From positions 62,001 to 126,000 of the forward strand of contig NZ_CP067132.1 of assembly GCF_028553745.1 (NCBI RefSeq): a stretch of DNA of 64,000 bases, given 5' to 3'. Numbering within the stretch: position 1 is the first letter of the stretch; every line of letters starts with the position of its first letter. A program made the position numbers and the translations under genes. Of this stretch, positions 1 through 64,000 are shown piece by piece. The notes under the pieces are model-generated. The model ran no database searches. It saw only the letters and a list, made by a program, of their open reading frames with translations, and was not told the origin of the DNA. The DNA comes from Paracoccus seriniphilus (GTDB lineage Bacteria > Pseudomonadota > Alphaproteobacteria > Rhodobacterales > Rhodobacteraceae).

Positions 1-58
1 AAAGGCCGACCAATGTGGCCGCGCGTGTCAGATTCCTTGCCGATTTGAAGATTGTCAT
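1..58 (-). CDS. Partial N-terminus, probable exported substrate-binding protein
   Basis: Reading leftward from an ATG at 56-58, the first 19 codons give MTIFKSARNLTRAATLVGL, a positively charged start followed by a hydrophobic stretch, as in a signal peptide. A strong GGGAGGA ribosome binding site lies 4 bases upstream. The rest lies outside the window. It is the next gene downstream of the SDR gene on the same strand, so a periplasmic binding protein of a sugar or organic-acid transporter is the natural guess. The family cannot be told from 19 residues. Confidence 0.6.
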   Translation of the reverse strand, partial: MTIFKSARNLTRAATLVGL

Positions 59-199
59 ATGTTCCTCCCTGAAACATGTCGCTGGCGCGAAATGCATTCG
101 TCACCATTTGTGGAAGGGGCAGGGCACATGTCCTTGGCGGATCGTTGTTGATATGTCCTGCCACCCGGATTGCCGTTCGGATCATCGGCATTCAGTCGC

Positions 200-224
200 G
201 GAACCGGTCTCTCCTCCCGGTTCC
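200..224. other. Intercistronic stem-loop
   Basis: GGAACCGG (200-207) and CCGGTTCC (217-224) form a perfect 8-bp stem with a 9-base loop, 14 bases after the SDR stop codon and before the next leftward gene. No T-run follows on the minus strand. It may therefore be an attenuator or mRNA-processing hairpin rather than a full terminator. Confidence 0.45.
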
Positions 225-238
225 ACCCCTTGCAGGTC

Positions 239-982
239 CTAGCTGAACAGGACGCCGCCATTGATGTCGACATTCACGCCGGTCATGAAGGATGATTCTT
301 CCGAGGCCAGGAACGCGACAAGATTGGCGATGTCTTCAGGGCGTCCCTGACGCTTGACCGGGGCCGAGGCCTCAAAGCCTCTTCTGGCTTCATCCTTGGT
401 GTGGATGTTGTGAAAATCGGTATCGACCATGCCGGGGCACAGCGCATTGACGCGGATATCAGGGCCAAGCTCCTTGGCCAGCCCGCGCGTCATGGTCATG
501 ACCGCGCCTTTCGACGTGGCATAGGCCACCGATCCCGGTCCACCGCCGTCGCGACCTGCCTGGCTGGCCAGATTGACGATGGCACCGGTTTTCATATGCG
601 GCAGCACCGCCTGGGTCATCATGAAGACGCTGGTCAGGTTCAGATCCATCACCGCCTGCCAATGCGACAATGGCATTTCCGCTATGGTCTTGCGCGCGAT
701 CATGCCGCCCGAATTATTGACCAGGATCTCGATGCTGCCGAAACGTTCCACTGCGGCCCCGACCAGCGCGTCCACACCGTCCTGCGCACTCAGATCAGCC
801 TGCAGGGCAATCGCATTGCCGCCCGCTTCGGTGATCTGGGCAACCGTGGCATCGGCGCCATCGCTGCTGGCGAAATAGCTGATGACGACATTCGCGCCTT
901 CTTGGGCCAACCTAATGGCGCAGGCGCGCCCAATGTCGCGACCGCCACCGGTCACAATCGCTGTCTTGCCGCCCAGTTTCAT
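239..982 (-). CDS. SDR family NAD(P)-dependent oxidoreductase
   Basis: This is a classical short-chain dehydrogenase of 247 residues, the usual family length. Near the N-terminus is the cofactor loop TGGGRDIG, followed by the NNSGG (NNAG-like) motif. The catalytic Ser is in LASQAG, and the Tyr and Lys are in YATSK. The ATG at 980-982 is preferred over an upstream GTG because AAGGGAAG precedes it and the protein then begins [12 protein letters not shown]. It probably oxidises or reduces a sugar, polyol or hydroxyacid in the cytoplasm; the substrate is not visible. It diverges from the GntR gene, with paired operator-like repeats between them, so it is probably that regulator's target. Confidence 0.88.
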
Positions 983-1040
983 ATGACTTCCCTTTTCCCT
1001 GTGCTCCGGATGGAACCCCACCCGAATCGCTCCTCGTCAA

Positions 1041-1074
1041 ACTGGTATACTAGTAATTGAACTGGAATACTAGT
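1041..1074. promoter_or_regulatory. Paired operator-like repeats for the GntR regulator
   Basis: ACTGGTATACTAGT (1041-1054) and ACTGGAATACTAGT (1061-1074) are near-identical 14-base copies whose starts are exactly 20 bp apart, about two helical turns. The core GGTATAC fits the TnGTnnACnA consensus known for FadR-subfamily GntR regulators. They sit between the divergent SDR and GntR genes, so dimers could bind side by side and control both. Confidence 0.65.
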
Positions 1075-1173
1075 CTTTCTTGCATCTTCCATGCTATGGC
1101 TGGGGCAGCGGTTGGCTTGCTGGAATTCTTGAGTCCAAGCGCCTATATGTTCGCGACTTTAGAGGATGATGGC

Positions 1174-1866
1174 ATGGAGCAGCTGAAACTGACCGGTGAG
1201 CGACGAACCAGTGTCGACGAGATTTTCGAGTATCTGCATGAAGAAATCGTCACGCTGAACCTGCGCCCCGGAGACAAGATTTCCGAAGCCGAGATCGCGG
1301 CCAAATTCGGCGTGTCGCGCCAGCCGGTGCGCGACGCATTCAGCCGTCTGTCCAACCTTGACCTGCTGCTGATCCGCCCTCAGCGCGCAACCGAGGTCAA
1401 ACGCTTTTCGGCCAAGGCAATCCGGAAATCGCGTTTCGTGCGTGCCGCAGTCGAGGCCGAAGTGCTGCGCCGCGCCGCAGCGCTTTGCACCGATGAGGAT
1501 GCCCGGCTGCTGGATCAGGCCCTGGCGGAACAGCGCAATGCCATGGAGGCAGGTGATTTCGAGACCTTCGGCAATCTGGACTATGCGTTTCACCACCGGC
1601 TGTGTCAGATCGCGCAAACCGAATTCGCCTTTGACATCATCTCGACCGAAAAGGCCAAGGTGGATCGGTTGTGCATGCTTGGATTGTCCAAGGAGAACCG
1701 GATGCCGCAATTGCTGCGGGACCACCAGGCCATTGCCGATGCGGTCAAGGATGGCGACAGCGAAAGGGCGGTCAAGGCCGCGATGCATCATCTGTCGCGA
1801 CTGGATTCCACCATCGCCGAAATCTCTGCAACCAACGCCAGCTATTTTGACCACGAGGTCGATTGA
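1174..1866 (+). CDS. GntR family transcriptional regulator (FCD domain)
   Basis: A winged helix-turn-helix fills roughly residues 13-77, with the recognition segment near AAKFGVSRQPVRDAF. It is followed by an all-helical FCD ligand domain with the usual Asp/His metal-binding positions (DYAFH, RDH, MHH). The ATG at 1174 follows AGAGGA and gives 230 residues, normal for the family; an upstream in-frame start would add a non-conserved 39-residue tail. It is probably a repressor of the divergent SDR gene, and perhaps of the kinase downstream, responding to a small organic acid or sugar acid. The ligand is unknown. Confidence 0.88.
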   Translation: MEQLKLTGERRTSVDEIFEYLHEEIVTLNLRPGDKISEAEIAAKFGVSRQPVRDAFSRLSNLDLLLIRPQRATEVKRFSAKAIRKSRFVRAAVEAEVLRRAAALCTDEDARLLDQALAEQRNAMEAGDFETFGNLDYAFHHRLCQIAQTEFAFDIISTEKAKVDRLCMLGLSKENRMPQLLRDHQAIADAVKDGDSERAVKAAMHHLSRLDSTIAEISATNASYFDHEVD

Positions 1867-1933
1867 CCCCGCCCTTCAGTCGCAGCGCTCACAGCTCTGC
1901 AAGGGCGTAACGGTTCGAGTGAATGTCCATAGA

Positions 1934-2557
1934 ATGTCAGATATATCGTCCACAATCAAAGAGCTGTCCGATCATCTTGACAATCTGTATGAACAGTCCG
2001 GGCGGCATGTCGTCGCCATAGCAGGTGCGCCCGCCAGCGGGAAGTCCACGCTGGCCGAACGTCTGGCCTCGCATCTGAATAGGATGGGCCGCGCCGCCCG
2101 TGTTGTGCCAATGGACGGTTTTCATCTGGACAATGCCATCCTTGAAAGGCGTGGCATTCTGGACCGAAAGGGATCTCCGGACAGTTTTGATTCTTGCGGT
2201 TTTCTTCATCTTGTCAAAAGATTGAAGAAAGAAACTGATGTGGTTTATCCGATTTTTGACCGCAGCCTTGATCTCTCCATTGCCGGGGCAGGCCATCTTG
2301 ACGCGGATTGCCGCACGGTAATCGTTGAAGGCAACTACCTGCTGTATGATGCGCCGGTCTGGCGTGATCTGGCGAACTGTTGGGATCTCTCTGTCTTTGT
2401 CGATGTCGATCCCGAGATCCTGAAATCCCGGCTGATAGATCGCTGGCTGTCATTCGGGCTTACGCCCGCTCAGGCCATTCGCCGCGCCGAGGGCAATGAC
2501 ATGCCGAATGCCCGGCTGATCCAGCAATACCGACTGCCCGCGGATCTGATCCTTTAA
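1934..2557 (+). CDS. P-loop nucleoside/pantothenate-kinase-like protein (FrcK type)
   Basis: This 207-residue soluble protein has a Walker A motif GAPASGKST at residues 31-39, then PMDGFH and a C-terminal helical part, as in the uridine kinase/PanK-like family. Relatives are often encoded beside sugar ABC transporters (FrcK, fructose type) and are thought to phosphorylate a sugar or nucleoside. The ATG at 1934 begins MSDISSTIKEL; the long same-frame extension upstream overlaps the GntR gene in another frame and is a shadow. It lies 67 bases after the GntR gene on the same strand and converges on rsgA. The substrate is unresolved. Confidence 0.78.
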   Translation: MSDISSTIKELSDHLDNLYEQSGRHVVAIAGAPASGKSTLAERLASHLNRMGRAARVVPMDGFHLDNAILERRGILDRKGSPDSFDSCGFLHLVKRLKKETDVVYPIFDRSLDLSIAGAGHLDADCRTVIVEGNYLLYDAPVWRDLANCWDLSVFVDVDPEILKSRLIDRWLSFGLTPAQAIRRAEGNDMPNARLIQQYRLPADLIL

Positions 2558-2620
2558 GTCTTGTGCTGCCGGTTTCGACGCTGCGCGAAGCAGGGGCCTC
2601 GCGCACGACATTCAGGCGAT

Positions 2621-3652
2621 TCAGCGGCGCTTTCCGGCAGGCTTCATGATCTTGTTGCCGCGCGGGCCTGTTGCGACCGGGGTATTGCTGCGGTTTTCGT
2701 CGGCCAGTTTGCGCCAGCGCTCCAGCCGCGCGGGATCCACGGTTTCCGCCGCAATGGCGGCCTGAACCGCACAGCCCGGTTCATGGTCATGGGTGCAGTC
2801 ATTGAAGCGGCAATGGGGCGCCAGTTCCGAGATTTCCGCAAAGACCATGTCCAGCCCGCTGGAGATGTCGCTCATGTGCAGGGTGCGCATGCCCGGCGTG
2901 TCGATCACCCATCCACCACCCTTGATCGGATGCAGTGAGCGTGAGGTGGTCGTGTGCCGGCCCTTGGCGTCATCCTCGCGTATGCTGCCTGTCGGCTGGG
3001 CTTCATCGCCTTGCTTGGAGGTCAGGGTGTTCAGCAGGGTCGATTTTCCGACGCCAGAAGAACCGACAAGCGCGACGGTCTGCCCGGTTCCACACCAGGG
3101 GGCCAGAACTTGCGCGGCCTCGGGCGACCTGGCGTTGACCCGAACCACCTGCAGCCCGGGCTGCAGGGCAGCCGCCTGATCGGCAAAGGGCTGGGGGTCT
3201 GCGGTCTTGTCTATCTTGGTCAGCACGATCACCGGCTTGGTTCCGGCCTCATTCGCGAGCGCCAGATAGCGTTCAAGCCGGGCCGGATTGAAGTCATCAT
3301 TGCATGAGGTGACAATGAACAGCGTGTCGACATTCGCCGCGATCAACTGCTGAAAACGCGCGCCCTCTGTCCGGCGCTGCAGCAAGGCCTGCCTGTCCAG
3401 CCGGCGCACCAGAAGCCGCGTCTCGGGGTCAATGAGAATCCAGTCCCCGACCGCAAAATCCGTCGTCTTGACCTGTGGCGGCAGGGTTGGCCGCAAGGGG
3501 CCGACAACGCTTTGGGCCGTCAACTTGGCGCGATGCACGGTCGCCACGCGCGCCGGCATCAACCCTTTCTCGTCCGGGGCGATCTGGTCGCGGAAAAACT
3601 CTGACCATCCTAGCGGTGCCAGCAAGGGCGATGTTGTATCTGTATGTGTCAC
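2621..3652 (-). CDS. rsgA: Ribosome small subunit-dependent GTPase A
   Basis: This is a circularly permuted GTPase that helps 30S subunit maturation. With the GTG start at 3650-3652 it has 343 residues, the usual length. In order it shows an OB-fold, TKID (G4, 145-148), GSSGVGKST (G1, 197-205), HTTT (G2) and DTPG (G3, 251-254). A zinc site is formed by C281, C286, H288 and C294. The open frame runs on to 3835, but the extra 61 residues are Cys/Arg-rich and unlike the family, so I place the start at VTHTDTT. It is a housekeeping gene, convergent with the kinase. Confidence 0.9.
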   Translation of the reverse strand: MTHTDTTSPLLAPLGWSEFFRDQIAPDEKGLMPARVATVHRAKLTAQSVVGPLRPTLPPQVKTTDFAVGDWILIDPETRLLVRRLDRQALLQRRTEGARFQQLIAANVDTLFIVTSCNDDFNPARLERYLALANEAGTKPVIVLTKIDKTADPQPFADQAAALQPGLQVVRVNARSPEAAQVLAPWCGTGQTVALVGSSGVGKSTLLNTLTSKQGDEAQPTGSIREDDAKGRHTTTSRSLHPIKGGGWVIDTPGMRTLHMSDISSGLDMVFAEISELAPHCRFNDCTHDHEPGCAVQAAIAAETVDPARLERWRKLADENRSNTPVATGPRGNKIMKPAGKRR

Positions 3653-3881
3653 ATTTGCCTGAATGGCCGTGACATCGTATCGGTGCAAGCCCTTTTGAGG
3701 CCCGGAGGTCGCTTTCCTGAAAAACGCTGCGTGCTTTCGAAGACAGGATACCCTCGAAAATCCTGCCGCGCGGCTTTGACATGGTCGCACGGGTGACGGG
3801 TATGGAAAGCAGCAGGATCGGCACAACGCCGACAAGTGATGTCACCCCAATCCTGCCGCCAATGTGGGGGTGCGCCCATGG

Positions 3882-4433
3882 CTACCCTTTGACAGCCCGC
3901 GCTTCCGGAGCAAAATCTCTTGCTTGAAAGCGATATCCCATGCCCCCTGTCAATATGCGAGAATTCCGATTGGCGTTGTCACGGCCTTTGAAGAGGCTGT
4001 CATCGGCAATATCGTTGGATGCCAGAAAATGGTCCGCCCAGAGTTGGGGTGGATAGAAACCATCCCGTGCCAGATGAAGCGTCATGCAGATGAATTCCTT
4101 GCGGCGCTCGGCAAGAAGTTCCTTCATCCGGGTTGCGGCCAGATGGTCCACATCAATCGCATATCTGAACATGCCTCGGGACACTTCGTCGGGCAATGGT
4201 GCGCATCCGATCAGGCAATCGACGGATCTCAGGATCCCCTCGCAGGAGATGACCCCGTAGCAGAGGCGATCAAAAAGGCTGTAGAATTCATGGGCCGTAT
4301 CCGCAAGACCAAGGTCATCCTGTTTGCAGGCACATCGATGGACCAAGGTAGCTGCATTGGGATAAATGCACTCTCCGTCGCATGTGATGCTCGGGACAAG
4401 GTCAGCTTGGCTTCTCGTATCTGTGGATATCAT
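3882..4433 (-). CDS. Hypothetical protein, low-GC ORF
   Basis: I do not recognise this 183-residue ORF. The predicted protein looks mostly helical, with a natural hydrophobic pattern in its middle (for example EFYSLFDRLCYGVISCEG), several cysteines and no signal peptide or membrane segment. The area from about 3950 to 4570 is visibly richer in A and T than its neighbours, which hints at transfer. No clear ribosome binding site precedes the ATG at 4431-4433. An overlapping frame on the opposite strand (3864-4472) is also open but reads less like a protein. It could be a decayed gene. Confidence 0.4.
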   Translation of the reverse strand: MISTDTRSQADLVPSITCDGECIYPNAATLVHRCACKQDDLGLADTAHEFYSLFDRLCYGVISCEGILRSVDCLIGCAPLPDEVSRGMFRYAIDVDHLAATRMKELLAERRKEFICMTLHLARDGFYPPQLWADHFLASNDIADDSLFKGRDNANRNSRILTGGMGYRFQARDFAPEARAVKG

Positions 4434-4796
4434 GCATCACCGTCGGACTTGCGTAATCAACGTAAGGGATAAAAATATCAGGAACATTACAACTAATGCG
4501 TGTGTAGATGACACCGAAAATTGGGCCTTACGTGCAGTTATTGGGCATCCATGCAGGGATTTGACCGGATTCTGGCCCTAGGCTGACTTTCTGTCAGCGC
4601 GTGATCGATGGGGCGGGGTGGCGCATCTTGCGATCCCATCTCACCATGACATGTTTCAGGCGCAGGCTTGATTTTTGATCGCCACAGCGCAAGGTTTTCA
4701 AATGCCTTGCCGTTTCAGCAAGCCTCTTGTTGCTGCGGCCAGGGCTATTCCTGCACCGTGCCGCAAGGTTCGGTGGAAAGCCGAGGAGCATTTCCC
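4434..4796. other. 363-bp intergenic region upstream of the flavoprotein gene
   Basis: No convincing gene is seen here. The left part is AT-rich and may hold the promoter of the leftward hypothetical ORF. A small hairpin, GCTGAC (4582-4587) with GTCAGC (4593-4598), lies in the middle. The right part should hold the promoter of the rightward flavoprotein operon, but no clear -35/-10 pair could be chosen. GAGGA at 4783-4787 is the ribosome binding site for the ATG at 4797. Confidence 0.5.
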
Positions 4797-6113
4797 ATGA
4801 ATGGCAAACCAGAATTCAATACGTCCCGCAGATCCTTCATGGGACTTGTGGCCGGGGGGCTGGCGACAGCCGCCGCGGTCCGTCCCGGACAGGCCCAAAA
4901 GATCGCCACAAAGGCGCGCATCGTCATCATCGGCGCGGGGGCGGCGGGCACATCATTGGCCAATCGGCTGGTCGAGCGGCTGGAGGGCGCGGATATCACC
5001 ATTCTCGATCCCAGCGCCGAGCATCTGTATCAGCCGGGGCTGTCTCTGGTGGCCGCGGGGTTGAAACCGGCCTCATACACGCAGTCACAGACCGCCGACT
5101 GGTTGCCCGAGGGTGTCAGGCTGATCACGCTGGCCGCCGCGGCGGTAGACCCCCTGGCAAGAACCGTCGATCTGACGGATGGTCAGACGATCCCCTATGA
5201 TTTCCTTGTTGTTGCCCCCGGTCTGGTTCTGGACCATGACGCGATCGAAGGGTTCTCGCTGGATCTGGTCGGCACTGGCGGCATCGGTGCGCTATATGCC
5301 GGTCCGCTTTACGCGGCCAGAACATGGGAGGCGGCGTCGAAATTCAGCGAAGAGGGTGGTGTCGGTGTGTTTACCCGCCCGGCGACCGAAATGAAATGCG
5401 CGGGCGCGCCGCTGAAACATACCTTTCTGATCGAGGATATCGCCACCCGGACCGCCGGGGCGGGCAAGCACAAGATGCATTATGCCGCGCATGACAACAC
5501 GTTGTTCGGGGTGCCCATCGTTTCTGAAAAGGTCCGCATGCTGTTTCAGGATCGCGGGATCACGCCACATTACAGCCATGTTCTGAAGGCAGTGGACCCT
5601 GGGCGCAAGCTGGCCAGATTTGCCACGCCGCAGGGCGAGACCGAAATGGAATATGACTATCTGCATGTCATCCCACCCCAACGCGCCCCGGATTTCGTGC
5701 GCCAGTCGGGGCTGAGCTGGGCAAACAAATGGACCGATCAGGGCTGGGTCGAGGTCGACATGCAGAACCTGCGCCATTTGCGCTACCCGGAGATATTTGC
5801 CCTGGGAGATGTCGCCGGCGTGCCCAAGGGCAAGACGGCGGCCTCGGTGAAATGGCAGGTGCCGGTGGTCGAGGATCATCTGATTGCCGCCATCGAAGGG
5901 GGCGAGGGAACCGCCATCTATGATGGCTATACCTCATGTCCGTTGATCACGCGGGTCGGTCGGGCGATGCTGGTCGAATTCGACTATCACAACAATCTGA
6001 CCCCGTCCTTCCCCGGTGTGATCGCGCCGCTGGAAGAGCTTTGGATCAGCTGGTTGATGAAAGAGGTGGCGCTGAAGGCCACCTATAACGCCATGCTGCG
6101 CGGCAAGGCCTGA
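4797..6113 (+). CDS. Tat-exported sulfide:quinone reductase-like flavoprotein
   Basis: The N-terminus carries a twin-arginine signal, SRRSFMG at residues 10-16, then a hydrophobic stretch ending near GQAQ. The FAD Rossmann loop GAGAAG follows at 46-51. C201 (in MKCAGAP) and C381 (in YTSCPLITR) are the only cysteines in the 438 residues. They match the redox cysteine pair of type II, SQOR-like sulfide:quinone oxidoreductases, as does the segment after C381. It should oxidise sulfide (or a related sulfur species) on the periplasmic face and pass electrons to quinone. Flavocytochrome c FccB is the alternative, but no cytochrome gene is adjacent. It leads a likely operon with DUF5368 and the DevBCA-type genes. 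Confidence 0.82.
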   Translation: MNGKPEFNTSRRSFMGLVAGGLATAAAVRPGQAQKIATKARIVIIGAGAAGTSLANRLVERLEGADITILDPSAEHLYQPGLSLVAAGLKPASYTQSQTADWLPEGVRLITLAAAAVDPLARTVDLTDGQTIPYDFLVVAPGLVLDHDAIEGFSLDLVGTGGIGALYAGPLYAARTWEAASKFSEEGGVGVFTRPATEMKCAGAPLKHTFLIEDIATRTAGAGKHKMHYAAHDNTLFGVPIVSEKVRMLFQDRGITPHYSHVLKAVDPGRKLARFATPQGETEMEYDYLHVIPPQRAPDFVRQSGLSWANKWTDQGWVEVDMQNLRHLRYPEIFALGDVAGVPKGKTAASVKWQVPVVEDHLIAAIEGGEGTAIYDGYTSCPLITRVGRAMLVEFDYHNNLTPSFPGVIAPLEELWISWLMKEVALKATYNAMLRGKA

Positions 6114-6125
6114 GGAGGGATCATC

Positions 6126-6479
6126 ATGGAACAACTGACACCCGAAACGATGATCGCCGTTTTTGAGGAGATTTTTGGCCGGACCTTGTTCTGGATCATG
6201 GTCGCCGCAGCGGTTCTTGTCACAATTGCCTATCTGTATGTTCTGATCCGGGATCGCTCGATGTCGATGCGAAAATTCCTGCTGGCACAATTGTCCATGC
6301 CATTCGGTGCCGTGGCTGCGGTGGTCTTTGTCATGGCGATGACGCATTCGCATCTGCGCGATATCGGTGGACCCATCGATGTGATCGTTCTGCTGGGGAT
6401 AGCGGCGATGGGCGCGGTCGGTGCGGCCATTCTGGTTTATACCGTGCAGTCGCTGTTTCGTGGGGGAAAGCATTCGTGA
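6126..6479 (+). CDS. DUF5368 inner-membrane protein
   Basis: This small membrane protein of 117 residues has three predicted transmembrane segments, at about 19-40, 58-75 and 85-108. It resembles the DUF5368 proteins of Rhodobacterales, whose function is unknown. It starts 12 bases after the flavoprotein, behind a GAGG ribosome binding site, so it is almost certainly cotranscribed. The context suggests a membrane partner or anchor for the sulfide:quinone reductase-like enzyme, but that is inference only. Confidence 0.75.
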   Translation: MEQLTPETMIAVFEEIFGRTLFWIMVAAAVLVTIAYLYVLIRDRSMSMRKFLLAQLSMPFGAVAAVVFVMAMTHSHLRDIGGPIDVIVLLGIAAMGAVGAAILVYTVQSLFRGGKHS

Positions 6480-6519
6480 CGCGACATCGACATGCATGAT
6501 TCCGTGATGACAGGGCAGG

Positions 6520-7770
6520 ATGTGGCCGAATGCCAGCGAAAGGAATGATGTCCGAGTGAGCGACCAGAACACCCAGGGATTGCCGCTTGAAATTCCCCTT
6601 CAGGGGGAAGGGCGAAAGACAGGAGGACGAAGGTTTCGCAAGGCCTATCTGCTGGTTCTTCTGGTCCCGCTGTTGTTGTTCGCGGGTGCCGTGATCGGCA
6701 TGTATTTCCAGCCGCCGGGCTTGCAGAAATTCTATGCGCTGACGGGATTGCAGCCCGGCGGGGGATCAAGCTCTCCGATTGCCCTGCCTCCGGAAATGGA
6801 ACTGCCCCGGGACATGGTCGAGACGATGCGCAAGACCGATGTGCTGGGGTTGGCCCGGCTGATGCCGTTGGGTGATGTTTCGATCGTCGCCGCCCCCTAT
6901 GGGGCGGGCGACGCCCGCGTGGCCGAGATCTTCGTGAGTGAAGGCGACAAGGTGGAAAAGGGCACCCCGGTCGCGCGGCTGGACAATTACGAGGTTCTGC
7001 AAAGCGCCGTATTGCTGGCCGAGGCCAATGTGGCCATCCATGAAGCAACGCTGATGCAGACCCGCGCCGCCGTGCTGAACAGCCGCAACGAGGCTCAGGC
7101 CGCACTGGATCAGGCGCTGAGCGCCGCCTCTGAAGCGCGGCTCGAGCTGGATCGCGCGCGCGAGTTGCATGCGCGCGGCGTGACCACCCGGGCCACGCTT
7201 GATACGCTGACAGCCGCTGAACAACAGGCGCAACTTGCGGTCACCAAGGCGCAGGCGACGCTTGCGCGTTTTGCCTCGGTCGATGTGGATCAACAGCCTG
7301 ACGTGCAGGTTGCGTCGCGCAATCTGGATGCAATGAAGGCTGAATTGATCCGGGCGCAGCGCGATCTGGACCGCGCCGATGTGCTGGCGCCCGTGTCGGG
7401 AACGATCCTTGAGATCCACGCCACGCCCGGTCAACGCCCGCCATCCGAGGGCATCATGGAGATGGGGAACACCGATCAGATGATGGCCGAGGTCGAGATC
7501 TATCAGGACCGCATCATCCAGGTGAAACCCGGCCAGCCGGTCGAGCTTGTCGCAACGGCCTTGGGGCAGACCTTTCAGGGGCGGGTCAGTTTCGTCGGAT
7601 TGACCGTGGGCCGCCAGGGGCTGGTGTCAGACGATGTGGCGGCAAATACCGATGCGCGGGTGATCCGGGTCATGGTCAGGCTGGACGAGGCATCATCCAG
7701 TCTGGCCGCTCGATTTACCAATCTGGAGGTCATTGCGCGCATCGACACTGACGCGGCATCCCAACCATGA
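6520..7770 (+). CDS. HlyD-type membrane fusion protein of a DevBCA exporter
   Basis: This is a periplasmic adaptor with one N-terminal membrane anchor (segment around YLLVLLVPLLLF), a lipoyl-like half-domain, a long helical hairpin rich in Ala, Glu and Arg (roughly residues 150-270), the second lipoyl half (DVLAPVSGTI) and a beta-barrel. It resembles DevB. Overlap of its end with a DevC-like permease, followed by a DevA-like ATPase, supports that class. Two starts are possible: the ATG at 6520 after AGGG, or a GTG at 6556 after AAAGGA; the anchor is intact with either. It should link the inner-membrane pump to an outer-membrane channel that is not encoded here. Confidence 0.85.
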   Translation: MWPNASERNDVRVSDQNTQGLPLEIPLQGEGRKTGGRRFRKAYLLVLLVPLLLFAGAVIGMYFQPPGLQKFYALTGLQPGGGSSSPIALPPEMELPRDMVETMRKTDVLGLARLMPLGDVSIVAAPYGAGDARVAEIFVSEGDKVEKGTPVARLDNYEVLQSAVLLAEANVAIHEATLMQTRAAVLNSRNEAQAALDQALSAASEARLELDRARELHARGVTTRATLDTLTAAEQQAQLAVTKAQATLARFASVDVDQQPDVQVASRNLDAMKAELIRAQRDLDRADVLAPVSGTILEIHATPGQRPPSEGIMEMGNTDQMMAEVEIYQDRIIQVKPGQPVELVATALGQTFQGRVSFVGLTVGRQGLVSDDVAANTDARVIRVMVRLDEASSSLAARFTNLEVIARIDTDAASQP

Positions 7771-8939
7771 AACGCTTTCTGCAAGCGCTGTTGGGAAGAC
7801 TGCCGATTGGCTGGTTGCAGCTGATCCACAGCCGCCCGCGCTTTGCCGCGGCGCTGGCCGGGGTGGCTTTCGCCAACGTTCTGGTCTTCGTTCAACTGGG
7901 GATCATGAACTCGATGGGGACGGCGACGCTGAAACCCTATGGCTTCTTTGACGCCGATATCATGATCTCGGCCCCGGACGCGAATTCCATGACCGAAGGC
8001 GGAAATGTCGCGCGGCAATGGCTGCTGCAGGCACTGGCCGATCCCGATGTGATCTCCGGATCAGGTCTTTTCATTGGCAATGTCTCCTGGCAGCGTTCGG
8101 ACAAGACGCTCAGCCTGACGACCTATGGTCTTGACCCCACCTTGCCCGAATATTTTGCGCCAGAGATTGCCGCGAAGATCGGCATCCTGCAGCTTCAGGG
8201 CGCTGCGCTGGTCGACCGCTTCAGCCGCGGCCTGCCGCAAGAGGTCGCGGCCGCGATCCGCCCTCAAACCCCGCTGGATTTCGAAAGCTCGGGCGAGACG
8301 CTGACGCTCTATGACACGTTTGCCGGGGGCGGGGGCTTTGGCGGGGACGGCTATATGATCCTCTCTGACCAGACATTTCTGTCGCTCTTCCCGGCGCGCA
8401 GTTCTTCGGCACCCGACCACATCCTGCTCAAGACTGCGCCGGGGACGGATCCCGATGTGGTTGCCGCACGTTTGCGCGAGTTGATTTCCGACAAGACATT
8501 GCGCATCCGCAGCTATGCCGCCGCAGGGCAAGAGGATCTGTCCTACCAACAGACCAAACGCCCCACCGGCATCATCTTCGGTTTTGGCGTGGTCATCGGC
8601 GTTCTGGTGGGCATCGTGATCGTCTATCAGGTGCTGTCGACCGATGTATCCGATCACATGCGCGAATATGCGACCTTCAAGGCGATGGGCTATGATCACA
8701 TGTTCTTTCTGGGGATCATTCTGGAAGAGGCGCTGATCCTTGCGGTGTTCGGCTTTGTACCCGGCATCATTGTCGCGACGGCGATCCTTGCCGGAATGGC
8801 GGCGGCGACGACCTTGCCGCTGCAGATGACGCTTGCCATGGCAGTGATGGTCTTTGTCGGCACGCTGCTGGCCTGTGCCCTGTCGGGGGCGGTGGCGACG
8901 CGGCGTCTTGCGGCGGCCGATCCGGCGGATCTGTTCTGA
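7767..8939 (+). CDS. DevC-like ABC exporter permease (FtsX fold)
   Basis: This 390-residue permease has one N-terminal transmembrane segment, a large periplasmic domain and three C-terminal segments, the MacB/FtsX layout. The start, with PIGWLQLIHSRPRFAAALAG followed by FANVLVFVQLG, is very like DevC of cyanobacterial glycolipid exporters. It overlaps the adaptor gene by 4 bases (ATGA), so translation is coupled. Together with the flanking genes it should drive export of a lipid, peptide or other envelope compound from the periplasm or inner membrane. The substrate is unknown. Confidence 0.86.
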   Translation: MKRFLQALLGRLPIGWLQLIHSRPRFAAALAGVAFANVLVFVQLGIMNSMGTATLKPYGFFDADIMISAPDANSMTEGGNVARQWLLQALADPDVISGSGLFIGNVSWQRSDKTLSLTTYGLDPTLPEYFAPEIAAKIGILQLQGAALVDRFSRGLPQEVAAAIRPQTPLDFESSGETLTLYDTFAGGGGFGGDGYMILSDQTFLSLFPARSSSAPDHILLKTAPGTDPDVVAARLRELISDKTLRIRSYAAAGQEDLSYQQTKRPTGIIFGFGVVIGVLVGIVIVYQVLSTDVSDHMREYATFKAMGYDHMFFLGIILEEALILAVFGFVPGIIVATAILAGMAAATTLPLQMTLAMAVMVFVGTLLACALSGAVATRRLAAADPADLF

Positions 8940-8940
8940 T

Positions 8941-9660
8941 ATGGTGGCCGCTATGGATGATCCCATCGTTGCACGGGGACTGAACCATTGGTTCGGAAGC
9001 GGAGAGGCCCGCAAACAGGCGTTGTTCGATATCGATCTGACGGTCGCGCGGGGCAGCCTCACGGTTCTGATGGGGCCTTCCGGCTCGGGCAAGACAACGC
9101 TTCTGACCCTGTTGGGCTGTCTGCGCGACGTGCAGGAGGGTTCGGTTCGTCTGTTGGGGAATGAATTGCATGGCGCCACGAATGCGACGCTGATCGCCCT
9201 GCGACGCAGGCTAGGTTTCATCTTTCAGGCGCATAATCTGCATGAAAGCCTGACCGCGCGGCAGAATGTGATCATGGGGCTGGAGGTGCATGGCAAGATT
9301 CCCGCCGCGCTGGCCGAACAGGCCGCAAGCCATGTGTTGAAACTTGTCGGGCTGGGCGATCGTCTGGACTACCTGCCTGCGAATCTGTCAGGCGGGCAGA
9401 AACAACGTGTTGCGATTGCGCGGGCATTGGTTGGCAACCCGGATGTGATATTCGCCGATGAGCCGACCGCAGCGCTGGACAAGGAAACCGGCGCAAACGT
9501 GGTGGCCCTGATAAAGAGGCTGGGCCGCGAGCGCGGGACGACGACGCTGATGGTGACCCATGACAACCGCATTCTGGATCAGGCAGATCGTATCGTCACG
9601 ATTGAGGATGGAAGGATCGTCAGCGACAGGAACAAGGGCGCGGGAACCGACGCGGGTTAG
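8941..9660 (+). CDS. DevA-like ABC exporter ATPase
   Basis: This 239-residue ATPase of the MacB/LolD class has Walker A GPSGSGKTT (about 45-53), Q-loop FIFQAHNL, signature LSGGQKQR and Walker B VIFADEPTAALD. The wording around GCLRDVQEGSV and ELHGA is typical of DevA. The ATG at 8941 lies one base after the permease stop; a second ATG at 8953 is possible. It closes the run of adaptor, permease and ATPase genes that begins 12 bp after the flavoprotein and is probably transcribed with it. Confidence 0.87.
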   Translation: MVAAMDDPIVARGLNHWFGSGEARKQALFDIDLTVARGSLTVLMGPSGSGKTTLLTLLGCLRDVQEGSVRLLGNELHGATNATLIALRRRLGFIFQAHNLHESLTARQNVIMGLEVHGKIPAALAEQAASHVLKLVGLGDRLDYLPANLSGGQKQRVAIARALVGNPDVIFADEPTAALDKETGANVVALIKRLGRERGTTTLMVTHDNRILDQADRIVTIEDGRIVSDRNKGAGTDAG

Positions 9661-9841
9661 GATATCCGGTTTTCATCTCTTGCTGTGATCAGGCCGGGCG
9701 GGTCACCCGGAAATCGGCAGCAGGGCAGGGGGCAGTTGCGGAAGAACAGATCGGGAAAGGCGGCTTTTCGTGACGTCTCTTTGTAAGGCTCCGGCGGCGG
9801 CCGTCCGATCTCGGGATCGATCCGATGGTAAGTCCGGCCTT

Positions 9842-10168
9842 ATGTCCGACTTTATTGACCGCCCCCAAATCGAAATTCTTTCAGCTTCCGATGGTGATCG
9901 CCGCCGGCATTGGTCAGATGATGATAAACTGCGCATTGTGGAGGAGAGCCTTATCGGCCACCGACAAGCGGCAGCCACAGCGCGGGGGCATGGCATTTGC
10001 CGGTCGCTCCTGACCACCTGGCGGCGGCAGTATCGAAACGGCGAGCTTGGGTCTTCTCGCCCTGTGTCGTTCGCGCCGGTGACCGTGGCAAAGGGAGCTC
10101 CCGCGTCGCAAGCAAATCCGGTTGATCCGTGTCCGCCTTCGGACTGTCAGGTTGAGATAACCCTGCCG
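9842..10168 (+). pseudogene. Truncated IS66-type TnpA (OrfA) fragment
   Basis: From the ATG at 9842 the frame reads MSDFIDRPQIEIL and then a helix-turn-helix typical of IS66-family OrfA (HWSDDDKLRIVEESL, ending near TTWRRQYRNGELG). It continues to VEITLP, where these proteins normally go on with an NGR-type tail. Homology stops at 10168; the frame then runs on through unrelated sequence that belongs, on the other strand, to an IS30-type gene. It lacks its C-terminus and the tnpB and tnpC partners, so it is dead. Confidence 0.75.
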
Positions 10169-10170
10169 AT

Positions 10171-10525
10171 GCGCGGCGTGGAATTGAGGCGGTGGCAAAT
10201 CGACCTCAAATATCGATTTGTCAGCGCCGTCGCTTCGGTCGAGCGGGGCAGCTACCTTCGCAGCCTGTTGTTGGTGTTCTCGACCGTGCCTTTCTGCCAC
10301 GGCGCCTGGGGGTCACAAAACCAGCTGTCGGCGCGGTTCCCGTCCTTCAGCTTGCGCCAGGCCGAGAACTCGGTGCCGCGGTCGAAAGTGATCGACTGGC
10401 GCGCATCGGCGGGTAGCGGCGCGACCCGGCCGATCGGCAATCTCCGGCACAGGCATTTTCGCGTCATGTCATTGGTCGATCTTGCGACGCTCTTCGAATG
10501 TCAGGTGAGAGTAGTGGCTTCCCAT
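10171..10525 (-). pseudogene. Degenerate IS30-type transposase with internal deletion and two stops
   Basis: Reading leftward from the ATG at 10525 gives MGSHYSHLTFEERRKIDQ, then TGA (10469-10471), then HDAKMPVPEIADR, the usual IS30-family start with Trp expected at the stop. After a jump near 10440, another frame gives SITFDRGTEF and DPQAPWQKGTVENTNN, the C-terminal part of the DDE core. A TAG at 10252-10254 again stands where Trp is expected (NNRLRR then W). Sequence continues to HRLNSTPR and ends at the IS66-type junction. Both Trp-to-stop changes fit G-to-A mutation. Most of the catalytic domain is missing. Confidence 0.8.
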
Positions 10526-10741
10526 TCAGAAATCTCCATGCAAACCTCTGTTTAGATACGGAATTTGCACTTCGTTCGTGAACCTGCTCGGCGCTCTGCT
10601 GATTAAACCTGTAATCAGAATTATGGAACATGACTCTATTGGGTGATCATATCAATGGAGCTAGCCACCGGTTTCAAGTTGATCACGACAGTCAGGGCAC
10701 TGGCATCTCTGTCATGTGTCAGCAGGCATCAAGACGCATGA

Positions 10742-10773
10742 ACCGGTCCTGACAAGCTGTTGTCAGGGCCGGT
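10742..10773 (-). terminator. Stem-loop terminator after the sugar ABC operon
   Basis: ACCGGTCCTGACAA (10742-10755) pairs with TTGTCAGGGCCGGT (10760-10773) across a GCTG loop: 14 pairs, one of them G-U. It lies about 40 bases beyond the stop of the ATPase gene, the last gene of the leftward operon. The T-run is weak, so termination is likely but not certain. Confidence 0.6.
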
Positions 10774-10812
10774 CTCAACATCCGGGGTGAAAGCTTCGCG
10801 GTCTCGGGGTGC

Positions 10813-11931
10813 TCAACTCAGCGCGGCAAGCACCTCGAGATCGACCTGACGCTCCAATGCGTTACCTTCTTGATCGAACAGATGCACCTTCGATGGCTCG
10901 AAGGAGACAGCTACCGTCTGACCCGAACGGATATTGGCGGCACCATCCGCGACCATGCAGAGCGACGTGCCATCCGGCGTGGCGCCATAGATCACCGATT
11001 GATTGCCCAGCCGTTCAATGACTTCGGGAATGAAGGATATCTGCGCCGGGCCCTGACCAAGCGCCATGTCGTCGGGCCGCAGCCCCAGAACCAGCGCATC
11101 GCCAGCCCGTATGGATCCCGGCGGCACCGGAACGGTCATGGTTCGTTCGCTGGCGGGCAATGTCACCGCAACGCCTTCGGGACCGCATGCCACGCAGGTC
11201 ACGGGCAGGAAGTTCATGTTGGGATTTCCGATGAACCCGGCGACGAACTGGTTGCGCGGTTTGTGGAACAGTTCCAGCGGCGATCCGACCTGTTCGATGC
11301 GACCGGCGCGAAGCACCACGATCTTGTCGGCCATGGTCATCGCCTCGACCTGATCATGGGTGACATAGATCATCGTGTTTTTCAGTTTGCCATGCAGACG
11401 CGACAGTTCGACCCGCATTTCGGCACGCAGCGCGGCATCCAGATTGGACAGGGGTTCGTCAAACAGGAAGATTTGTGGCTCGCGCACGATGGCGCGTCCG
11501 ATGGCCACGCGCTGACGTTGCCCGCCGGACAGTGCACCGGGACGGTGGTCCAGCCGGTCGCGCAACTGCAGGACGTCCGCCGCCTTGTGCACCAGTTCTT
11601 CGACCCGGGCCTGGGACATGCGGGCGACGCGCAGGGGAAAGGCGATATTCTCGAAGACGGTCATATGCGGATAGAGCGCATAGGACTGGAACACCATCGA
11701 GATGCCCCTTTTGACCGGGGCCAGATCATTCACGACCTGGCCGTCGATCTCGATCGTTCCCGAGGTCACTTCTTCAAGCCCCGCGATCATGCGCAGCATC
11801 GTGCTTTTGCCACATCCCGACGGGCCGACAAAGACCGCGAATTCGCCTTCATTGATCGTCAGGTCCGTCGGCCTGATGACATCTGCCGTGCCAAAGCGCT
11901 TGGTCACGCCGGTCAGCTTGAGTTGTCCCAT
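10813..11931 (-). CDS. Sugar ABC importer ATPase (UgpC/MalK family)
   Basis: This 372-residue ATPase shows Walker A GPSGCGKST, signature LSGGQRQR, Walker B FLFDEPLSNLDA and a C-terminal TOBE-type regulatory region, the CUT1 (carbohydrate uptake 1) pattern. It powers the two permeases encoded upstream in the same leftward operon. The ATG at 11931 follows GGAGAACAC. Neighbouring amino-sugar genes suggest the import of an N-acetylhexosamine or short glycan. It is the promoter-distal gene, followed by a stem-loop. Confidence 0.92.
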   Translation of the reverse strand: MGQLKLTGVTKRFGTADVIRPTDLTINEGEFAVFVGPSGCGKSTMLRMIAGLEEVTSGTIEIDGQVVNDLAPVKRGISMVFQSYALYPHMTVFENIAFPLRVARMSQARVEELVHKAADVLQLRDRLDHRPGALSGGQRQRVAIGRAIVREPQIFLFDEPLSNLDAALRAEMRVELSRLHGKLKNTMIYVTHDQVEAMTMADKIVVLRAGRIEQVGSPLELFHKPRNQFVAGFIGNPNMNFLPVTCVACGPEGVAVTLPASERTMTVPVPPGSIRAGDALVLGLRPDDMALGQGPAQISFIPEVIERLGNQSVIYGATPDGTSLCMVADGAANIRSGQTVAVSFEPSKVHLFDQEGNALERQVDLEVLAALS

Positions 11932-11988
11932 GTGTTCTCCTGATGGATGGACGGGGCGGTTCCTGCCGCCCCGCTCCGACGTTCATGC

Positions 11989-13203
11989 TCAGTCGATCAG
12001 ATCGTTCAGTTCGTCCGCCACTTCCTCGGCGGCTTCCTGCGGGGTCAGTTCGCCCAGAATGACACCTTGAATGCTCTCATTCATGACATCCTGCAGCGCG
12101 TTGTAGTCGACGACCTGGGGCTCCGGACCACCTTCTGCAACCGAGCCAAGGAAATAGGACCAGTTCGGGTCTTTTTCTGGCAAGGCGCGCGTCAGTTCGG
12201 TGTCGCGCACCGGCGTCCAGCCACCGACATCGTCAAATTCGGCCTGCCGCTCGGTAGCGGTCAGGTATTTGGCCAGAGACATCGCGGCCTCTTCCACGCC
12301 CGAGCCGGAGAAAACCGCAAGGCTGTCAGTGATCAGCAAGGTCGAATGGCCCTCGCCGCTGGGACCGGTGGGCACCCAGGTCACGCCGTAATTCGCATCG
12401 CCTGTGCGCGCACGAAAGCCAAAGCTCTGCTGCATCATCGCGATCTTGCCCTCGGCGAAAAGCGGTTCCAGCTTGCCACGGTCATAGGCGACCGGGCCTT
12501 CCTGCGCATAGGGGACCATATCGGCGTAAAATTGCAGCGTCTCGATGGTCTCGGGGCTGTTGAACACCACCTCGCCATCGGAATTGATGACCTCGCCGCC
12601 ATTGGCGTACAGCCAGCTGAGGAACTGGTGCATGGTATTGTCGAAGGAGGCGGCGGCAATGCCCAGACCGCGTGCATCGGTCTTTTCGGTGATGGCCTTG
12701 GCGGCGGTCATCACGTCATCCCAGGTCTGTGGCCCGTCGGGCATATCCAGCCCGGCCTGTTCGAACAGATCCTTGTTGTAGAACAGCGCCCGGGTCGAAA
12801 AGGCCCGCGGCACGCCCCAGTACTGGCCATTGAAGCTGATCGTGCCAAGAACCGAGGGTTCATAGCTGGCGGCCTCTTCCTCGCTCAACTCGACCGGTTC
12901 GATCAGCCCGGCATCCGCCAGTTGCGGCAGGACACGGCTACCCAGATAGGCCAGAGCTGCCGGCGATCCGGCCGAGGCCAGCGTGATCGCCTTCTCCTGG
13001 CATTGTCCCCAGGGGACATATTCCATGTTGACCTTGAATTCGGGATTTTCCGCTTCCCAGGCCGCGACATGTTTTGCCTGCACGGCCGCTTCGGCGGCAT
13101 CATTGCTGCCGCAGTTGATGAAATGCAGGTCTTCCTGTGCCGCTGCGCCCTGTGCCATGCAGGCCATGGCCGCGCCGGCAAGAAGGATTGTTCTGGTTTT
13201 CAT
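11989..13203 (-). CDS. Sugar ABC importer substrate-binding protein
   Basis: A signal peptide is clear: MKTRTILLAGAAMACMAQG, then AAAQ and the mature start EDLHF. The mature part has the family 1 extracellular solute-binding fold, with WGVPRAFSTRALFYNKDLF and TWDDVMTAAKAI typical of sugar binders. Length is 404 residues from the ATG at 13201-13203, behind AAGGAGCAAG; an upstream in-frame start would spoil the signal peptide. It captures the sugar in the periplasm for the importer. Its ligand is probably an amino sugar or oligosaccharide, judged from the divergent catabolic operon. Confidence 0.92.
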   Translation of the reverse strand: MKTRTILLAGAAMACMAQGAAAQEDLHFINCGSNDAAEAAVQAKHVAAWEAENPEFKVNMEYVPWGQCQEKAITLASAGSPAALAYLGSRVLPQLADAGLIEPVELSEEEAASYEPSVLGTISFNGQYWGVPRAFSTRALFYNKDLFEQAGLDMPDGPQTWDDVMTAAKAITEKTDARGLGIAAASFDNTMHQFLSWLYANGGEVINSDGEVVFNSPETIETLQFYADMVPYAQEGPVAYDRGKLEPLFAEGKIAMMQQSFGFRARTGDANYGVTWVPTGPSGEGHSTLLITDSLAVFSGSGVEEAAMSLAKYLTATERQAEFDDVGGWTPVRDTELTRALPEKDPNWSYFLGSVAEGGPEPQVVDYNALQDVMNESIQGVILGELTPQEAAEEVADELNDLID

Positions 13204-13225
13204 GTCTTGCTCCTTGTTGGGTGAT

Positions 13226-14068
13226 TTATTCCTTGACCGCACCGGCCGTCAGGCCTGCGACGATGTATCGTTGCAAAAAGATATACAGCAGCAGCACCGG
13301 CAGGATGCCCACAAGGCTGGCAGCCATCAACTGATTGTAGACCACCTGCTCACGTCCAAAGAACTGGTAGAGTCCCATGGCCAGCGGGTGGTAATCATCA
13401 ATCGAATTGAAGGTCAGCGCGAACAGGAATTGTTGCGCATAGGCGGTGATGAAGACCGTGATCGACACCACCACGATGCCCGGTGCGGCGACCGGCAGGA
13501 TCACCCGCCACAGGGTATACAGCCGCCCTGCACCATCGACGATGGCGGCCTCTTCCAGTTCCCTGGGAATACGCAGGAAGTAGCTGCGCATCAGGAAGAT
13601 GCCGGTGGGCACTGAAAAGGCCGCGCCGGGAATGATCATCGACCAATAGGTGTTCAGCAGTCCCAATGTCAGCATCAGCTTGTAAAGCGGCACGATCAGC
13701 ACGGCTGCCCCGATCATGTTGATCGCCAGGAATGTGGTCAGGATGCCATCACGGAATCGATATTCGAAACGTGACACCGAATAGGCCGCCGGAATGATGC
13801 ACAGCAGCGCCAGCAGCGTCACCGCACATGACATGAAGAACGAGTTGAAGATATAGCGCGGCAATTTCGGCACGCTGCTCCACATCTCGATATAGGCATC
13901 AAAGGTCATATCCGGCGTATAGAATCGGTAGGGCGCGCGGAACACGGCATCCAGTGGACGCAGCGAAACCATGATGGCCTCGGCGAAGGGGGCAAGAATG
14001 AAGATCAGGAAGACCAGGATTCCTGCGTAAAGCCCCAGCTTTTCCCACCATTTGTATTTGTCGATCAT
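13226..14068 (-). CDS. Sugar ABC importer permease (MalG type)
   Basis: This 280-residue inner-membrane permease has six predicted membrane spans and the cytoplasmic EAA loop (ELEEAAIVDGAGRLYTLWRV). The ATG at 14066-14068 overlaps the stop of the other permease (TGATG), which supports translational coupling and rules out the longer upstream start. It forms a heterodimer with the MalF-type partner. The binding-protein gene follows 22 bases downstream in the operon. Confidence 0.92.
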   Translation of the reverse strand: MIDKYKWWEKLGLYAGILVFLIFILAPFAEAIMVSLRPLDAVFRAPYRFYTPDMTFDAYIEMWSSVPKLPRYIFNSFFMSCAVTLLALLCIIPAAYSVSRFEYRFRDGILTTFLAINMIGAAVLIVPLYKLMLTLGLLNTYWSMIIPGAAFSVPTGIFLMRSYFLRIPRELEEAAIVDGAGRLYTLWRVILPVAAPGIVVVSITVFITAYAQQFLFALTFNSIDDYHPLAMGLYQFFGREQVVYNQLMAASLVGILPVLLLYIFLQRYIVAGLTAGAVKE

Positions 14069-14949
14069 CACTTGCCTCCGGCTTTGCGGCCAGCGCGGGC
14101 CATCAGCATCAGGTTCACGGCCGAAAACGCCGTGAGACACAGCAGGATCATCACCGCGCGCGCTGACCCCTCGCCAAAGCGGAACCGGCTGATCGCGGTC
14201 TTGTAGGTGTCGATGATCATGGTGGTGGTCGCGCCGCGCGGCCCGCCTTCGGTCAGGATCCAGATGATATCGAACGAGTTGAAGGTCCAGATGGCCGAGA
14301 GCAGCCCCATGGTAAAGATCGAGGGTGCCAGAAGCGGCAGGGTGATCCGGCGAAAGCGGTAGAACCGGCTGGCCCCGTCGACCCAGGCGGCTTCATGCAG
14401 CTCACGCGGGATCGATTGCATTGCTGCCAGAAGATACAGGGCCACCAGCGGCGTGCCGACCCAGACATCTGTCACGATTGTCGCAAGGAAGGCCGAATTC
14501 TTGTGGGCAAGAAACTCGAAGGGACCCGAAAGCAGGCCGATCTTCTGGGCCACGCCCGAGATCATCCCGAACTGGCCGTTATACATCCATGACCACATGA
14601 ACACCCCGATCGCGATCGGCACGATCCAGGGCGGCATGATCAGGATCCGGAACAGATTGCGCCCCGGCAGCGCGGCATTCAGCAGCACCGCGCCGATCGT
14701 GCCCACGATCAGCTTCAGCGCGACCCCGACAAGCATCCATGCAAAGGTGCGCCGGATGACCTCGAAGAAATCATCCTCGAAGATTTCGACATAATTCTTG
14801 AGGCCGATATATTCCTCGCCCGGACGCAGCGAGGCATTGGTCAGCGACAGTCGAAATGTCTCGAACAACGGCCATGCCACGATGGTCAGGGTCAGCAGCA
14901 GCGCCGGCAGCAGCAGAAGATAGGGAAAGAAGTCGAAACGCCGGGTCAT
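14068..14949 (-). CDS. Sugar ABC importer permease (MalF type)
   Basis: This 293-residue permease has six predicted spans and an EAA loop (ELHEAAWVDGASRFYRFRRI). It begins MTRRFDFFPYLLLLPALLL. The ATG at 14947-14949 overlaps the stop of the Gfo/Idh/MocA gene by 4 bases; the longer open frame upstream is Cys/Arg-rich shadow inside that gene. It is the partner of the MalG-type permease in a CUT1 importer. Confidence 0.92.
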   Translation of the reverse strand: MTRRFDFFPYLLLLPALLLTLTIVAWPLFETFRLSLTNASLRPGEEYIGLKNYVEIFEDDFFEVIRRTFAWMLVGVALKLIVGTIGAVLLNAALPGRNLFRILIMPPWIVPIAIGVFMWSWMYNGQFGMISGVAQKIGLLSGPFEFLAHKNSAFLATIVTDVWVGTPLVALYLLAAMQSIPRELHEAAWVDGASRFYRFRRITLPLLAPSIFTMGLLSAIWTFNSFDIIWILTEGGPRGATTTMIIDTYKTAISRFRFGEGSARAVMILLCLTAFSAVNLMLMARAGRKAGGK

Positions 14950-16103
14950 GCCGGCACCCTTGCGGCCAGCGCCTCGTCCAGTTGCGCCCAGATCGGTGAC
15001 AGATCGACCACGCGGGTTTCGGCCATCGCCTGATCCATGGCCATGGCGGTTAATCCGGCTTCCAGCGCATCCAGGCAGCTCAGCGGCAGGCGGGCAAGCT
15101 CGTGCCGCATATAGGCCACCACATCGCGCACCATCGCCCGATCGGCACCGTAATGCCCCTGGCTCGATGTCTCGGCATCGGTGACAGACGCAAGATCGCA
15201 TATGGTCTTGCCACTGTCCGACAGGGTCACGCGAAAGTTGTTGCGGATGAAGTCACCCTCGGCCATGCCGTCGCGCCCGATCACGGCAAAGCGGCGGAAC
15301 TCGTCCGGCACGTTCAGATTGGTGTGAAAGGCCATGGTTGCGCCATTTTCATATTGCACAAGCGCGGTCTGGTAGTCGACGATATCGCCCTGCCCGGAAA
15401 AGGCGTCATCCGTGCCACCCCAGCGCGGGCTCATTCGCGTCAGATAGTCTGGGTTGCCGGCGGGGCGATGCCGAGGCAGGTATTTCTTGCGTCCGCCGAA
15501 GCTGGCCACATGGCTGGGACGGGCGCCGACCACACCTTGATAAAGATCGATGTCGTGGCAGCATTTTTCCAGCATGAAGCCGCCTGACAGTGCCCGGTCG
15601 CGCCGCCAGTCGCGCATGAAGAAACTGCCGTGATAGGGCGCGATATGCTCCGAGGCCTCGATCGACATGATCTCGCCCAGATGACCATCCGCCTGCGCCT
15701 GCTGCAAGGCGCGGTACAGCGGCGAATAGCGCAGCACCAGTCCCACCATCAAGCGGCGCATTCCGTCATGCTCGGCAATCAGCCGCGCCAGTTCCAGCGA
15801 TTGCTCGACCGAGATGACCAGCGGCTTCTCGACAAAAATGTAGGGTGTGTCGGATTGCAGCGCGAGGCGCAGATGATCCAGATGCAGGTGATTGGGCGAT
15901 CCGATCATCAGCATGTCGAACGGTCCTGCCGCCAGCATTCGGGACGCATCCTCATATCGGGCGGGCATCGCGCCGGGAAAGGCCGACATGCGTGCATCCG
16001 AGGGATCGGCAACCGCGGAAAATTGCAGATCCGGATCAGCGCCTGCAAATTCGGGCAGCAATGCCGCGATCCGCGCCCCCAGCCCGATAATCCCTACCTT
16101 CAT
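14946..16103 (-). CDS. Gfo/Idh/MocA family oxidoreductase
   Basis: The protein has 385 residues, beginning MKVGIIGLGARIA with the NAD(P) loop GLGARI, followed by VEKPLVISVEQSLELA, which holds the family EKP motif. The C-terminal half is the alpha/beta substrate domain. It probably oxidises or epimerises a sugar or sugar acid in the cytoplasm with a nicotinamide cofactor. The start overlaps the cutC stop (TGA/ATG), and the end overlaps the MalF-type permease gene by 4 bases, so it is tightly embedded in the transport operon. A role in processing the imported glycan is likely. The exact substrate is unknown. Confidence 0.9.
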   Translation of the reverse strand: MKVGIIGLGARIAALLPEFAGADPDLQFSAVADPSDARMSAFPGAMPARYEDASRMLAAGPFDMLMIGSPNHLHLDHLRLALQSDTPYIFVEKPLVISVEQSLELARLIAEHDGMRRLMVGLVLRYSPLYRALQQAQADGHLGEIMSIEASEHIAPYHGSFFMRDWRRDRALSGGFMLEKCCHDIDLYQGVVGARPSHVASFGGRKKYLPRHRPAGNPDYLTRMSPRWGGTDDAFSGQGDIVDYQTALVQYENGATMAFHTNLNVPDEFRRFAVIGRDGMAEGDFIRNNFRVTLSDSGKTICDLASVTDAETSSQGHYGADRAMVRDVVAYMRHELARLPLSCLDALEAGLTAMAMDQAMAETRVVDLSPIWAQLDEALAARVPA

Positions 16104-16828
16104 CTCGCCGCGCTCCAATCTGCCATGGTTTTCTTCAGTTCCCTGATCCTGTCGGGGGATGTGATGCGGCGCGTCTCGATGCCGATGCCACGACAATCCT
16201 GTTGTTCCGCATCCGCGATGCTGCAAGAGGCATGCAGCGCATCGACCCCTGCCCCCAGCAACTGCCCGGCGGATTCTGCGCCAATCCCGCCACCAGCCAT
16301 GACCTCGATGCGCCCCGCAGCGTGATTGCACAGCGCCGCGATGCGCGAGACACCTTCCGGGGCCGATGGGGCACCCCCCGATGTCAGAACCCGCGCCACG
16401 CCCAGCTCGATGGCAAGATCAAGGGCTGCAAATTGATCGCGGCACAGGTCGAAGGCGCGATGAAGGGTAACCTGCATGTTCCCGGCTGCGGCGATCAGTT
16501 CGGACAGCGCCGCGGCATCCAGCTTGCGATCTGGCGACATGACGCCAATGACGATCCCGGCCAGCCCCGCATCGTTGGCCGCCAGAATATCGCCCAGCAT
16601 CGCCTCCATCCCGCCCTCGCGCAGGACAAAGTCCCCGGCTGCGGGCCGGATCATCGCATGACAGGGAACCTGGGCAAGTGCCGCCTGCCGCATCAGCCCC
16701 ATGGAGGGAGTCAGCCCCCCCAGCGCCAGCGCCGAGCAGAGTTCGATCCGATCCGCACCCCCGGCAACCGCAAGGGATAGCCCGTCGGCACTGTCGACGC
16801 ATATTTCAAGCTGCTGAGAGTGACGCAT
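16100..16828 (-). CDS. cutC: CutC family protein
   Basis: This is a TIM-barrel protein of 242 residues with the family hallmarks ICVDSADGLSLAVAGGADRI, the segment that follows it (ELCSALALGGLTPS) and AGGGIG. CutC was named for copper tolerance, but that role is disputed, and the fold looks like a sugar-phosphate or deoxyribose-type enzyme. Here it is the first gene of the sugar ABC operon, overlapping the Gfo/Idh/MocA gene by 4 bases. No copper gene is adjacent. The context argues for a role in amino-sugar or glycan breakdown. The ATG at 16826-16828 gives the family start; the upstream extension crosses the promoter and is rejected. Confidence 0.88.
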   Translation of the reverse strand: MRHSQQLEICVDSADGLSLAVAGGADRIELCSALALGGLTPSMGLMRQAALAQVPCHAMIRPAAGDFVLREGGMEAMLGDILAANDAGLAGIVIGVMSPDRKLDAAALSELIAAAGNMQVTLHRAFDLCRDQFAALDLAIELGVARVLTSGGAPSAPEGVSRIAALCNHAAGRIEVMAGGGIGAESAGQLLGAGVDALHASCSIADAEQQDCRGIGIETRRITSPDRIRELKKTMADWSAAR

Positions 16829-16979
16829 CGTCTCCGCCGTGATCCGATTCCTTGAAACTTTAGCAAAGCAAAACTCAAACGCAAGGAATTTTATGTGAAC
16901 TAAAGCAGTTGCGTTGGTTTGTTTATTTTGCCACAATGATTCCATAGCGTGCATTTAGGTTGACTAAGGTTTTGCGCAT
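16829..16979. promoter_or_regulatory. Divergent promoter of the amino-sugar regulon
   Basis: This AT-rich gap lies between the cutC-led transport operon and the regulator-led catabolic operon. On the minus strand, bases 16857-16883 read as spaced T-rich repeats (GTTTGAGTTTTGCTTTGC). On the plus strand, 16911-16931 reads GTTGCGTTGGTTTGTTTATT. Tandem T-rich pentamer-like repeats are common in DeoR-type operators such as AgaR sites, which would fit the DeoR-like sensor of the adjacent regulator. TAAGG near 16967 serves as ribosome binding site for the ATG at 16980. Confidence 0.5.
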
Positions 16980-17885
16980 ATGCCTTCCAGCACCCCACCA
17001 GCAGACCTGGTCGCCGCCATTTCCGAACGGCGTGCCACCCTCAGCCCCAAACTGGCAGGGATTGCCGCCTATGCATTGCAGAATCCCGAAGCCTTCATTC
17101 GCAAGACCAGCCGGGAAATCTGTGCCGAACTGCAGACCTCAGAGCCGACTCTGATCCGCTTTTGCCAGGTCTTCGGCTATGCGGGCCTGTCGGATTTTCG
17201 CATCGACCTTGCGCTGGGGCTGGCGGGCAGCCGGCAGGGATTTGTCGAACCTCTGGCCGGTGACCGAAGGCTGGCCAATGCCGAGGCCAAACAGGCCATT
17301 GCCCGACGCGCGGCGCAGCTTGTCAGGGATGACCGCAGCCTGCTGGTCGACAATGGTTCTACCGCCGAGATATTTGCCGCCGCGTTGCGCGACGCACCGG
17401 CGATGACGATCATGACGACGGGGATCTGGGTGGCCCAGAATGCCCTGGCCCATGGCCAGCACACGGTGATGCTGACGGGGGGGCGGATTCGCAGCAATGC
17501 CATGTCGATGACCGGGCGCATGGTCGAAACCAGCATCGGCCAGATGCATTTCGACACTTTCGTCATGGGCGCCGCCTCGATCGATGCGGATCACGGGTTG
17601 TCCACCTTTCAGGAGGATGAGGCCCATAACACCCGCTTCATGCTGGGGGCGGCCCGCCGGGTCATCGTTCTGGCCGACAGCACCAAGTTTCACAAACCAA
17701 GCCTGCACCGCATCTGCGGGATGTCCCGGGTCGATATTCTTGTGACCGACCTGCCTGCGGATGATCCGCGATATTCCGCGCTTGAGGCTCAGGGAACCAC
17801 GATCATAACCACCAGGACATCAGATGACTTCAACGCCGACACTGCCCGAGACCGCGACCTGGGCCGAGATTCACGCCCAGCCTGA
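16980..17885 (+). CDS. Chimeric regulator: RpiR-type HTH with DeoR-type sugar sensor
   Basis: Residues 5-80 are a MurR/RpiR-type helix-turn-helix (TLSPKLAGIAAYALQNPE, then the EPTLIRFCQVFGYAGLSDFR segment). Such proteins normally continue into a SIS domain. Here, residues 105-275 instead show the DeoR C-terminal sensor pattern: DNGSTAE (124-130), LTGGRI, FDTFVMGAASID, GLSTFQEDEA, LADSTKF (231-237) and VDILVTD. It should bind DNA in the divergent promoter and respond to a phosphosugar such as an amino-sugar 6-phosphate. The C-terminus overlaps the next gene by 62 bases, which is unusual. Confidence 0.85.
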   Translation: MPSSTPPADLVAAISERRATLSPKLAGIAAYALQNPEAFIRKTSREICAELQTSEPTLIRFCQVFGYAGLSDFRIDLALGLAGSRQGFVEPLAGDRRLANAEAKQAIARRAAQLVRDDRSLLVDNGSTAEIFAAALRDAPAMTIMTTGIWVAQNALAHGQHTVMLTGGRIRSNAMSMTGRMVETSIGQMHFDTFVMGAASIDADHGLSTFQEDEAHNTRFMLGAARRVIVLADSTKFHKPSLHRICGMSRVDILVTDLPADDPRYSALEAQGTTIITTRTSDDFNADTARDRDLGRDSRPA

Positions 17886-18903
17886 CATCTGGGCGGCATG
17901 GGCTGACAGCCTTGCGACACAAAGCCGCGAGATCCGCGACTGGATTGCCGCGCGCGGCATCGACACGGTCTGGCTGGTCGGTGCGGGAACCTCGGCCTTC
18001 ATCGGCGGGATCATTGCCGCGGGCCGATCCGATCTGCGCTTTGAAGATCGCGCCAGCACCGATATCGTATCCTGCCCGCAGGATTGCCTGACCGCCTCGG
18101 GCCGGATTCTGGTGGTCCAGTTCGGACGTTCGGGCAGCAGCTCGGAATCGATCGGTGTGATGGAGTTGCTGGACAAGCATCGGCCCGATATCGATCGTCT
18201 GCACATCACCTGCAATCCCGATGGCGCGCTGGCGACGCGCCCGGCCCCCGGCCCCGGGCAGATGCGGGTTCTGACCCTGCCCGAAGCCACGCATGATCGC
18301 GGCTTTGCCATGACATCCAGCTTCACGACGATGTTGCTCTCGGCGCTGGCATGTCTGACCGATTTCGACCCCGCACTGCTTCCACGGCTTGCCGAAGAGG
18401 CGCGCGGCCTGATCGGATCTTTGGCTGGGGATACATGTGCCCCGCGCCCGGAACGGGCGGTATTCCTTGGTTCGGGTGCGCTGCGCTCGATGGCGCGGGA
18501 AAGCGCGCTCAAGGTTCTGGAGCTGACCGCAGGACGGACAGTGACGCAATGGGACAGCCCGCTTGGCTATCGCCACGGACCCAAGGCGGCAGTCAACGGC
18601 CAGACCGAGGTCTATGTCAGCCTGCACCCCGATCCCCAGACGGCGCGCTATGATCTGGATGTCGCCGAGGAAATCCGCAGCCAGTTTCCGCATGTTCGCG
18701 TCACGACCATCGGACGTGGTGGTGATATCGCGGTGACCGGAACCGGGGATGCGCGGGTGGATGCGGTCCTGCATGTGCTGCCGGCCCAGATCCGCGCGGC
18801 GCAATGGTCAGCGGAACTGGGGCTGCCGGTCGATGATCCCTTCCAGGGCCGCAATCTCAGCCGGGTGGTCTCTGGCGTCACATTGTATGACTGGCAACAA
18901 TGA
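17824..18903 (+). CDS. agaS: SIS-domain amino-sugar-phosphate deaminase/isomerase (AgaS-like)
   Basis: The 359 residues hold two SIS domains. The first has VGAGTSAFIGGIIA and the GRSGSSSES phosphosugar loop; the second has FLGSGALRSMARESALKVLE. The start, with EIHAQPDIWAAWADSL, and the segment ending DSPLGYRHGPKA match AgaS, which converts galactosamine 6-phosphate to tagatose 6-phosphate with release of ammonia. A glucosamine 6-phosphate deaminase role is possible. The ATG lies 62 bases inside the regulator's end, and the gene runs into the ROK kinase with a 4-base overlap. Confidence 0.85.
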   Translation: MTSTPTLPETATWAEIHAQPDIWAAWADSLATQSREIRDWIAARGIDTVWLVGAGTSAFIGGIIAAGRSDLRFEDRASTDIVSCPQDCLTASGRILVVQFGRSGSSSESIGVMELLDKHRPDIDRLHITCNPDGALATRPAPGPGQMRVLTLPEATHDRGFAMTSSFTTMLLSALACLTDFDPALLPRLAEEARGLIGSLAGDTCAPRPERAVFLGSGALRSMARESALKVLELTAGRTVTQWDSPLGYRHGPKAAVNGQTEVYVSLHPDPQTARYDLDVAEEIRSQFPHVRVTTIGRGGDIAVTGTGDARVDAVLHVLPAQIRAAQWSAELGLPVDDPFQGRNLSRVVSGVTLYDWQQ

Positions 18904-19793
18904 TCTGTGGTGGCATAGACCTTGGCGGCACCAAGATAGAGGCCCGGCTCTTTGACGGGCCCGGTGCCGAAACGGTGGATCTGCGCCGCATCCCGACGCC
19001 CCTTGGCAGCTATGAGGAGATGCTGGTGGGGCTGGAATCCCAGATCGCATGGCTATGTGAGCGCGCCGGCCAGCCCGAACTGCCGATCGGCATTGCGGCA
19101 CCCGGCATCATCGACCCCGACAGCGGGATCATGTTTACGGCCAATCTGCCGGCATCCGGCCATTCCATTCGCCACAGCCTGATCCGACGCATCGGCCGCG
19201 ACTGCCCGGTGGTCAATGATTGCATGGCCTTCGCCCTGTCCGAGGCACGCGGCGGTGCCGGTGCGGGCGCGACCAGCGTCATGGGGCTGATTCTGGGCAC
19301 CGGGGTTGGCGGCGGCTATTGCGTTGACGGGGCCTTTCCCCATCGCCATGGCGGGCTGGCCATCGAGATCGGACATATCGCCCTGCCCGCTTCGGCTCTG
19401 GCGCGTCACCAACTGCCGCTGTGGCGCTGCGGCTGCGGTCGCATGGGCTGCATGGAGACCGCCGTGTCGGGCACCGGGCTGAGCAATATCGCCCGACATG
19501 TGCTGGGCGAACGCCTCGACGGCCCGGAACTGGTGGCCCGTGATGCGCAACAGGTCTTTGACATCTGGGCCGATATTGCCGGGGAATGCCTGCTGACAAT
19601 TCAATTGATGCTGGACCCCGACTGCATCGTGCTGGGTGGCGGCCTGTCCAATCTGCCCGATGTCGTCCCGCGTCTGGAACAGGGTCTTGCGCGTCATGCG
19701 CTGGCCAATACCCGAAGACCAAAGCTCGTCTGCGCGCAACATGGCGACAGCTCGGGCACAAGAGGAGCCGCCTTGCTGGCGATGAACCAATGA
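18900..19793 (+). CDS. ROK family kinase (N-acetylhexosamine kinase-like)
   Basis: The 297-residue ROK protein opens with GGIDLGGTKIEARLFD (phosphate-binding loop). It has the Asp-containing VVNDCMAFALSEARGG region, the GTGVGGG loop and the zinc motif CGCGRMGCMET. It lacks a DNA-binding domain, so it is a kinase. By context it phosphorylates GlcNAc or GalNAc at C6, giving the substrate for NagA downstream; NagK is the closest known type. It overlaps agaS and agaZ by 4 bases each, so it is translationally coupled. Confidence 0.88.
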   Translation: MICGGIDLGGTKIEARLFDGPGAETVDLRRIPTPLGSYEEMLVGLESQIAWLCERAGQPELPIGIAAPGIIDPDSGIMFTANLPASGHSIRHSLIRRIGRDCPVVNDCMAFALSEARGGAGAGATSVMGLILGTGVGGGYCVDGAFPHRHGGLAIEIGHIALPASALARHQLPLWRCGCGRMGCMETAVSGTGLSNIARHVLGERLDGPELVARDAQQVFDIWADIAGECLLTIQLMLDPDCIVLGGGLSNLPDVVPRLEQGLARHALANTRRPKLVCAQHGDSSGTRGAALLAMNQ

Positions 19794-21046
19794 CAGCTTT
19801 AGACAAGATCATCCGTGCCAATCGCACCCAGAATGGCGCTGCCCTGCCCTCGGTCTGTTCGGCCCATCCAGATGTCCTGACGGCGGCACTGCTGCTGGCC
19901 GAAGAACTGGACCGGCCCCTGCTTGTCGAGGCGACATCAAATCAGGTCAATCATCAGGGCGGCTATACCGGCATGACTCCGGCAGATTTCATTGCCGCGC
20001 TGCGCCGCCGTGCCACGACCTTGGGAACCGATCCGGACAGGCTGATGTTCGGTGGCGATCATCTTGGCCCGCAAGCCTGGAAAGACCAGCCGCCCGAAAA
20101 TGCCATGCGCGAGGCGCGCAGCATGATCTCTGCCTATGTCGAGGCGGGATTCACCAAGATCCATCTGGATTGTTCCGAGGGTTGCGCCGGCGAACCGGCG
20201 ACACTGACCGATGCCCCCGCCGCGGCGCGGGCAGCCGAACTGGCCGGCGTGGCCGAGGCGGCCGCGGCTGATCCCTCACAGCTGCGCTATATCATCGGCA
20301 CCGAAGTGCCGCCCCCCGGAGGCGCTCGCCATGACGATGAAGGCATCGCTCCGACGCCGCCGGAACGCGCCAACGCGACTCTGATTGCCCATCGTGAGGC
20401 ATTTGCGGAAGCGGGCCAACAGGCGGCATTCGACCGGGTGCGTGGCCTGGTGGTCCAGCCGGGGCTGGAATTCGCACCGGCGCATGTGGACCGTTTCGAC
20501 ATCTCTGCGCCCGATCATCTGTCTGCGGTTCTCGAGCCATGGCCCGACCTGTGCTTCGAGGCCCATTCGACCGACTATCAATATCCGCAGGTCTTCGAGG
20601 AACTGGCGCGGCGCAATTTCGCCATTCTCAAGGTCGGACCGGCCCTGACCTTCGCATGGCGCGAGGCGTTGTATGCGCTGTCACATATCGACCAATGGCT
20701 GAACGGCGGCAATCATATCTCGGAGCTTGCCGAGAGCGTGATGACGCAATCCGACGGCTATTGGAAAAGCCATTATCACGGCAGCTCGGACCATCAGCGC
20801 CTGATGCGTCATTTCGGCCTGGCCGATCGGATCCGCTATTACTGGGCGCGTCCGGATCTTTCGACCGCGGTGCAGCAACTGCGTGACCGCCTCAACGCCG
20901 CCCGACCACCGATGCCACTTGTGACACAGTATCTTGCCGAGGAAACCGTCGCGCGGGCCGAGGCGCTGCCTCTCGACTTTGCAGGGTCACTGTTGGTCGC
21001 GCATGTGCAACGGGCCCTGCTGCCCTATTACGGAAAGAGCTGCTGA
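19790..21046 (+). CDS. agaZ: GatZ/KbaZ/AgaZ family protein (tagatose-bisphosphate aldolase subunit-like)
   Basis: The 418 residues match the AgaZ/GatZ/KbaZ family throughout (PSVCSAHPDVLTAAL, FGGDHLGPQAWK, FTKIHLDCSEGC, FEAHSTDYQ). In enterobacteria these proteins assist the catalytic aldolase KbaY/GatY. The Pfam name for the fold is tagatose 6-phosphate kinase, and a kinase role has been proposed for stand-alone members. No KbaY/GatY-type aldolase is seen in the window, so this copy either works alone or uses an aldolase encoded elsewhere. The ATG overlaps the ROK stop. Confidence 0.88.
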   Translation: MTALDKIIRANRTQNGAALPSVCSAHPDVLTAALLLAEELDRPLLVEATSNQVNHQGGYTGMTPADFIAALRRRATTLGTDPDRLMFGGDHLGPQAWKDQPPENAMREARSMISAYVEAGFTKIHLDCSEGCAGEPATLTDAPAAARAAELAGVAEAAAADPSQLRYIIGTEVPPPGGARHDDEGIAPTPPERANATLIAHREAFAEAGQQAAFDRVRGLVVQPGLEFAPAHVDRFDISAPDHLSAVLEPWPDLCFEAHSTDYQYPQVFEELARRNFAILKVGPALTFAWREALYALSHIDQWLNGGNHISELAESVMTQSDGYWKSHYHGSSDHQRLMRHFGLADRIRYYWARPDLSTAVQQLRDRLNAARPPMPLVTQYLAEETVARAEALPLDFAGSLLVAHVQRALLPYYGKSC

Positions 21047-22137
21047 TGTTGTTGGCAACCGACGCGCTGTGGCGCGATGGCGCATTGCTTCGGAACATGG
21101 GGCTGGAAATCACCGCAGGGCGGGTCAGCGATATTCGCCCTCTGGGAACCGACACCCCGGATCTGCATGCGGCTCTGGTCGCGCCGCTGTTCACCGACCT
21201 GCAGGTGAATGGGGGCGGCGGGGTCATGGTGAACGGCCAGCCGAATGCTGACGGGCTGCGGGCCATTGCGGCGGCGCATCGGCGCTGCGGCACCGGCACG
21301 ATCCTGCCCACCGTCATCACCGACAGCCATGACGTGATCGAAGCCGCTGCCGAGGCCGCGCTTGAAACCCGGGGTGAGCCGGGGCTTGCGGGGCTTCATA
21401 TCGAAGGCCCCCATATCGCTCCCGAGCGGCGCGGAACCCATGATGCCAGCAAGATCCGTCCGCTGGACGAGAAAACCGTCATCCTGGTGGAGCGCCTGCG
21501 CGGGGCCGGGCTGCCGGTCATGATCACACTGGCCCCCGAACTGGCGGATCCCGCACTGCTGGACCGTCTGGTGGCCAGCAAGGCAGTGGTGTCAGCGGGT
21601 CATACCAAGGCAACGGCCGAGGAAACCCGCGCCGCGCTGAAGCGCGGGCTGTCCTGTTTCACGCATCTTTACAATGCCATGCCGCCGATGACCTCGCGCG
21701 AACCCGGTGTGCTGGGGGCGGCGCTGAACTCGCATGCCCATGCGGGGATCATTGTCGACGGCATCCATGTCAGCTGGGACATGGTGCGCATTGCCCTGCG
21801 TGCCCGCCCTGCCCCCGGCCTGACCTTCGCTGTCTCGGATGCCATGGCCACGGTTGGCGGGCCGGATCACTTCACGCTTTACGGCCAGACGATCACGGTG
21901 CGCGACAATGCCCTGATCAATGCCGAGGGATCCCTGGCGGGGGCCCATATCGACCTTGTCCGGACCCTGGCCAATCTGGTGCGCCATGTGGGTCTGCCTT
22001 TGTCTGAGGCGCTGGCCATGGTCAGTGACACGCCCCGCAAGGTCATCGGGCTGCCCGCGCCTGCGCTGCACATCGGCTGCGCCCTGACTGATCTGAACAT
22101 TCTGACCGAGGAATTCGACACATTGGATATCGCATGA
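21046..22137 (+). CDS. nagA: N-acetylglucosamine/galactosamine-6-phosphate deacetylase
   Basis: This 363-residue amidohydrolase has the family landmarks TDLQVNGGGGV, TGTILPTVITD, LHIEGPHIAPERRG (metal-binding Glu), VSAGHTKA, CFTHLYNAMPP and SDAMA with the catalytic Asp. It removes acetate from GlcNAc-6-P or GalNAc-6-P, between the ROK kinase and the AgaS step. The lone metal ligand set (Glu plus two His) is the usual NagA type. It starts on the last base of the agaZ stop and overlaps the hexosaminidase by 4 bases. AgaS and AgaZ nearby favour GalNAc-6-P, though GlcNAc-6-P remains possible. Confidence 0.93.
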   Translation: MLLATDALWRDGALLRNMGLEITAGRVSDIRPLGTDTPDLHAALVAPLFTDLQVNGGGGVMVNGQPNADGLRAIAAAHRRCGTGTILPTVITDSHDVIEAAAEAALETRGEPGLAGLHIEGPHIAPERRGTHDASKIRPLDEKTVILVERLRGAGLPVMITLAPELADPALLDRLVASKAVVSAGHTKATAEETRAALKRGLSCFTHLYNAMPPMTSREPGVLGAALNSHAHAGIIVDGIHVSWDMVRIALRARPAPGLTFAVSDAMATVGGPDHFTLYGQTITVRDNALINAEGSLAGAHIDLVRTLANLVRHVGLPLSEALAMVSDTPRKVIGLPAPALHIGCALTDLNILTEEFDTLDIA

Positions 22138-24026
22138 GCCTGCATCTGACGCAAAGCTGGTCCTCTGCGCCGCATGGCACGAAGGGCAGCTTTCATTTCC
22201 GCCTTGGCAATCTTGGCACCACTCCGGTGAATGTCGCGCGCTTCTGCTACACCTCGCTGGGGCGCATCGACGAAACCTCTGTCGTCACGGGCGGCAAAGT
22301 GGCGCGCAATTTCGGCAGCTATGTCGAAATCATTCCTGATCGGGCCATCTTGCCGGCACTGGGCGTCTGGGAACTGCGGCTTTCCGGGTTGATCTATGGG
22401 GCCGCAAACCGCAGCCAGGGGATCATCACCGCCTGGGTCGAAACTGACAGCGGCGATATTCTGACCGTAACCATAGAGGATCTTCTGACCGAAGATGTCC
22501 TGCCACGCGGCGCAGGAAAGATCTGGCCCGAAGGTCATGCGGAAAGTCCGCTTGGCCTGCTGCCCTGGCCAGCCGAGGCCCGTATTGACGGCTGGTGCGA
22601 AATCCTGCCGCGCCTCTATCCCACTCCGACCAGCGATCCGCGTCCCTTCCTGCAGGTTGCCCGGCTTCATGCCCGCCTGTTTCCGACCGCCCCGACCGTC
22701 ATGGGGCTGCAACCCGCAACTGGAGGAACGGCGGTTGAACTGCGGCAGGATGATACCATCCCCGCCGAGGGCTATCGCCTGACATTCGGCGACCGGATCA
22801 TCCTGACCCATGGCTGCGACGACGGTCGACGCCACGGATTGATCGCATTGGCGCAGATGGCCCATGCTGCCGGCACCGATCCACGGTATCGCTTTCCCGC
22901 GTCGGGCGAGATTTCTGATGCGCCGCGCTTTGGATGGCGCGGTCTGATGTTCGATGTGGCCCGGAATTTCTTTCCGGTGTCTGTCAACCTGCGCCTGATG
23001 GATATCATGGCATGGCTGCGGATGAACCGGCTGCATTGGCATCTGACCGATGATGAGGGCTGGCGGATTCCGTCGAAAGCCTATCCTGAACTGGGCACCA
23101 TTGGCGCAACCCGGGCGCGCGGCGCGCCGATGCCGCCGCAATATGGTGACGGGCCGAACGGGCAAAGCGGCGCCTATAGCGCCAATGACATCGCAACCGT
23201 GCTGAAACATGGTCGCGACCTGGGAATCTTCGTCATGCCCGAGGTCGAGATGCCGGGCCATGCGGCCTCATTGCTGGCCTCGGTCCCCGGCCTGCGCGAT
23301 CCTGACGAGCCCGAATGCAGCTATCGCTCGGTTCAGGGCTTCACGAATAATGCGCTGAATCCCGGCATCGCCAAATCTTATGAGGTTGCCGAAACTCTGT
23401 TGGACGAGGCCCGCGCGCTGTTTCCCGGTGACATCATTCATGTTGGCGCCGATGAAGTGGACATTTCGGCATGGGCGCAATCTCCGGCAGCGCAGGATTT
23501 TGCCCGGAAACACGGGCTGACCACCACGCATGAACTGCAGGCGCATTTTCTGCGTCACGTGCAGGCACATCTGAAGGCAAAGGGCCGCCGGATCGGTGTC
23601 TGGGACGAAGCTGCGGAAGGTGGCGGGATCGCCGCCGACAGCGCGGTGATGTTTGCCTGGCGCACCAAGGAAAAGACCGCCGAACTGATCGAGAAGGGCT
23701 ATGACGTCGTGGCGACACCCGGGCAGGCCTATTATCTCGACATGGTCGAATCCGAGGGCTGGGATGCGCGCGGCATCTCTTGGGCCGGTGTGTCTACGCC
23801 CGAGGCCAGCTATGCCCATGAAGTCAGTGATGGCCTGCCTGATGGCCCCGGACGGCTGCTGGGTGTGCAGGCGGCGATCTGGTGCGAATATCTGCATGAT
23901 GTCGAACGCATCAATGCCATCGCCTTTCCCCGGCTTGCTGCGGTGGCCGAGTCAGCCTGGACCCCGCCTGCAGAAAAATCCGCGCCGCGCTTCTTTGCGC
24001 TCTCGCGGCTGGTGCCGCAGCTATGA
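22134..24026 (+). CDS. GH20 beta-N-acetylhexosaminidase, cytoplasmic
   Basis: The 630 residues begin with a beta-rich N-terminal part, followed by the GH20 barrel starting around GWRGLMFDVARNFFPV. The barrel carries HLTDDEGWR and the catalytic Asp-Glu pair D440/E441 in HVGADEVD. No signal peptide or membrane segment is visible, so the enzyme should cut terminal GlcNAc or GalNAc from imported oligosaccharides inside the cell. That fits the ABC importer, ROK kinase, NagA and AgaS around it. It overlaps nagA and the M81 gene by 4 bases each, within a seven-gene rightward operon. Confidence 0.92.
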   Translation: MSLHLTQSWSSAPHGTKGSFHFRLGNLGTTPVNVARFCYTSLGRIDETSVVTGGKVARNFGSYVEIIPDRAILPALGVWELRLSGLIYGAANRSQGIITAWVETDSGDILTVTIEDLLTEDVLPRGAGKIWPEGHAESPLGLLPWPAEARIDGWCEILPRLYPTPTSDPRPFLQVARLHARLFPTAPTVMGLQPATGGTAVELRQDDTIPAEGYRLTFGDRIILTHGCDDGRRHGLIALAQMAHAAGTDPRYRFPASGEISDAPRFGWRGLMFDVARNFFPVSVNLRLMDIMAWLRMNRLHWHLTDDEGWRIPSKAYPELGTIGATRARGAPMPPQYGDGPNGQSGAYSANDIATVLKHGRDLGIFVMPEVEMPGHAASLLASVPGLRDPDEPECSYRSVQGFTNNALNPGIAKSYEVAETLLDEARALFPGDIIHVGADEVDISAWAQSPAAQDFARKHGLTTTHELQAHFLRHVQAHLKAKGRRIGVWDEAAEGGGIAADSAVMFAWRTKEKTAELIEKGYDVVATPGQAYYLDMVESEGWDARGISWAGVSTPEASYAHEVSDGLPDGPGRLLGVQAAIWCEYLHDVERINAIAFPRLAAVAESAWTPPAEKSAPRFFALSRLVPQL

Positions 24027-25378
24027 AGCGGATCGCGATCGGCGGGCTGCACACCGAATGCTCCAGCTATTCGCCGCTGGAGCAGGTCGCGGCGGATTTT
24101 ACCCGGACCGAGGGCGAGGCGCTGACACGCTCGGTCCCCTTTGATTTTTCCGGTCACGGGCTGATCGCTCTGCCGCTGTTCCATGATCGCGCGGTTCCGG
24201 GCGGACCTGTTGCGGTCGAGACATTCGCCGCAATGCGTGATGAATTCATGCAGCGTCTGCGCGCCGCAATGCCGCTGGACGGGGTCTTGCTGCTGATGCA
24301 TGGGGCGATGTTCGTGCCGGGGATCGAAGACCCCGAGGGCGAGTTCATCACCGAGATACGGAACATCGTTGGTCCTGATGCGATCATCTCGGCGGCCTTT
24401 GACCTGCATGGCCAGATCACCCGGAAGATCTGCGACGGGCTGGATGCCTTCGCGGCCTTTCGCACCGCACCCCATATCGACACCCCCGAAACATGGGCGC
24501 GCGCTGCCGGGATGCTGGCCGATGCGCTGAACACGGGCACACGACCCGCCGTCTATCGTGAAGCCGTGCCGATTCTCGTCTCGGGGGAAATGTCTTCGAC
24601 CTTCGTCGCCCCCTGCGACCGGCTTTATGCCGCCTTGCCAGAGTTCGACCGTCAGCCCGGGATCTGCGATTCCAATCTGATGATCGGCTATGTCTGGGCC
24701 GACAGCCCCCGCGCGACCGCCGCCGCAGTGGTGACAGCAACGGATCCGCAGGCCGGGCGCAGGGTGGCCGCAAGGATTGCGGCCTCTTATCGTGCCGCGC
24801 GGGACGAGCTGGTCTTTGACAATGAGGCCGCCCCGCTGGAAGAGGCATTGGATCTTGTCGCCGGGCAGCCCGCCATCCTTGCCGACAGCGGCGACAACCC
24901 GACCGCTGGCGGGGTCGGGGACCGCGCCGACGTTCTGGCAGCCTTGCAGGGACGTGATCTTGGCCCGGTTCTGGTCGCGGGCATTGCGGATCCTGCCATT
25001 CATCGCCAACTGACCGAGGGCGCAACCGAGGTCGCTCTGGGCGGTGGACTGGGTGGCGGCGGACCAAGGGTCACGCTGAAGGTCCATGACTGCAGACTGG
25101 TGGATGACTGCGCCGTCATGACCTGCCATGACCTTGCAATCGTCGTGACCCGACGGCGGCGCCCTTTCCACAATCTTGATGACTTCACCGCCTTGGGCCT
25201 GTCCCTCGACGGATTCTCGCTGCTGGTGGTCAAATCGGGCTATCTCTCGCCCGATTTGCGTGCCCTGCCGCGTCGGCAGGTCATGGCATTGACAGAGGGA
25301 GCAGTCTGCCAGCACCTGTCCCGCTTGCCGAACCTGCACCGCCCGGCTGGTACATGGCCCTTCACGGATCCCGCCTGA
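24023..25378 (+). CDS. M81 family metallopeptidase (MlrC-like)
   Basis: The 451 residues begin KRIAIGGLHTECSSYSP. MlrC-type features follow, such as LLMHGAMF, FDLHGQI, then AFRTAPHIDTPETW and, later, ADSGDNPTAGG. MlrC of Sphingomonas degrades linearised microcystin, but many relatives stand in sugar or amino-acid operons with unknown substrates. Here it closes the amino-sugar operon, overlapping the hexosaminidase by 4 bases. It could hydrolyse an amide or peptide attached to an amino sugar (for example a glycopeptide or muropeptide link). That is speculation. Confidence 0.85.
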   Translation: MKRIAIGGLHTECSSYSPLEQVAADFTRTEGEALTRSVPFDFSGHGLIALPLFHDRAVPGGPVAVETFAAMRDEFMQRLRAAMPLDGVLLLMHGAMFVPGIEDPEGEFITEIRNIVGPDAIISAAFDLHGQITRKICDGLDAFAAFRTAPHIDTPETWARAAGMLADALNTGTRPAVYREAVPILVSGEMSSTFVAPCDRLYAALPEFDRQPGICDSNLMIGYVWADSPRATAAAVVTATDPQAGRRVAARIAASYRAARDELVFDNEAAPLEEALDLVAGQPAILADSGDNPTAGGVGDRADVLAALQGRDLGPVLVAGIADPAIHRQLTEGATEVALGGGLGGGGPRVTLKVHDCRLVDDCAVMTCHDLAIVVTRRRRPFHNLDDFTALGLSLDGFSLLVVKSGYLSPDLRALPRRQVMALTEGAVCQHLSRLPNLHRPAGTWPFTDPA

Positions 25379-25394
25379 GAAGGCGGGGCCGGTT

Positions 25395-26081
25395 TCATGT
25401 CACTGGCAGATCCGAGGACAGCTCCTCGATCGTGCGTGCCAGCCCCTGCCGCATGTGATCCTTCAGATGATCCAGCATTGCCGCAAGGTCATCGCCGCAG
25501 GCCAGTCTGACATAGACATCATGTGAGGCACGCAGCGGCCCCTTGCGATCATGGGCCTTCTGATGCAGCGAGAAATAGAAATTCACATGTGGACGCATGC
25601 CCTCCCATGTGCGCCGCAACAGATTGTGGCCGCATAGCTCAAAGCACCAATTGTGCAGATACAGCTCCTCCTCGATGGCGCGCAAACTGTCCGCGCCCTC
25701 TTCGATGGTGCGGTTCAGCGCGACATGGCGCCGCCGCAGATCATCCAGGGCCTCGGGTGTGCGGAGATCCCACAGCAATTCGAAGGCAAAACTCTCCAGC
25801 CTTGTTCGCAGGGAATACAGCTCTTCCAGATCCTGGCGCGAAATGCTGCGCACGAACAGGCCCCGATAAGGAACACTGATCAGCAATCCCAGCTCGGCCA
25901 GTTCGCGCACCGCCTCGCGCAGCGGCCCCCGGCTGACCTGCAAGGAGGCCGCCAATTGCTGCTCGGTCAGCTTCTGACCCGGTGAAAAACCACCGCTGAC
26001 AATATGGTTCGTCAGCTGCTGGGTGATGCGGCGGCGCACCGTGCCGTCATCCACCGGTTTCAGCGACAGGTCTTCGTTCAT
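25395..26081 (-). CDS. GntR family transcriptional regulator (FCD domain)
   Basis: The 228 residues carry a winged helix (SPGQKLTEQQLAASLQVSRG, then PLREAVREL) and a helical FCD domain with HNWCFELCGH and the H-containing C-terminus. The ATG at 26079-26081 gives the normal start; an upstream in-frame start adds 15 residues. It diverges from the TAXI gene, whose promoter carries a perfect inverted repeat of the GntR type. Control of TAXI uptake and the aminotransferase is therefore likely, with an amino acid or organic acid as ligand. Its stop lies 16 bases from the M81 stop (convergent). Confidence 0.88.
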   Translation of the reverse strand: MNEDLSLKPVDDGTVRRRITQQLTNHIVSGGFSPGQKLTEQQLAASLQVSRGPLREAVRELAELGLLISVPYRGLFVRSISRQDLEELYSLRTRLESFAFELLWDLRTPEALDDLRRRHVALNRTIEEGADSLRAIEEELYLHNWCFELCGHNLLRRTWEGMRPHVNFYFSLHQKAHDRKGPLRASHDVYVRLACGDDLAAMLDHLKDHMRQGLARTIEELSSDLPVT

Positions 26082-26157
26082 CAATCGTGCTCCGTTCGCG
26101 ATCAGCCCTGCCCGAATTTGAACCACTCAAAAAGGAAAGGCAAACATTCATATTATA

Positions 26158-26193
26158 GGATTGTTGACAATCCGACATTCAAAAAACTATCCT
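26158..26193 (+). promoter_or_regulatory. GntR-type operator over the promoter of the TAXI operon
   Basis: GGATTGT (26158-26164), TG, ACAATCC (26167-26173) is a perfect inverted repeat with core TTGTTGACAA, fitting the GntR consensus TnGTnnACnA. It contains a -35 hexamer TTGACA at 26164-26169. TATCCT at 26188-26193, 18 bases on, can serve as -10. A bound regulator would block this promoter directly. Confidence 0.65.
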
Positions 26194-26272
26194 GCGGGGC
26201 AGAGGCCGCGATCAGGCTCGAAAGCCTCTCAATGACGCGCCACAGGCGCGACCCGAACCGACAGGAGATTTC

Positions 26273-27238
26273 ATGTTCGTTTCCAGAAAATTCGCAGCGG
26301 TTGCGGCCCTGGGCCTTGCGCTGAGCGCACAGTCAGCGGCTGCCGAAGAGTTCATCACGATCGGCACGGCTGGACAGACCGGCATTTACTATGTCGTCGG
26401 GCAATCGGTCTGCCAATTGGTCAATCGCAACAGCGCCGACCATGATTTCCGCTGCACCGCCGCGGCAACCGGCGGTTCGATCGCCAATCTCAACGGCATC
26501 CGTGAAGGTGATTTCAACTTCGGCGTCGTGCAGTCGGATTGGCAGTTTCACGCCGTGAACGGCAGCAGTGCCTTCGAGGAATACGGTCCGAACGAGAAAC
26601 TGCGGGCGGTGTTCTCGGCCCATCCCGACGTGGTCACCGTTGTCGCCCGTGCGGATTCCGGAATCCGCACATTGGATGACCTGCCCGGCCATCGCGTGAA
26701 CATCGGCAACCCGGGATCAGGCTCGCGTGCCACGGCGGAAGTGCTGTTGAGCACCAAGGGCATTGATCCCGACGAATTCTCGCTGACATCCGAGCTGAAA
26801 TCGAACGAACAATCCGCCGCGCTTTGCGACAACAAGATCGACGCAATGATGTTCTCGGCTGGCCATCCCGTGGGCAATATCACCGAGGCCACCGTCTCAT
26901 GCGACACGGTCTTCCTGCAGATCGACGGTCCCGAGATCGACAAGCTGGTGGATGAGACCCCCTATTACGAAAAGGCCCAGATCCCGGCCGGCATGTACAA
27001 GGGCCAGGATGAGGACATCAACAGCTATGGTCCGCTGGCGACCTTTGTCACCTCGACCGACACCAGCGACGAAGCTGTCTACCAGGTCGTCAAGGCGATC
27101 TTCGAGAATTTTGACCGGTTCAAGAAACTGCATCCCGCCTTTGCGCATCTGCAGGAACAGGACATGGTCACCAAGGGCAATATTGCGCCGCTGCATGAAG
27201 GGGCCATCCGCTACTACCGCGAACGCGGCTGGATGTAG
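26273..27238 (+). CDS. TAXI family TRAP transporter substrate-binding protein
   Basis: A signal peptide (MFVSRKFAAVAALGLALSA, cleaved near AAAEE) is followed by the TAXI start FITIGTAGQTGIYYVVGQ and further hallmarks, including LRAVFSAHPDVVTVVAR and NIGNPGSGSRATAE. It has 321 residues, the family norm. TAXI proteins deliver glutamate-like or other organic acids to fused TRAP permeases. No TRAP membrane gene is seen beside it, so it must use one encoded elsewhere. The ATG follows AGGAGA. The next gene is a class IV aminotransferase, suggesting an amino-acid substrate. Confidence 0.9.
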   Translation: MFVSRKFAAVAALGLALSAQSAAAEEFITIGTAGQTGIYYVVGQSVCQLVNRNSADHDFRCTAAATGGSIANLNGIREGDFNFGVVQSDWQFHAVNGSSAFEEYGPNEKLRAVFSAHPDVVTVVARADSGIRTLDDLPGHRVNIGNPGSGSRATAEVLLSTKGIDPDEFSLTSELKSNEQSAALCDNKIDAMMFSAGHPVGNITEATVSCDTVFLQIDGPEIDKLVDETPYYEKAQIPAGMYKGQDEDINSYGPLATFVTSTDTSDEAVYQVVKAIFENFDRFKKLHPAFAHLQEQDMVTKGNIAPLHEGAIRYYRERGWM

Positions 27239-27304
27239 CATAGAAATCCGGGCGGCGCGACGGTCGGGCCGCCCCAGACCATGATCAGAAGCACAGGTTT
27301 CCAG

Positions 27305-28234
27305 ATGAACGCCACGACCCCCAGTCATACGACGCATGAAGCATCCGAAGACGCGCGCAACAATGACATCAAGATCTATGTCAACGGCGAGATCGTGCAT
27401 CGCGACGAGGCCAAGGTCTCGGTCTATGATTCCGGCTTCATGCTGGGAGACGGCATGTGGGAAGGTCTGCGGCTGTACAATGGCAAATGGGCCTTCTTCG
27501 ACGAACATATGGACCGGTTCTTCAATTCCTGCAAAACCGTCTCGCTGGACGTCGGGATGACCAAGGAGGAAATCCTGGATGCACTGAACCGGACCGCTGC
27601 GGCCAATGGCATGACCACCGATGTGCATTGTCGTCTGATGTGCACCCGCGGCAAGAAGGACAAGCCTTTCCAGCATCCCGGGCTCAGCCGTTCGGGACCG
27701 ACCGTGGTGATGATCCTGGAGCATTCCAAGCCCGTCGACAGCCTGCAATCGGCCGGCATCCGTCTGGCCACCGTGGCACAGGTGCGCGGTCTGCCGACCA
27801 GTCAGGATCCCAAGCTGAACAGCCATTCCAAGCTGAACTGCATCATCGCCTGCCTTCAGGCCGAGGCTGCCGGTGCCGATGAGGCCCTGATGCTGGACCC
27901 GCATGGTTTCGTCAACACGACCAATGCCTGCAACTTCTTCATCGTGCGGCGTGGCGAAGTTTGGACCTCGACCGGCGATTACTGCATGAATGGCATCACG
28001 CGCCAGAAGGTCATCGACCTGTGCCGCGCCAATGACATTCCGGTGTTCGAAAAGAACTTCTCGCTCTACGAGGCCTATGGTGCCGACGAGGCATTTCTGA
28101 CCGGCACCTTCGGCGCTCAGACCCCGGTGGCCTCGATTGACGGCAAGACCATCGGCAATGGCGAAAGGCCGATGATCCAGCGCATCCGGCAGCTCTACAA
28201 GGAGTTGATCCAGCGCGAGACCGGCGGCAACTGA
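27305..28234 (+). CDS. Class IV PLP aminotransferase (D-amino acid/branched-chain type)
   Basis: The 309 residues follow the class IV pattern: IYVNGEIVHRDEAKVSVYDSG, FMLGDGMWEGLRLYNG, a lysine in LNSHSKLNC and ADEALMLDPHGFVNTTNACNF. The enzyme should move amino groups between an amino acid and a keto acid using PLP. D-alanine transaminase and branched-chain transaminase are both possible. I prefer the ATG at 27305, preceded by AGG, over the one at 27281, which has no ribosome binding site. It lies 66 bases after the TAXI gene and is probably cotranscribed, so it may process what TAXI brings in. Confidence 0.86.
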   Translation: MNATTPSHTTHEASEDARNNDIKIYVNGEIVHRDEAKVSVYDSGFMLGDGMWEGLRLYNGKWAFFDEHMDRFFNSCKTVSLDVGMTKEEILDALNRTAAANGMTTDVHCRLMCTRGKKDKPFQHPGLSRSGPTVVMILEHSKPVDSLQSAGIRLATVAQVRGLPTSQDPKLNSHSKLNCIIACLQAEAAGADEALMLDPHGFVNTTNACNFFIVRRGEVWTSTGDYCMNGITRQKVIDLCRANDIPVFEKNFSLYEAYGADEAFLTGTFGAQTPVASIDGKTIGNGERPMIQRIRQLYKELIQRETGGN

Positions 28235-28296
28235 TCATCCGCAGACCGATGGCGGCGCGCGCTTCCCGGCGCATTCGCGGGCTTGGGAACGCGCCG

Positions 28297-28701
28297 CTAG
28301 CGTCCTGATGCCGAAGCCCCTCCGGCCAGATCGTCCAGAATCGGGCAATCGGGCCGGGAATCGCCGTGGCAATGCGTGACCAGATCATTCAGCGTGTCGC
28401 GCATCGACAGCAGCTTGGCCACCTTTTCCTCGATGCGCCGGATATGATCCTGCGCCAGCATTTTGACATCGGCACTGGCGCGGGCATGGTCCTCGTAGAG
28501 CGACATCAGCGTGCGACAGTCCTCGATCGAGAAACCAAGCGATCTGGCACGAGCCAGAAAGGTCAGCTTGTGCAGATCCCGATCACTGAAATCGCGATAG
28601 CCATTGGCCCCCCGCGCCGGGTGGATCAGTCCGATCTCCTCGTAGTAGCGAATGGTCTTGTCGGGCAATCCGCAGGCCCGTGACACTGTGCCGATATTCA
28701 T
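28297..28701 (-). CDS. cueR: CueR-type Cu(I)-responsive MerR regulator
   Basis: This 134-residue MerR protein has the helix-turn-helix MNIGTVSRACGLPDKTIRYY and a dimer helix. Its metal loop CHGDSRPDC contains the two cysteines, seven residues apart, that bind Cu(I), Ag(I) or Au(I) in CueR. It activates copper export genes by untwisting promoters with 19-bp spacers. Its own upstream region carries such a promoter. No copper ATPase or chaperone gene is adjacent, so its targets lie elsewhere or it is a leftover. Transcribed leftward. Confidence 0.92.
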   Translation of the reverse strand: MNIGTVSRACGLPDKTIRYYEEIGLIHPARGANGYRDFSDRDLHKLTFLARARSLGFSIEDCRTLMSLYEDHARASADVKMLAQDHIRRIEEKVAKLLSMRDTLNDLVTHCHGDSRPDCPILDDLAGGASASGR

Positions 28702-28722
28702 CAGGGTTCCTTTCAGACCCTG

Positions 28723-28754
28723 ATGATAAACATTCCAGCAACTGGAAGGTCAAG
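28723..28754 (-). promoter_or_regulatory. CueR-type promoter/operator of cueR
   Basis: On the minus strand, the -35 TTGACC (28753-28748) and the -10 TATCAT (28728-28723) are separated by exactly 19 bases. Between them lies the inverted repeat TTCCAGTTGCTGGAA. The long spacer and the dyad are the signature of MerR-family copper promoters. It lies just upstream of cueR, so the gene is likely autoregulated. Confidence 0.85.
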
Positions 28755-28762
28755 TCGCCCCC

Positions 28763-30496
28763 TTAGGCGGTCTGGGCGACCTCCAGCCCCAGTTCCTCGA
28801 TCATGGCATCGCGCATCACGAATTTCTGCGGCTTGCCCGAAACCGTCATCGGCAGTTCGGACTTGAAGCGGATCACCGCCGGGATCTTGAAATGGGCGAT
28901 CTGGTCGCGACAGAATTCGCGCAGGTCCTCTTCGGTCGGGGAGCAGCCGGGCCGGGGCACGATCCAGGCGGCGACGATCTCTCCGAACTTCGGATCGGGA
29001 ATGCCGAAGACCTGCACCTGGCTGACATCGGGATGGGTATAGAGGAATTCCTCGATTTCACGCGGATAGATGTTCTCGCCCCCGCGCAGGATCATGTCCT
29101 TCACCCGTCCGGTGATATTGCAATATCCCTCGGCATCGATGCGGGCCAGATCGCCGGTATGCATCCAGCCATCGCCATCAATCGCGGCGGCCGTCTGTTC
29201 TTCATCATTCCAATAGCCGGACATGACCGAATAGCCCCGGGTCAGCAGTTGCCCCTGTTCGCCCACATTGGCGGTGGTGCCGTCTTCACGGGCGATCCGC
29301 ACCTCCAGATGAGGCTGGATCCGTCCGACCGACGCCACACGCTTTTCCAGGGGTGTATCGGTATCGGACTGGAATGACACCGGGCTGGTCTCGGTCATGC
29401 CATAGGCGATGGTCACCTCGGACATGTGCATTTTCGACTGCACCTGTTTCATCACCTCGATCGGGCATGGTGCGCCGGCCATGATCCCGGTGCGCAGAGA
29501 CGACAGGTCATGTCGTGCGAATTCGGAATGCTCCAGCATCGCCACGAACATCGTCGGCACACCATAGAGCGCGGTGCAGCGCTCGGTCGAAACACAGGTC
29601 AGGGTCGCGGCGGCATCGAAACCGGCAGCGGGAACGACAATGGTGGCGCCTTTGGTCACGCAGCCAAGCGTGCCCATGACCATGCCAAAGCAATGGTAGA
29701 AGGGCACCGGAATGCAGATCCGGTCCTTTTCCGTGGTCTTCATCGCCGCGGTGACGAAGTTTGCGTTGTTGACGATATTGCGATGCGTCAGCGTTGCCCC
29801 TTTGGGCGCACCCGTCGTGCCCGAGGTGAACTGGATATTGATCGGATCATTGACGTCAAGCGTCGCGGTGATCGCGTCCAGCTCTGCCCTGTCGCCATCT
29901 GTCCCCATCGCCTGCACGCCTTCAAAGCTATGGCAGCCGTCATGGGTTTCTTCGCCAAAGGTGATGACATGGCGCAGATCCGGCAGCTTGTCCGCTTCCA
30001 GCTGTCCGGGGCGCGAGGTTGCAAGCTGAGGCAACAGCTGGTTGATCATCCCGACATAGTCGGAATGCTTGAAGCGATCGGCCAGAACCAGCGCGCGACA
30101 GCCGGTCTTGCGCAGCGCGTATTCCAGTTCGTGCAGGCGATAGGCGGGATTGATATTGACCAGGATGACCCCGATCCGCGCCGTGGCGAATTGCGACAAC
30201 AGCCATGCCGAACAATTGGGCGCCCAGATCCCCAACCGGTCGCCATGTCCCAGCCCAAGGCGCAGAAATCCCAGGGCAAGACGGTCGACCTGCGCGGAAA
30301 ATTCCGTCCAGTTCCAGCGGATTCCCTCGTCGCTGAAGACCACGGCATCGCCTTCGGGCCAGCGTTGAACCGTACTGGCCAGCAACTGGGGGATCGTCTC
30401 TTCGATCAGCGGGCTGTCTGTCCTCCCCTTCACATGAGCAAGGCCCCGGACCGGCGCTATACCCAGGGCGTCGCCCCGGTTGATTTCCTCGACCAT
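28763..30496 (-). CDS. AMP-binding acyl-CoA synthetase
   Basis: The protein has 577 residues. It shows the adenylation motif FTSGTTGAPKGATLTHRN, the middle motifs YGMTETSPVSF and DGWMHTGD, and a C-terminal GGENIYPREIEEFL hinge with the acylating lysine region near SGKPQKF. It activates a fatty or other carboxylic acid as acyl-CoA with ATP; medium-chain acids are plausible. GGGAGGAT lies upstream of two adjacent ATGs (30499 and 30496). The second has the better spacing and is chosen. A 20-base inverted repeat lies in the promoter area. It is monocistronic as far as can be seen. Confidence 0.9.
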   Translation of the reverse strand: MVEEINRGDALGIAPVRGLAHVKGRTDSPLIEETIPQLLASTVQRWPEGDAVVFSDEGIRWNWTEFSAQVDRLALGFLRLGLGHGDRLGIWAPNCSAWLLSQFATARIGVILVNINPAYRLHELEYALRKTGCRALVLADRFKHSDYVGMINQLLPQLATSRPGQLEADKLPDLRHVITFGEETHDGCHSFEGVQAMGTDGDRAELDAITATLDVNDPINIQFTSGTTGAPKGATLTHRNIVNNANFVTAAMKTTEKDRICIPVPFYHCFGMVMGTLGCVTKGATIVVPAAGFDAAATLTCVSTERCTALYGVPTMFVAMLEHSEFARHDLSSLRTGIMAGAPCPIEVMKQVQSKMHMSEVTIAYGMTETSPVSFQSDTDTPLEKRVASVGRIQPHLEVRIAREDGTTANVGEQGQLLTRGYSVMSGYWNDEEQTAAAIDGDGWMHTGDLARIDAEGYCNITGRVKDMILRGGENIYPREIEEFLYTHPDVSQVQVFGIPDPKFGEIVAAWIVPRPGCSPTEEDLREFCRDQIAHFKIPAVIRFKSELPMTVSGKPQKFVMRDAMIEELGLEVAQTA

Positions 30497-30557
30497 CATA
30501 TCCTCCCTCTTCCCATCACCGGCCAGATCGCCAGTGTCCTCCATGGGGTCACATATT

Positions 30558-30577
30558 AATTGAACATGTGATCAATT
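30558..30577. promoter_or_regulatory. Inverted repeat upstream of the acyl-CoA synthetase
   Basis: AATTGA (30558-30563) and TCAATT (30572-30577) flank ACATGTGA about 60 bases before the start codon, in an AT-rich stretch. The size and position suit a TetR- or MarR-type operator. No such regulator is encoded nearby, so a distant one would have to act here. Confidence 0.45.
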
Positions 30578-30643
30578 GTTGCAAGCGTTTCATCCCCGGA
30601 CAAGCCCATCCCGGCCAAAAACTGCTTGTATCGCGCGAATGTG

Positions 30644-30732
30644 CTGACCCGACCAAAGCAGGTCGGGGTCAGTTTCGTCGGAACGGTTCCGGATTGCATG
30701 ATAATAGCGGCCATTCACGCCTCTGGCGTGAA
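30644..30732 (-). terminator. Two stem-loops downstream of the ClC channel gene
   Basis: TTCACGCC (30714-30721) and GGCGTGAA (30725-30732) form an 8-bp hairpin about 28 bases after the ClC stop. CTGACCCGACC (30644-30654) and GGTCGGGGTCAG (30661-30672) form a second, with one bulged G, followed on the plus strand by TTT. A short stem CGGGCG/CGCCCG also spans the ClC stop codon itself. Together they probably end leftward transcription. Confidence 0.5.
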
Positions 30733-30759
30733 AGCCGCGCAGCATGAAGGACGCGGGCG

Positions 30760-32535
30760 TTATTCGCCCGAGCCGGTGATGTCGCGGCGTTGCTTGTCCA
30801 GCTCTTCGCTGTATCTGCGCAGCGTATGTGCTTCGCTCAGCTGTCCGATCACGCGCCGTTCGATCCGGTCGCTGACCACTGCAAGGGATTCCGAATGGCT
30901 TGCCTCGAACAGCCCCGCCGCCTGTCGGGCGTTCATGCCCGGCAAAAGCACATCGGTCTGATGGTGGAAGAATTCGGACAGGTCCTGTTTGGGTTCCGCT
31001 GCATCCTGATCGGCATGAACCTCGGCCACCTGCACCATCGCGCAATAGCCCCCCTTGTCGTCGGTGATGATGACCCGTTGGGTCGAGCCCAGGGGGAATG
31101 CAGCCCGGAATTCATCGATGCTCATATCCGCCGACGCCGTGCGGACATCACGCCGCATCAACCGGCCGACGGTCAGGTTGCGGATCCAGCCTACGTCATG
31201 GGCGCTGCGGATCGATTGCCCCCGCAGATGAAAGCGCCAGGTCGTGAACGAATAGCCAAAGGTCTGGCGCACCACCATGGAGGAGGTGATCGCCGCCGCC
31301 AGCGCAAGGGCGGTAATCGGAAACTCGCCGGTCAGTTCCAATGCCAGAAAGGTCATGGCCAAAGGCCCGCCGATCACCGCCACGCCAAAGGCGGTCATGC
31401 CGATCACGGCCATGGCGGTGGGTGACAACATGCCCGGCGCCAGCCATTCCAGCGGCACGGCTGCCGCCTTGCCGATCAGCGCACCCAGCAGCAGCGAGGC
31501 AAAGAACAGGCCACCCCGAAAACCCGAGCCAATGGTGATGGCCGAGCCAAGTGCCTTGAGTGCGAACAGGATCAGCAGTGCCGTCCAGGGAATTTCGTTT
31601 TCCAGATTGATATGCATGGCGCCATGCCCCGCCGACAGGACCTGTGGCGTGACGAAGGCCAGTCCACCGACCAGAATCCCGCCCAATGCCGGGCGCAGCC
31701 ATGACGGAATGCCACTGGCCGATGCCAGACGCTCGGTCCGCACGACGGTCATCATCACCAGGATGCCCAACAGGGCACAACAGGCGCCAAGCCCCAGCGC
31801 CGGCAGGAAATCACCGGGCGATATGGCCCCGACCTGCCCGATCTCGATGGTAAAGGACTTGCCCGACAGCGCCTGCGAAACAAGGGTCGCGGCAATGGCT
31901 GCCGCGATGACCGGTGCCAGAGATACCGCGCTATAGGTTCCGATGATCAACTCGAAGGCATAGAAGGCGCCGGTCAGCGGCGCACCAAAGGCCGCGGCAA
32001 TGGCCCCCGCCGATCCACAGCCGATCAGCACGCGCATGTCTTCGCGGCGCAGCTTCATCTTCAGGCCCAGTTTCGAGGCCAGTCCCGAGGACAGCTGCGT
32101 ATAGGCGGCCTCCAGCCCGGCCGACAGGCCAAAGCCGTTCGAGGCCAGATTCTGCAATGTGACCCAGATGCTGTCGGCCAGTGACATCCGCCCGCCATAC
32201 AGCGCATTCGCCTCGATCGGGTCGACGATCCCGCCGCGTCGCCGCCGCAGGCTGAGGATCAGCGAGGTCAGCAGCCCCCCGGCAACGGGCACCGCTATAA
32301 GCAGCCAGTTGCGCCGCAGATCCGAGCCACTCAGCCCTGTCGAAAAGGCGACCCCATACAGCTGGCTGTGCAGCAGATGCGACAGGAAGCGGATCAGACT
32401 GACCACGCAGCCCGCCAGCACCCCCGCGGTCACCGCCAACACCAGAAACCCGACTTCGCCGCCACGGGCAAACAGCCTTCGTCGCAGCCAGCCAAGCCGG
32501 GCGGGAAAGCTGAGTCCGTGACGTTTATGGGGCAT
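30760..32535 (-). CDS. ClC family chloride channel or H+/Cl- antiporter with CBS pair
   Basis: About ten membrane helices fill the first 430 residues. The conserved ion-path segments are GFGLSAGLEAAYTQ (bearing the gating Glu in a GLEAA variant of GREGP), GCGSAGAIAAAFGAPLTGAF and GSGFRGGLFFASLLLG. Residues from about 440 to 585 form two CBS domains that may sense nucleotides. Total length is 591 residues. It moves chloride or another small anion across the inner membrane. It stands alone, between the acyl-CoA ligase and the otn operon, 75 bases after otnI on the same strand. Confidence 0.9.
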   Translation of the reverse strand: MPHKRHGLSFPARLGWLRRRLFARGGEVGFLVLAVTAGVLAGCVVSLIRFLSHLLHSQLYGVAFSTGLSGSDLRRNWLLIAVPVAGGLLTSLILSLRRRRGGIVDPIEANALYGGRMSLADSIWVTLQNLASNGFGLSAGLEAAYTQLSSGLASKLGLKMKLRREDMRVLIGCGSAGAIAAAFGAPLTGAFYAFELIIGTYSAVSLAPVIAAAIAATLVSQALSGKSFTIEIGQVGAISPGDFLPALGLGACCALLGILVMMTVVRTERLASASGIPSWLRPALGGILVGGLAFVTPQVLSAGHGAMHINLENEIPWTALLILFALKALGSAITIGSGFRGGLFFASLLLGALIGKAAAVPLEWLAPGMLSPTAMAVIGMTAFGVAVIGGPLAMTFLALELTGEFPITALALAAAITSSMVVRQTFGYSFTTWRFHLRGQSIRSAHDVGWIRNLTVGRLMRRDVRTASADMSIDEFRAAFPLGSTQRVIITDDKGGYCAMVQVAEVHADQDAAEPKQDLSEFFHHQTDVLLPGMNARQAAGLFEASHSESLAVVSDRIERRVIGQLSEAHTLRRYSEELDKQRRDITGSGE

Positions 32536-32610
32536 GGCGGCTGGCTCTTGCTGATGAAAGGCCGCGCGCAGGGCGCGTTCCGTGATCGGGATCAGGCGGG
32601 CGGGAGGTAT

Positions 32611-33393
32611 TCAGGGCGCCTTCTGGGTCGATCTGCGAGTGAGGTCAAGCCAGCCAAGGGTATTTTCCGTCTTTCCAACCGGCTTGTATTCCGCGCCAAG
32701 CGCAAGGTCATAGCCCAATGCCGCAATGGTCGCGAAGATGTCCGCGTAATCGACCTCGCCATGGTCCGGGGCGCCGCGATCTGGGACCGAAGCAAACTGG
32801 ATGTGGCCGATCAGGGGCTGCAGATCCGTCAGGCGACGGGTCAGGTCGCCCTCCATGATCTGCACGTGATAGCAATCGAACATCAGCCGCAGCGCGGGAT
32901 GATCCACCTCGGCGATGATTGCCCGTGCCTGCTCGGTGGTTTGCAGGAAGTAGCCCGGCGCGTCATGGCGATTCAGCGGTTCGATCAGGATGGTGATGCC
33001 ATGGGGTGCGGCCTCGGCGCAGGCAAAGCGCAGGTTCGCGACAAAGCTGGCATGGGCCTCGGGTCCGGCCGAATATCCCGCCATGACATGCACTGCCCGG
33101 GTCTGCGTGGCGCGGGCATAGGCGATGGCCTCGGTGATGGCGGCGCGGGCCTCGACCTCGCGCCCGGTCAGGGCCGACAGCCCGTTGTCCCCTGCCCCGA
33201 CATCGCCCCGCCGGGTGTTCAATCCCAGCATCGGAAGACCTGTTTCCTCCAGTGCCGCGCGAACCTCGGCGGCTGGAACGTCATAGGGCCAATGGCATTC
33301 CACCGCATCGAACCCTGCAGCCTTTGCCGCGCGGATGGCGTCAGGCAGGCACAGGTCATTCCACAGAAAGCCCAGATTTGCAGAAAATTTCAT
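32611..33393 (-). CDS. otnI: 2-oxo-tetronate isomerase (hydroxypyruvate isomerase family)
   Basis: This TIM-barrel protein of 260 residues begins MKFSANLGFLWNDLCLPDAI. It shows the Hyi-family features FDAVECHWPYD, ILIEPLNRHDAPGYFL (metal Glu), MFDCYHVQI and EYKP. In the known four-carbon acid pathway OtnI converts 2-oxo-tetronate to 3-oxo-tetronate. Plain hydroxypyruvate isomerase is the alternative, but the otnK, otnC and ltnD neighbours decide for OtnI. The ATG at 33391-33393 overlaps the otnC stop by one base; it is the last gene of the operon. Confidence 0.88.
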   Translation of the reverse strand: MKFSANLGFLWNDLCLPDAIRAAKAAGFDAVECHWPYDVPAAEVRAALEETGLPMLGLNTRRGDVGAGDNGLSALTGREVEARAAITEAIAYARATQTRAVHVMAGYSAGPEAHASFVANLRFACAEAAPHGITILIEPLNRHDAPGYFLQTTEQARAIIAEVDHPALRLMFDCYHVQIMEGDLTRRLTDLQPLIGHIQFASVPDRGAPDHGEVDYADIFATIAALGYDLALGAEYKPVGKTENTLGWLDLTRRSTQKAP

Positions 33394-34037
33394 CAGTCCC
33401 ACTCGACATTGAAGGTTGTAACCAGATTCTTGATCTGGTTCTGGGTCAGCATGTTGGGGTTCATGCCACGGGTCATGATGGCCAGGCGGGCGGTGTCTTC
33501 CAGTTCTTCGATGGCATTGCAGGCGGCCTCGACATCGCGGGCGGCGACGACCGGGCCGTGATTGGCCAGCATCACGGCTGAACGCTTGCCCGCCAGGCCG
33601 CGCACCGCCTGCCCCATGGCCGGATCGCCGGGCAGGAAGAAGGGCAGCAGCTTCACCTTGCCCAGCTTCATGATCCCATAGGGCGTCATCGGTGGCAGGA
33701 AATTGTCAGGGTCCACTTCGGGCAACATCGACAGGGCGACCGAATGGCAGCTGTGCAGATGCACGACCGCCCCCGCCGTGGACCGCGTGTCGTAAAAGGC
33801 GCTGTGCAGCGGCATCTCCTTGGTCGGCGGATCGCCCCCGATCTGGCGGCCCGTGGCGTCGAACCGGCTCAGCCGTGCGGGATCCAGCCGGCCGAAGCTG
33901 GTGCCGGTCGGGCTGACCAGCAGCCCGCCATCCTCGGTGCGGGCCGAGACATTACCCGAAGAACCTCCGGTAAGTCCGCGATCAAACATGGATTTTGCCA
34001 ATAGACAGATTTGCTCTCGCAGCGCATTCTCGCTCAT
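33393..34037 (-). CDS. otnC: 3-oxo-tetronate 4-phosphate decarboxylase
   Basis: This class II aldolase/adducin-type protein of 214 residues has GLTGGSSGNVSAR, the zinc-binding HLHSCH and the later ANHGPV. In the pathway defined by OtnK studies it decarboxylates 3-oxo-tetronate 4-phosphate to dihydroxyacetone phosphate. The ATG at 34035-34037 overlaps the otnK stop by 4 bases; a longer open frame upstream lies inside otnK and is rejected. L-fuculose-phosphate aldolase is the alternative by family, not by context. Confidence 0.88.
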   Translation of the reverse strand: MSENALREQICLLAKSMFDRGLTGGSSGNVSARTEDGGLLVSPTGTSFGRLDPARLSRFDATGRQIGGDPPTKEMPLHSAFYDTRSTAGAVVHLHSCHSVALSMLPEVDPDNFLPPMTPYGIMKLGKVKLLPFFLPGDPAMGQAVRGLAGKRSAVMLANHGPVVAARDVEAACNAIEELEDTARLAIMTRGMNPNMLTQNQIKNLVTTFNVEWD

Positions 34038-35305
34038 GGCTGCAACCTTTCCAGCGCATCGGAAAAGAAGCTCTCCGCGCCGAAATTTCCCGATTTCAGC
34101 GTCAGTGCAACATCCTGTCCGGCCGAGCGACCAAAGCACCAGGGCACCCCCGGCGCGATTTCCGCCCCGACGTCCATGCGCGACACGCCAAGCGCGCGCG
34201 TCACCGCACCCGAGGTTTCACCCCCCGCCACGACGATGCGCTGCGCCCCGCGATCACGCGCCGCGACCGCACAGGCGGCCAGCGCCTCTTCCACGATCTC
34301 GCCGGCGCGGGCCACGCCCAGATGCTCTTGCGCGGCGCGGACAGACTGCGGATCGGCCGTCGCATAAAGGATCGGCGCGCGCGACAGGTCCTGCGCCCCC
34401 AGCCAGTCAAGCGCCGCCCTTGGGCCGTTTTGCGCCAACTCCAGCGGGTCCAAGCGCAGCCCCGGCGCGCCGCCTTGCAGATAGTGCGCCACCTGTCGGT
34501 TGGTCATGGCCGAGCAACTGCCCGAGAGCACCACCGCCCCCTTGTCCAGTTGCGGCGGCACCAGCCGGGGTGCATCTGCCGCCAGCGTGCCATTGGCCAG
34601 ATACAGCCCCGGCAGTGCCATTGCCAGCGCCGAGCCGCCGCTGATCAGCGCCATGTCGCGACAGGCCGTGGCAATGGCCGTCAGGTCACCATCGCGGATA
34701 GCATCGATTACCACATGCGCCCGGCCTGCCTCGGCCAGGGCGACCAAGGCCGCACGGATCGCCTGCGGGCCAGCTTCTACCACCGGATGTTCGACCAGCC
34801 CGACCGGCCCCGCGACCTGAGGGGCCAGCAGCCGCGTCAGATCGCTGTCGCGCATCGGAGTCAGCGGGTGGTCACGCATCGGGCTTTCTGCCAGCGGCTG
34901 ACGCCCCACGAACAGATTGCCCATGAATACCCGCCGGCCGTTTTCCGGGAAAGCCGGGCAATAGATCGTCTGCGACGCGCCCAGATCGGCCATCAGCGCC
35001 TGGGCCACGGGGCCGATATTGCCCTGCGGCGTGGAATCGAAGGTCGAACAGTATTTCCAGAAGAACCGCTGCGCCCCCGCCGCGCGCAGCCAGTCCGCCG
35101 CCGCCCGCGCCTGCTCGACGGCTTCACCCACCGGCAGGGTTCGTGTCTTCAGCGCAATCACCTCGAATGGCGCGACATCTCCGCCCGCCTCTTCCGATGG
35201 CAGACCCATATGCAGACGCACCCGCACCCCAGAGCGTGCCAACAAGCCGGCAAGATCCGTCGCCCCCGTGAAATCATCCGCTATGCAACCAAGTACAACT
35301 GTCAT
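34034..35305 (-). CDS. otnK: 3-oxo-tetronate kinase (DUF1537/four-carbon acid sugar kinase)
   Basis: The 423 residues start TVVLGCIADDFTGATDLAGLL, with the DDFTGA sugar-binding motif (10-15) of the DUF1537 kinases. The C-terminal half has the nucleotide-binding VVAGGETSGAVTRALG. OtnK phosphorylates 3-oxo-tetronate at C4 with ATP. It stands between ltnD and otnC in the typical order. The start at 35305 has no strong competitor. Confidence 0.92.
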   Translation of the reverse strand: MTVVLGCIADDFTGATDLAGLLARSGVRVRLHMGLPSEEAGGDVAPFEVIALKTRTLPVGEAVEQARAAADWLRAAGAQRFFWKYCSTFDSTPQGNIGPVAQALMADLGASQTIYCPAFPENGRRVFMGNLFVGRQPLAESPMRDHPLTPMRDSDLTRLLAPQVAGPVGLVEHPVVEAGPQAIRAALVALAEAGRAHVVIDAIRDGDLTAIATACRDMALISGGSALAMALPGLYLANGTLAADAPRLVPPQLDKGAVVLSGSCSAMTNRQVAHYLQGGAPGLRLDPLELAQNGPRAALDWLGAQDLSRAPILYATADPQSVRAAQEHLGVARAGEIVEEALAACAVAARDRGAQRIVVAGGETSGAVTRALGVSRMDVGAEIAPGVPWCFGRSAGQDVALTLKSGNFGAESFFSDALERLQP

Positions 35306-35354
35306 CCGTCGATATCCTTTGTTTCCCGCACTCCTGGCGCCGGGTCGTTCCGGG

Positions 35355-36245
35355 CTAGCCTTCGCCCGGCAGGGTCAGACCGGCATTGCGGGCATAGACC
35401 TTGGCAACGGCGGCATCGTCTTCGCCGCCCAGCCCCATTCCGGCTGCAGCGAGGAACTGCTGCAATGCCGCCGCGGTCAGAGGCGCGCTGAAGCTGGAAG
35501 ATCTGGCAATATCCAGCACGATACCCAGATCCTTGGGCCAGATATTGACCGAGCTGTGGGGTGTATAATCGCCTGCAACGACATGGGGCGCGCGGTTTTC
35601 CAGCATCCAGCTGGTGCCCGCGCATTTGCTGATCACCTCGACGAATTTTTCCGGTGCGACGCCCTGGGTCATGCCGAAGGTCAGGGCCTCGGCCATGGCA
35701 GCGATATGGACCCCGGCCAGAAGCTGGTTCACCGCCTTCATCGCCGATCCGGCTCCGACCTGGTCGCCCAATTCGAACACGGTTTCGGCGATGGCCTCCA
35801 GCAGGGGGCGGGCGGCATCAAAAGCAGCGGCGCTGCCCGACGCCATGATCGACAGCTGTCCATTCGCAGCCTTCACCGACCCGCCCGAGATCGGGGCGTC
35901 CAGATACAGAACCTCGGCTTCGGCGCAACGCGCGGCCATCTTCCTTGCAAATTCCGGCGGCACCGTGGCGCAGGACAGCACCACCGCCCCGGGACGCAGA
36001 TGCGGCACAATGCCATTTTCGCCAAACAGCACGGCCTCGGTCTGGGCGGCGTTCAGCACCACCACGGCCACCGCGTCCAGCGCGGCCTCGGCCATGTCAG
36101 AAGCTTCTGCTCCTTCCCCACGCAGACGTTCCACCTGGGTCTGATTGATATCCGCGCCCCAGACCCGCAGACCGGCGCGCAATGCCGAAGCCGCAATTCC
36201 ATATCCCATCGAGCCAAGCCCGATCACTCCAATATTCCTGGACAT
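35355..36245 (-). CDS. ltnD: L-threonate dehydrogenase-like (beta-hydroxyacid dehydrogenase family)
   Basis: The 296 residues begin SRNIGVIGLGSMGYGIAASA (NAD loop GLGSMG), followed by YLDAPISGGSVKAANGQLSI and a GSAMKAVNQLL segment carrying the catalytic lysine, typical of the 3-hydroxyisobutyrate dehydrogenase family. LtnD oxidises L-threonate, and relatives D-erythronate, to 2-oxo-tetronate, the substrate of OtnI. The ATG at 36243-36245 is preferred over one 15 bases upstream (36260), since the protein then begins at the cofactor strand. otnK follows after 49 bases, and the TctA gene precedes it by 60 bases. Confidence 0.88.
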   Translation of the reverse strand: MSRNIGVIGLGSMGYGIAASALRAGLRVWGADINQTQVERLRGEGAEASDMAEAALDAVAVVVLNAAQTEAVLFGENGIVPHLRPGAVVLSCATVPPEFARKMAARCAEAEVLYLDAPISGGSVKAANGQLSIMASGSAAAFDAARPLLEAIAETVFELGDQVGAGSAMKAVNQLLAGVHIAAMAEALTFGMTQGVAPEKFVEVISKCAGTSWMLENRAPHVVAGDYTPHSSVNIWPKDLGIVLDIARSSSFSAPLTAAALQQFLAAAGMGLGGEDDAAVAKVYARNAGLTLPGEG

Positions 36246-36305
36246 GCTGTCTTTCTCCATTCTGTGTGTGATGATCGGGGCGCCGCAGAAGCCGCGCCAC
36301 CGCAA

Positions 36306-37790
36306 TCAGTTTCGTGCGGCGCGCGCCTTGGCGATCAGCGGCCAGACAATCACCGCCAGCGTGATTGCAAAGAACAGATCGACAATCGGGCTGGCCAGAA
36401 AACGCAGCGGCTGCATGTCGGTGATGATCAGCCCCTTGCGCAGGCTCTCCTCGAAGGGCTGTCCAAGGATGAAGCCGATCACGATGGGCGCCAGCGGCAC
36501 ATGGGCAAAGCGCAGCAACAGCCCAAGGACACCGGCAAGCAGGGTCACCCACAGATCAATCATGCTGAAGCGCGTGACATAGGACCCCGCCAATGCCAGC
36601 GCCAGAACGCCGCCCATGATCAGCGCATGGGGCAGTTTCAACACCCGGCTGAACATCTGCGCGGCCAGAGCCCCCACGATCAGCATCATCACGTTCGCAA
36701 CGAGCAGGGCCACGAAGACGAAATTCACCAGATCCGGGCTGCCCTGGAACAGGTTCACGCCCGGCGTGATGCCATGCACGACCAGGGCGCCCAGCATGAC
36801 CGCTGTGGCTGCATCACCAGGAATGCCCAGGGCCAGCGTCGGCACCAGCGCACCACCGGTGACAGCGTTATTGGCGGCCTCGGAGGCCACGATGCCTTCC
36901 GGATTGCCCTTGCCGAAGGTTTCGGGAGTTCTGGCCGAGGAACGCGCCTGCGCATATCCGATCAGCGACGCGGCTGTCGCCCCGACGCCGGGCAGAATGC
37001 CCAGGAACGTCCCGATCAGCGAACTGCGCAGCATTGTCTTGCGCACGGCCTTCCATTCCCGCCATGGCGCAACCTTGAAACCGGCCGAGATCACCTTTCC
37101 CGTGACCCCCGCGACCGGTTGCGCAGCGGCTGCAAAGACCTCGGACAGGGCGAACAGCCCGATCAGGATCGGCACCACATGCAGGCCTGCGGACAATTCG
37201 AAGTTGCCAAATGTGAAACGCTCGGCCCCGCTGAGCGCATCGATCCCGACCGTCGACAGAACGATCCCGATCAGCCCCGCCAGCAGCCCCTTGAGCGGAT
37301 TGCCGGCCGAAACCCAGGCGATGGTGGTCAGCGAAAAGACGATCAGGGCGAAGGTCTCGATCGAGCCGAATTTGACCGCGACCTGGGCCAGCTGCGGGGC
37401 CAGGAACATCAGCACCACCATCGAGAAGACGCCGCCGATGGCAGAGGAAACCGTCACCCAGCCCAGTGCCTCGGCCGCCTTGCCCGATTGCGCCATTGGA
37501 TAGCCGTCCAGCACCGTTGCCGCCGATTGCGGGGTTCCCGGCACATTGATCAGAATGGCGGGGATCGATCCGCCATAGACCGAGCTGACATAGATCGCGG
37601 TCAGCATCCCGATGGCCTGTGTCGGGCCGAGAACAAAGGTAAAGGGCAGGACGATGGCCAATGCCGTCACCGTGCCCAGTCCTGGCAGAGCCCCCACGAT
37701 CATGCCAAGGAAGGTCGCCAGAAACATGATTGCAAGCGTGGTCAGATCGGCCTGCATACCGAATGCTGCGGCAAGAGACGTAAAATCCAT
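36306..37790 (-). CDS. TTT transporter large permease TctA
   Basis: The 494 residues have about eleven or twelve membrane helices and the TctA signature motifs GALPGLGTVTALAIVLPFTF and its second-repeat partner GILPGVGATAASLIGYAQA, plus YGGSIPAILINVPG. It forms the transport channel with TctB and takes substrate from the periplasmic TctC. Being in one leftward operon with ltnD and otnKCI, it probably imports a four-carbon acid sugar or its sulfated form rather than a tricarboxylate. It begins 3 bases after the TctB stop. Confidence 0.92.
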   Translation of the reverse strand: MDFTSLAAAFGMQADLTTLAIMFLATFLGMIVGALPGLGTVTALAIVLPFTFVLGPTQAIGMLTAIYVSSVYGGSIPAILINVPGTPQSAATVLDGYPMAQSGKAAEALGWVTVSSAIGGVFSMVVLMFLAPQLAQVAVKFGSIETFALIVFSLTTIAWVSAGNPLKGLLAGLIGIVLSTVGIDALSGAERFTFGNFELSAGLHVVPILIGLFALSEVFAAAAQPVAGVTGKVISAGFKVAPWREWKAVRKTMLRSSLIGTFLGILPGVGATAASLIGYAQARSSARTPETFGKGNPEGIVASEAANNAVTGGALVPTLALGIPGDAATAVMLGALVVHGITPGVNLFQGSPDLVNFVFVALLVANVMMLIVGALAAQMFSRVLKLPHALIMGGVLALALAGSYVTRFSMIDLWVTLLAGVLGLLLRFAHVPLAPIVIGFILGQPFEESLRKGLIITDMQPLRFLASPIVDLFFAITLAVIVWPLIAKARAARN

Positions 37791-37793
37791 GAC

Positions 37794-38255
37794 TCAGAAC
37801 TCCAGCCCGGGAATGGTCGGCAAGGGCAGCGCGGCGAATTTGACCAACAGCAGATAGGTTGCCACCGGCACGCCCATGGCCAATCCGATCAACGGCACTG
37901 GCTTGCGATATCCAAGGATCAGGCAGCACAGCAGAACCGCCAGTGGTACGATCAGCAGATAGCCTGCGGCCTGAAACAACAGCACCGTCACCACCAGCAA
38001 CAGCACCATCAGGCAAGCCGGACCCCATCTCGTTTCGCCGATCTGAACACCACCGCGCAGGATGCCCTTGATCAGGATTGCCAGTGAGAGCGCCAGAGCC
38101 GCATAGAGGGCCAGCTGCGCCACCAGAAAGGGCGGGGCATCCCCGGGCAGCAGGAATACATTGCTGCTGCTATGATAGCTGTTGCGCAGCAGGATCACTG
38201 CTGCCAGCGCAAAGAAACCGCCCAGCAGCGTGTCCGAATTCACCAACCGTTTCAT
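37794..38255 (-). CDS. TTT transporter small permease TctB
   Basis: This 153-residue membrane protein has four predicted helices and the TctB pattern: DTLLGGFFALAAVILL at the start, YLLIVPLAVLLCCLILG and the C-terminal LLVKFAALPLP. It is the obligate partner of TctA. It sits between the tctC and tctA genes of the module, 27 bases after tctC. Confidence 0.88.
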   Translation of the reverse strand: MKRLVNSDTLLGGFFALAAVILLRNSYHSSSNVFLLPGDAPPFLVAQLALYAALALSLAILIKGILRGGVQIGETRWGPACLMVLLLVVTVLLFQAAGYLLIVPLAVLLCCLILGYRKPVPLIGLAMGVPVATYLLLVKFAALPLPTIPGLEF

Positions 38256-38282
38256 GGATGCCCTCCCCCGTGTTGCTTTTGC

Positions 38283-39230
38283 TCAGTCCCTGGCTTTGAC
38301 CCCGATGGTGGGCAGCAATTCGCGGCTGCGCGCGTATTCCTGTTCATAGAAGTCGGCGAAGGCAGTGCGATCCAGATAGCGCAGGGTGTAATTGGCTGCA
38401 GTCATGCCCTTGACGAAATCCGGGTCCTCGACCGCGCGCCCGCAGGCGCTGGACAGCTGGTCCAGCACTTCAACCGGCGTGTCCTTTGGCGCGAACAACC
38501 CGAACCAGACCGACAGCGATACATCGTGGCCCAGTTCCGCCAGGGTCGGCACATCGGGCAGCATGTCCGTCCGTTCAGCCGAGGCGATTGCCAGGGCCTT
38601 CAGATCATATTGCGACACCATGGCCGCCGCATCCGCCGCAAGCGTGGCCTCGCCGCCCAATAATGCCGTGGCCGCCTTGCCGCCACCACCTGCGGGCAGA
38701 TAGGTGAATGTCACGCCATAGGCATTTGCCAGCGCCGCCTGGGTGATATGGGGCATGGATCCGGGGGCACCACCCACCGCGATGATCTGTTCCCCGGCCC
38801 TGGCCGCGTCTATCAGCTCCTGAATCGAGTTGTATGGGCTGTCCGGGGCCACCGAAATTGCGGTCGGATTGTCCGCCACCATGCAAACCGGTGCCAGGCT
38901 GGTCTCGTCATAAGGCAGCGGGCGCAGGTTGGGTTGAACCGTCACCGTGGCAATCGGCGCATAGCCGATGCGGTATCCATCCGGTTTCGACCGCGCCATC
39001 TGGGCAATCCCGATGGTGCCGCCGGCCCCATCCACGTTGATCGGCACCAGATCGGCATCCATCGCCTTGCGCATGGCGTTGATCAGCAACCGACCCGACG
39101 TGTCCGAATTGCTGCCAGCCCCGAAAGGCACGATGACCTCGATGGGCTTTTCCGGATATTCGGCCAGTGCCGCGGTTCCTGCGGTGGCGGCAATCAATGC
39201 CGCGCCGCTCAGAAGCCTTGAAATCTTCAT
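38283..39230 (-). CDS. TTT transporter substrate-binding protein TctC (Bug family)
   Basis: A Sec signal peptide (MKISRLLSGAALIAATAG, cleaved near ALAEYP) precedes a Bug-type periplasmic protein with the family phrases YPEKPIEVIVPFGAGSNSD, GAGGTIGIAQMARSKPDGY and PYNSIQELIDAA. Length is 315 residues from the ATG at 39228-39230, behind GGGAGGAACGGGA; the longer upstream frame is rejected. It catches the substrate for TctAB. The sulfatase gene ends 20 bases upstream and the catabolic genes follow, so the ligand is probably a C4 acid sugar or its sulfate ester. Confidence 0.92.
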   Translation of the reverse strand: MKISRLLSGAALIAATAGTAALAEYPEKPIEVIVPFGAGSNSDTSGRLLINAMRKAMDADLVPINVDGAGGTIGIAQMARSKPDGYRIGYAPIATVTVQPNLRPLPYDETSLAPVCMVADNPTAISVAPDSPYNSIQELIDAARAGEQIIAVGGAPGSMPHITQAALANAYGVTFTYLPAGGGGKAATALLGGEATLAADAAAMVSQYDLKALAIASAERTDMLPDVPTLAELGHDVSLSVWFGLFAPKDTPVEVLDQLSSACGRAVEDPDFVKGMTAANYTLRYLDRTAFADFYEQEYARSRELLPTIGVKARD

Positions 39231-39250
39231 TCCCGTTCCTCCCTGAAGTT

Positions 39251-40756
39251 TCAGTTGTTTGTCACTTCGTCGCGTTCGCGCGACCATTCGATCTGGATGA
39301 TGTCCACCTTGGGCGATGGCGGCCATCCGTCGCCGCGCTGCGAATTCAGGCTGCGATGAGGGGCCCATTTGTATTCACGATCGGGCTTGCCAATCAGTGC
39401 GCCGTCCCTGATCCAATCCAGATCGACGCCATACATCTGGCCGATCAGCAGATCCTGCAGCCGTTTCAACGTTGCGGCATGGGCCGGATCGGTCGCCAGA
39501 TCGGTCATCTCATGGGGGTCGTCGATCAGGTCGAACAGCTGGCTGTGATTGCCCGTCGGGTAGTAGACCAGCTTGTAGCGCTCATCGCGGATCATCCGGC
39601 TGGCGTGGTCATCCTCGCCACATTCGCCATAGATGAAGTCGCGCTTTTCATCACCCACCATGGATATCCCGTCCACGGTCTCGGGAACCGGAATGTCGCA
39701 CAGATCCAGAAGCGTCGGCATGACATCGGCAAAGCCGACGAGGCGGTCATCCACCACGCCTTCGCGGGCCTTGGGGTTGCCCTTGTTTGCCATCAGGATC
39801 ATCGGAATATTGGCGCTGCTTTCATAGAAGATGCGCTTGGCTGCCATATCGTGATTGCCCAGCATGTCACCGTGATCCGAGGTGAACATGATGATGGTGT
39901 CGTCCAGAATGCCCTCAAGCCGCAGCGTGCCGATCAGATAGCGGATCTGATAGTCGATCTGTGTGCACAGCGCGTAGAAAGCCTTTTTCGCGGCCAGCAA
40001 CTGCTGTTCCGAATACAGGTTGGTGCGGCTGAGCTGAGCCTGGATCGCAAAGGGACGCCGCGCCGGATCGCGAGCCCAGTCCCCGACATAGGGCGGGTCG
40101 ATCTCGACATCGCGATACAGATCGACAAAGGCCTGCGGCGGCACCAGCGGCGGATGCGGATGGCGGAAGCCCAGATACCAGAAAGCCGGTTTCGTGGGGT
40201 CACGCCGCTTGATCGTGCGTGCCATCATCCGGCCCGCCCAGGATGTCGCGTGATGCTGTTCGTCCAGATGCCAGGGCCGCCAGTTATACTGGTTGTTGGA
40301 CATGCCATGGTCGAACTGACGTCCGGCAAGCCCTTGATCGCCAAGATAGATATCGTAGTCGTCCAATGTGCCCCACTGCGGACGACCCTCATCGTCCAGC
40401 AGAACGGAATCAAAGCCGATACGGTCGCGCTGCGGATGAACATGCAGCTTGCCCACGGCATCGGCCTGATAGCCGGCATCGCGGAAGGCCTGGGCCATGG
40501 TGGTCACATCAGGCATGTTCAACTGGTCATTGAACACCCTGTCGCCATGGCTGCGCGGCACCTGCCCCGTCATCAGCGTGCGTCGCGCCGGGATGCAGAC
40601 CGGGCATTCGGAATAGGCATTGGAAAAGCGCGTGCCGACGGCGGAAATCTCGTTCAGCCCCGGCGTGATGATCGCAGGATTGCCCGCAAAGCCCAAATGC
40701 TCGGCCGCCCAGTGATCGGTGCAAATCAGCAGTACGTTCGGTTTCTTGGCTGTCAT
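39251..40756 (-). CDS. Cytoplasmic sulfatase, cysteine type
   Basis: The 501 residues open with NVLLICTDHWAAEHLG, giving a metal-binding Asp. The sulfatase signature follows: C54-I-P-A-R58 then RTLMTG, where C54 would become formylglycine. Later come GKLHVHPQRD and TSDHGDMLGNHDM with more metal ligands. There is no signal peptide, so it cuts sulfate esters in the cytoplasm. It is the first gene of the eight-gene run sulfatase-tctC-tctB-tctA-ltnD-otnK-otnC-otnI and diverges from a LysR regulator. The gene order suggests a sulfated four-carbon acid as substrate. No formylglycine-generating enzyme is encoded in the window. Confidence 0.92.
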   Translation of the reverse strand: MTAKKPNVLLICTDHWAAEHLGFAGNPAIITPGLNEISAVGTRFSNAYSECPVCIPARRTLMTGQVPRSHGDRVFNDQLNMPDVTTMAQAFRDAGYQADAVGKLHVHPQRDRIGFDSVLLDDEGRPQWGTLDDYDIYLGDQGLAGRQFDHGMSNNQYNWRPWHLDEQHHATSWAGRMMARTIKRRDPTKPAFWYLGFRHPHPPLVPPQAFVDLYRDVEIDPPYVGDWARDPARRPFAIQAQLSRTNLYSEQQLLAAKKAFYALCTQIDYQIRYLIGTLRLEGILDDTIIMFTSDHGDMLGNHDMAAKRIFYESSANIPMILMANKGNPKAREGVVDDRLVGFADVMPTLLDLCDIPVPETVDGISMVGDEKRDFIYGECGEDDHASRMIRDERYKLVYYPTGNHSQLFDLIDDPHEMTDLATDPAHAATLKRLQDLLIGQMYGVDLDWIRDGALIGKPDREYKWAPHRSLNSQRGDGWPPSPKVDIIQIEWSRERDEVTNN

Positions 40757-40862
40757 CCGTGCCTCCTGTTCGTGGTTGCAGGTCTCTAGCGCGAATTGCA
40801 GTCATGCCTATAATGATATATTTGCGCTTATAATTTCTGTTTTGGAAACTTTGAGGGCAAAG
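40757..40862. promoter_or_regulatory. Divergent promoter between sulfatase operon and LysR gene
   Basis: The 106 bases include an AT-rich core with TATAA at 40820-40824 and again at 40840-40844, 20 bases apart (direct copies around GATATATTTGCGC). The arrangement between a LysR gene and its divergent target is where such regulators bind. No exact T-N11-A inverted repeat could be fixed by eye. Confidence 0.45.
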
Positions 40863-41780
40863 ATGAGCAATCGTGTCGGCCTGCGCCAGCTTCGCGCCTT
40901 TCATGCCGTGATGATGGGAGGCAGCCTGACAGCCGCGTCAGAGCGGCTGAACCTCAGCCAGCCGACCATCAGCAAGCAGTTGACGGCGCTGGAAAACGCC
41001 TTGCAGATCAAGCTGTTTGACCGACGCAGCGGCACGCCGGTCAGTCCGACGCCAAACGGAGTGGAATTTTTCAAGGCGATCGAGGCGACGATTTCCGGGC
41101 TGGACAACCTGGGGGCAATCGCGCGCGACATTGCAGGTCATGGACGCCGGCGCATTCGCATTGCCGCGACGCCGCCGGTGCTGAACAGCCTGCCCTTCAC
41201 CTCGGGGCTGTCGCGATTCACGCTGAAAAACCCCGACATCCAGATCGCGCTGGAGGCGCGTTCGCGGGTCGAAATCGAGGATTGGGCTGCCAGGCAAGAG
41301 ATTGACCTGGCCTTTGCACTCTTGCCGTCATCCAACTCGGCCCTGCTGGCCGAACCCCTTCTGGACACCCGCGCCGTGGCCGTCATGCATCGCGACCACC
41401 CGCTGGCAGGGAAGCCCATGATCAGCCCCGCAGACCTGACCGGTCAGCGCCTGATCCTGCCCAGCCGGCAATTGCTGCGCTCGCGTATCGACACGATTCT
41501 GGAACGTGAAGGCCATCAGATCGCGGCGGACATCGAATCGTCTTCGGCCAACACCTGCTGCCGGCTGGCCCTGGCGGGAGCCGGAGTCGCCATTTGCGAC
41601 CCTTTCAGCCCGACGGCCTATCCCACCGAAGATCTTGTCGTGCGGAACTGGGAACCGGCGGTGCGCCTGACTTATGGCGTCATCCGCCATAAAGGCAGCG
41701 AGCAGGAACCAACGACCCAGTCGCTGCTGGCCATCATGCGCTGTGCATTGGGCAATTTCGCCCTGCCCCTGTCCGGCTGA
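40863..41780 (+). CDS. LysR family transcriptional regulator
   Basis: The 305 residues start VGLRQLRAFHAVMMGGSLTA, with the winged helix ASERLNLSQPTISKQLTALE, followed by the two-lobed co-inducer domain. The ATG at 40863 follows GAGGGCAAAG; the longer upstream frame overlaps the divergent sulfatase and is rejected. It should activate the divergent sulfatase-TTT-otn operon in response to the substrate or an intermediate. Its end converges with the second sulfatase gene. Confidence 0.9.
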   Translation: MSNRVGLRQLRAFHAVMMGGSLTAASERLNLSQPTISKQLTALENALQIKLFDRRSGTPVSPTPNGVEFFKAIEATISGLDNLGAIARDIAGHGRRRIRIAATPPVLNSLPFTSGLSRFTLKNPDIQIALEARSRVEIEDWAARQEIDLAFALLPSSNSALLAEPLLDTRAVAVMHRDHPLAGKPMISPADLTGQRLILPSRQLLRSRIDTILEREGHQIAADIESSSANTCCRLALAGAGVAICDPFSPTAYPTEDLVVRNWEPAVRLTYGVIRHKGSEQEPTTQSLLAIMRCALGNFALPLSG

Positions 41781-41792
41781 AACCTCGCAGGA

Positions 41793-43334
41793 CTACGCCA
41801 CGCCGCTTGGCGGATCAAAGCTTGTCAGCTCGACACCCGGACGCGCCCTCAGCAGGGCGACAAGCCGCGCCTGCAGATCTGCGGCGGCAGGATCATCCCA
41901 CAGGTTGTTCATCTCGTCGGGATCATTCGTCAGGTCATACATTTCACCGGCGCCGGATTGCAGTTCGACCGTCAGCTTGCTGTCGCCGGTATGGACGCTG
42001 CGCAGATCCAGCCTGACCCCGCAACGCGAAGGCGAGACGTCCCATTCGGCATAGACAGCCTCATGCGCGCCGCCCTGCCCCTCCAGCGCGCCGCGCATCG
42101 AAACGCTTTGCGCATCGTCGGGCATCTGCGTGCCCGCATAGTCGCAAAAGGTCGCGGCCAGATCCAGCGTCGTGGCCACATCGGTCACCGTGCTGCCCGG
42201 CGCAATCCCCGGTCCGCGCGCGATCATGCCGACATTCAGCAGGGAATCGTAAAGGATAGGGCCTTTCAGATACAGCCCGTGATCGCCCATGTAATCGCCG
42301 TGATCCGAGGTGTAGATCACGATGGTATCCTCGGCGAGTCCCTCATCCGCCAGGGCCGCCATGATCCGCCCGACATTATGGTCGATCAGGGAAATCATGC
42401 CGTAATAATTGGCCGTCATGTCGCGCAATTGCTCGTCGCTCTGATCGGGAATCCGCGTGCCCTGCTTGCGGAATTTCTTGAACAGCGGATCGTCAAGCTG
42501 CGGCTCGCCCTCCAGCGAGGCCCTGTGCCACCATGGCCGCCGGTCCAGATCCTTGGTCCGATGCGCGGGAAGATCGACCTCATCCCTGTCGTGCAGGCGG
42601 CTCCAGGGTTCGGGGCAGTCAAAGGGATGATGCGGATCCGGCAAGGACAGCCACAGGCAGAAGGGCTTGCTCTCATCGCGTTTGTGCAGCCAGCGCAGCG
42701 CCCGGTCCGTCGCCCATGTTGAACTGTGCCAGGCCACTGGCAGCGCCGAGCTCCATGTCTGGGCCGCACCCGTACCGGGGCGGGTCTCGTCCTTCCACAG
42801 GTCAAAGGCATCTTTACCGCCGACCGTATCAAAGAACCATTTTTCGTAGTGCTGGCCGTTTGGCGGCGTGATCGGGGGGCGAAACTTGTGCCAATGCCCC
42901 TGCGTGACCAGTTCGACATGGTCAAACCCCATGTAAGGGCCATGCCAATCGGCGGGGTAATCTGCCGAACCCGATTTGCATTCGGGGTTCTGGCGTGGTG
43001 CGAAAGTCTGGGTCGAGGCAAAATGCGCCTTGCCGATCAGCGCCGTTGCATAGCCCGCCTCGGACAATTGCCGGGCGAAGCTGCGATTTCCGATCTCGGG
43101 GCGCAGATCGATGCCATTGTCCTTGACGCCATGGGTCTTGGGCAGCTTGCCGGTCAGGATCGAGGCCCGCGCGGGCTGGCAGACCGGCGCCGGGGTGATG
43201 CAGGTCGGCGCATGGACGCCTTCGGCCCGCAGCCGGTCCAGATGGGGTGTCTTGACCCGCCTCCCGGCGAACCCATAGCAATCGGCGCGCTGCTGGTCAG
43301 AGGTAATGAAGACGATATTGGGACGCTTGGACAC
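41793..43334 (-). CDS. Cytoplasmic sulfatase, cysteine type (second module)
   Basis: The 513 residues begin SKRPNIVFITSDQQRADCYG (metal Asp). The signature C52-Q-P-A-R56 then ASILTGKLPKTHG marks C52 for conversion to formylglycine, and VIYTSDHGDYMGDHGL gives further metal ligands. There is no signal peptide. The start codon is GTG at 43332-43334, directly after the TctA stop codon, which signals coupling. It is the last gene of tctC-tctB-tctA-sulfatase, so its substrate should be the sulfate ester imported by that TTT system. N-terminal wording resembles choline-sulfatase/iduronate-sulfatase-like enzymes, but I cannot fix the substrate. Confidence 0.92.
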   Translation of the reverse strand: MSKRPNIVFITSDQQRADCYGFAGRRVKTPHLDRLRAEGVHAPTCITPAPVCQPARASILTGKLPKTHGVKDNGIDLRPEIGNRSFARQLSEAGYATALIGKAHFASTQTFAPRQNPECKSGSADYPADWHGPYMGFDHVELVTQGHWHKFRPPITPPNGQHYEKWFFDTVGGKDAFDLWKDETRPGTGAAQTWSSALPVAWHSSTWATDRALRWLHKRDESKPFCLWLSLPDPHHPFDCPEPWSRLHDRDEVDLPAHRTKDLDRRPWWHRASLEGEPQLDDPLFKKFRKQGTRIPDQSDEQLRDMTANYYGMISLIDHNVGRIMAALADEGLAEDTIVIYTSDHGDYMGDHGLYLKGPILYDSLLNVGMIARGPGIAPGSTVTDVATTLDLAATFCDYAGTQMPDDAQSVSMRGALEGQGGAHEAVYAEWDVSPSRCGVRLDLRSVHTGDSKLTVELQSGAGEMYDLTNDPDEMNNLWDDPAAADLQARLVALLRARPGVELTSFDPPSGVA

Positions 43335-44849
43335 TTAACTTGCCTCTTGGATTGAGCTTGTTGTCTCGCGGCGCAGCGAACGGGCGCGGAAGAACATCGC
43401 CAGCACACCCAGCAGCAGGAAGCCCGCCGCAATCGGCCGTTCGAGGAAAATCATCAGCCCGCTGTCGGACAGGCGCAAAGACTGGCGCAGGGCCTCTTCG
43501 GCACCACCGGCCAGCACGAAGGAAATCACCAGCGCGGGCGGGTTGAAATCGAATTTCCGCATCAGCCAGCCCAGGATGCCCGCCGCGATCATCACCGCGA
43601 CATCGAACAGGCTGCCATTGGCCGAATAGGCCGAGACAAAGGCCGTCAGGAAAATCAGCGGGTAAAGGACACGGGTCGGCACTTTCAGGATCAGATGGCC
43701 GACACGCGCCGCGCCGAAATATCCGATCAGCCCATAGCTGGCGATGCCGAACAGACCGGCAGCGAACAGGCTGTAGACCAGCTCGCGCGAGGTCAGGAAC
43801 AGGGTCGGCCCGATCTGAATGCCGTGGATCAGGAAAACCCCGATCAGGATGGCGCCAATGGTCGAACCGGGGATGCCCAGAGTCAGCAGCGGTGCCATGG
43901 ACGGTCCCGACACCGCGTTATTGGCAGCCTCGGGCGCGGCAACGCCTTCCAGCGCGCCTCGGCCCCATTCCTCGGGGTTGCTGGCCCGCCGTTTGCCCTC
44001 GCCATAGGCCACAAAGGAGGCAATGGCCGAACCCAGTCCGGGCAGCATGCCGATAAAGGCCCCGATGAAGGAAGAGCGCACGATATGGGGCAGACAGCGG
44101 CGGAATTCGGGCCAGCTGAGATGATTTCGGGTTTCGGCGGCAGCGTCATGTTCTTCGGGGAAGGCCTCGATCTTGCCGGGCTTGCTTTCAAGCTGCGTGA
44201 AGACCTCACCCAGCACGAATATCCCGATCATCAGCGGTACAAGGGAAACCCCGCCGGACAGGTCGAACAACCCCAGCGTCATGCGATCCTGCGAGGTAAT
44301 CGGGTCCAGCCCCACGGTCGCCAGAACGATCCCCAGAGCCGCGCTGGCCAGCCCTCGCGTGACGGATTTGCCAATGACCGATCCGATGACGACGAACGCC
44401 GCGAAATAGACTGCAAACAGCTCGGGCGGCCCCATGGTCAGTGCGATCCTGGCGATATAGCCGACAAAGACGATCAGCAGCAGATCACCGATGAAATCAC
44501 CGATGACGGATGAAATCGTGGCGATTTTCATCGCCTTGCCCGACATGCCCCTTTGTGACAGCGGATAGCCGTCCAGTTGGGTGGCTGCGCTGGCGGCCGT
44601 TCCCGGCGTGTTGAACAGGATCGCCGCGACCGATCCGCCGTAACGTCCTGATTTGCCAATGACATACAGGAAGGCCAGGGCGCTGAGCGGGTCCATGTAA
44701 TAGGTCACCGGCAACAGCATCGCGATGGCTGCAGCGGCGGTCAGACCCGGAATGGCCCCCACCACCATGCCGATCAGAGCGGCCGCGACAATCCAGAACA
44801 ACAGCGCCGGTGACGTTGCCACCGTCGCAATTCCTGCAAAGATATCCAT
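43335..44849 (-). CDS. TTT transporter large permease TctA (second module)
   Basis: The 504 residues have about twelve membrane helices with GAIPGLTAAAAIAMLLPVTY, YGGSVAAILFNTPGTAASAA and GMLPGLGSAIASFVAYGEGK, the paired TctA motifs. It is clearly different in sequence from the first TctA in this window, so the modules are not a recent duplication. It works with the TctB and TctC encoded just upstream and lies directly against a cytoplasmic sulfatase gene. Confidence 0.92.
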   Translation of the reverse strand: MDIFAGIATVATSPALLFWIVAAALIGMVVGAIPGLTAAAAIAMLLPVTYYMDPLSALAFLYVIGKSGRYGGSVAAILFNTPGTAASAATQLDGYPLSQRGMSGKAMKIATISSVIGDFIGDLLLIVFVGYIARIALTMGPPELFAVYFAAFVVIGSVIGKSVTRGLASAALGIVLATVGLDPITSQDRMTLGLFDLSGGVSLVPLMIGIFVLGEVFTQLESKPGKIEAFPEEHDAAAETRNHLSWPEFRRCLPHIVRSSFIGAFIGMLPGLGSAIASFVAYGEGKRRASNPEEWGRGALEGVAAPEAANNAVSGPSMAPLLTLGIPGSTIGAILIGVFLIHGIQIGPTLFLTSRELVYSLFAAGLFGIASYGLIGYFGAARVGHLILKVPTRVLYPLIFLTAFVSAYSANGSLFDVAVMIAAGILGWLMRKFDFNPPALVISFVLAGGAEEALRQSLRLSDSGLMIFLERPIAAGFLLLGVLAMFFRARSLRRETTSSIQEAS

Positions 44850-44852
44850 GGG

Positions 44853-45347
44853 TCAGAATCCCTGAATGACGTCCAGCAGGTCGAACCACGCGCCATAAGG
44901 CGGGAACACCCCAAGCCCGACAAAGAAGACAAGATGATAGATCAGCGGACACAGCACCGCCGCGACAAGCATCGCAACGGGCGAGCGGACCCCGAACAGC
45001 ATCAGGGTCAATGGCGCACAAGCCGCCGTACCGATCAGGTAACCGAACAGCGTGATCGCGATCAGATACAGAATGGCCAGACCGCACAGCAGCAGCACCG
45101 GCAGCATGTCACGCAACCGTGGCAGATCGCGTTGCGCCAGCGGAATGCGGATCGCATTCACGGTTTGAACAAGGCCAAGCCCGAAGATGGCCCCGCCACC
45201 AGCAAGCGGAAAGACCCGCGGCCCGATTCCGCCCTGTTCGGTGATCTCGATGTCCAGTGCGAATTTCAGCACCAGCGCGCCGATCACGATCATCGCCAGC
45301 CCCGACACGGAATCCCGCGTCATCAGGCCCTTCGCCGCGCCCGTCAT
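44853..45347 (-). CDS. TTT transporter small permease TctB (second module)
   Basis: This 164-residue membrane protein has four predicted helices and a TctB-like layout: SGLAMIVIGALVLKFALDIE, the PRVFPL element and a C-terminal hydrophobic pair. The start overlaps the tctC stop by 4 bases, and the tctA start is 3 bases from its stop, the usual tctCBA order. Confidence 0.88.
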   Translation of the reverse strand: MTGAAKGLMTRDSVSGLAMIVIGALVLKFALDIEITEQGGIGPRVFPLAGGGAIFGLGLVQTVNAIRIPLAQRDLPRLRDMLPVLLLCGLAILYLIAITLFGYLIGTAACAPLTLMLFGVRSPVAMLVAAVLCPLIYHLVFFVGLGVFPPYGAWFDLLDVIQGF

Positions 45348-46300
45348 TTCAGCGACTGGATGACCGGCATCACGGCATCCCGCAGTTCGGTCAGGCGTCC
45401 CACGCTGGCAGGACCGTCCAGATAGGCCGGCAACAGTCCCTGCACGGCCATGTCCTTGGCAAATTCGGGACTGCTGACGGTCTCATGCAAGGCCGCCATC
45501 AACGTCCGGGAGGTTTCATCCTTCAGGCCGTTGGGGGCGTGCAGCGTGATGGGGGTATCAATGAATTCATAGTTATAGCCCTGCTCGGCCACGGTCGGCA
45601 CATCGGTCTGCAGCGCATAGCGTTGCGGTGCCACCAGCCCCAGGACGCGCATCTGCTGTTCAAAGCCCGCGGCCTGGTGGATTCCGATCACCGCGAAATC
45701 GACCTGCGAGCCGATCAGCGCGGCGCGCACCTTGCCGCCTCCGGCAAAGGGGACATCCGTCGCCGCAAGTTCATTGGCGTCCAGCAGGCTTTGGCCGGCG
45801 ACATGCAGAAAGGCTCCGCGTCCGGTATGTGCCCAACGCAGGCTGCCCGGTGCCGCGCGGGTCGCGTCGAACAGATCCGCCAGGGTCTGATAGGGGCTGT
45901 CGAAGGGCACCGCCACCGCAGCCTGCAGGCTGCCGGCCTGCCCCAGAGTGGCGATATCGTCGAATGGATCTACCGGAATGGATTTGAACAGGGCACCCAT
46001 GACCAGCGCACCACCTGTCGTTACCATCAGTGTCAGGCCGTCAGGGCGCGCTCTGGCAAGCTCGGCCGCGCCATTCACGCCCCCGCCGCCAGGTTTGTTC
46101 ACGACATTGACCGGCACGCCCAGCCGTTCGCGCAGGCCCGTCGCCACGGCACGGCCATAGGCATCGGTGCCGCCACCGGTGGGGAAAGGCACGATCAATG
46201 TGACGGGTCGCCGCGGACGCCATTGCGCCTGCGCCACACCCGGAGCCGCGGCGATGCCTGCCAGCGCGGCAGCCGCTTTCAGAAAATTCCTGCGTTCCAT
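45344..46300 (-). CDS. TTT transporter substrate-binding protein TctC with Tat-like signal
   Basis: This Bug-family protein of 318 residues has the phrases RPVTLIVPFPTGGGTDAYGR, NKPGGGGVNGAAELARARPDG and PYQTLADLFDATRAAPGS. The N-terminus MERRNFLKAAAALAG carries a twin-arginine motif (RRNFLK), so it may be exported folded by Tat. The first module's TctC has a plain Sec signal. The ATG at 46298-46300 follows GAGGAGAGGC. It is the first gene of the second module and diverges from a LysR gene. Confidence 0.9.
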   Translation of the reverse strand: MERRNFLKAAAALAGIAAAPGVAQAQWRPRRPVTLIVPFPTGGGTDAYGRAVATGLRERLGVPVNVVNKPGGGGVNGAAELARARPDGLTLMVTTGGALVMGALFKSIPVDPFDDIATLGQAGSLQAAVAVPFDSPYQTLADLFDATRAAPGSLRWAHTGRGAFLHVAGQSLLDANELAATDVPFAGGGKVRAALIGSQVDFAVIGIHQAAGFEQQMRVLGLVAPQRYALQTDVPTVAEQGYNYEFIDTPITLHAPNGLKDETSRTLMAALHETVSSPEFAKDMAVQGLLPAYLDGPASVGRLTELRDAVMPVIQSLK

Positions 46301-46435
46301 GCCTCTCCTCCCCATAAGGCCCCGATACCCTCTCAGGGTATCCGGCTTGAGGGATGTTATTGCCAGAACCCGACATGTTCGTATATTTCAAAGTAACGAT
46401 CATATGTTGCTTATTTTCGAACAAAGGCGGATGGC
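46301..46435. promoter_or_regulatory. Divergent promoter of the second TTT-sulfatase module
   Basis: A 135-base gap lies between tctC and a divergent LysR gene. The right half (46375-46420) is AT-rich, with TTCGTATATTTC and, further on, TTATTTTCGAA; TTCG and CGAA stand as an outer inverted pair. A LysR binding site and both promoters should be here, but exact boxes could not be settled. Confidence 0.4.
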
Positions 46436-47344
46436 ATGAACATCAAGGGGCTGCGCGCCTTCAATCTGGTGATGCAATTGGGCACCCTGCGGGTCGCCGC
46501 CGAGAAGATGAACACCAGCAATTCCGCGCTCAGCCGGCAACTGTCGGTTCTGGAGCACGAGCTGGGCCTGCAATTGTTCCATCGCAACAAGCAGCGCCTG
46601 ATCCCGACGCGCGAAGGGCTGGCCTTCTATCGCGAAGCGCAGGTGATGCTGGAAAACCTGGAACGCGTGCCCGAGATCGTCCAGCATGTGCGTGAAGGCA
46701 CCCATCACCAGATCAAGGTGAATGCAATCCCGCGGCTGGGCACGGTGATCGCGATTCCGGCCACCGCCCAGTTTCTGAAACAGCATCCCGAAATGCATGT
46801 TGTGGTGAATGCCGACACCCGTCGGGTGATGGAACGATCCGTCGCGGGCAATCAGTTCGATCTGGGCGTCGGACCCCTGCCCGCCAGCAATCCCGATCTG
46901 CGCACCGAGGTTCTTGGTCGCATTCCGCCCATGGTCGTCATGTCGCCCGATCACCGGCTGGCCAGATTCGACCGCGTGCCACCCGCAGAACTGCAGGGCG
47001 AGCAATTCGTGCGGATCACCTCGAACCTGCTGATCGGAGAGCAGGTCGAAGAGCTGTTCGCCGCCTATGATCTGGCACCGCCCAGCCAGGTCAAAGTCGC
47101 CAATACCATGCTGGCCTGCGCGCTGGTGGCCGAGGGCTATGGCATTACCATTGCCGATGCGCTCAGCCCCTTGATCTTTCGCGACGAGGTGCTGTGCCGC
47201 CCGCTGGACACCGACGAATGGCTAAGTTTCGGGTTGTTGTTTCCCCCAGCGCAGGAACGCAGTGATGCGGTGGACAATCTGGTGACGATCTTCAGGAAGA
47301 CCGCCGAGGTAATGCTGGCCCAACTGCAGCAGAAAATCGGGTAG
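46436..47344 (+). CDS. LysR family transcriptional regulator
   Basis: The 302 residues begin MNIKGLRAFNLVMQLGTLRV, with the winged helix (EKMNTSNSALSRQLSVLE) and a co-inducer domain ending near IFRKTAEVMLAQLQQ. The ATG at 46436 is preceded by AAAGGCGG. It is divergent from tctC of the second module and is therefore its likely regulator. Its stop lies next to the convergent NTase-fold gene, 3 bases apart. Confidence 0.9.
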   Translation: MNIKGLRAFNLVMQLGTLRVAAEKMNTSNSALSRQLSVLEHELGLQLFHRNKQRLIPTREGLAFYREAQVMLENLERVPEIVQHVREGTHHQIKVNAIPRLGTVIAIPATAQFLKQHPEMHVVVNADTRRVMERSVAGNQFDLGVGPLPASNPDLRTEVLGRIPPMVVMSPDHRLARFDRVPPAELQGEQFVRITSNLLIGEQVEELFAAYDLAPPSQVKVANTMLACALVAEGYGITIADALSPLIFRDEVLCRPLDTDEWLSFGLLFPPAQERSDAVDNLVTIFRKTAEVMLAQLQQKIG

Positions 47345-47347
47345 CCG

Positions 47348-48358
47348 TCAGAGTGATTGCAGCGCCCGGGCGCTGTCGGGCATGCGGCCAAGGCTTTCAT
47401 CCATCTGTGCACGCCAACGCGGGCCACGCGCGCGGGCATCTTCATAGGCCTCCAGCAGATCATCGGGCCGGTCCTGCGCCAGCGCCTTGATCAGGAATGC
47501 CGCCTGGGCACGATCCTTGTGGGATTTCAGCCGGTCCTCATCGCGCCGCCGCGCGGCGACGATCAGCTTGTGGATCGCATAGCGCTCCGGGCGCGGGATC
47601 TGCACCAGAACTCCGCTGCGATAGGGAATGGCCGCCTGTATCGGTTCCGCGATCAGATAGTTCAGGTGATGCAGGGCCTGCGCCTGAACACCCAGCGCGG
47701 GCAGATCGCGCAGACCCTCATGCTGAAAGGCCGGTGTCAGAAATTCGACCAGGGCCGTTCCCGATGTCTGACGCCAGCGCCATGTCCGCCCCGGCTCCAG
47801 ACTGGGGGCAGGCGCAAAGGCGAAATCCGACAGAACCTGCTGAACCGGTGGTGCGGCCACATCCTCCAGCACAAGAGACAGCCGTTCAAAGCTGGCGATG
47901 TCCAGATCATCGGTCTGCGCCGCCTGCGTCAGATCATAACGCAGGTTCAGCTCGCCCTCATACAACCGGAAGGCATGAGTGCCCACCACCGTTCCGCCCA
48001 GTCGAAACACGCCCGCCCCGGCCAGCGCGGCCATCAGGCTGCCGGTCGTCGGATCAAGACCCAGATATCCCTCGGCGCGCAACAACCGCACCAGCCGCGC
48101 CCGCGCCCGGCGCCTGTCGCGCGCGGGTTCGCGCATTTCGCGATGACGAGCCAGCCGCTCTGCCAGTTCGGGACTGTCCTCGCCAATGTAATGTTTGCGG
48201 ACCTGATTGCCGAGGCGAAAGCTGTCATACCAATAGACCCGCCCGTTGCGTTCGACCCGGGTCGGGGTGCCGCGCAGCTCGCTGACGGCTTCATCCTTCA
48301 GCGCATGCAGCAGATCATGATAGGCCGCATGCGCCAATGCGCTGTGTCGTGATGCCAT
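47348..48358 (-). CDS. Nucleotidyltransferase-fold protein (GSU2403-like)
   Basis: The 336-residue soluble protein shows HALKDEAVSELRGTPTRVER, then GTHAFRLYEGEL and the TDDLDIASFE segment, where Asp residues stand as in a nucleotidyltransferase active site. A helical C-terminus follows (YAIHKLIVAARRRDEDR, then a KAQAAFLIKAL-like helix). This resembles proteins annotated as GSU2403-family nucleotidyltransferase fold, of unknown role. An ATG at 48356-48358 is preferred over a TTG two codons upstream. Two inverted repeats fill its promoter, suggesting tight control, as seen for toxin or stress loci. No obvious partner gene is adjacent. Confidence 0.75.
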   Translation of the reverse strand: MASRHSALAHAAYHDLLHALKDEAVSELRGTPTRVERNGRVYWYDSFRLGNQVRKHYIGEDSPELAERLARHREMREPARDRRRARARLVRLLRAEGYLGLDPTTGSLMAALAGAGVFRLGGTVVGTHAFRLYEGELNLRYDLTQAAQTDDLDIASFERLSLVLEDVAAPPVQQVLSDFAFAPAPSLEPGRTWRWRQTSGTALVEFLTPAFQHEGLRDLPALGVQAQALHHLNYLIAEPIQAAIPYRSGVLVQIPRPERYAIHKLIVAARRRDEDRLKSHKDRAQAAFLIKALAQDRPDDLLEAYEDARARGPRWRAQMDESLGRMPDSARALQSL

Positions 48359-48359
48359 G

Positions 48360-48423
48360 TTCAACAGTCCTTACAACTGTTGAATACAGCGATGTTCAAC
48401 AAAAGAAAAGTTTGTTGAACATC
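48360..48423. promoter_or_regulatory. Two tandem inverted repeats upstream of the NTase-fold gene
   Basis: TTCAACAGT (48360-48368) pairs with ACTGTTGAA (48376-48384). GATGTTCAACAAA (48391-48403) pairs perfectly with TTTGTTGAACATC (48411-48423). Both share the half-site TTCAACA with a 7-base spacer. They fill the gap between the aldolase stop and the NTase-fold start. The AT-rich stems and lack of a T-run make terminators less likely than a double operator. Confidence 0.7.
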
Positions 48424-48429
48424 GTGGGA

Positions 48430-49089
48430 TCACTCTGCCGCCTTCAGCCCGTAGTCCGAGAATTTCGCCAGAGCCTCGTCAATCTCTGCCTCGCTCAGCA
48501 TCACGGGTTCGCCAATGGTCAGCGACAGGCAGTATTGCCTTGCGATGGCCTCCAGTTCGACGGCGCGCCACATGGCCTTTTCCAGACTTTCGCCCAGTGC
48601 GATCATGCCGTGATTGGCCATCAGGCATGCCGTCCGGTCCTGCAGCGCCTCCAGCGCAAGCGTGGAAAGTTCCGCCGTGCCGAATGTCGCATATCCCGAA
48701 CAGCGCACATCCATCCCCCCGAAAGAGGCGATCATGTAATGTACCGGCGGGATCGGTCTGCGCGCGATCGCCAGCGTGGTGCAATAGGTCGGATGGGCAT
48801 GGACGACCGCGGACATGTCCGGGCGCGCCCGAAGGATATCATAGTGAAAGCGCCATTCGGTCGAGGGTTTAAGCGGTCCCGACCACGCGCCATATTCCCC
48901 GTCCAAGGGCATTTCGGCGATCATTTCGGGTGTCATGTCCTCATAGGGGGTCGCCGAGGGCGTGATCAGCACCTTGTCGCCGCAGCGGACCGAGATATTC
49001 CCCGATGTCCCCTGATTGATGCCAAGGCTGTTCATGTTCTGACAAGCGGTCACAATCGCCTGGCGCAGCTGCATTTCGCTTTGTTGCAT
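48430..49089 (-). CDS. Class II aldolase/adducin family protein (fuculose-phosphate aldolase-like)
   Basis: The 219 residues have the family zinc site HAHPTYC and ANHGMIALG, plus NQGTSGNISVRCGD and PSTEWRFHYD bearing the catalytic Glu. Such enzymes split ketose 1-phosphates (L-fuculose, L-rhamnulose, L-ribulose types) or act as epimerases or decarboxylases. It is the last gene after the FGGY kinase and a hydroxyacid dehydrogenase, so it probably cuts the phosphorylated, oxidised sugar into two small pieces. The ATG at 49089 is close behind the dehydrogenase stop (9 bases). Confidence 0.88.
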   Translation of the reverse strand: MQQSEMQLRQAIVTACQNMNSLGINQGTSGNISVRCGDKVLITPSATPYEDMTPEMIAEMPLDGEYGAWSGPLKPSTEWRFHYDILRARPDMSAVVHAHPTYCTTLAIARRPIPPVHYMIASFGGMDVRCSGYATFGTAELSTLALEALQDRTACLMANHGMIALGESLEKAMWRAVELEAIARQYCLSLTIGEPVMLSEAEIDEALAKFSDYGLKAAE

Positions 49090-49098
49090 GGGTATTCC

Positions 49099-50139
49099 TC
49101 AGCTCGGGTTCACAGGGGGTTCGCCGTCCAGCCAGCGGCGGATTTCTTCGGCAGCCTTGCCCGCCGCAACCCGGACAGTGCGCAATGAGGCCCCGGCAAT
49201 ATGCGGGGTCAGGGTGACATTGGGCAATGTCAGCAGCGGAGAATCCTCCGGCACCGGCTCGAAGGCAAAGGTTTCCAGCATGGCACCGCGCAGATGCCCG
49301 CTTTGCAGGGCCTCGACCACGGCATCGTAATCCATCAGCGGACCGCGTGCCGTATTGATGACATAGGCGCCCTTCTTCATCTTGGCGAAGGCTTCGGCAT
49401 TCATCATGCCGGTGGTTTCCTCGGTCACGCGTGGATGCAGCGACACCACATCCGATTGCGCCAGCAATGTATCCAGCGACACTTGCTCGACCCCGTCCTT
49501 CAGATCATCGACCGACAGTTGCACATAGGGGTCCGAGACCAGAATTCGGCAGCCAAAGGCCCGCAGAATGCTGACCACCCGGGAACCGATATGGCCATAG
49601 CCGATCACGCCCACGGTCATGTCGCAAAGCTCGTCCCCGATCACATCGGCGCGATACAGATCGGTGCGGTAATTTCCGGCCTTCATGGCCTCATGCCCGC
49701 GGCTGAGATTGCGGATCTCGGCGATCATGGCCCCAATCGTGAATTCGGCCACCGCGCTGGCATTGCGCCCCGGCGTATTGACGACGGTGATACCGCGTTC
49801 CCGCGCGGCGGCGATATCGACATTGACCGGCCCCCCACGGGCAACTGCAATCAGCCTGAGCTGAGGCATCCGGTCCATCATTGCCGCCGAGACCGGCGCG
49901 TGATGCGTCACCAGCACGGGGGCGTCACCGATATGCTCGATGACCACCTCGGGATCGCCCTGGTATTCTCGCAGCCCTTCGATGCGGGGTTCGGTATAGC
50001 CCTGTTCGATCGGCTCATCCGGCCAGCCGAAGTCCAGCTTGCGGCATTGCACACGGTCGCCGCATGCTTCGAGAATGGCCTTCTCGAAAATATCGGACAA
50101 CATGAACTGATCGCCGATGATTGCTATGTCCTTGGTCAT
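49099..50139 (-). CDS. D-isomer 2-hydroxyacid dehydrogenase family protein
   Basis: The 346 residues show an NAD-binding GYGHIGSRVVSILRAFGC core, the RGGPVNVD segment, LHPRVTEETTGMMN, NTARGPLMD with the substrate Arg and a C-terminal TPHIAGAS bearing the catalytic His. It should interconvert a 2-hydroxyacid and a 2-oxoacid, perhaps a phosphorylated sugar acid. The ATG at 50137-50139 overlaps the FGGY kinase stop by 4 bases. Phosphoglycerate dehydrogenase is the nearest well-known relative, but the operon points to sugar breakdown. Confidence 0.88.
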   Translation of the reverse strand: MTKDIAIIGDQFMLSDIFEKAILEACGDRVQCRKLDFGWPDEPIEQGYTEPRIEGLREYQGDPEVVIEHIGDAPVLVTHHAPVSAAMMDRMPQLRLIAVARGGPVNVDIAAARERGITVVNTPGRNASAVAEFTIGAMIAEIRNLSRGHEAMKAGNYRTDLYRADVIGDELCDMTVGVIGYGHIGSRVVSILRAFGCRILVSDPYVQLSVDDLKDGVEQVSLDTLLAQSDVVSLHPRVTEETTGMMNAEAFAKMKKGAYVINTARGPLMDYDAVVEALQSGHLRGAMLETFAFEPVPEDSPLLTLPNVTLTPHIAGASLRTVRVAAGKAAEEIRRWLDGEPPVNPS

Positions 50140-51695
50140 TTCCTGCCCTCGCGCATATGTGCCTGTGTCTGCCAAACGGGTCGCATGGCAAGGCGTGTTT
50201 CCTGAAAAATGTCAAAAAGCCGGTCATAGGTCTGCACCAGCGCCGGATCGGGCTGCACGACATCGCGCAACAACGGCGTGACCCATGCCGCGGCAGCCGC
50301 ACCGATATCGTCGAAAAGCCCGACCCTTACGGCGGCGGTCATTGCAGCCCCTGCAGCGCCTGCCTCGTCCTGCGCGACATTGCGCACGGGCCGGTTCAGC
50401 ACCGAGGCAAGGATCGTCTTGACCGCCGTCGAGCGCGCCGCGCCGCCAGTGATGCGGATCTCGCGCGGGATGCCGCCCATGGCCTGATAACAATCGCGCC
50501 CCGCAAGGGCGAGCCCGTCATAGACCGCCCGCATCATGTCGAACCATCCGGTGGTGGCATCCAGCCCGCTGAAGCTGGCCCGCGCCGCAGGGTCCAGAAA
50601 CGGCCCGCGTTCGCCGCCCGGCAGGATATAGGGGTGATACATCGCCCGACCCGGTGTTGCCGCCATGACCTTCTCATCCAGCCCCGCCAGGATCTGCGCC
50701 GGACTGCGCGCCACCCCTTCGGCGGCCAGCATCTCGCAGGCGATACGGGTCATCCAGTCGATATTGACCGTAGCCCCCATATTGGTCTGGAACTGTGCAA
50801 ATGCCTGCCCGGGAAAACCCACCGTATAGCCGGTGCGGGCCTCGTTCAGCACCACGGTTGCGGCATTTTCGACAAAGCGCATATGGACTCCGGTCGAGCC
50901 CATGATGGTCAGCCCCGGTTGCAGTTCTGCATCATACAACCCGGCGGCCATGGCCGAACACATGATGTCGATCGCGCCCAGGCAAACCGGCAAGCCCGCC
51001 GGCAGGCCGGTGCGTGCCGCCGCCTGCGTGGACAGGCCGTGATCCTGACACGCACCATCCACGATCGGCGGCAGCAATCTGCGCAACCCCGACAACCCGC
51101 AGGCCTCGATCACCTCATTGGAATAGTCACGCTGCCGCATGTCACCGAAATTCAGCACCGCTTCGCTGGGATCAGTCGCGATTTCTCCGGTCAGGCAGAA
51201 ATACAGCCAGTCCTTGCAATGCAGCGCCGCAGCCGAGCGGGCCAGAAGATCGGGCGCATGGCTTTGCATCCACAACAACTGCGACCGCATCTGACAGGGG
51301 TTCACACCCGTGCCTGTGCTGTCATAGATCAGCGGATAGCTGGCGCTGTCGGTCAGGGCCAATGCCTGGGCTGCCGCCCGCGCATCGACCCAAAGCATCG
51401 CATCATGGGCCGGGGCACCATCGTGATCCACCAGCCAGGTGCCGTCGCCCTGACCGGTCACGCCAATCGCCACCGCGCGACGCGCAAGGTCGGGGATCTG
51501 ATCATTCAGCTCGCTCAGCACCGCTGCCGCGTCATCCCAGGTGCGGGCCATATCCTGCTCTGCCGCGCCCGAAGGCAGGCTGCGATAGCTGTTCTTCCGG
51601 CTGGATGCGGCGATCTGGTTGCCATTGGGATCGAAAGCGACTGCCTTGATGACCGAAGTCCCCGCGTCCAGACCGATGATGATTGCATCTGTCAT
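50136..51695 (-). CDS. FGGY family carbohydrate kinase (EryA/XylB-like)
   Basis: The 519 residues carry IIGLDAGTSVIKAVAFDPNG (phosphate loop), VTGQGDGTWLVD, CKDWLYFCLTGE, MGSTGVHMRF and the FGGY signature-like ITGGAARSTAVKTILASVLN. The wording resembles erythritol- or xylulose-type kinases. It phosphorylates a sugar or polyol at the start of the operon; the dehydrogenase and aldolase complete a short route. The neighbouring four-carbon acid operon makes a C4 or C5 substrate attractive. A palindrome at 51769-51783 lies in the promoter. No transporter belongs to this operon. Confidence 0.9.
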   Translation of the reverse strand: MTDAIIIGLDAGTSVIKAVAFDPNGNQIAASSRKNSYRSLPSGAAEQDMARTWDDAAAVLSELNDQIPDLARRAVAIGVTGQGDGTWLVDHDGAPAHDAMLWVDARAAAQALALTDSASYPLIYDSTGTGVNPCQMRSQLLWMQSHAPDLLARSAAALHCKDWLYFCLTGEIATDPSEAVLNFGDMRQRDYSNEVIEACGLSGLRRLLPPIVDGACQDHGLSTQAAARTGLPAGLPVCLGAIDIMCSAMAAGLYDAELQPGLTIMGSTGVHMRFVENAATVVLNEARTGYTVGFPGQAFAQFQTNMGATVNIDWMTRIACEMLAAEGVARSPAQILAGLDEKVMAATPGRAMYHPYILPGGERGPFLDPAARASFSGLDATTGWFDMMRAVYDGLALAGRDCYQAMGGIPREIRITGGAARSTAVKTILASVLNRPVRNVAQDEAGAAGAAMTAAVRVGLFDDIGAAAAAWVTPLLRDVVQPDPALVQTYDRLFDIFQETRLAMRPVWQTQAHMREGRK

Positions 51696-51768
51696 GACGC
51701 CCCCCTTTTGAAGGCCATGGCCGAGGTTGCAGTGATTTGCAAAGTCTTCAACGCATCATATTGTTTTA

Positions 51769-51783
51769 TGGCAATGTTTGCCA
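51769..51783. promoter_or_regulatory. Palindromic operator candidate for the FGGY kinase operon
   Basis: TGGCAA (51769-51774), TGT, TTGCCA (51778-51783) is a perfect 15-base inverted repeat about 75 bases upstream of the kinase start. Nearby on the minus strand, ATATGAT can serve as a -10. The size suits a LacI, GntR or DeoR regulator, none of which adjoins this operon. Confidence 0.5.
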
Positions 51784-51826
51784 GGCATTGGACAGCACCG
51801 CCAAACGGTATTGGAGCTTTGCGGAC

Positions 51827-51859
51827 TGCAGATGCGCGACCCCGCGCATCTGCATTTTT
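51827..51859 (+). terminator. Strong hairpin with T-run between the kinase and arylsulfatase operons
   Basis: TGCAGATGCGC (51827-51837) and GCGCATCTGCA (51844-51854) form a perfect 11-bp stem with a 6-base loop, followed by TTTTT on the plus strand. It lies just beyond the stop of the leftward arylsulfatase gene. The T-run is on the plus strand, where no gene leads in; leftward reading meets the stem preceded by AAAAA. It likely still separates the two leftward operons. Confidence 0.6.
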
Positions 51860-51869
51860 CGCGCCGGGA

Positions 51870-54137
51870 TCAGTCCTGACTTTCATAGTCATGCGGTCCG
51901 GCGATGTCATTGCCAAGGGTGATGCGCACGTGATCGATCTCTCCCTCGAAGGCGAAGCCCCCACGATCCGCATAGGCCGGGCTGACCGGTGAGCCATCGT
52001 CCTTGCCCAGGCTCAGACCTTCCCATTCCATGAAATAGCGGTAGGTCTTGGGAATGCTGACGGTGCTGACCTCTTGCCCGTTCAGGGACAGATGGCCGAT
52101 GCCTTCGCAGATGCCGGTCTTCTCGAAACGATACAGGACATCAATCCAGTCGCCACCTTCGGGAACCGGCGCAGCGGCGCGGAACATCTCTTCATAGAAG
52201 TTATAGTCGTGCACGATCTTGCCGTCCTGCACATAGAGACTGTAGCCGCCACATAATCCGCCACAGGCCAGAATGACCCCTTCCGATCCCTGTGGAATGC
52301 GCACCCGCGCCTGGATCTGGTAAGAGCGATCCATGATGAAGGGTGCCGCACCGCCCGGAATGGGCGACATGCCCGGATAGAAGACATATTCCTGCTGGAT
52401 ACGCGGGGAATCCGTACGCGGTCTGGCCATGGCCCGGCGCTCGGCAAAGCCCCGGTCGTCCAGCGGCAGAATGTCATAGCGTCCTGCCTCGGCCCACCAC
52501 ATCTCGATCATCTTGCGCAGGCGCTCTGGCTCCTTGTCCGCAAGATCATGCTGTTCTGCGAAGTCCTCGGCGACATTATACAGTTCCCACTGGTCGTCGT
52601 CGTAATCGGAATAGCGCTTGTGATAGGCCACCGCCTTCCAGCCGTCATGCCAGATCGCCCGATGGCCGAACATTTCAAAGACCTGCGTGCGCTTGTGCGT
52701 GGGCTGATCCTTGTCATTGAAGGAATAGAGCATGCTCGTGCCATGGATGTTCATCTGCGGAACACCGCGGATCATGCTGGGGGCCTCGGTGCCGATGGCC
52801 TCCAGAATGGTGGGCACGATATCCATCACATGATGAAACTGGTTGCGCACACCGCCCTTTTCGCCAATTCCCCTGGGCCAGGACACGATCATCGGATCCT
52901 GAACACCGCCGGCATGGGTGTTCTGCTTGTAGCGGCGCAACGGGGTGTTTTCGACCTGCGCCCAACCGATCGGATAGTTGTTCTTGGCGCGCATGGTGCC
53001 GATATTGTCGATCCGTTCGAGGTTGAAGTCGAAATTCTCGGCATCCATGTTTTCGTAAAAGGTCGTGCTGGTCGAGCCGTGGGTCTGACCTTCCTGGCTG
53101 GCACCATTGTCCGACAGCAGGAAGATCATCGTGTTGTCTTTCTTCCCCAGCTTTTCCAGATGCGCCAGAAGTCGCCCGATTTCCTTGTCAGTATGGTCGA
53201 GGAAAGCCGCGTAAGCCTCTTCAAACTTGCAATAAAGTCGCTTCTGATCATCCGACAGGCTATCCCAGGCTTCGACCCCGTCGTTGCGCGGCACAAGGCC
53301 GGTGCCTTCGGGAACGATGCCCATCTCGATCTGGCGGGCAAGACGCTGTTCGCGGATCTTGTCCCAGCCTTCGTCGAAGCGGCCCTTGTATTTGTCCAGA
53401 AATTCCTGCGGCGCCTGATGCGGCGAATGCATCGCGCCGGGGGCGAAATACATGAAAAAGGGTTTCTTCGGCGCAAGCGACACGTGGTCGGTCAGGAACT
53501 GGCAGGCATTGTCGACCAGATCCGCGTTCAGCGTATAGCCCTCTTCGGGGGTGCAGGGCGGCGATACATGCTGGTTGTCGCGCACCAATGCAGGCCGGAA
53601 CTGATCGGACAGGGCTTCGAGGAAGCCGTAGTATTTCGAGAAGCCGCGCCCCAGGGGCCATTGATCGAACGGCCCGACCGCCGAGGTCTGATCGACCGGT
53701 GCCAGATGCCATTTGCCGACCGCATAGCTGTTGTAGCCATGGGACGCCAGCATTTCGGCAAGGGTTCCGGCATTGGGCCGGATGGCGCCGCGCTTGCTGG
53801 GAAAGCCGCTGTCGGCATTGGCGATGATCGACATGCCGACAGCGTGGTGGTCGCGCCCGGTCAGAAGCGAGGCACGCGTCGGAGAACACAGGGCGGTGGT
53901 ATGAAAGTTGTTGTACCGCAATCCGCCCTGCGCCAGAGCATCGATGTTCGAGGTATCGATTTCGCTGCCGAAACATCCAAGGCTGCCAAAGCCCATGTCG
54001 TCAAACAGTATCACCAGAACGTTCGGGCTGTCTTCGTCGGGCGTTTCGGGTTCGGGCCACCAAGGGGTCGAATCCTTGTAGGTCCGCCCGACATATCCCC
54101 TGAAGAGCTCGTGTGTGTTGTTTTGAGTGATACTCAT
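51870..54137 (-). CDS. Large cytoplasmic arylsulfatase (AtsA-like)
   Basis: The 755 residues carry NVLVILFDDMGFGSLGCFG (metal Asp pair), the signature C84-S-P-T-R88 then ASLLTGRDHHAVGM, GKWHLAP, and FLLSDNGASQEG. A C-terminal beta-rich region of about 200 residues includes GGLCGGYSLYVQDGK. No signal peptide is present, as in Pseudomonas AtsA, so sulfate esters are cut in the cytoplasm after import. It follows the SsuA/TauA-like binding protein gene by 26 bases, as the last gene of the five-gene ats-like operon. C84 needs conversion to formylglycine by an enzyme not found in the window. Confidence 0.93.
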   Translation of the reverse strand: MSITQNNTHELFRGYVGRTYKDSTPWWPEPETPDEDSPNVLVILFDDMGFGSLGCFGSEIDTSNIDALAQGGLRYNNFHTTALCSPTRASLLTGRDHHAVGMSIIANADSGFPSKRGAIRPNAGTLAEMLASHGYNSYAVGKWHLAPVDQTSAVGPFDQWPLGRGFSKYYGFLEALSDQFRPALVRDNQHVSPPCTPEEGYTLNADLVDNACQFLTDHVSLAPKKPFFMYFAPGAMHSPHQAPQEFLDKYKGRFDEGWDKIREQRLARQIEMGIVPEGTGLVPRNDGVEAWDSLSDDQKRLYCKFEEAYAAFLDHTDKEIGRLLAHLEKLGKKDNTMIFLLSDNGASQEGQTHGSTSTTFYENMDAENFDFNLERIDNIGTMRAKNNYPIGWAQVENTPLRRYKQNTHAGGVQDPMIVSWPRGIGEKGGVRNQFHHVMDIVPTILEAIGTEAPSMIRGVPQMNIHGTSMLYSFNDKDQPTHKRTQVFEMFGHRAIWHDGWKAVAYHKRYSDYDDDQWELYNVAEDFAEQHDLADKEPERLRKMIEMWWAEAGRYDILPLDDRGFAERRAMARPRTDSPRIQQEYVFYPGMSPIPGGAAPFIMDRSYQIQARVRIPQGSEGVILACGGLCGGYSLYVQDGKIVHDYNFYEEMFRAAAPVPEGGDWIDVLYRFEKTGICEGIGHLSLNGQEVSTVSIPKTYRYFMEWEGLSLGKDDGSPVSPAYADRGGFAFEGEIDHVRITLGNDIAGPHDYESQD

Positions 54138-54163
54138 GGTTCAATGACCTCCGTTACGGATAG

Positions 54164-55171
54164 TTATTCTTGTCTCAGGGCTTTGGCGGCCTGCAGGATG
54201 GGCAGCGCGCTGTCCCTCATTGCGGGCAGATCCGGCACTTCGTCATAGGCGCCGGCCGCAACCAGAACCTCGGCGCTGGCGATCAGCGTATCGATGGTCG
54301 CGCCGCTTTCCATGTCGGCAATCGCTTCGTCCAGGGTCTGGAAATCGCGCAGGCCAAAGGCATAGGCTGCGGTTTCCGGAGTGCCTTCGATCCCGGCATC
54401 CTTGAAGAATTCCAGCGCCAGTTCTACGGTTTCCTGGGGGTGTTCGCGGGTGTATTCATTGCCGCGATAGACGGCCTCGACAAAACGCGCGGCGGCATCG
54501 GGATCATCGCCCCAGAAACGGCTGGTGACGATCAGCGGCACGATGATCGAGGTGCCCGCCACCTGCCCGTCGCAGACGACCGTGTAGTTTTCCTTGTCCA
54601 TGACAATGTCGAAATCGGCCGAAGCGGCGGTGGTCCCCGCGCCGATTTCGCCATTCAGCAGGGATTGCCGCGTCACCGGAGGATCAAGCGGCACGATCTC
54701 CAGTTCACCCTGGGCCACGCCGAAATGATCGGCGCAGGCGTATAGCAACTGGCTCCAGGTCGAATTGGGCACGGTGCCGATGCGGGTGTTGCGCAGCGCA
54801 TCAGCCGGTGTCCCATCACCCAGCACATCATTGCGCATGATCAGCTTGATGTTGCGATCTTCCTTCAGCATCGTGCCGACCGAGATCAGCTTGAACTTGT
54901 CCCAGCCCGAGATCGCGGGCGGGCCGCCCGTCCATCCAGCCTGCCAGTCCCCCGACACGCCCGATGCAAGGGCCGCGCCGCCATTGGGGAAATAGGTGAT
55001 CTCGACCTCAAGATCGTTATCGGCGAAATAGCCCAGATGATCAGCCAGCCACAGCGGGAAGCCGGTTTCATTCGGCTGGCTGTTCAGATTCAGTTGCACC
55101 GGCTGCGCCCAGACGGCACCCGCCATCAGGGCACAGCTTGCCGTTGCCAGAATCATGTTCTTGATTTTCAT
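54164..55171 (-). CDS. ABC importer binding protein for sulfate esters/sulfonates (SsuA/TauA-like)
   Basis: A Sec signal peptide (MKIKNMILATASCALMAGAV, cleaved near VWAQ) leads a 335-residue NMT1/SsuA-type binding protein: QPNETGFPLWLADHLGYFAD and ITYFPNGGAALASGVSGDWQ are typical. The ATG at 55169-55171 follows GGGAGGAAAGATCA. It lies 34 bases after the ATPase gene and 26 before the arylsulfatase, so its ligand is probably an aryl or alkyl sulfate ester. Nitrate- or taurine-type ligands are the family alternatives. Confidence 0.9.
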   Translation of the reverse strand: MKIKNMILATASCALMAGAVWAQPVQLNLNSQPNETGFPLWLADHLGYFADNDLEVEITYFPNGGAALASGVSGDWQAGWTGGPPAISGWDKFKLISVGTMLKEDRNIKLIMRNDVLGDGTPADALRNTRIGTVPNSTWSQLLYACADHFGVAQGELEIVPLDPPVTRQSLLNGEIGAGTTAASADFDIVMDKENYTVVCDGQVAGTSIIVPLIVTSRFWGDDPDAAARFVEAVYRGNEYTREHPQETVELALEFFKDAGIEGTPETAAYAFGLRDFQTLDEAIADMESGATIDTLIASAEVLVAAGAYDEVPDLPAMRDSALPILQAAKALRQE

Positions 55172-55205
55172 TGATCTTTCCTCCCTATGAAAACAGTTCT
55201 GCCCG

Positions 55206-56003
55206 CTACTGGGCGATGATTTCTTCACGAACCAGCGCCCAGATCTCGCGCCGCGCGGCAATGAAATCGGGATGTTCGGCGGCAACCTCGATATCGCCGC
55301 GCTTCCACACGACATCGCGGGGCAGCGAGATCTCTTTCTTGATGCGGCCCGGCCGACGGCTCATGACGATCACGCGGTCACCCAGATAGACCGCCTCTTC
55401 GACGGAATGGGTGATGAACAGCACCGTATAGTGATGTTCGCGGTGCAGACGCTGCACCTCTTCCTGCAGAATTGTGCGGGTCTGCGCATCCAGTGCACCG
55501 AAGGGTTCATCCATCAGCAGGATTTCGGGCTGCATCACCAATGAACGGGCAATCGCCACGCGCTGCTGCATGCCGCCGGACAATTCACTGGGATAGGCGT
55601 CGCGGAACTGTTCAAGCTTCATGATCTGCAGCTGCTCGACCAGTCGGCGCTCTTGCTCGGCGGCAGACACGCCACACATCTGCAATCCGAACTTGATGTT
55701 CTGCGCCACGGTTTCCGAAGGGAACAAGGCGAATTTCTGGAACACGACGCTGCGCTGCGGCCCCGGAGGTCCGGCGGGCTTGCCGTCAACCAGGATTTCG
55801 CCATCGGTCGGCTTTTCCAGTCCGGCCCCGACCGTCATCAGCGTGGATTTTCCGCAGCCTGACGGCCCGACCACGCAGATGAATTCGCCTTTCTGAACAC
55901 TGAGCGAACAATCATCGACCGCACAGACCCCCGTGTCTTTGGGGCCAAACCACTTGGTGATATTGCGCAGTTCAAGCTTGGGAGTGGATTGTTGATTTTG
56001 CAT
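55206..56003 (-). CDS. ABC importer ATPase (SsuB/TauB family)
   Basis: The 265 residues have Walker A GPSGCGKST, Q-loop VVFQKFALFPS, signature ELSGGMQQR, Walker B ILLMDEPFGALDA and the FITHSVEEAVYLGDR H-loop region. It powers the two permeases encoded just upstream. It begins 11 bases after the proximal permease stop, behind AGGAAAAATC. Confidence 0.92.
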   Translation of the reverse strand: MQNQQSTPKLELRNITKWFGPKDTGVCAVDDCSLSVQKGEFICVVGPSGCGKSTLMTVGAGLEKPTDGEILVDGKPAGPPGPQRSVVFQKFALFPSETVAQNIKFGLQMCGVSAAEQERRLVEQLQIMKLEQFRDAYPSELSGGMQQRVAIARSLVMQPEILLMDEPFGALDAQTRTILQEEVQRLHREHHYTVLFITHSVEEAVYLGDRVIVMSRRPGRIKKEISLPRDVVWKRGDIEVAAEHPDFIAARREIWALVREEIIAQ

Positions 56004-56014
56004 GATTTTTCCTA

Positions 56015-56839
56015 TTATCCGTCGCGCTGCGCACGTGGTTTGCGCCAGGGAAGAAGCAGGGTCTCCGAGCGTTGCAGAAGGCCGTCGATCAGAACGCCAA
56101 GGGTGCCGATCGCGATGATCCCGACAAAGATGGTCGAAACCGAGTCATTGTTCTGACCCTGCGAGATCAGGAACCCCAGGCCGACCTTGCCGACGACCAG
56201 CTCGGCGCCGACCAGCGCCATCCAGCCATTGCTGATGGCGATGCGCAGGCCGGTGAATATGGCAGGTGCGGCGACCGGCACGACGACACGGCGCAGCATG
56301 GCCCCCTGCCCGGCACCCAGCACTTTCGCGGCCCGCACAAGGATCGGGTCAACCTGCTGCACACCGAGTTGCGCGTTGATGACGCAGGCCGGAAAGGCCG
56401 CGATGAAGACCACCATCGCCTGTGTCGCGGTCGAAGCGCCGAACCACAGGATGGCGATCGGAACCCAGGCAAAGGGCGGAATGTAGCGCAGCACCTCGAA
56501 GATCGGGTTGAATACGGCGCGGAAGGCCGGCACCCATGCAAACAGGATGCCCACCGGCACACCCAGCAGGATCGCGGCCCCGACGCCCAATGCCCAACGA
56601 TACAGAGAGGCACCGACATGTCCGATCAGGGTCGATCCACTGAATGGCTCGACAACCAGGTTGAGGAACCGCCCGATGACCTCAACCGGCGAAGGCAATG
56701 TCCGCGCATCGACCAGGTCGAGAACGCTGGTCGACAGCACCCATAGCGCCAAAAGGGTCAGCAGCGAGGCCGCACCGTAAAGGAATGGCAGGCGCGGGCT
56801 TTCGGACAGGCCTAGCTTGTTCAGGAAATTGATACGCAT
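56015..56839 (-). CDS. ABC importer permease (SsuC/TauC family), second of two
   Basis: The 274-residue permease has about six membrane helices and the EAA-like loop RAAKVLGAGQGAMLRRVVVP with a following hydrophobic segment. The ATG at 56837-56839 lies 4 bases after the stop of the other permease. It and its neighbour are related but distinct, so the importer should be a heterodimer, as opposed to the homodimer usual for SsuC/TauC systems. Confidence 0.9.
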   Translation of the reverse strand: MRINFLNKLGLSESPRLPFLYGAASLLTLLALWVLSTSVLDLVDARTLPSPVEVIGRFLNLVVEPFSGSTLIGHVGASLYRWALGVGAAILLGVPVGILFAWVPAFRAVFNPIFEVLRYIPPFAWVPIAILWFGASTATQAMVVFIAAFPACVINAQLGVQQVDPILVRAAKVLGAGQGAMLRRVVVPVAAPAIFTGLRIAISNGWMALVGAELVVGKVGLGFLISQGQNNDSVSTIFVGIIAIGTLGVLIDGLLQRSETLLLPWRKPRAQRDG

Positions 56840-56843
56840 GGCT

Positions 56844-57629
56844 CTATCCTCCGTTCCGGTCATTCTTGACCCATGGGGCAAAGACCCGCGCCGCCAGCCC
56901 CATCAGCGCCGAAAGCATGACGCCCAGCAGGCCGATCAGCAGCATCGCGACGACCAGCACATCCGTGTCCAGCATCCGCGAGGCATTCAGCGCGACATAT
57001 CCAAGCCCCGCAGTTGCAGCCAGAAGCTCGGCCGCGACCAGCGTTGTCCAGGCATTGCCAAGCGCGATCCGCGCACCGGCCAGCAAGGTCGGAATGGCCG
57101 AGCGAATGACGATCCGGGTCAATATCTTGCGGTCGCTGGCTCCCAGCGTGCGTCCTGCGTCGATCAGCAGCTTGTCGACCGAATGCACGGCATGCATCGA
57201 GTTCATCACCCAGGGCACCAGCGCGGCGATGAAAACCACGAAGATCCGCGCCGCATCGCCAATACCGATCCACAGCAGCGTCAGGGGAATCCATGCCAGC
57301 GGCGGCACCGGACGGATCAGCTGAAAGACCGGAAAGACGATCCATTTCAACCGCGTCCACCACGCCATTGCGATGCCGAGTGGAACTCCGATCACGCCGC
57401 CCAGAATCCAGCCTGCCAGCACGATGGACAGAGAGCTGAAGATATGCCCCATCAGCGTGCTGCCGATATAGGGCCGCGACCAGAACATGATCAGCCGGTC
57501 CAGCACATCTGCAGGTGATGGAAAGAACAGCTCGGGCACCGGCCCTCCGTCCCGCGTCAACCAGGCCCAGATGGCCAGCCAGAGCAAAGTCGCCCCGCCG
57601 CCAATCAATGCCACTCTATTGGATGTCAA
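56844..57629 (-). CDS. ABC importer permease (SsuC/TauC family), first of two, TTG start
   Basis: The 261-residue permease has about six membrane helices and the loop DAGRTLGASDRKILTRIVIR. The best start is TTG at 57627-57629, because GGGAGGGG stands 7 bases before it; the upstream ATG at 57668 has no ribosome binding site and adds an Arg/Gln-rich tail. It is the first gene of the sulfate-ester operon, downstream of LacI-type operators. Confidence 0.85.
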   Translation of the reverse strand: MTSNRVALIGGGATLLWLAIWAWLTRDGGPVPELFFPSPADVLDRLIMFWSRPYIGSTLMGHIFSSLSIVLAGWILGGVIGVPLGIAMAWWTRLKWIVFPVFQLIRPVPPLAWIPLTLLWIGIGDAARIFVVFIAALVPWVMNSMHAVHSVDKLLIDAGRTLGASDRKILTRIVIRSAIPTLLAGARIALGNAWTTLVAAELLAATAGLGYVALNASRMLDTDVLVVAMLLIGLLGVMLSALMGLAARVFAPWVKNDRNGG

Positions 57630-57699
57630 ACCGTCCCCTCCCTGTCGCGACTGACGCTCGCAGGTCATGCCGTGCGTCTTGCCGAGGGACGGTAACGAA

Positions 57700-57901
57700 T
57701 TAAACGTTTAACTGTCAATCAACCTTTCTGGATAAATCTGAACGATGAATGCGCTGTTCAATTTTAATCGTTTATTTACAAACTACTAACTTTAGAAAAA
57801 ATTCTAGAGCCACTTAGAAATCCGGCAATCGGAAGAGATGACTCACCGCGATTTCGAGAAGAATTTTCTTGAATTCCACCCTCATTTTGTTAAACGTTAT
57901 A
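57700..57901. promoter_or_regulatory. LacI-type operators in the divergent ats promoter region
   Basis: TTAAACGTTTAA (57700-57711) is a perfect 12-base palindrome of the LacI-family type. TTAATCGTTTAT (57764-57775) and TTAAACGTTATA (57890-57901) match it in 10 of 12 positions. They lie in the 315-base gap between the importer operon and the lacI-type gene. The first is near the importer start and the last near the regulator start, so repression of both, perhaps with looping, is plausible. The remainder of the gap is AT-rich and shows no gene. Confidence 0.75.
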
Positions 57902-57944
57902 CGCAACCATTTACGGCTGAGGGGCCTTGCCGAAGGCGAAACAG

Positions 57945-58988
57945 ATGAAGAACAAGACAGCCATGCCAGGGCGGCCGCGCCGCGCCTCGATCAAGGATGT
58001 TGCAGAACGCGCAGGCGTCTCGACAGCTACCGTCTCGCATGTCTTCTCGGGCAAGAAACACGTCAATGAGGCCCTTGAGACCCGCGTGCGGGCCGCCGCG
58101 AAAGAGCTGGGCTATTCGGTTGATCGCGTCGCGTCGCGGCTGAGGTCGGGCAAGGCCAAGGTCATCGCTGTCATGGTCCCCGATCTTGAGGATCTGTTCC
58201 TCAGCCGTTTCGTGTCACGGATCGAAGCACAGGCCGAGGATTCCGGCTTCGAGGTCATCCTGTCCTGTTCGCGCAACGACCCCGAGCTTGAACGCACAAG
58301 GTTGCAGGCCATGCTGGCATGGCGCCCCACCGGGCTGATATTTGTGCCCTGCCGTGATCAACTGCCAATGGACATCCTGCGCAATCACCCCGATCTTCCG
58401 ATCATTGGCGCGGACCGCGTCAATCCCAGCCTGACCCCTTTCGACACGGTGACCGTGGACAATTACGGTTCGGGCTGGACGGTGACGGACAATCTGATCA
58501 CCAAGGGCGCGACATCCATCCTGATGGTCACCTCGGTGACCGGGATCGCGACAATTCGCGAACGGATCCGTGGCGCACAGGAACGTGTCAGCCGCGAAAC
58601 CGGCGTCACTTTGCAGGTGCTGGAAATCGGCTCCGACCCGACGACCGGCGCCGCGCGCCTGGGCGAATGGCTGGGAGAGAAGGGGCTGCCTGATGCAGTG
58701 GTCTGCCTGACAAATGTCATGACGCTGGCCGCCCTGGCAAGCTTTGCCCATATCGGGATCGAGGCCCCCGAGGACCTGATGCTGATCGGCTATCACGATT
58801 CACTGTGGATGACCGCGCGCAGGGTCCCGATCACCACGGTCTCGCTGCCCATTGACGATGTAGCCCGGGCCGTGTGGCAGCAGCTGGAAAGCCGCGTTTC
58901 GGGCGATGACTCGCCCTGTCGCAACACCGTTCTGTCAACCAGCCTGATCGAACGGGATACGACAAGGGCGCGCGCGATCGGCCGCTAG
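57945..58988 (+). CDS. LacI family transcriptional regulator
   Basis: The 347 residues start with a basic tail (MKNKTAMPGRPRR), then the LacI helix-turn-helix SIKDVAERAGVSTATVSHVF and a periplasmic-binding-protein-like sensor (VIAVMVPDLEDLFLSRFV, then the FEVILSCSRND segment). The ATG at 57945 follows AAGG; a TTG 18 bases upstream is less likely. It probably represses the divergent importer-arylsulfatase operon and itself. Its stop codon shares the CTAG palindrome with the stop of the convergent uxuA gene. Confidence 0.9.
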   Translation: MKNKTAMPGRPRRASIKDVAERAGVSTATVSHVFSGKKHVNEALETRVRAAAKELGYSVDRVASRLRSGKAKVIAVMVPDLEDLFLSRFVSRIEAQAEDSGFEVILSCSRNDPELERTRLQAMLAWRPTGLIFVPCRDQLPMDILRNHPDLPIIGADRVNPSLTPFDTVTVDNYGSGWTVTDNLITKGATSILMVTSVTGIATIRERIRGAQERVSRETGVTLQVLEIGSDPTTGAARLGEWLGEKGLPDAVVCLTNVMTLAALASFAHIGIEAPEDLMLIGYHDSLWMTARRVPITTVSLPIDDVARAVWQQLESRVSGDDSPCRNTVLSTSLIERDTTRARAIGR

Positions 58989-60148
58989 AGGTGGCGCTTC
59001 ACCGCATGGATGACCCCGCGAACTTCGGCCAGCCCGCGCAATCGACCGATTGCCGGATAGCCCGGCGCGCCGCCCGGACGGTGGTGGTCATCCAGCAGCT
59101 TGTGCCCGTGGTCGGGGCGAAATGGCAGGGTGATGCCTCGGGCTTTCTGAATCTCCAGTGCCGCGCGGACGATCTCGACCATATCCACATCGCCGTCCAG
59201 ATGGTCGGCCTCGTGAAATGACAGCCCGTCCGCCTCGCGGCGCGTCGCCCGCAGATGCAGGAAATGCACCCGTTCGCCATGCGCGCGCAGCATCGCCGGA
59301 AGATCGTTGTCTGCCCGCACCCCGTAAGAGCCGGTGCAGAAGGTGAACCCGTTGCTGTGGCTATCCGAAATACCTGCGATGAACTGCATGTCATTCGCCG
59401 TCGACACCACGCGCGGCAGACCGAACAGGGGCCGGGGCGGATCATCGGGGTGGATTGCCAGCACGATGCCCGCCTCTTCCGCGGCGGGCAGCACATGGCG
59501 CAGGAAGGCCGCGAGGTTCTGACGAAGCTGCGCGGCATCAATGCTGTCATAGCGCGCCAGATGGGTGCGGAACTGATCCAGTGTATAGCTTTCCTCGGCC
59601 CCCGGCAGACCGGCCAGAATCGTGTCGGTCAGCGCCTGCCGATCGGCATCCGACATCGCTTTGGATCGCGCATCGATCTGGGCAACAATCTCGGCCGGGT
59701 GATCATTTATCGCATCCTTGCGCCCAAGGATCTCGATATCGAAAAGCGCGAAATCCACGGCATCAAAACGCAGGCAATGCGCCCCGTTGGGCAGCGGATA
59801 GGACAGATTCGTGCGCGTCCAGTCCAGCACCGGCATGAAGTTGTAACAGACCGTGCGGATTCCGCAGGCCCCCAGATTGCGCAACGATTGCGCCCATGCG
59901 TCCGCATAGCGCTGCCATCCCGGCGCGCCGGTCTTGATGTCCTCATGCACCGGGATGCTTTCGACCACATCCCAGTCCAGACCGGCGGCCTCGATCATCC
60001 GCTTGAGCGCCTGAATCTCATCGACCGGCCAAACCGTGCCATTGGGCAGATGATGCAGGGCCGAGACAATTCCCTCGGCCCCCGCCTGGCGAACCTGCGA
60101 AAGGGTGATCGCGTCATTGGGCCCAAACCAGCGCCATGTCTGCTTCAC
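58985..60148 (-). CDS. uxuA: Mannonate dehydratase
   Basis: The 387 residues begin MKQTWRWFGPNDAITLSQVR and continue with VVESIPVHEDIKTG, CYNFMPVLDWTRT, AIHPDDPPRPLFGLPRVVST and PFRPDHGHKLLDD, all UxuA landmarks including metal-binding Cys and His residues. It converts D-mannonate to 2-keto-3-deoxygluconate in glucuronate breakdown. Uronate isomerase (UxaC) and mannonate oxidoreductase (UxuB) are not in the window, but the GH2 glucuronidase and TRAP transporter next to it supply the upstream context. It is last of the leftward operon. Confidence 0.94.
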   Translation of the reverse strand: MKQTWRWFGPNDAITLSQVRQAGAEGIVSALHHLPNGTVWPVDEIQALKRMIEAAGLDWDVVESIPVHEDIKTGAPGWQRYADAWAQSLRNLGACGIRTVCYNFMPVLDWTRTNLSYPLPNGAHCLRFDAVDFALFDIEILGRKDAINDHPAEIVAQIDARSKAMSDADRQALTDTILAGLPGAEESYTLDQFRTHLARYDSIDAAQLRQNLAAFLRHVLPAAEEAGIVLAIHPDDPPRPLFGLPRVVSTANDMQFIAGISDSHSNGFTFCTGSYGVRADNDLPAMLRAHGERVHFLHLRATRREADGLSFHEADHLDGDVDMVEIVRAALEIQKARGITLPFRPDHGHKLLDDHHRPGGAPGYPAIGRLRGLAEVRGVIHAVKRHL

Positions 60149-60166
60149 ATCATGCTCCTGTCTAAC

Positions 60167-60913
60167 TTAAAATGCCTGCGCGCTGCGGGCGTTGGAAAAC
60201 AGATGGCCGTCGAAATCCGGATCGTCGGAATCGGACAGTTGCATCAGCGTATCCCGGACGTGCTCCAGGTGGTCGCGCATCGCCTGACGCGCCCGCTGAC
60301 CATCGCGCGCGCGCAGGGCATCCAGAATCGCCTGGTGATCGTCCAGCCAGCGGTTGCGATAGGTGTCGTCGAAGATCCGGCTGTGCAACTGCGCCCACAT
60401 TCGGCTGCGATTGCGCAGATCCCACAGATCGCTGACCATCTTGACCAGCACGCCATTCTGCGTGGCCTCGGCAATCAACAGGTGAAAGCGTTGATCGCTT
60501 TGGTAATCGTCGCGGCCTTCGGTGATGCTGTGGCGCTCATCCTCCAGCGTATCGCGCATCGCGATGATGTCGGACTTGGTAACCGTTGCCGCCGCCAGTC
60601 CAGCCACCGCGCTTTCCAGGACCATACGCGCCTCAAGCAGTTCGAAGGGGCCGATATCATCCTCGACCGGTTCCGAAACGATGGCCGCGGCATCCTCTTG
60701 CAGATAGACGCCCGAGCCCTGACGCACCTGAACCAGCCCTTCGACCTCCAGCATGATGATCGCATCGCGCACAAGACTGCGCCCGACGCCAAGGCGCAAT
60801 GCGATCTGGCGCTCGGTCAGAATGCGGTCGCCCGGCTGCAGCCCCTCGGCCCGGATCAACTCGCGCAGTTCGGCGGCGACGTCCTGATAGCGGCGTTGAT
60901 GAGCATCGGTCAT
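60167..60913 (-). CDS. UxuR/ExuR-like GntR regulator (FCD domain)
   Basis: The 248 residues have a winged helix, including RILTERQIALRLGVGRSLVR, and a helical FCD domain with the usual His and Asp metal residues. It lies between the beta-glucuronidase gene (4-base overlap) and uxuA (18 bases), so it belongs to the operon it probably controls. In the promoter of the operon lie AAATTGGT/ACCA sites like those of E. coli UxuR/ExuR. An inducer such as glucuronate or fructuronate is likely. Confidence 0.88.
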   Translation of the reverse strand: MTDAHQRRYQDVAAELRELIRAEGLQPGDRILTERQIALRLGVGRSLVRDAIIMLEVEGLVQVRQGSGVYLQEDAAAIVSEPVEDDIGPFELLEARMVLESAVAGLAAATVTKSDIIAMRDTLEDERHSITEGRDDYQSDQRFHLLIAEATQNGVLVKMVSDLWDLRNRSRMWAQLHSRIFDDTYRNRWLDDHQAILDALRARDGQRARQAMRDHLEHVRDTLMQLSDSDDPDFDGHLFSNARSAQAF

Positions 60914-62706
60914 GACCCTGTTTCCTTGGCTTCCTTGGCGCGTTCGGCGTAAAATGCGGCCAGAATGTCGAATGCCGCCTTGCGCGTCGTCTTGTCTGCG
61001 GCGATCAGTCCCTTGCGGTTCCAGCCACGCTGGTAAATGCCCTGCCGACGCTCGGTCCTGAAATCATAGAGGATCCATGGCGACATGCCCTTGACGTAAT
61101 CCAACCCGGCCAATGTGGCGGTCTGCTTGCGATAGATTTCGGCCTGATATGCCTCGGAGAACAGCCCCTCGGCAGGGCCCTCCGGACTGATATCGGCATC
61201 GGCTCCTGTTTCGGAGATCACCACCGGCCTGTCCGGGCTGGAGTTCTTGCCGATCCGCCCAAGATCATCGAAATCTTCGTCATACCAGCCATAATATTCA
61301 TTGATTCCAATGATATCCAGATGCTCGGTCAGGCGGTCCTCGATCCGCAGGGTCTGGTGATTGACCAGACATGCCGCCGCGATCAGCCGGGTCGGGTCCA
61401 TGGCGCGGGCATGGGCAGCGAGGCCGGACATGAAATCAAGCCGCGCGTCGGTATCGGCATTTTCGTTGCCTATCGACCAGATCACCACCGAGGCCCGGTT
61501 GCGGTCGCGCCTGATCAGTTCGGCCAGTTGGTTTTCGGCATCGGCTCGCGTTGCAGGATTGGGGAAGTCGATGGCCCAATAGACCGGAATTTCTGCCCAG
61601 ATCAGGATGCCACGTTCGTCAGCCAGTTGTGCTGCGCGTTCGTGATGCGGATAATGCGCCAGACGCATGAAGTTGCAGTTGAGATCACGCGCATGGTCGA
61701 ACCGGCGGATCAGATCCTCTTCCGTCGTGACCTTGCCCAGATCGCGATCATCCTCATGCACCGCGATACCGCGCAGCCAGATCGGGCTGCCGTTCAGCAG
61801 AATTTCGGTCCCGCGCCGCTGGATCTGGCGAAAGCCGACACGGTCGCGCACCTGATCGGCACCGGCCGTCAGGGTCACATCGTAAAGATGGGGGTCTTCA
61901 GGTGACCACAGGCGCGGAGATGCCGCAATCTCGATCTCTCCGACGCCATCGGTCAGGGGGATTTCGACCTCGGCCAGACCTTCAATCTGCAACCGGGCGC
62001 TGTCCGCGCCCTCGATCTCGACCCGCGCGGTGATCCGATCATAGGAATCGGGCGCAAGAGACAGTACAAGATCCCGGATCACCGTCCGCGGTGTGCGATA
62101 CAGCGACACTTCGCGGTAGACACCGCCATAGTTGAACCAGTCGGTGTTCTGCATGGGCACGCGATCGGCCTGCCGGCGATTGTCCACGAACAGCATCAGC
62201 CAGTTGCGACCCGGCCGGACATGATCGGTCAGTTCCACGAAGAAAGGCGTCGATGCGCCAAGATGATTGCCAAGATAGGTTCCGTTCAGGAACACCTTGC
62301 AGTCATAGCTTGCCGCCCCGACACGCAGGAACAGGCGTCCGTCAGGATCAGGTTCCAGATCCAGCGGGCGCGTGTACCATGACCCACCTTCAAAGAAATA
62401 CCACTTGTCCTGCAGCATCTGCCAGTTCGAGGGCACCGGCACGACCTCTCCCATGAAGGGATCGTAATCCCATGGCTCACTACGCTCGGACGGGGGCTGT
62501 GGCTGCATCGCGAACCATTTCTGACGCAGTCCCGTATCCAGCAGATCGACGCAGAAATTCCACTCTCCGTCCAGCGATTGCGCCACGCGACCGCCGGTGA
62601 AGATCATCCCGCGATGGGTCAGGTTGCGCGCATCATAGGCGCGCGCGTAGCCCTCGTCGTGAAGGGCCGCCAAGGCATTTTCAGCAAGCTCGGAACGTTC
62701 CAGCAT
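60910..62706 (-). CDS. uidA: GH2 beta-glucuronidase, cytoplasmic
   Basis: The 598 residues have the GH2 order: sugar-binding domain (FFEGGSWYTRPLDL, FLNGTYLGNHLGASTPFFVE), an immunoglobulin-like domain and the barrel with LRGIAVHEDD. The acid/base Glu is in VIWSIGNEN and the nucleophile Glu in VVISETGAD. N563-R-K565 near the C-terminus reproduces the NxK motif that binds the glucuronate carboxylate, which favours beta-glucuronidase over beta-galactosidase. No signal peptide is seen, so imported glucuronides are split inside the cell. The uxuA and TRAP genes support this. Confidence 0.88.
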   Translation of the reverse strand: MLERSELAENALAALHDEGYARAYDARNLTHRGMIFTGGRVAQSLDGEWNFCVDLLDTGLRQKWFAMQPQPPSERSEPWDYDPFMGEVVPVPSNWQMLQDKWYFFEGGSWYTRPLDLEPDPDGRLFLRVGAASYDCKVFLNGTYLGNHLGASTPFFVELTDHVRPGRNWLMLFVDNRRQADRVPMQNTDWFNYGGVYREVSLYRTPRTVIRDLVLSLAPDSYDRITARVEIEGADSARLQIEGLAEVEIPLTDGVGEIEIAASPRLWSPEDPHLYDVTLTAGADQVRDRVGFRQIQRRGTEILLNGSPIWLRGIAVHEDDRDLGKVTTEEDLIRRFDHARDLNCNFMRLAHYPHHERAAQLADERGILIWAEIPVYWAIDFPNPATRADAENQLAELIRRDRNRASVVIWSIGNENADTDARLDFMSGLAAHARAMDPTRLIAAACLVNHQTLRIEDRLTEHLDIIGINEYYGWYDEDFDDLGRIGKNSSPDRPVVISETGADADISPEGPAEGLFSEAYQAEIYRKQTATLAGLDYVKGMSPWILYDFRTERRQGIYQRGWNRKGLIAADKTTRKAAFDILAAFYAERAKEAKETGS

Positions 62707-62721
62707 GACGGCCCCTTCCGT

Positions 62722-63702
62722 TTATTGCGCCGCAGCGCGGATTTGATCGATCAATTCGGCCAGCTCGGGATTGCCTTCGGTGGCCTCGTCGTACATCGGC
62801 TGAACGGCCTCGATGAAGGGCGTCTTGTCCACCTGATGGATCTCGACACCCATCTCGCTTTGCGCTTCGGCAATCGCTGCGTCCGAGGCTTTCTTCCATT
62901 CGGCACTGTGGAAGGTCATCGAGTTGCGGGCCGCGGTCGAAAGCGCGGTCTTTTCCTCTTCGGTCAGGCCATCCCAGGCGCAGTTCGAAATGAACACGAC
63001 CGAGGGAATCATCGTGTGCTCGTCCAGCGAGAAATGCTTGGATACTTCGCCATGACGCGCGGTGGTCAATGCGGTGGGATTGTTTTCGGCGCCATCCACG
63101 ACGCCCTGTTGCAGCGCGGAATACAGCTCTCCCCAGCCGATCGGGGTGGGATTGGCACCCAGCAGTTCGACCATCCGCACTGCCGAGGGGCTGGGCTGGA
63201 CGCGGATTTTCATGCCTTGCAGGTCTGCGGGGCTGAGAATCGGCTTGTTGGTATAAAAAGATCTTGCGCCTTCAGTATAATAGGCCAGACCACGAATGCC
63301 GGATTCAGCAGCCTTGTCCAGGATGGACTGGCCAATCTCGCCGGTGATGATCTTGTTGAAATGCTTCTCGCTCTGGAACATGTAGGGCAGGTTGAAGGCG
63401 GCATAGACCGGGGCAAAGGCCTCCAGCTCCGACGTATTCGATTTCGCCATGTCCAACGAGCAGTTCTGGACCTGTTCGGTCGATTCGCGCTGCGAACCCA
63501 GCTGACCGTTGGGGTAGATGCGGATCTTCAGCGCGCCATCCGTTGCCGCTTCGACCTCATCGGCCATTTTCTGCATCGAGATATGGACCGGGTGATCCTT
63601 GGGATTGTTGTGGTTGAGACGCAGTGTTTTCGCGTCAGCCGATGCGGCCATTGCCAGCATGGACAGCGCGGTGGTGGCGGCCAGCGTTTTTGCCGTGGTC
63701 AT
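62722..63702 (-). CDS. TRAP transporter substrate-binding protein (DctP family)
   Basis: A Sec signal peptide (MTTAKTLAATTALSMLAMAA, cleaved near ADAKT) precedes a 326-residue DctP-type protein with LRLNHNNPKDHPVHISMQKM, IYPNGQLGSQRE, the GMKIRVQPSPSAVRMVELLG segment carrying the carboxylate-binding Arg, and WGELYSALQQGVVDGAENNP. The ATG at 63700-63702 follows GGGAGGAACTTC. It heads the leftward uidA-uxuR-uxuA operon, 16 bases before uidA. Its ligand is probably a uronic acid or glucuronide. The membrane subunits start on the opposite strand. Confidence 0.92.
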   Translation of the reverse strand: MTTAKTLAATTALSMLAMAASADAKTLRLNHNNPKDHPVHISMQKMADEVEAATDGALKIRIYPNGQLGSQRESTEQVQNCSLDMAKSNTSELEAFAPVYAAFNLPYMFQSEKHFNKIITGEIGQSILDKAAESGIRGLAYYTEGARSFYTNKPILSPADLQGMKIRVQPSPSAVRMVELLGANPTPIGWGELYSALQQGVVDGAENNPTALTTARHGEVSKHFSLDEHTMIPSVVFISNCAWDGLTEEEKTALSTAARNSMTFHSAEWKKASDAAIAEAQSEMGVEIHQVDKTPFIEAVQPMYDEATEGNPELAELIDQIRAAAQ

Positions 63703-63803
63703 GAAGTTCCTCCCAGAAGATTCGCGACGAGAACCCGTCGGTCTGATGTAAAGCCGGTTGCAGAATAAATTCCGGGGTAATTTGGGCCACCAATTTTCCT
63801 CGG

Positions 63804-63837
63804 TGTCAACCAATTTTGCAAAATTGGTTGACCACTT
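63804..63837. promoter_or_regulatory. 28-bp perfect palindrome with UxuR-like sites between divergent TRAP genes
   Basis: GTCAACCAATTTTG (63805-63818) followed by its exact mirror to 63832 gives a perfect 28-base palindrome. Each arm holds a TTGAC -35 hexamer: TTGACA pointing left (63809-63804) and TTGACC pointing right (63828-63833), the latter with CATTCT 17 bases on. AAATTGGTTGACCACTT at 63821-63837 resembles the UxuR/ExuR consensus. A bound regulator could shut both promoters at once. Confidence 0.75.
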
Positions 63838-63939
63838 CTTGCAACCCCTGCATTCTGCGCCCGACTCGCAGGGGTGATCGCGCCCCGCTTCGGGAGGAAG
63901 GATTGCCATGCCACATGAAATGATCGCAGGGGCACACCC

Positions 63940-64000
63940 ATGAGACGTATCGCCGACGCCATGCTGCGTTTCGGAATCATCGCAGTGTTCCTGGTCTTGC
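63940..64000 (+). CDS. Partial TRAP transporter small permease (DctQ-like)
   Basis: From the ATG at 63940, 20 codons read MRRIADAMLRFGIIAVFLVL, a short charged start followed by a membrane helix, as in DctQ-type small permeases. AGGGG stands 8 bases upstream. It diverges from the dctP gene, and the large permease would be expected beyond the window edge. The call rests on context more than on the 20 visible residues. Confidence 0.55.
   Translation, partial: MRRIADAMLRFGIIAVFLVL

Follow-up and report, generated by a model that had tools for sequence, protein, structure and literature searches.

Why should genes for the breakdown of a four-carbon sugar acid be headed by a sulfatase and an importer? 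The question is raised by a locus of Paracoccus seriniphilus within a stretch of 64,000 nucleotides (contig NZ_CP067132.1, positions 62,001 to 126,000; here the window, numbered from its first letter), and the answer towards which we lean is that the operon is an import–desulfation–catabolism unit for a sulfate ester that would enter L-threonate catabolism.

The operon and its neighbours

Eight genes run on the (-) strand from the sulfatase to otnI, 40756 to 32611, with gaps of at most 60 bases and two overlaps, and a regulator gene points away from them:

SulfA: 39251–40756, (-), type I (formylglycine) sulfatase, 501 aa, motif C54-x-P56-x-R58
TctC_A: 38283–39230, (-), TTT periplasmic binding protein; PF03401, 156 bits
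TctB_A: 37794–38255, (-), small TTT membrane subunit; PF07331, 25.5 bits, and position between TctC and TctA
TctA_A: 36306–37790, (-), large TTT membrane subunit; PF01970, 487 bits
LtnD: 35355–36245 (or 36260), (-), L-threonate dehydrogenase; NF043037, 422 bits
OtnK: 34034–35305, (-), 3-oxo-tetronate 4-kinase; NF043035, 528 bits
OtnC: 33393–34037, (-), NF043034, 289.5 bits
OtnI: 32611–33393, (-), 2-oxo-tetronate isomerase; NF043033, 275 bits; ATG start, alternative GTG at 33402
LysR_A: 40863–41780, (+), divergent LysR-type regulator; PF00126, PF03466
Putative promoter region serving both LysR_A and the operon: 40757–40862, 106 bp between the divergent starts

The gaps along the operon measure 20, 27, 3, 45–60 and 49 bases, OtnK overlaps OtnC by 4 bases and OtnC overlaps OtnI by 1; all genes lie where the initial annotation, which described a one-strand operon with short gaps and overlaps, had placed them. 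TctC_A starts with an ATG, preceded by gggagg, only 20 bp from the end of SulfA, and no terminator-like hit falls between any of the eight genes in a scan of 30500–47400, a scan whose 11 hits are not above the chance mean of 11.8. A promoter scan did no better than chance, and Rfam and tRNA searches of the window gave no matches. LysR_A begins 106 bp upstream of SulfA, and a relative of it (53–57% identical) is likewise divergent from SulfA in five other loci (L011, L013, L014, L015 and L017).

What, then, is the operon built to degrade? Three of the catabolic proteins score above the curated NCBIfam cut-offs (LtnD 422 against 350, OtnK 528 against 350, OtnC 289.5 against 250), OtnI scores 275, under its cut-off of 325, though this is its best-matching model, and LtnD is the only gene in the genome over the L-threonate dehydrogenase cut-off. 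The D-erythronate pathway starts with a different dehydrogenase. The pairing of LtnD with OtnI is given in PMC12540250 as the mark of the four-step L-threonate route, and the gene set therefore points to L-threonate over D-erythronate, which we set aside as first-choice substrate. Judged by sequence, the operon is equipped with the complete LtnD–OtnI–OtnK–OtnC set for L-threonate; of the two acids proposed at the outset, L-threonate or D-erythronate, it is thus the former that stands and the latter that is not favoured.

A second TctC–TctB–TctA–sulfatase unit with its own LysR lies next door at 41793–47344; neither this unit nor LysR_A figures in the initial annotation.

SulfB: 41793–43334, (-), second sulfatase, whose gene ends the adjacent TTT unit; PF00884, 148.5 bits
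TctA_B: 43335–44849, (-), open reading frame, belonging to a second TctA clade
TctB_B: 44853–45347, (-), open reading frame
TctC_B: 45344–46315, (-), open reading frame
LysR_B: 46436–47344, (+), divergent from the second unit; LysR-family matches

The sulfatase and its importer

SulfA matches PF00884 with 139 bits (cut-off 25) as well as PF16347, and C54, P56 and R58 are conserved in the alignment, so that the C-x-P-x-R formylglycine motif is kept; ten residues in all (D14, C54, P56, R58, K103, H105, H201, D294, H295 and K307) are common to it and three other aligned sulfatases. The genome holds one formylglycine-generating enzyme (FGE; PF03781, 250.7 bits, contig C3), and from profile, motif and FGE together we predict that SulfA has sulfatase activity. 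FGE genes of at least 44% identity also occur near SulfA relatives in L014, L059, L141, L143, L145, L147 and L150, among 93 loci plus the window, a few of these loci being repeats; in L014 the order is FGE, TctC, seven-bladed lactonase, divergent LysR, SulfA, TctB, TctA. The N-terminus of SulfA is the start of the sulfatase domain, with no obvious signal peptide on reading the sequence by eye, and the protein looks intracellular. Its AF2 model (mean pLDDT 73) finds solved sulfatases, the best being an Enterococcus arylsulfatase and BT1918 at 28–29% identity, and the arylsulfatase model NF010322 gives 417 bits, under the cut-off of 481. SulfA is also rare, with the window's own genome included in each count: at E <= 1e-120 it is found in 12 of 394 genomes of the family and in 2 of 385 of the class, and at E <= 1e-80 in 2 of 61 relatives.

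All three TTT components stand together in the operon; TctC_A and TctA_A pass their family cut-offs, and although TctB_A falls below its cut-off of 29.1 it is in its place. Outside P. onchidii, the TctC proteins that accompany SulfA in TTT systems of this type are 39–62% identical to TctC_A, which shares 24–33%, where matched, with the other TctC proteins of its own genome. The strongest new evidence, we think, comes from this importer. The window's TctA groups with TctA proteins taken from SulfA clusters in each of the two deep lineages of SulfA, in a 15-row clade (support 99/97) that excludes all 13 other TctA proteins of the genome; a second tree, with TctA found by sequence alone, enlarges the clade to 17 rows (99/96), and all 17 sampled members lie in sulfatase clusters, although most rows of these trees were collected by their very proximity to SulfA. 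Sixteen belong to SulfA clusters, and the remaining one, from G563, sits beside another sulfatase (33% identical to SulfB) and an FGE. The first tree leaves out repeats (L097, L103, L117–L119, L125, L140, L149, L150) as well as any match that contained a stop or fell short of 300 residues, and the second also leaves out L012, L017, L022–L024, L047, L060, L098, L107 and L108.

The sequence search (E <= 1e-115) took in 80 family genomes, namely 11 that carry SulfA plus, from those lacking it, the first 69 in the list. TctA of the window's clade (clade A) occurs in five of the 11 (G434, G543, G563, G619 and G730) and in none of the 69; the other six SulfA genomes have no member. Hits in the SulfA-free genomes G428, G430, G455 and G475 fall elsewhere in the tree. 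Among the 22 SulfA loci that have a TctA gene, out of the 80 described below, the nearest TctA belongs to the window's clade in 12, to another type (clade B) in eight (L011, L012, L017, L018, L022–L024 and L060, with L018 assigned by best match only and the L012 gene about 7 kb off on the other strand) and to neither in two (L015 and L047). The partnership is wider than this one clade, since TctA lies within 4 kb of six of the 12 sulfatases in the window's genome (two share one TctA), and random placement puts 0.99 there on average and reached six in 1 of 20,000 trials; it is a habit of this genome, of which the clade is the clearest case. Taken together, the TctA clade favours import of an intact sulfate ester, even though a second TTT type is found with SulfA too.

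Conservation and chemical setting

How far does the arrangement extend? A scan of genome contigs for SulfA found 351 relatives; we kept the top 80 loci (56–96% identity), and gene content was judged within the retrieved stretch, many stretches being short. On this basis TctA accompanies SulfA in 22 of the 80 and in 12 of the 14 loci at or above 75% identity (L011–L024); the 58 with no TctA in the stretch include loci from Poribacteria, Latescibacteria and Acidobacteriota. Only in L013 and L016 is SulfA followed by the complete otn set in the window's order, and in 77 of the 80 that set is missing from the stretch. In L011 SulfA is followed by a clade B TTT, an alpha/beta hydrolase, a TauE/SafE-type exporter, ltnD (split over two frames), otnK, otnC, otnI and a second sulfatase. 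L015 has, downstream of SulfA, a decayed otnI with stops (38% over 118 of 263 residues), and we do not count it as intact linkage. These four loci fall in one seven-row clade of the SulfA tree (support 100/100). The initial annotation had suggested a survey for a conserved sulfatase–tctCBA–otn order, and what such a survey yields is two intact cases in 80, one altered and one decayed.

At the genome level there is no association between SulfA and LtnD. LtnD passes its cut-off in 104 of 394 family genomes, that is, in 4 of 12 with SulfA and 100 of 382 without (p = 0.39). In a non-random set of 41 SulfA genomes (31 of the 80 loci and 11 G-numbered genomes, G619 and G821 being seemingly one genome) LtnD passes in 14, and lies inside the SulfA cluster only in the window's genome (G000), G812 (L013) and G815 (L016). 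The link between SulfA and otn is thus best seen as a trait of one subclade, not a general dependence. In plasmid records, otn genes match at 73–78% in six, none carries 80% of the query in one place, and the best near-full-length SulfA relatives there are 51–55% identical.

A different chemical setting appears further out in the family, where relatives 57–61% identical to the window's SulfA adjoin non-PTS L-ascorbate genes (L050, L037 and L086). These genes were annotated in L050 and matched to the other loci by tblastn. L050 has matches to UlaD (230 bits, under the cut-off of 250), to L-ribulose-5-phosphate 3-epimerase (UlaE) over its cut-off and to L-ribulose-5-phosphate 4-epimerase (UlaF), which passes one subfamily cut-off, and besides these a split transketolase, a sugar kinase of PfkB type and a PTE-like lactonase that scores under its cut-off. 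On one strand of L086 we find a regulator, transketolase N and C, a UlaF-like gene, TctC, TctB, TctA and SulfA. In G829 the ascorbate set is divided between two contigs, L040 and L195, and adjacency to SulfA is likely there. UlaD is found in four of the 41 SulfA genomes, precisely the four with ascorbate clusters; the same query found none in 385 class genomes (p = 7.5e-5). Two of the four are gammaproteobacteria, so the class sample suits this comparison only in part. The genome of the window itself has no UlaD match at E <= 1e-15 with the L050 query.

The enzymes spelled out by L050-type genes are those of the ula route, at least as outlined in PMC3219644, and L-threonate is described in PMC12540250 as a main ascorbate breakdown product in plants. 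Two independent settings of SulfA, one with otn and one with ascorbate genes, thus meet in one small chemical family, and the ascorbate alternative that had been raised for this operon gains support from a quite separate quarter. Lactonase-type proteins also recur near SulfA: PF10282 in L014 (with a 32% relative in L060), the alpha/beta hydrolase of L011, metallo-beta-lactamase folds in L022–L024 and L143, SMP-30 in eight Bryobacterales loci and PTE-like proteins in the ascorbate loci. As a plain listing, not an enrichment, these unrelated lactonases would suit a lactone such as ascorbate or threonolactone. Nonetheless, in 73 of the 80 loci the stretch contains no otn set and no ascorbate genes, and the family may be broader; other relatives adjoin sugar ABC, TRAP or SDR genes, and SulfA enzymes may well have several substrates.

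This raises the matter of rival readings. Perhaps the TTT and Otn proteins simply serve plain L-threonate, and a co-regulated SulfA scavenges sulfate from an unrelated ester, with no sulfated tetronate pathway. LtnD is indeed common without SulfA, nearly all SulfA loci have no full otn set in the stretch, the SulfA and otn genes of L011 accompany another TTT type and, in G455, a more distant TTT (49% TctA) adjoins LtnD with no sulfatase match, so that such importers may carry plain threonate. However, the G455 importer lies outside the window's TctA clade, whose sampled rows occur only in sulfatase clusters, and SulfA is the first gene of the operon, close to tctC, in an order repeated in L013 and L016; we therefore think this explanation rather unlikely, if the most serious of those considered here.

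It is a good deal less probable that the ester is some other sulfated sugar, sugar acid or polyol (a pentose, hexose or uronate) joining the tetronate pathway, with SulfA a general carbohydrate sulfatase. BT1918 (S1_46), among the closest solved structures, is described as a gut microbiota carbohydrate sulfatase, SulfA relatives lie beside a sugar ABC importer and SDR-type genes in L082 and L059, and a lactonase–HAD–aldolase–FGGY module adjoins one in L143, with parts in L146, L148 and L089; yet all four catabolic genes here are four-carbon acid genes, and none of them is a kinase, isomerase or aldolase that would act on a larger sugar. We would be surprised indeed if SulfA proved in practice to be no sulfatase but another kind of enzyme from its superfamily, hydrolysing phosphonate or phosphate monoesters. 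The fold is the same, and phosphonate monoester hydrolases (PMH) are among the structure matches. PMH enzymes likewise carry formylglycine, so FGE alone does not decide between them. Against this idea, the PehA model NF045661 scores 154 against a cut-off of 900 bits, by which we rejected a PehA-type enzyme, the surroundings of SulfA relatives repeatedly include FGE genes and second sulfatases, and the L011 operon has a TauE-type exporter.

A possible route and what it would mean

The tie between SulfA and its TTT type in both deep lineages, and the intracellular look of the enzyme, make import of the ester followed by desulfation the best reading. TctC, TctB and TctA would carry an anionic sulfate ester into the cytoplasm, where SulfA, matured by the FGE encoded elsewhere in the genome, would free sulfate; the organic product would be L-threonate or be converted to it. 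LtnD would then oxidise, OtnI isomerise, OtnK phosphorylate and OtnC decarboxylate, giving dihydroxyacetone phosphate, as is established for these families, and LysR_A would presumably respond to the substrate. The proposal that the TTT imports a C4-acid sulfate ester, with desulfation as the first step, holds up as this best reading, tempered by the pairing of SulfA with another TTT type. Since ascorbate is known to break down to L-threonate, the ester most probably comes from the ascorbate/threonate family, and erythronate is not favoured. One candidate is L-threonate (or threonolactone) sulfate, used directly; another is L-ascorbate 2-sulfate, whose freed ascorbate would reach L-threonate by steps outside the operon. 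If ascorbate 2-sulfate were oxidised, the sulfate would stay with the C2 fragment; as this genome also has no UlaD match, the second candidate depends on a path from ascorbate to threonate that we do not see.

Does anything like this exist already? Choline-O-sulfate utilisation (betC-type) also combines uptake, desulfation and catabolism, and its sulfatase is a cytoplasmic type I enzyme, as SulfA looks to be; however, SulfA is no choline-sulfatase (TIGR03417, 199.6 bits, far below the cut-off of 433.45), and the importer and catabolic genes differ. Of the four-step L-threonate pathway all enzymes are present and adjacent here, three of them over curated cut-offs, whereas that pathway, as presented in the accessible text of PMC12540250, has no sulfatase or sulfatase-linked TTT, and our operon is headed by both. 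The ula L-ascorbate regulon (UlaABC PTS, UlaG, UlaD, UlaE and UlaF) is echoed by the UlaD-, UlaE- and UlaF-like and lactonase genes adjoining SulfA relatives in L037, L050 and L086 (and split in G829), which differ in having TTT genes (only TctC in the L037 stretch) and a sugar kinase in place of the PTS and a PTE-like lactonase in the position of UlaG; the window's genome differs further in having no UlaD match. A duplicated ula operon of S. termitidis carries an inserted sulfatase gene, with no function given in the portion of PMC3219644 at hand. The alginate-oligosaccharide TTT of Vibrio sp. C42 (PMC13390454) indicates that TTT systems can import sugar-acid molecules beyond simple carboxylates, though its abstract mentions neither sulfate ester nor sulfatase. 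Among open-licence PMC papers, judged by titles and abstract starts, we found no such pathway under sulfated threonate, ascorbate sulfate in bacteria or TTT with sulfatase.

More tentatively, and short of what we would be willing to bet on, SulfA and its TTT might form a dedicated system for vitamin C-family sulfate esters (L-ascorbate 2-sulfate or L-threonate/threonolactone sulfate), a pair that feeds L-threonate catabolism here and, elsewhere, an ascorbate pathway without a PTS, with the TTT clade made up of sulfate-ester importers. If true, a catabolic route for sulfated C4/C6 sugar acids would be defined, a natural substrate type would be proposed for a sulfatase family of many phyla that has no assigned substrate, and some TTT systems would be importers of sulfate esters. 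Sulfated ascorbate or threonate would then be a real source of carbon and sulfur in the habitat of these bacteria.

Flanks of the otn genes

Beyond the main operon, which runs on the minus strand, further features of the window include:

30760-32535, minus strand (as otnI): ClC-type channel, starting 75 bases after otnI
41793-47344: second TTT-sulfatase unit with its own LysR, adjoining the first TTT-sulfatase unit
51870-54137: third sulfatase, 755 aa

We found no ClC match 3' of otnI in the fetched stretches of L011 and L013, two of the loci in other genomes where otn genes follow SulfA, and in a third, L016, the stretch stops at otnI. At L011 the operon ltnD (16336-17227) is split over two frames in the record, reflecting a break or a sequencing error, and that genome holds additional LtnD genes over the cut-off of the curated NCBIfam model. 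It also carries a further TTT operon (L011:2800-7900), with its own alpha/beta hydrolase and TauE-type exporter, whose TctA clusters with that of the TTT adjoining LtnD in the family genome G455.

Other clusters and recurrent modules

The third sulfatase sits inside a single-strand cluster (48430-57614) with a class II aldolase, a 2-hydroxyacid dehydrogenase, an FGGY kinase and an NMT1-type ABC importer, and this is perhaps another cluster for a sulfated substrate. At 58985-62721, a GH2 glycosidase, a GntR regulator and a UxuA-type mannonate dehydratase perhaps form a uronate or glucuronide cluster.

Near SulfA relatives elsewhere, a class II aldolase and FGGY kinase module recurs in all four of four loci (L143, L146, L148 and L089), with an MBL-fold lactonase in the first three and a HAD hydrolase in L143. 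Also near a SulfA relative, L015:12262-19327 holds one after another TctC-TctB-TctA, a PdxA-like gene (203 bits against 583 for D-threonate 4-phosphate dehydrogenase) and two sulfatases, and is possibly a second type of C4-acid sulfate unit.

Neighbouring TTT-sulfatase units

Across the whole Paracoccus seriniphilus genome, a TctA gene lies no more than 4 kb from six of the 12 sulfatases, which is far more than random placement would give. The second unit in the window belongs to the other TctA clade, clade B, and in two further loci (L086 and L144) a clade B TTT with a different sulfatase likewise stands beside the operon-type TTT and SulfA. This recurrent pairing suggests that the two neighbouring units have related substrates.
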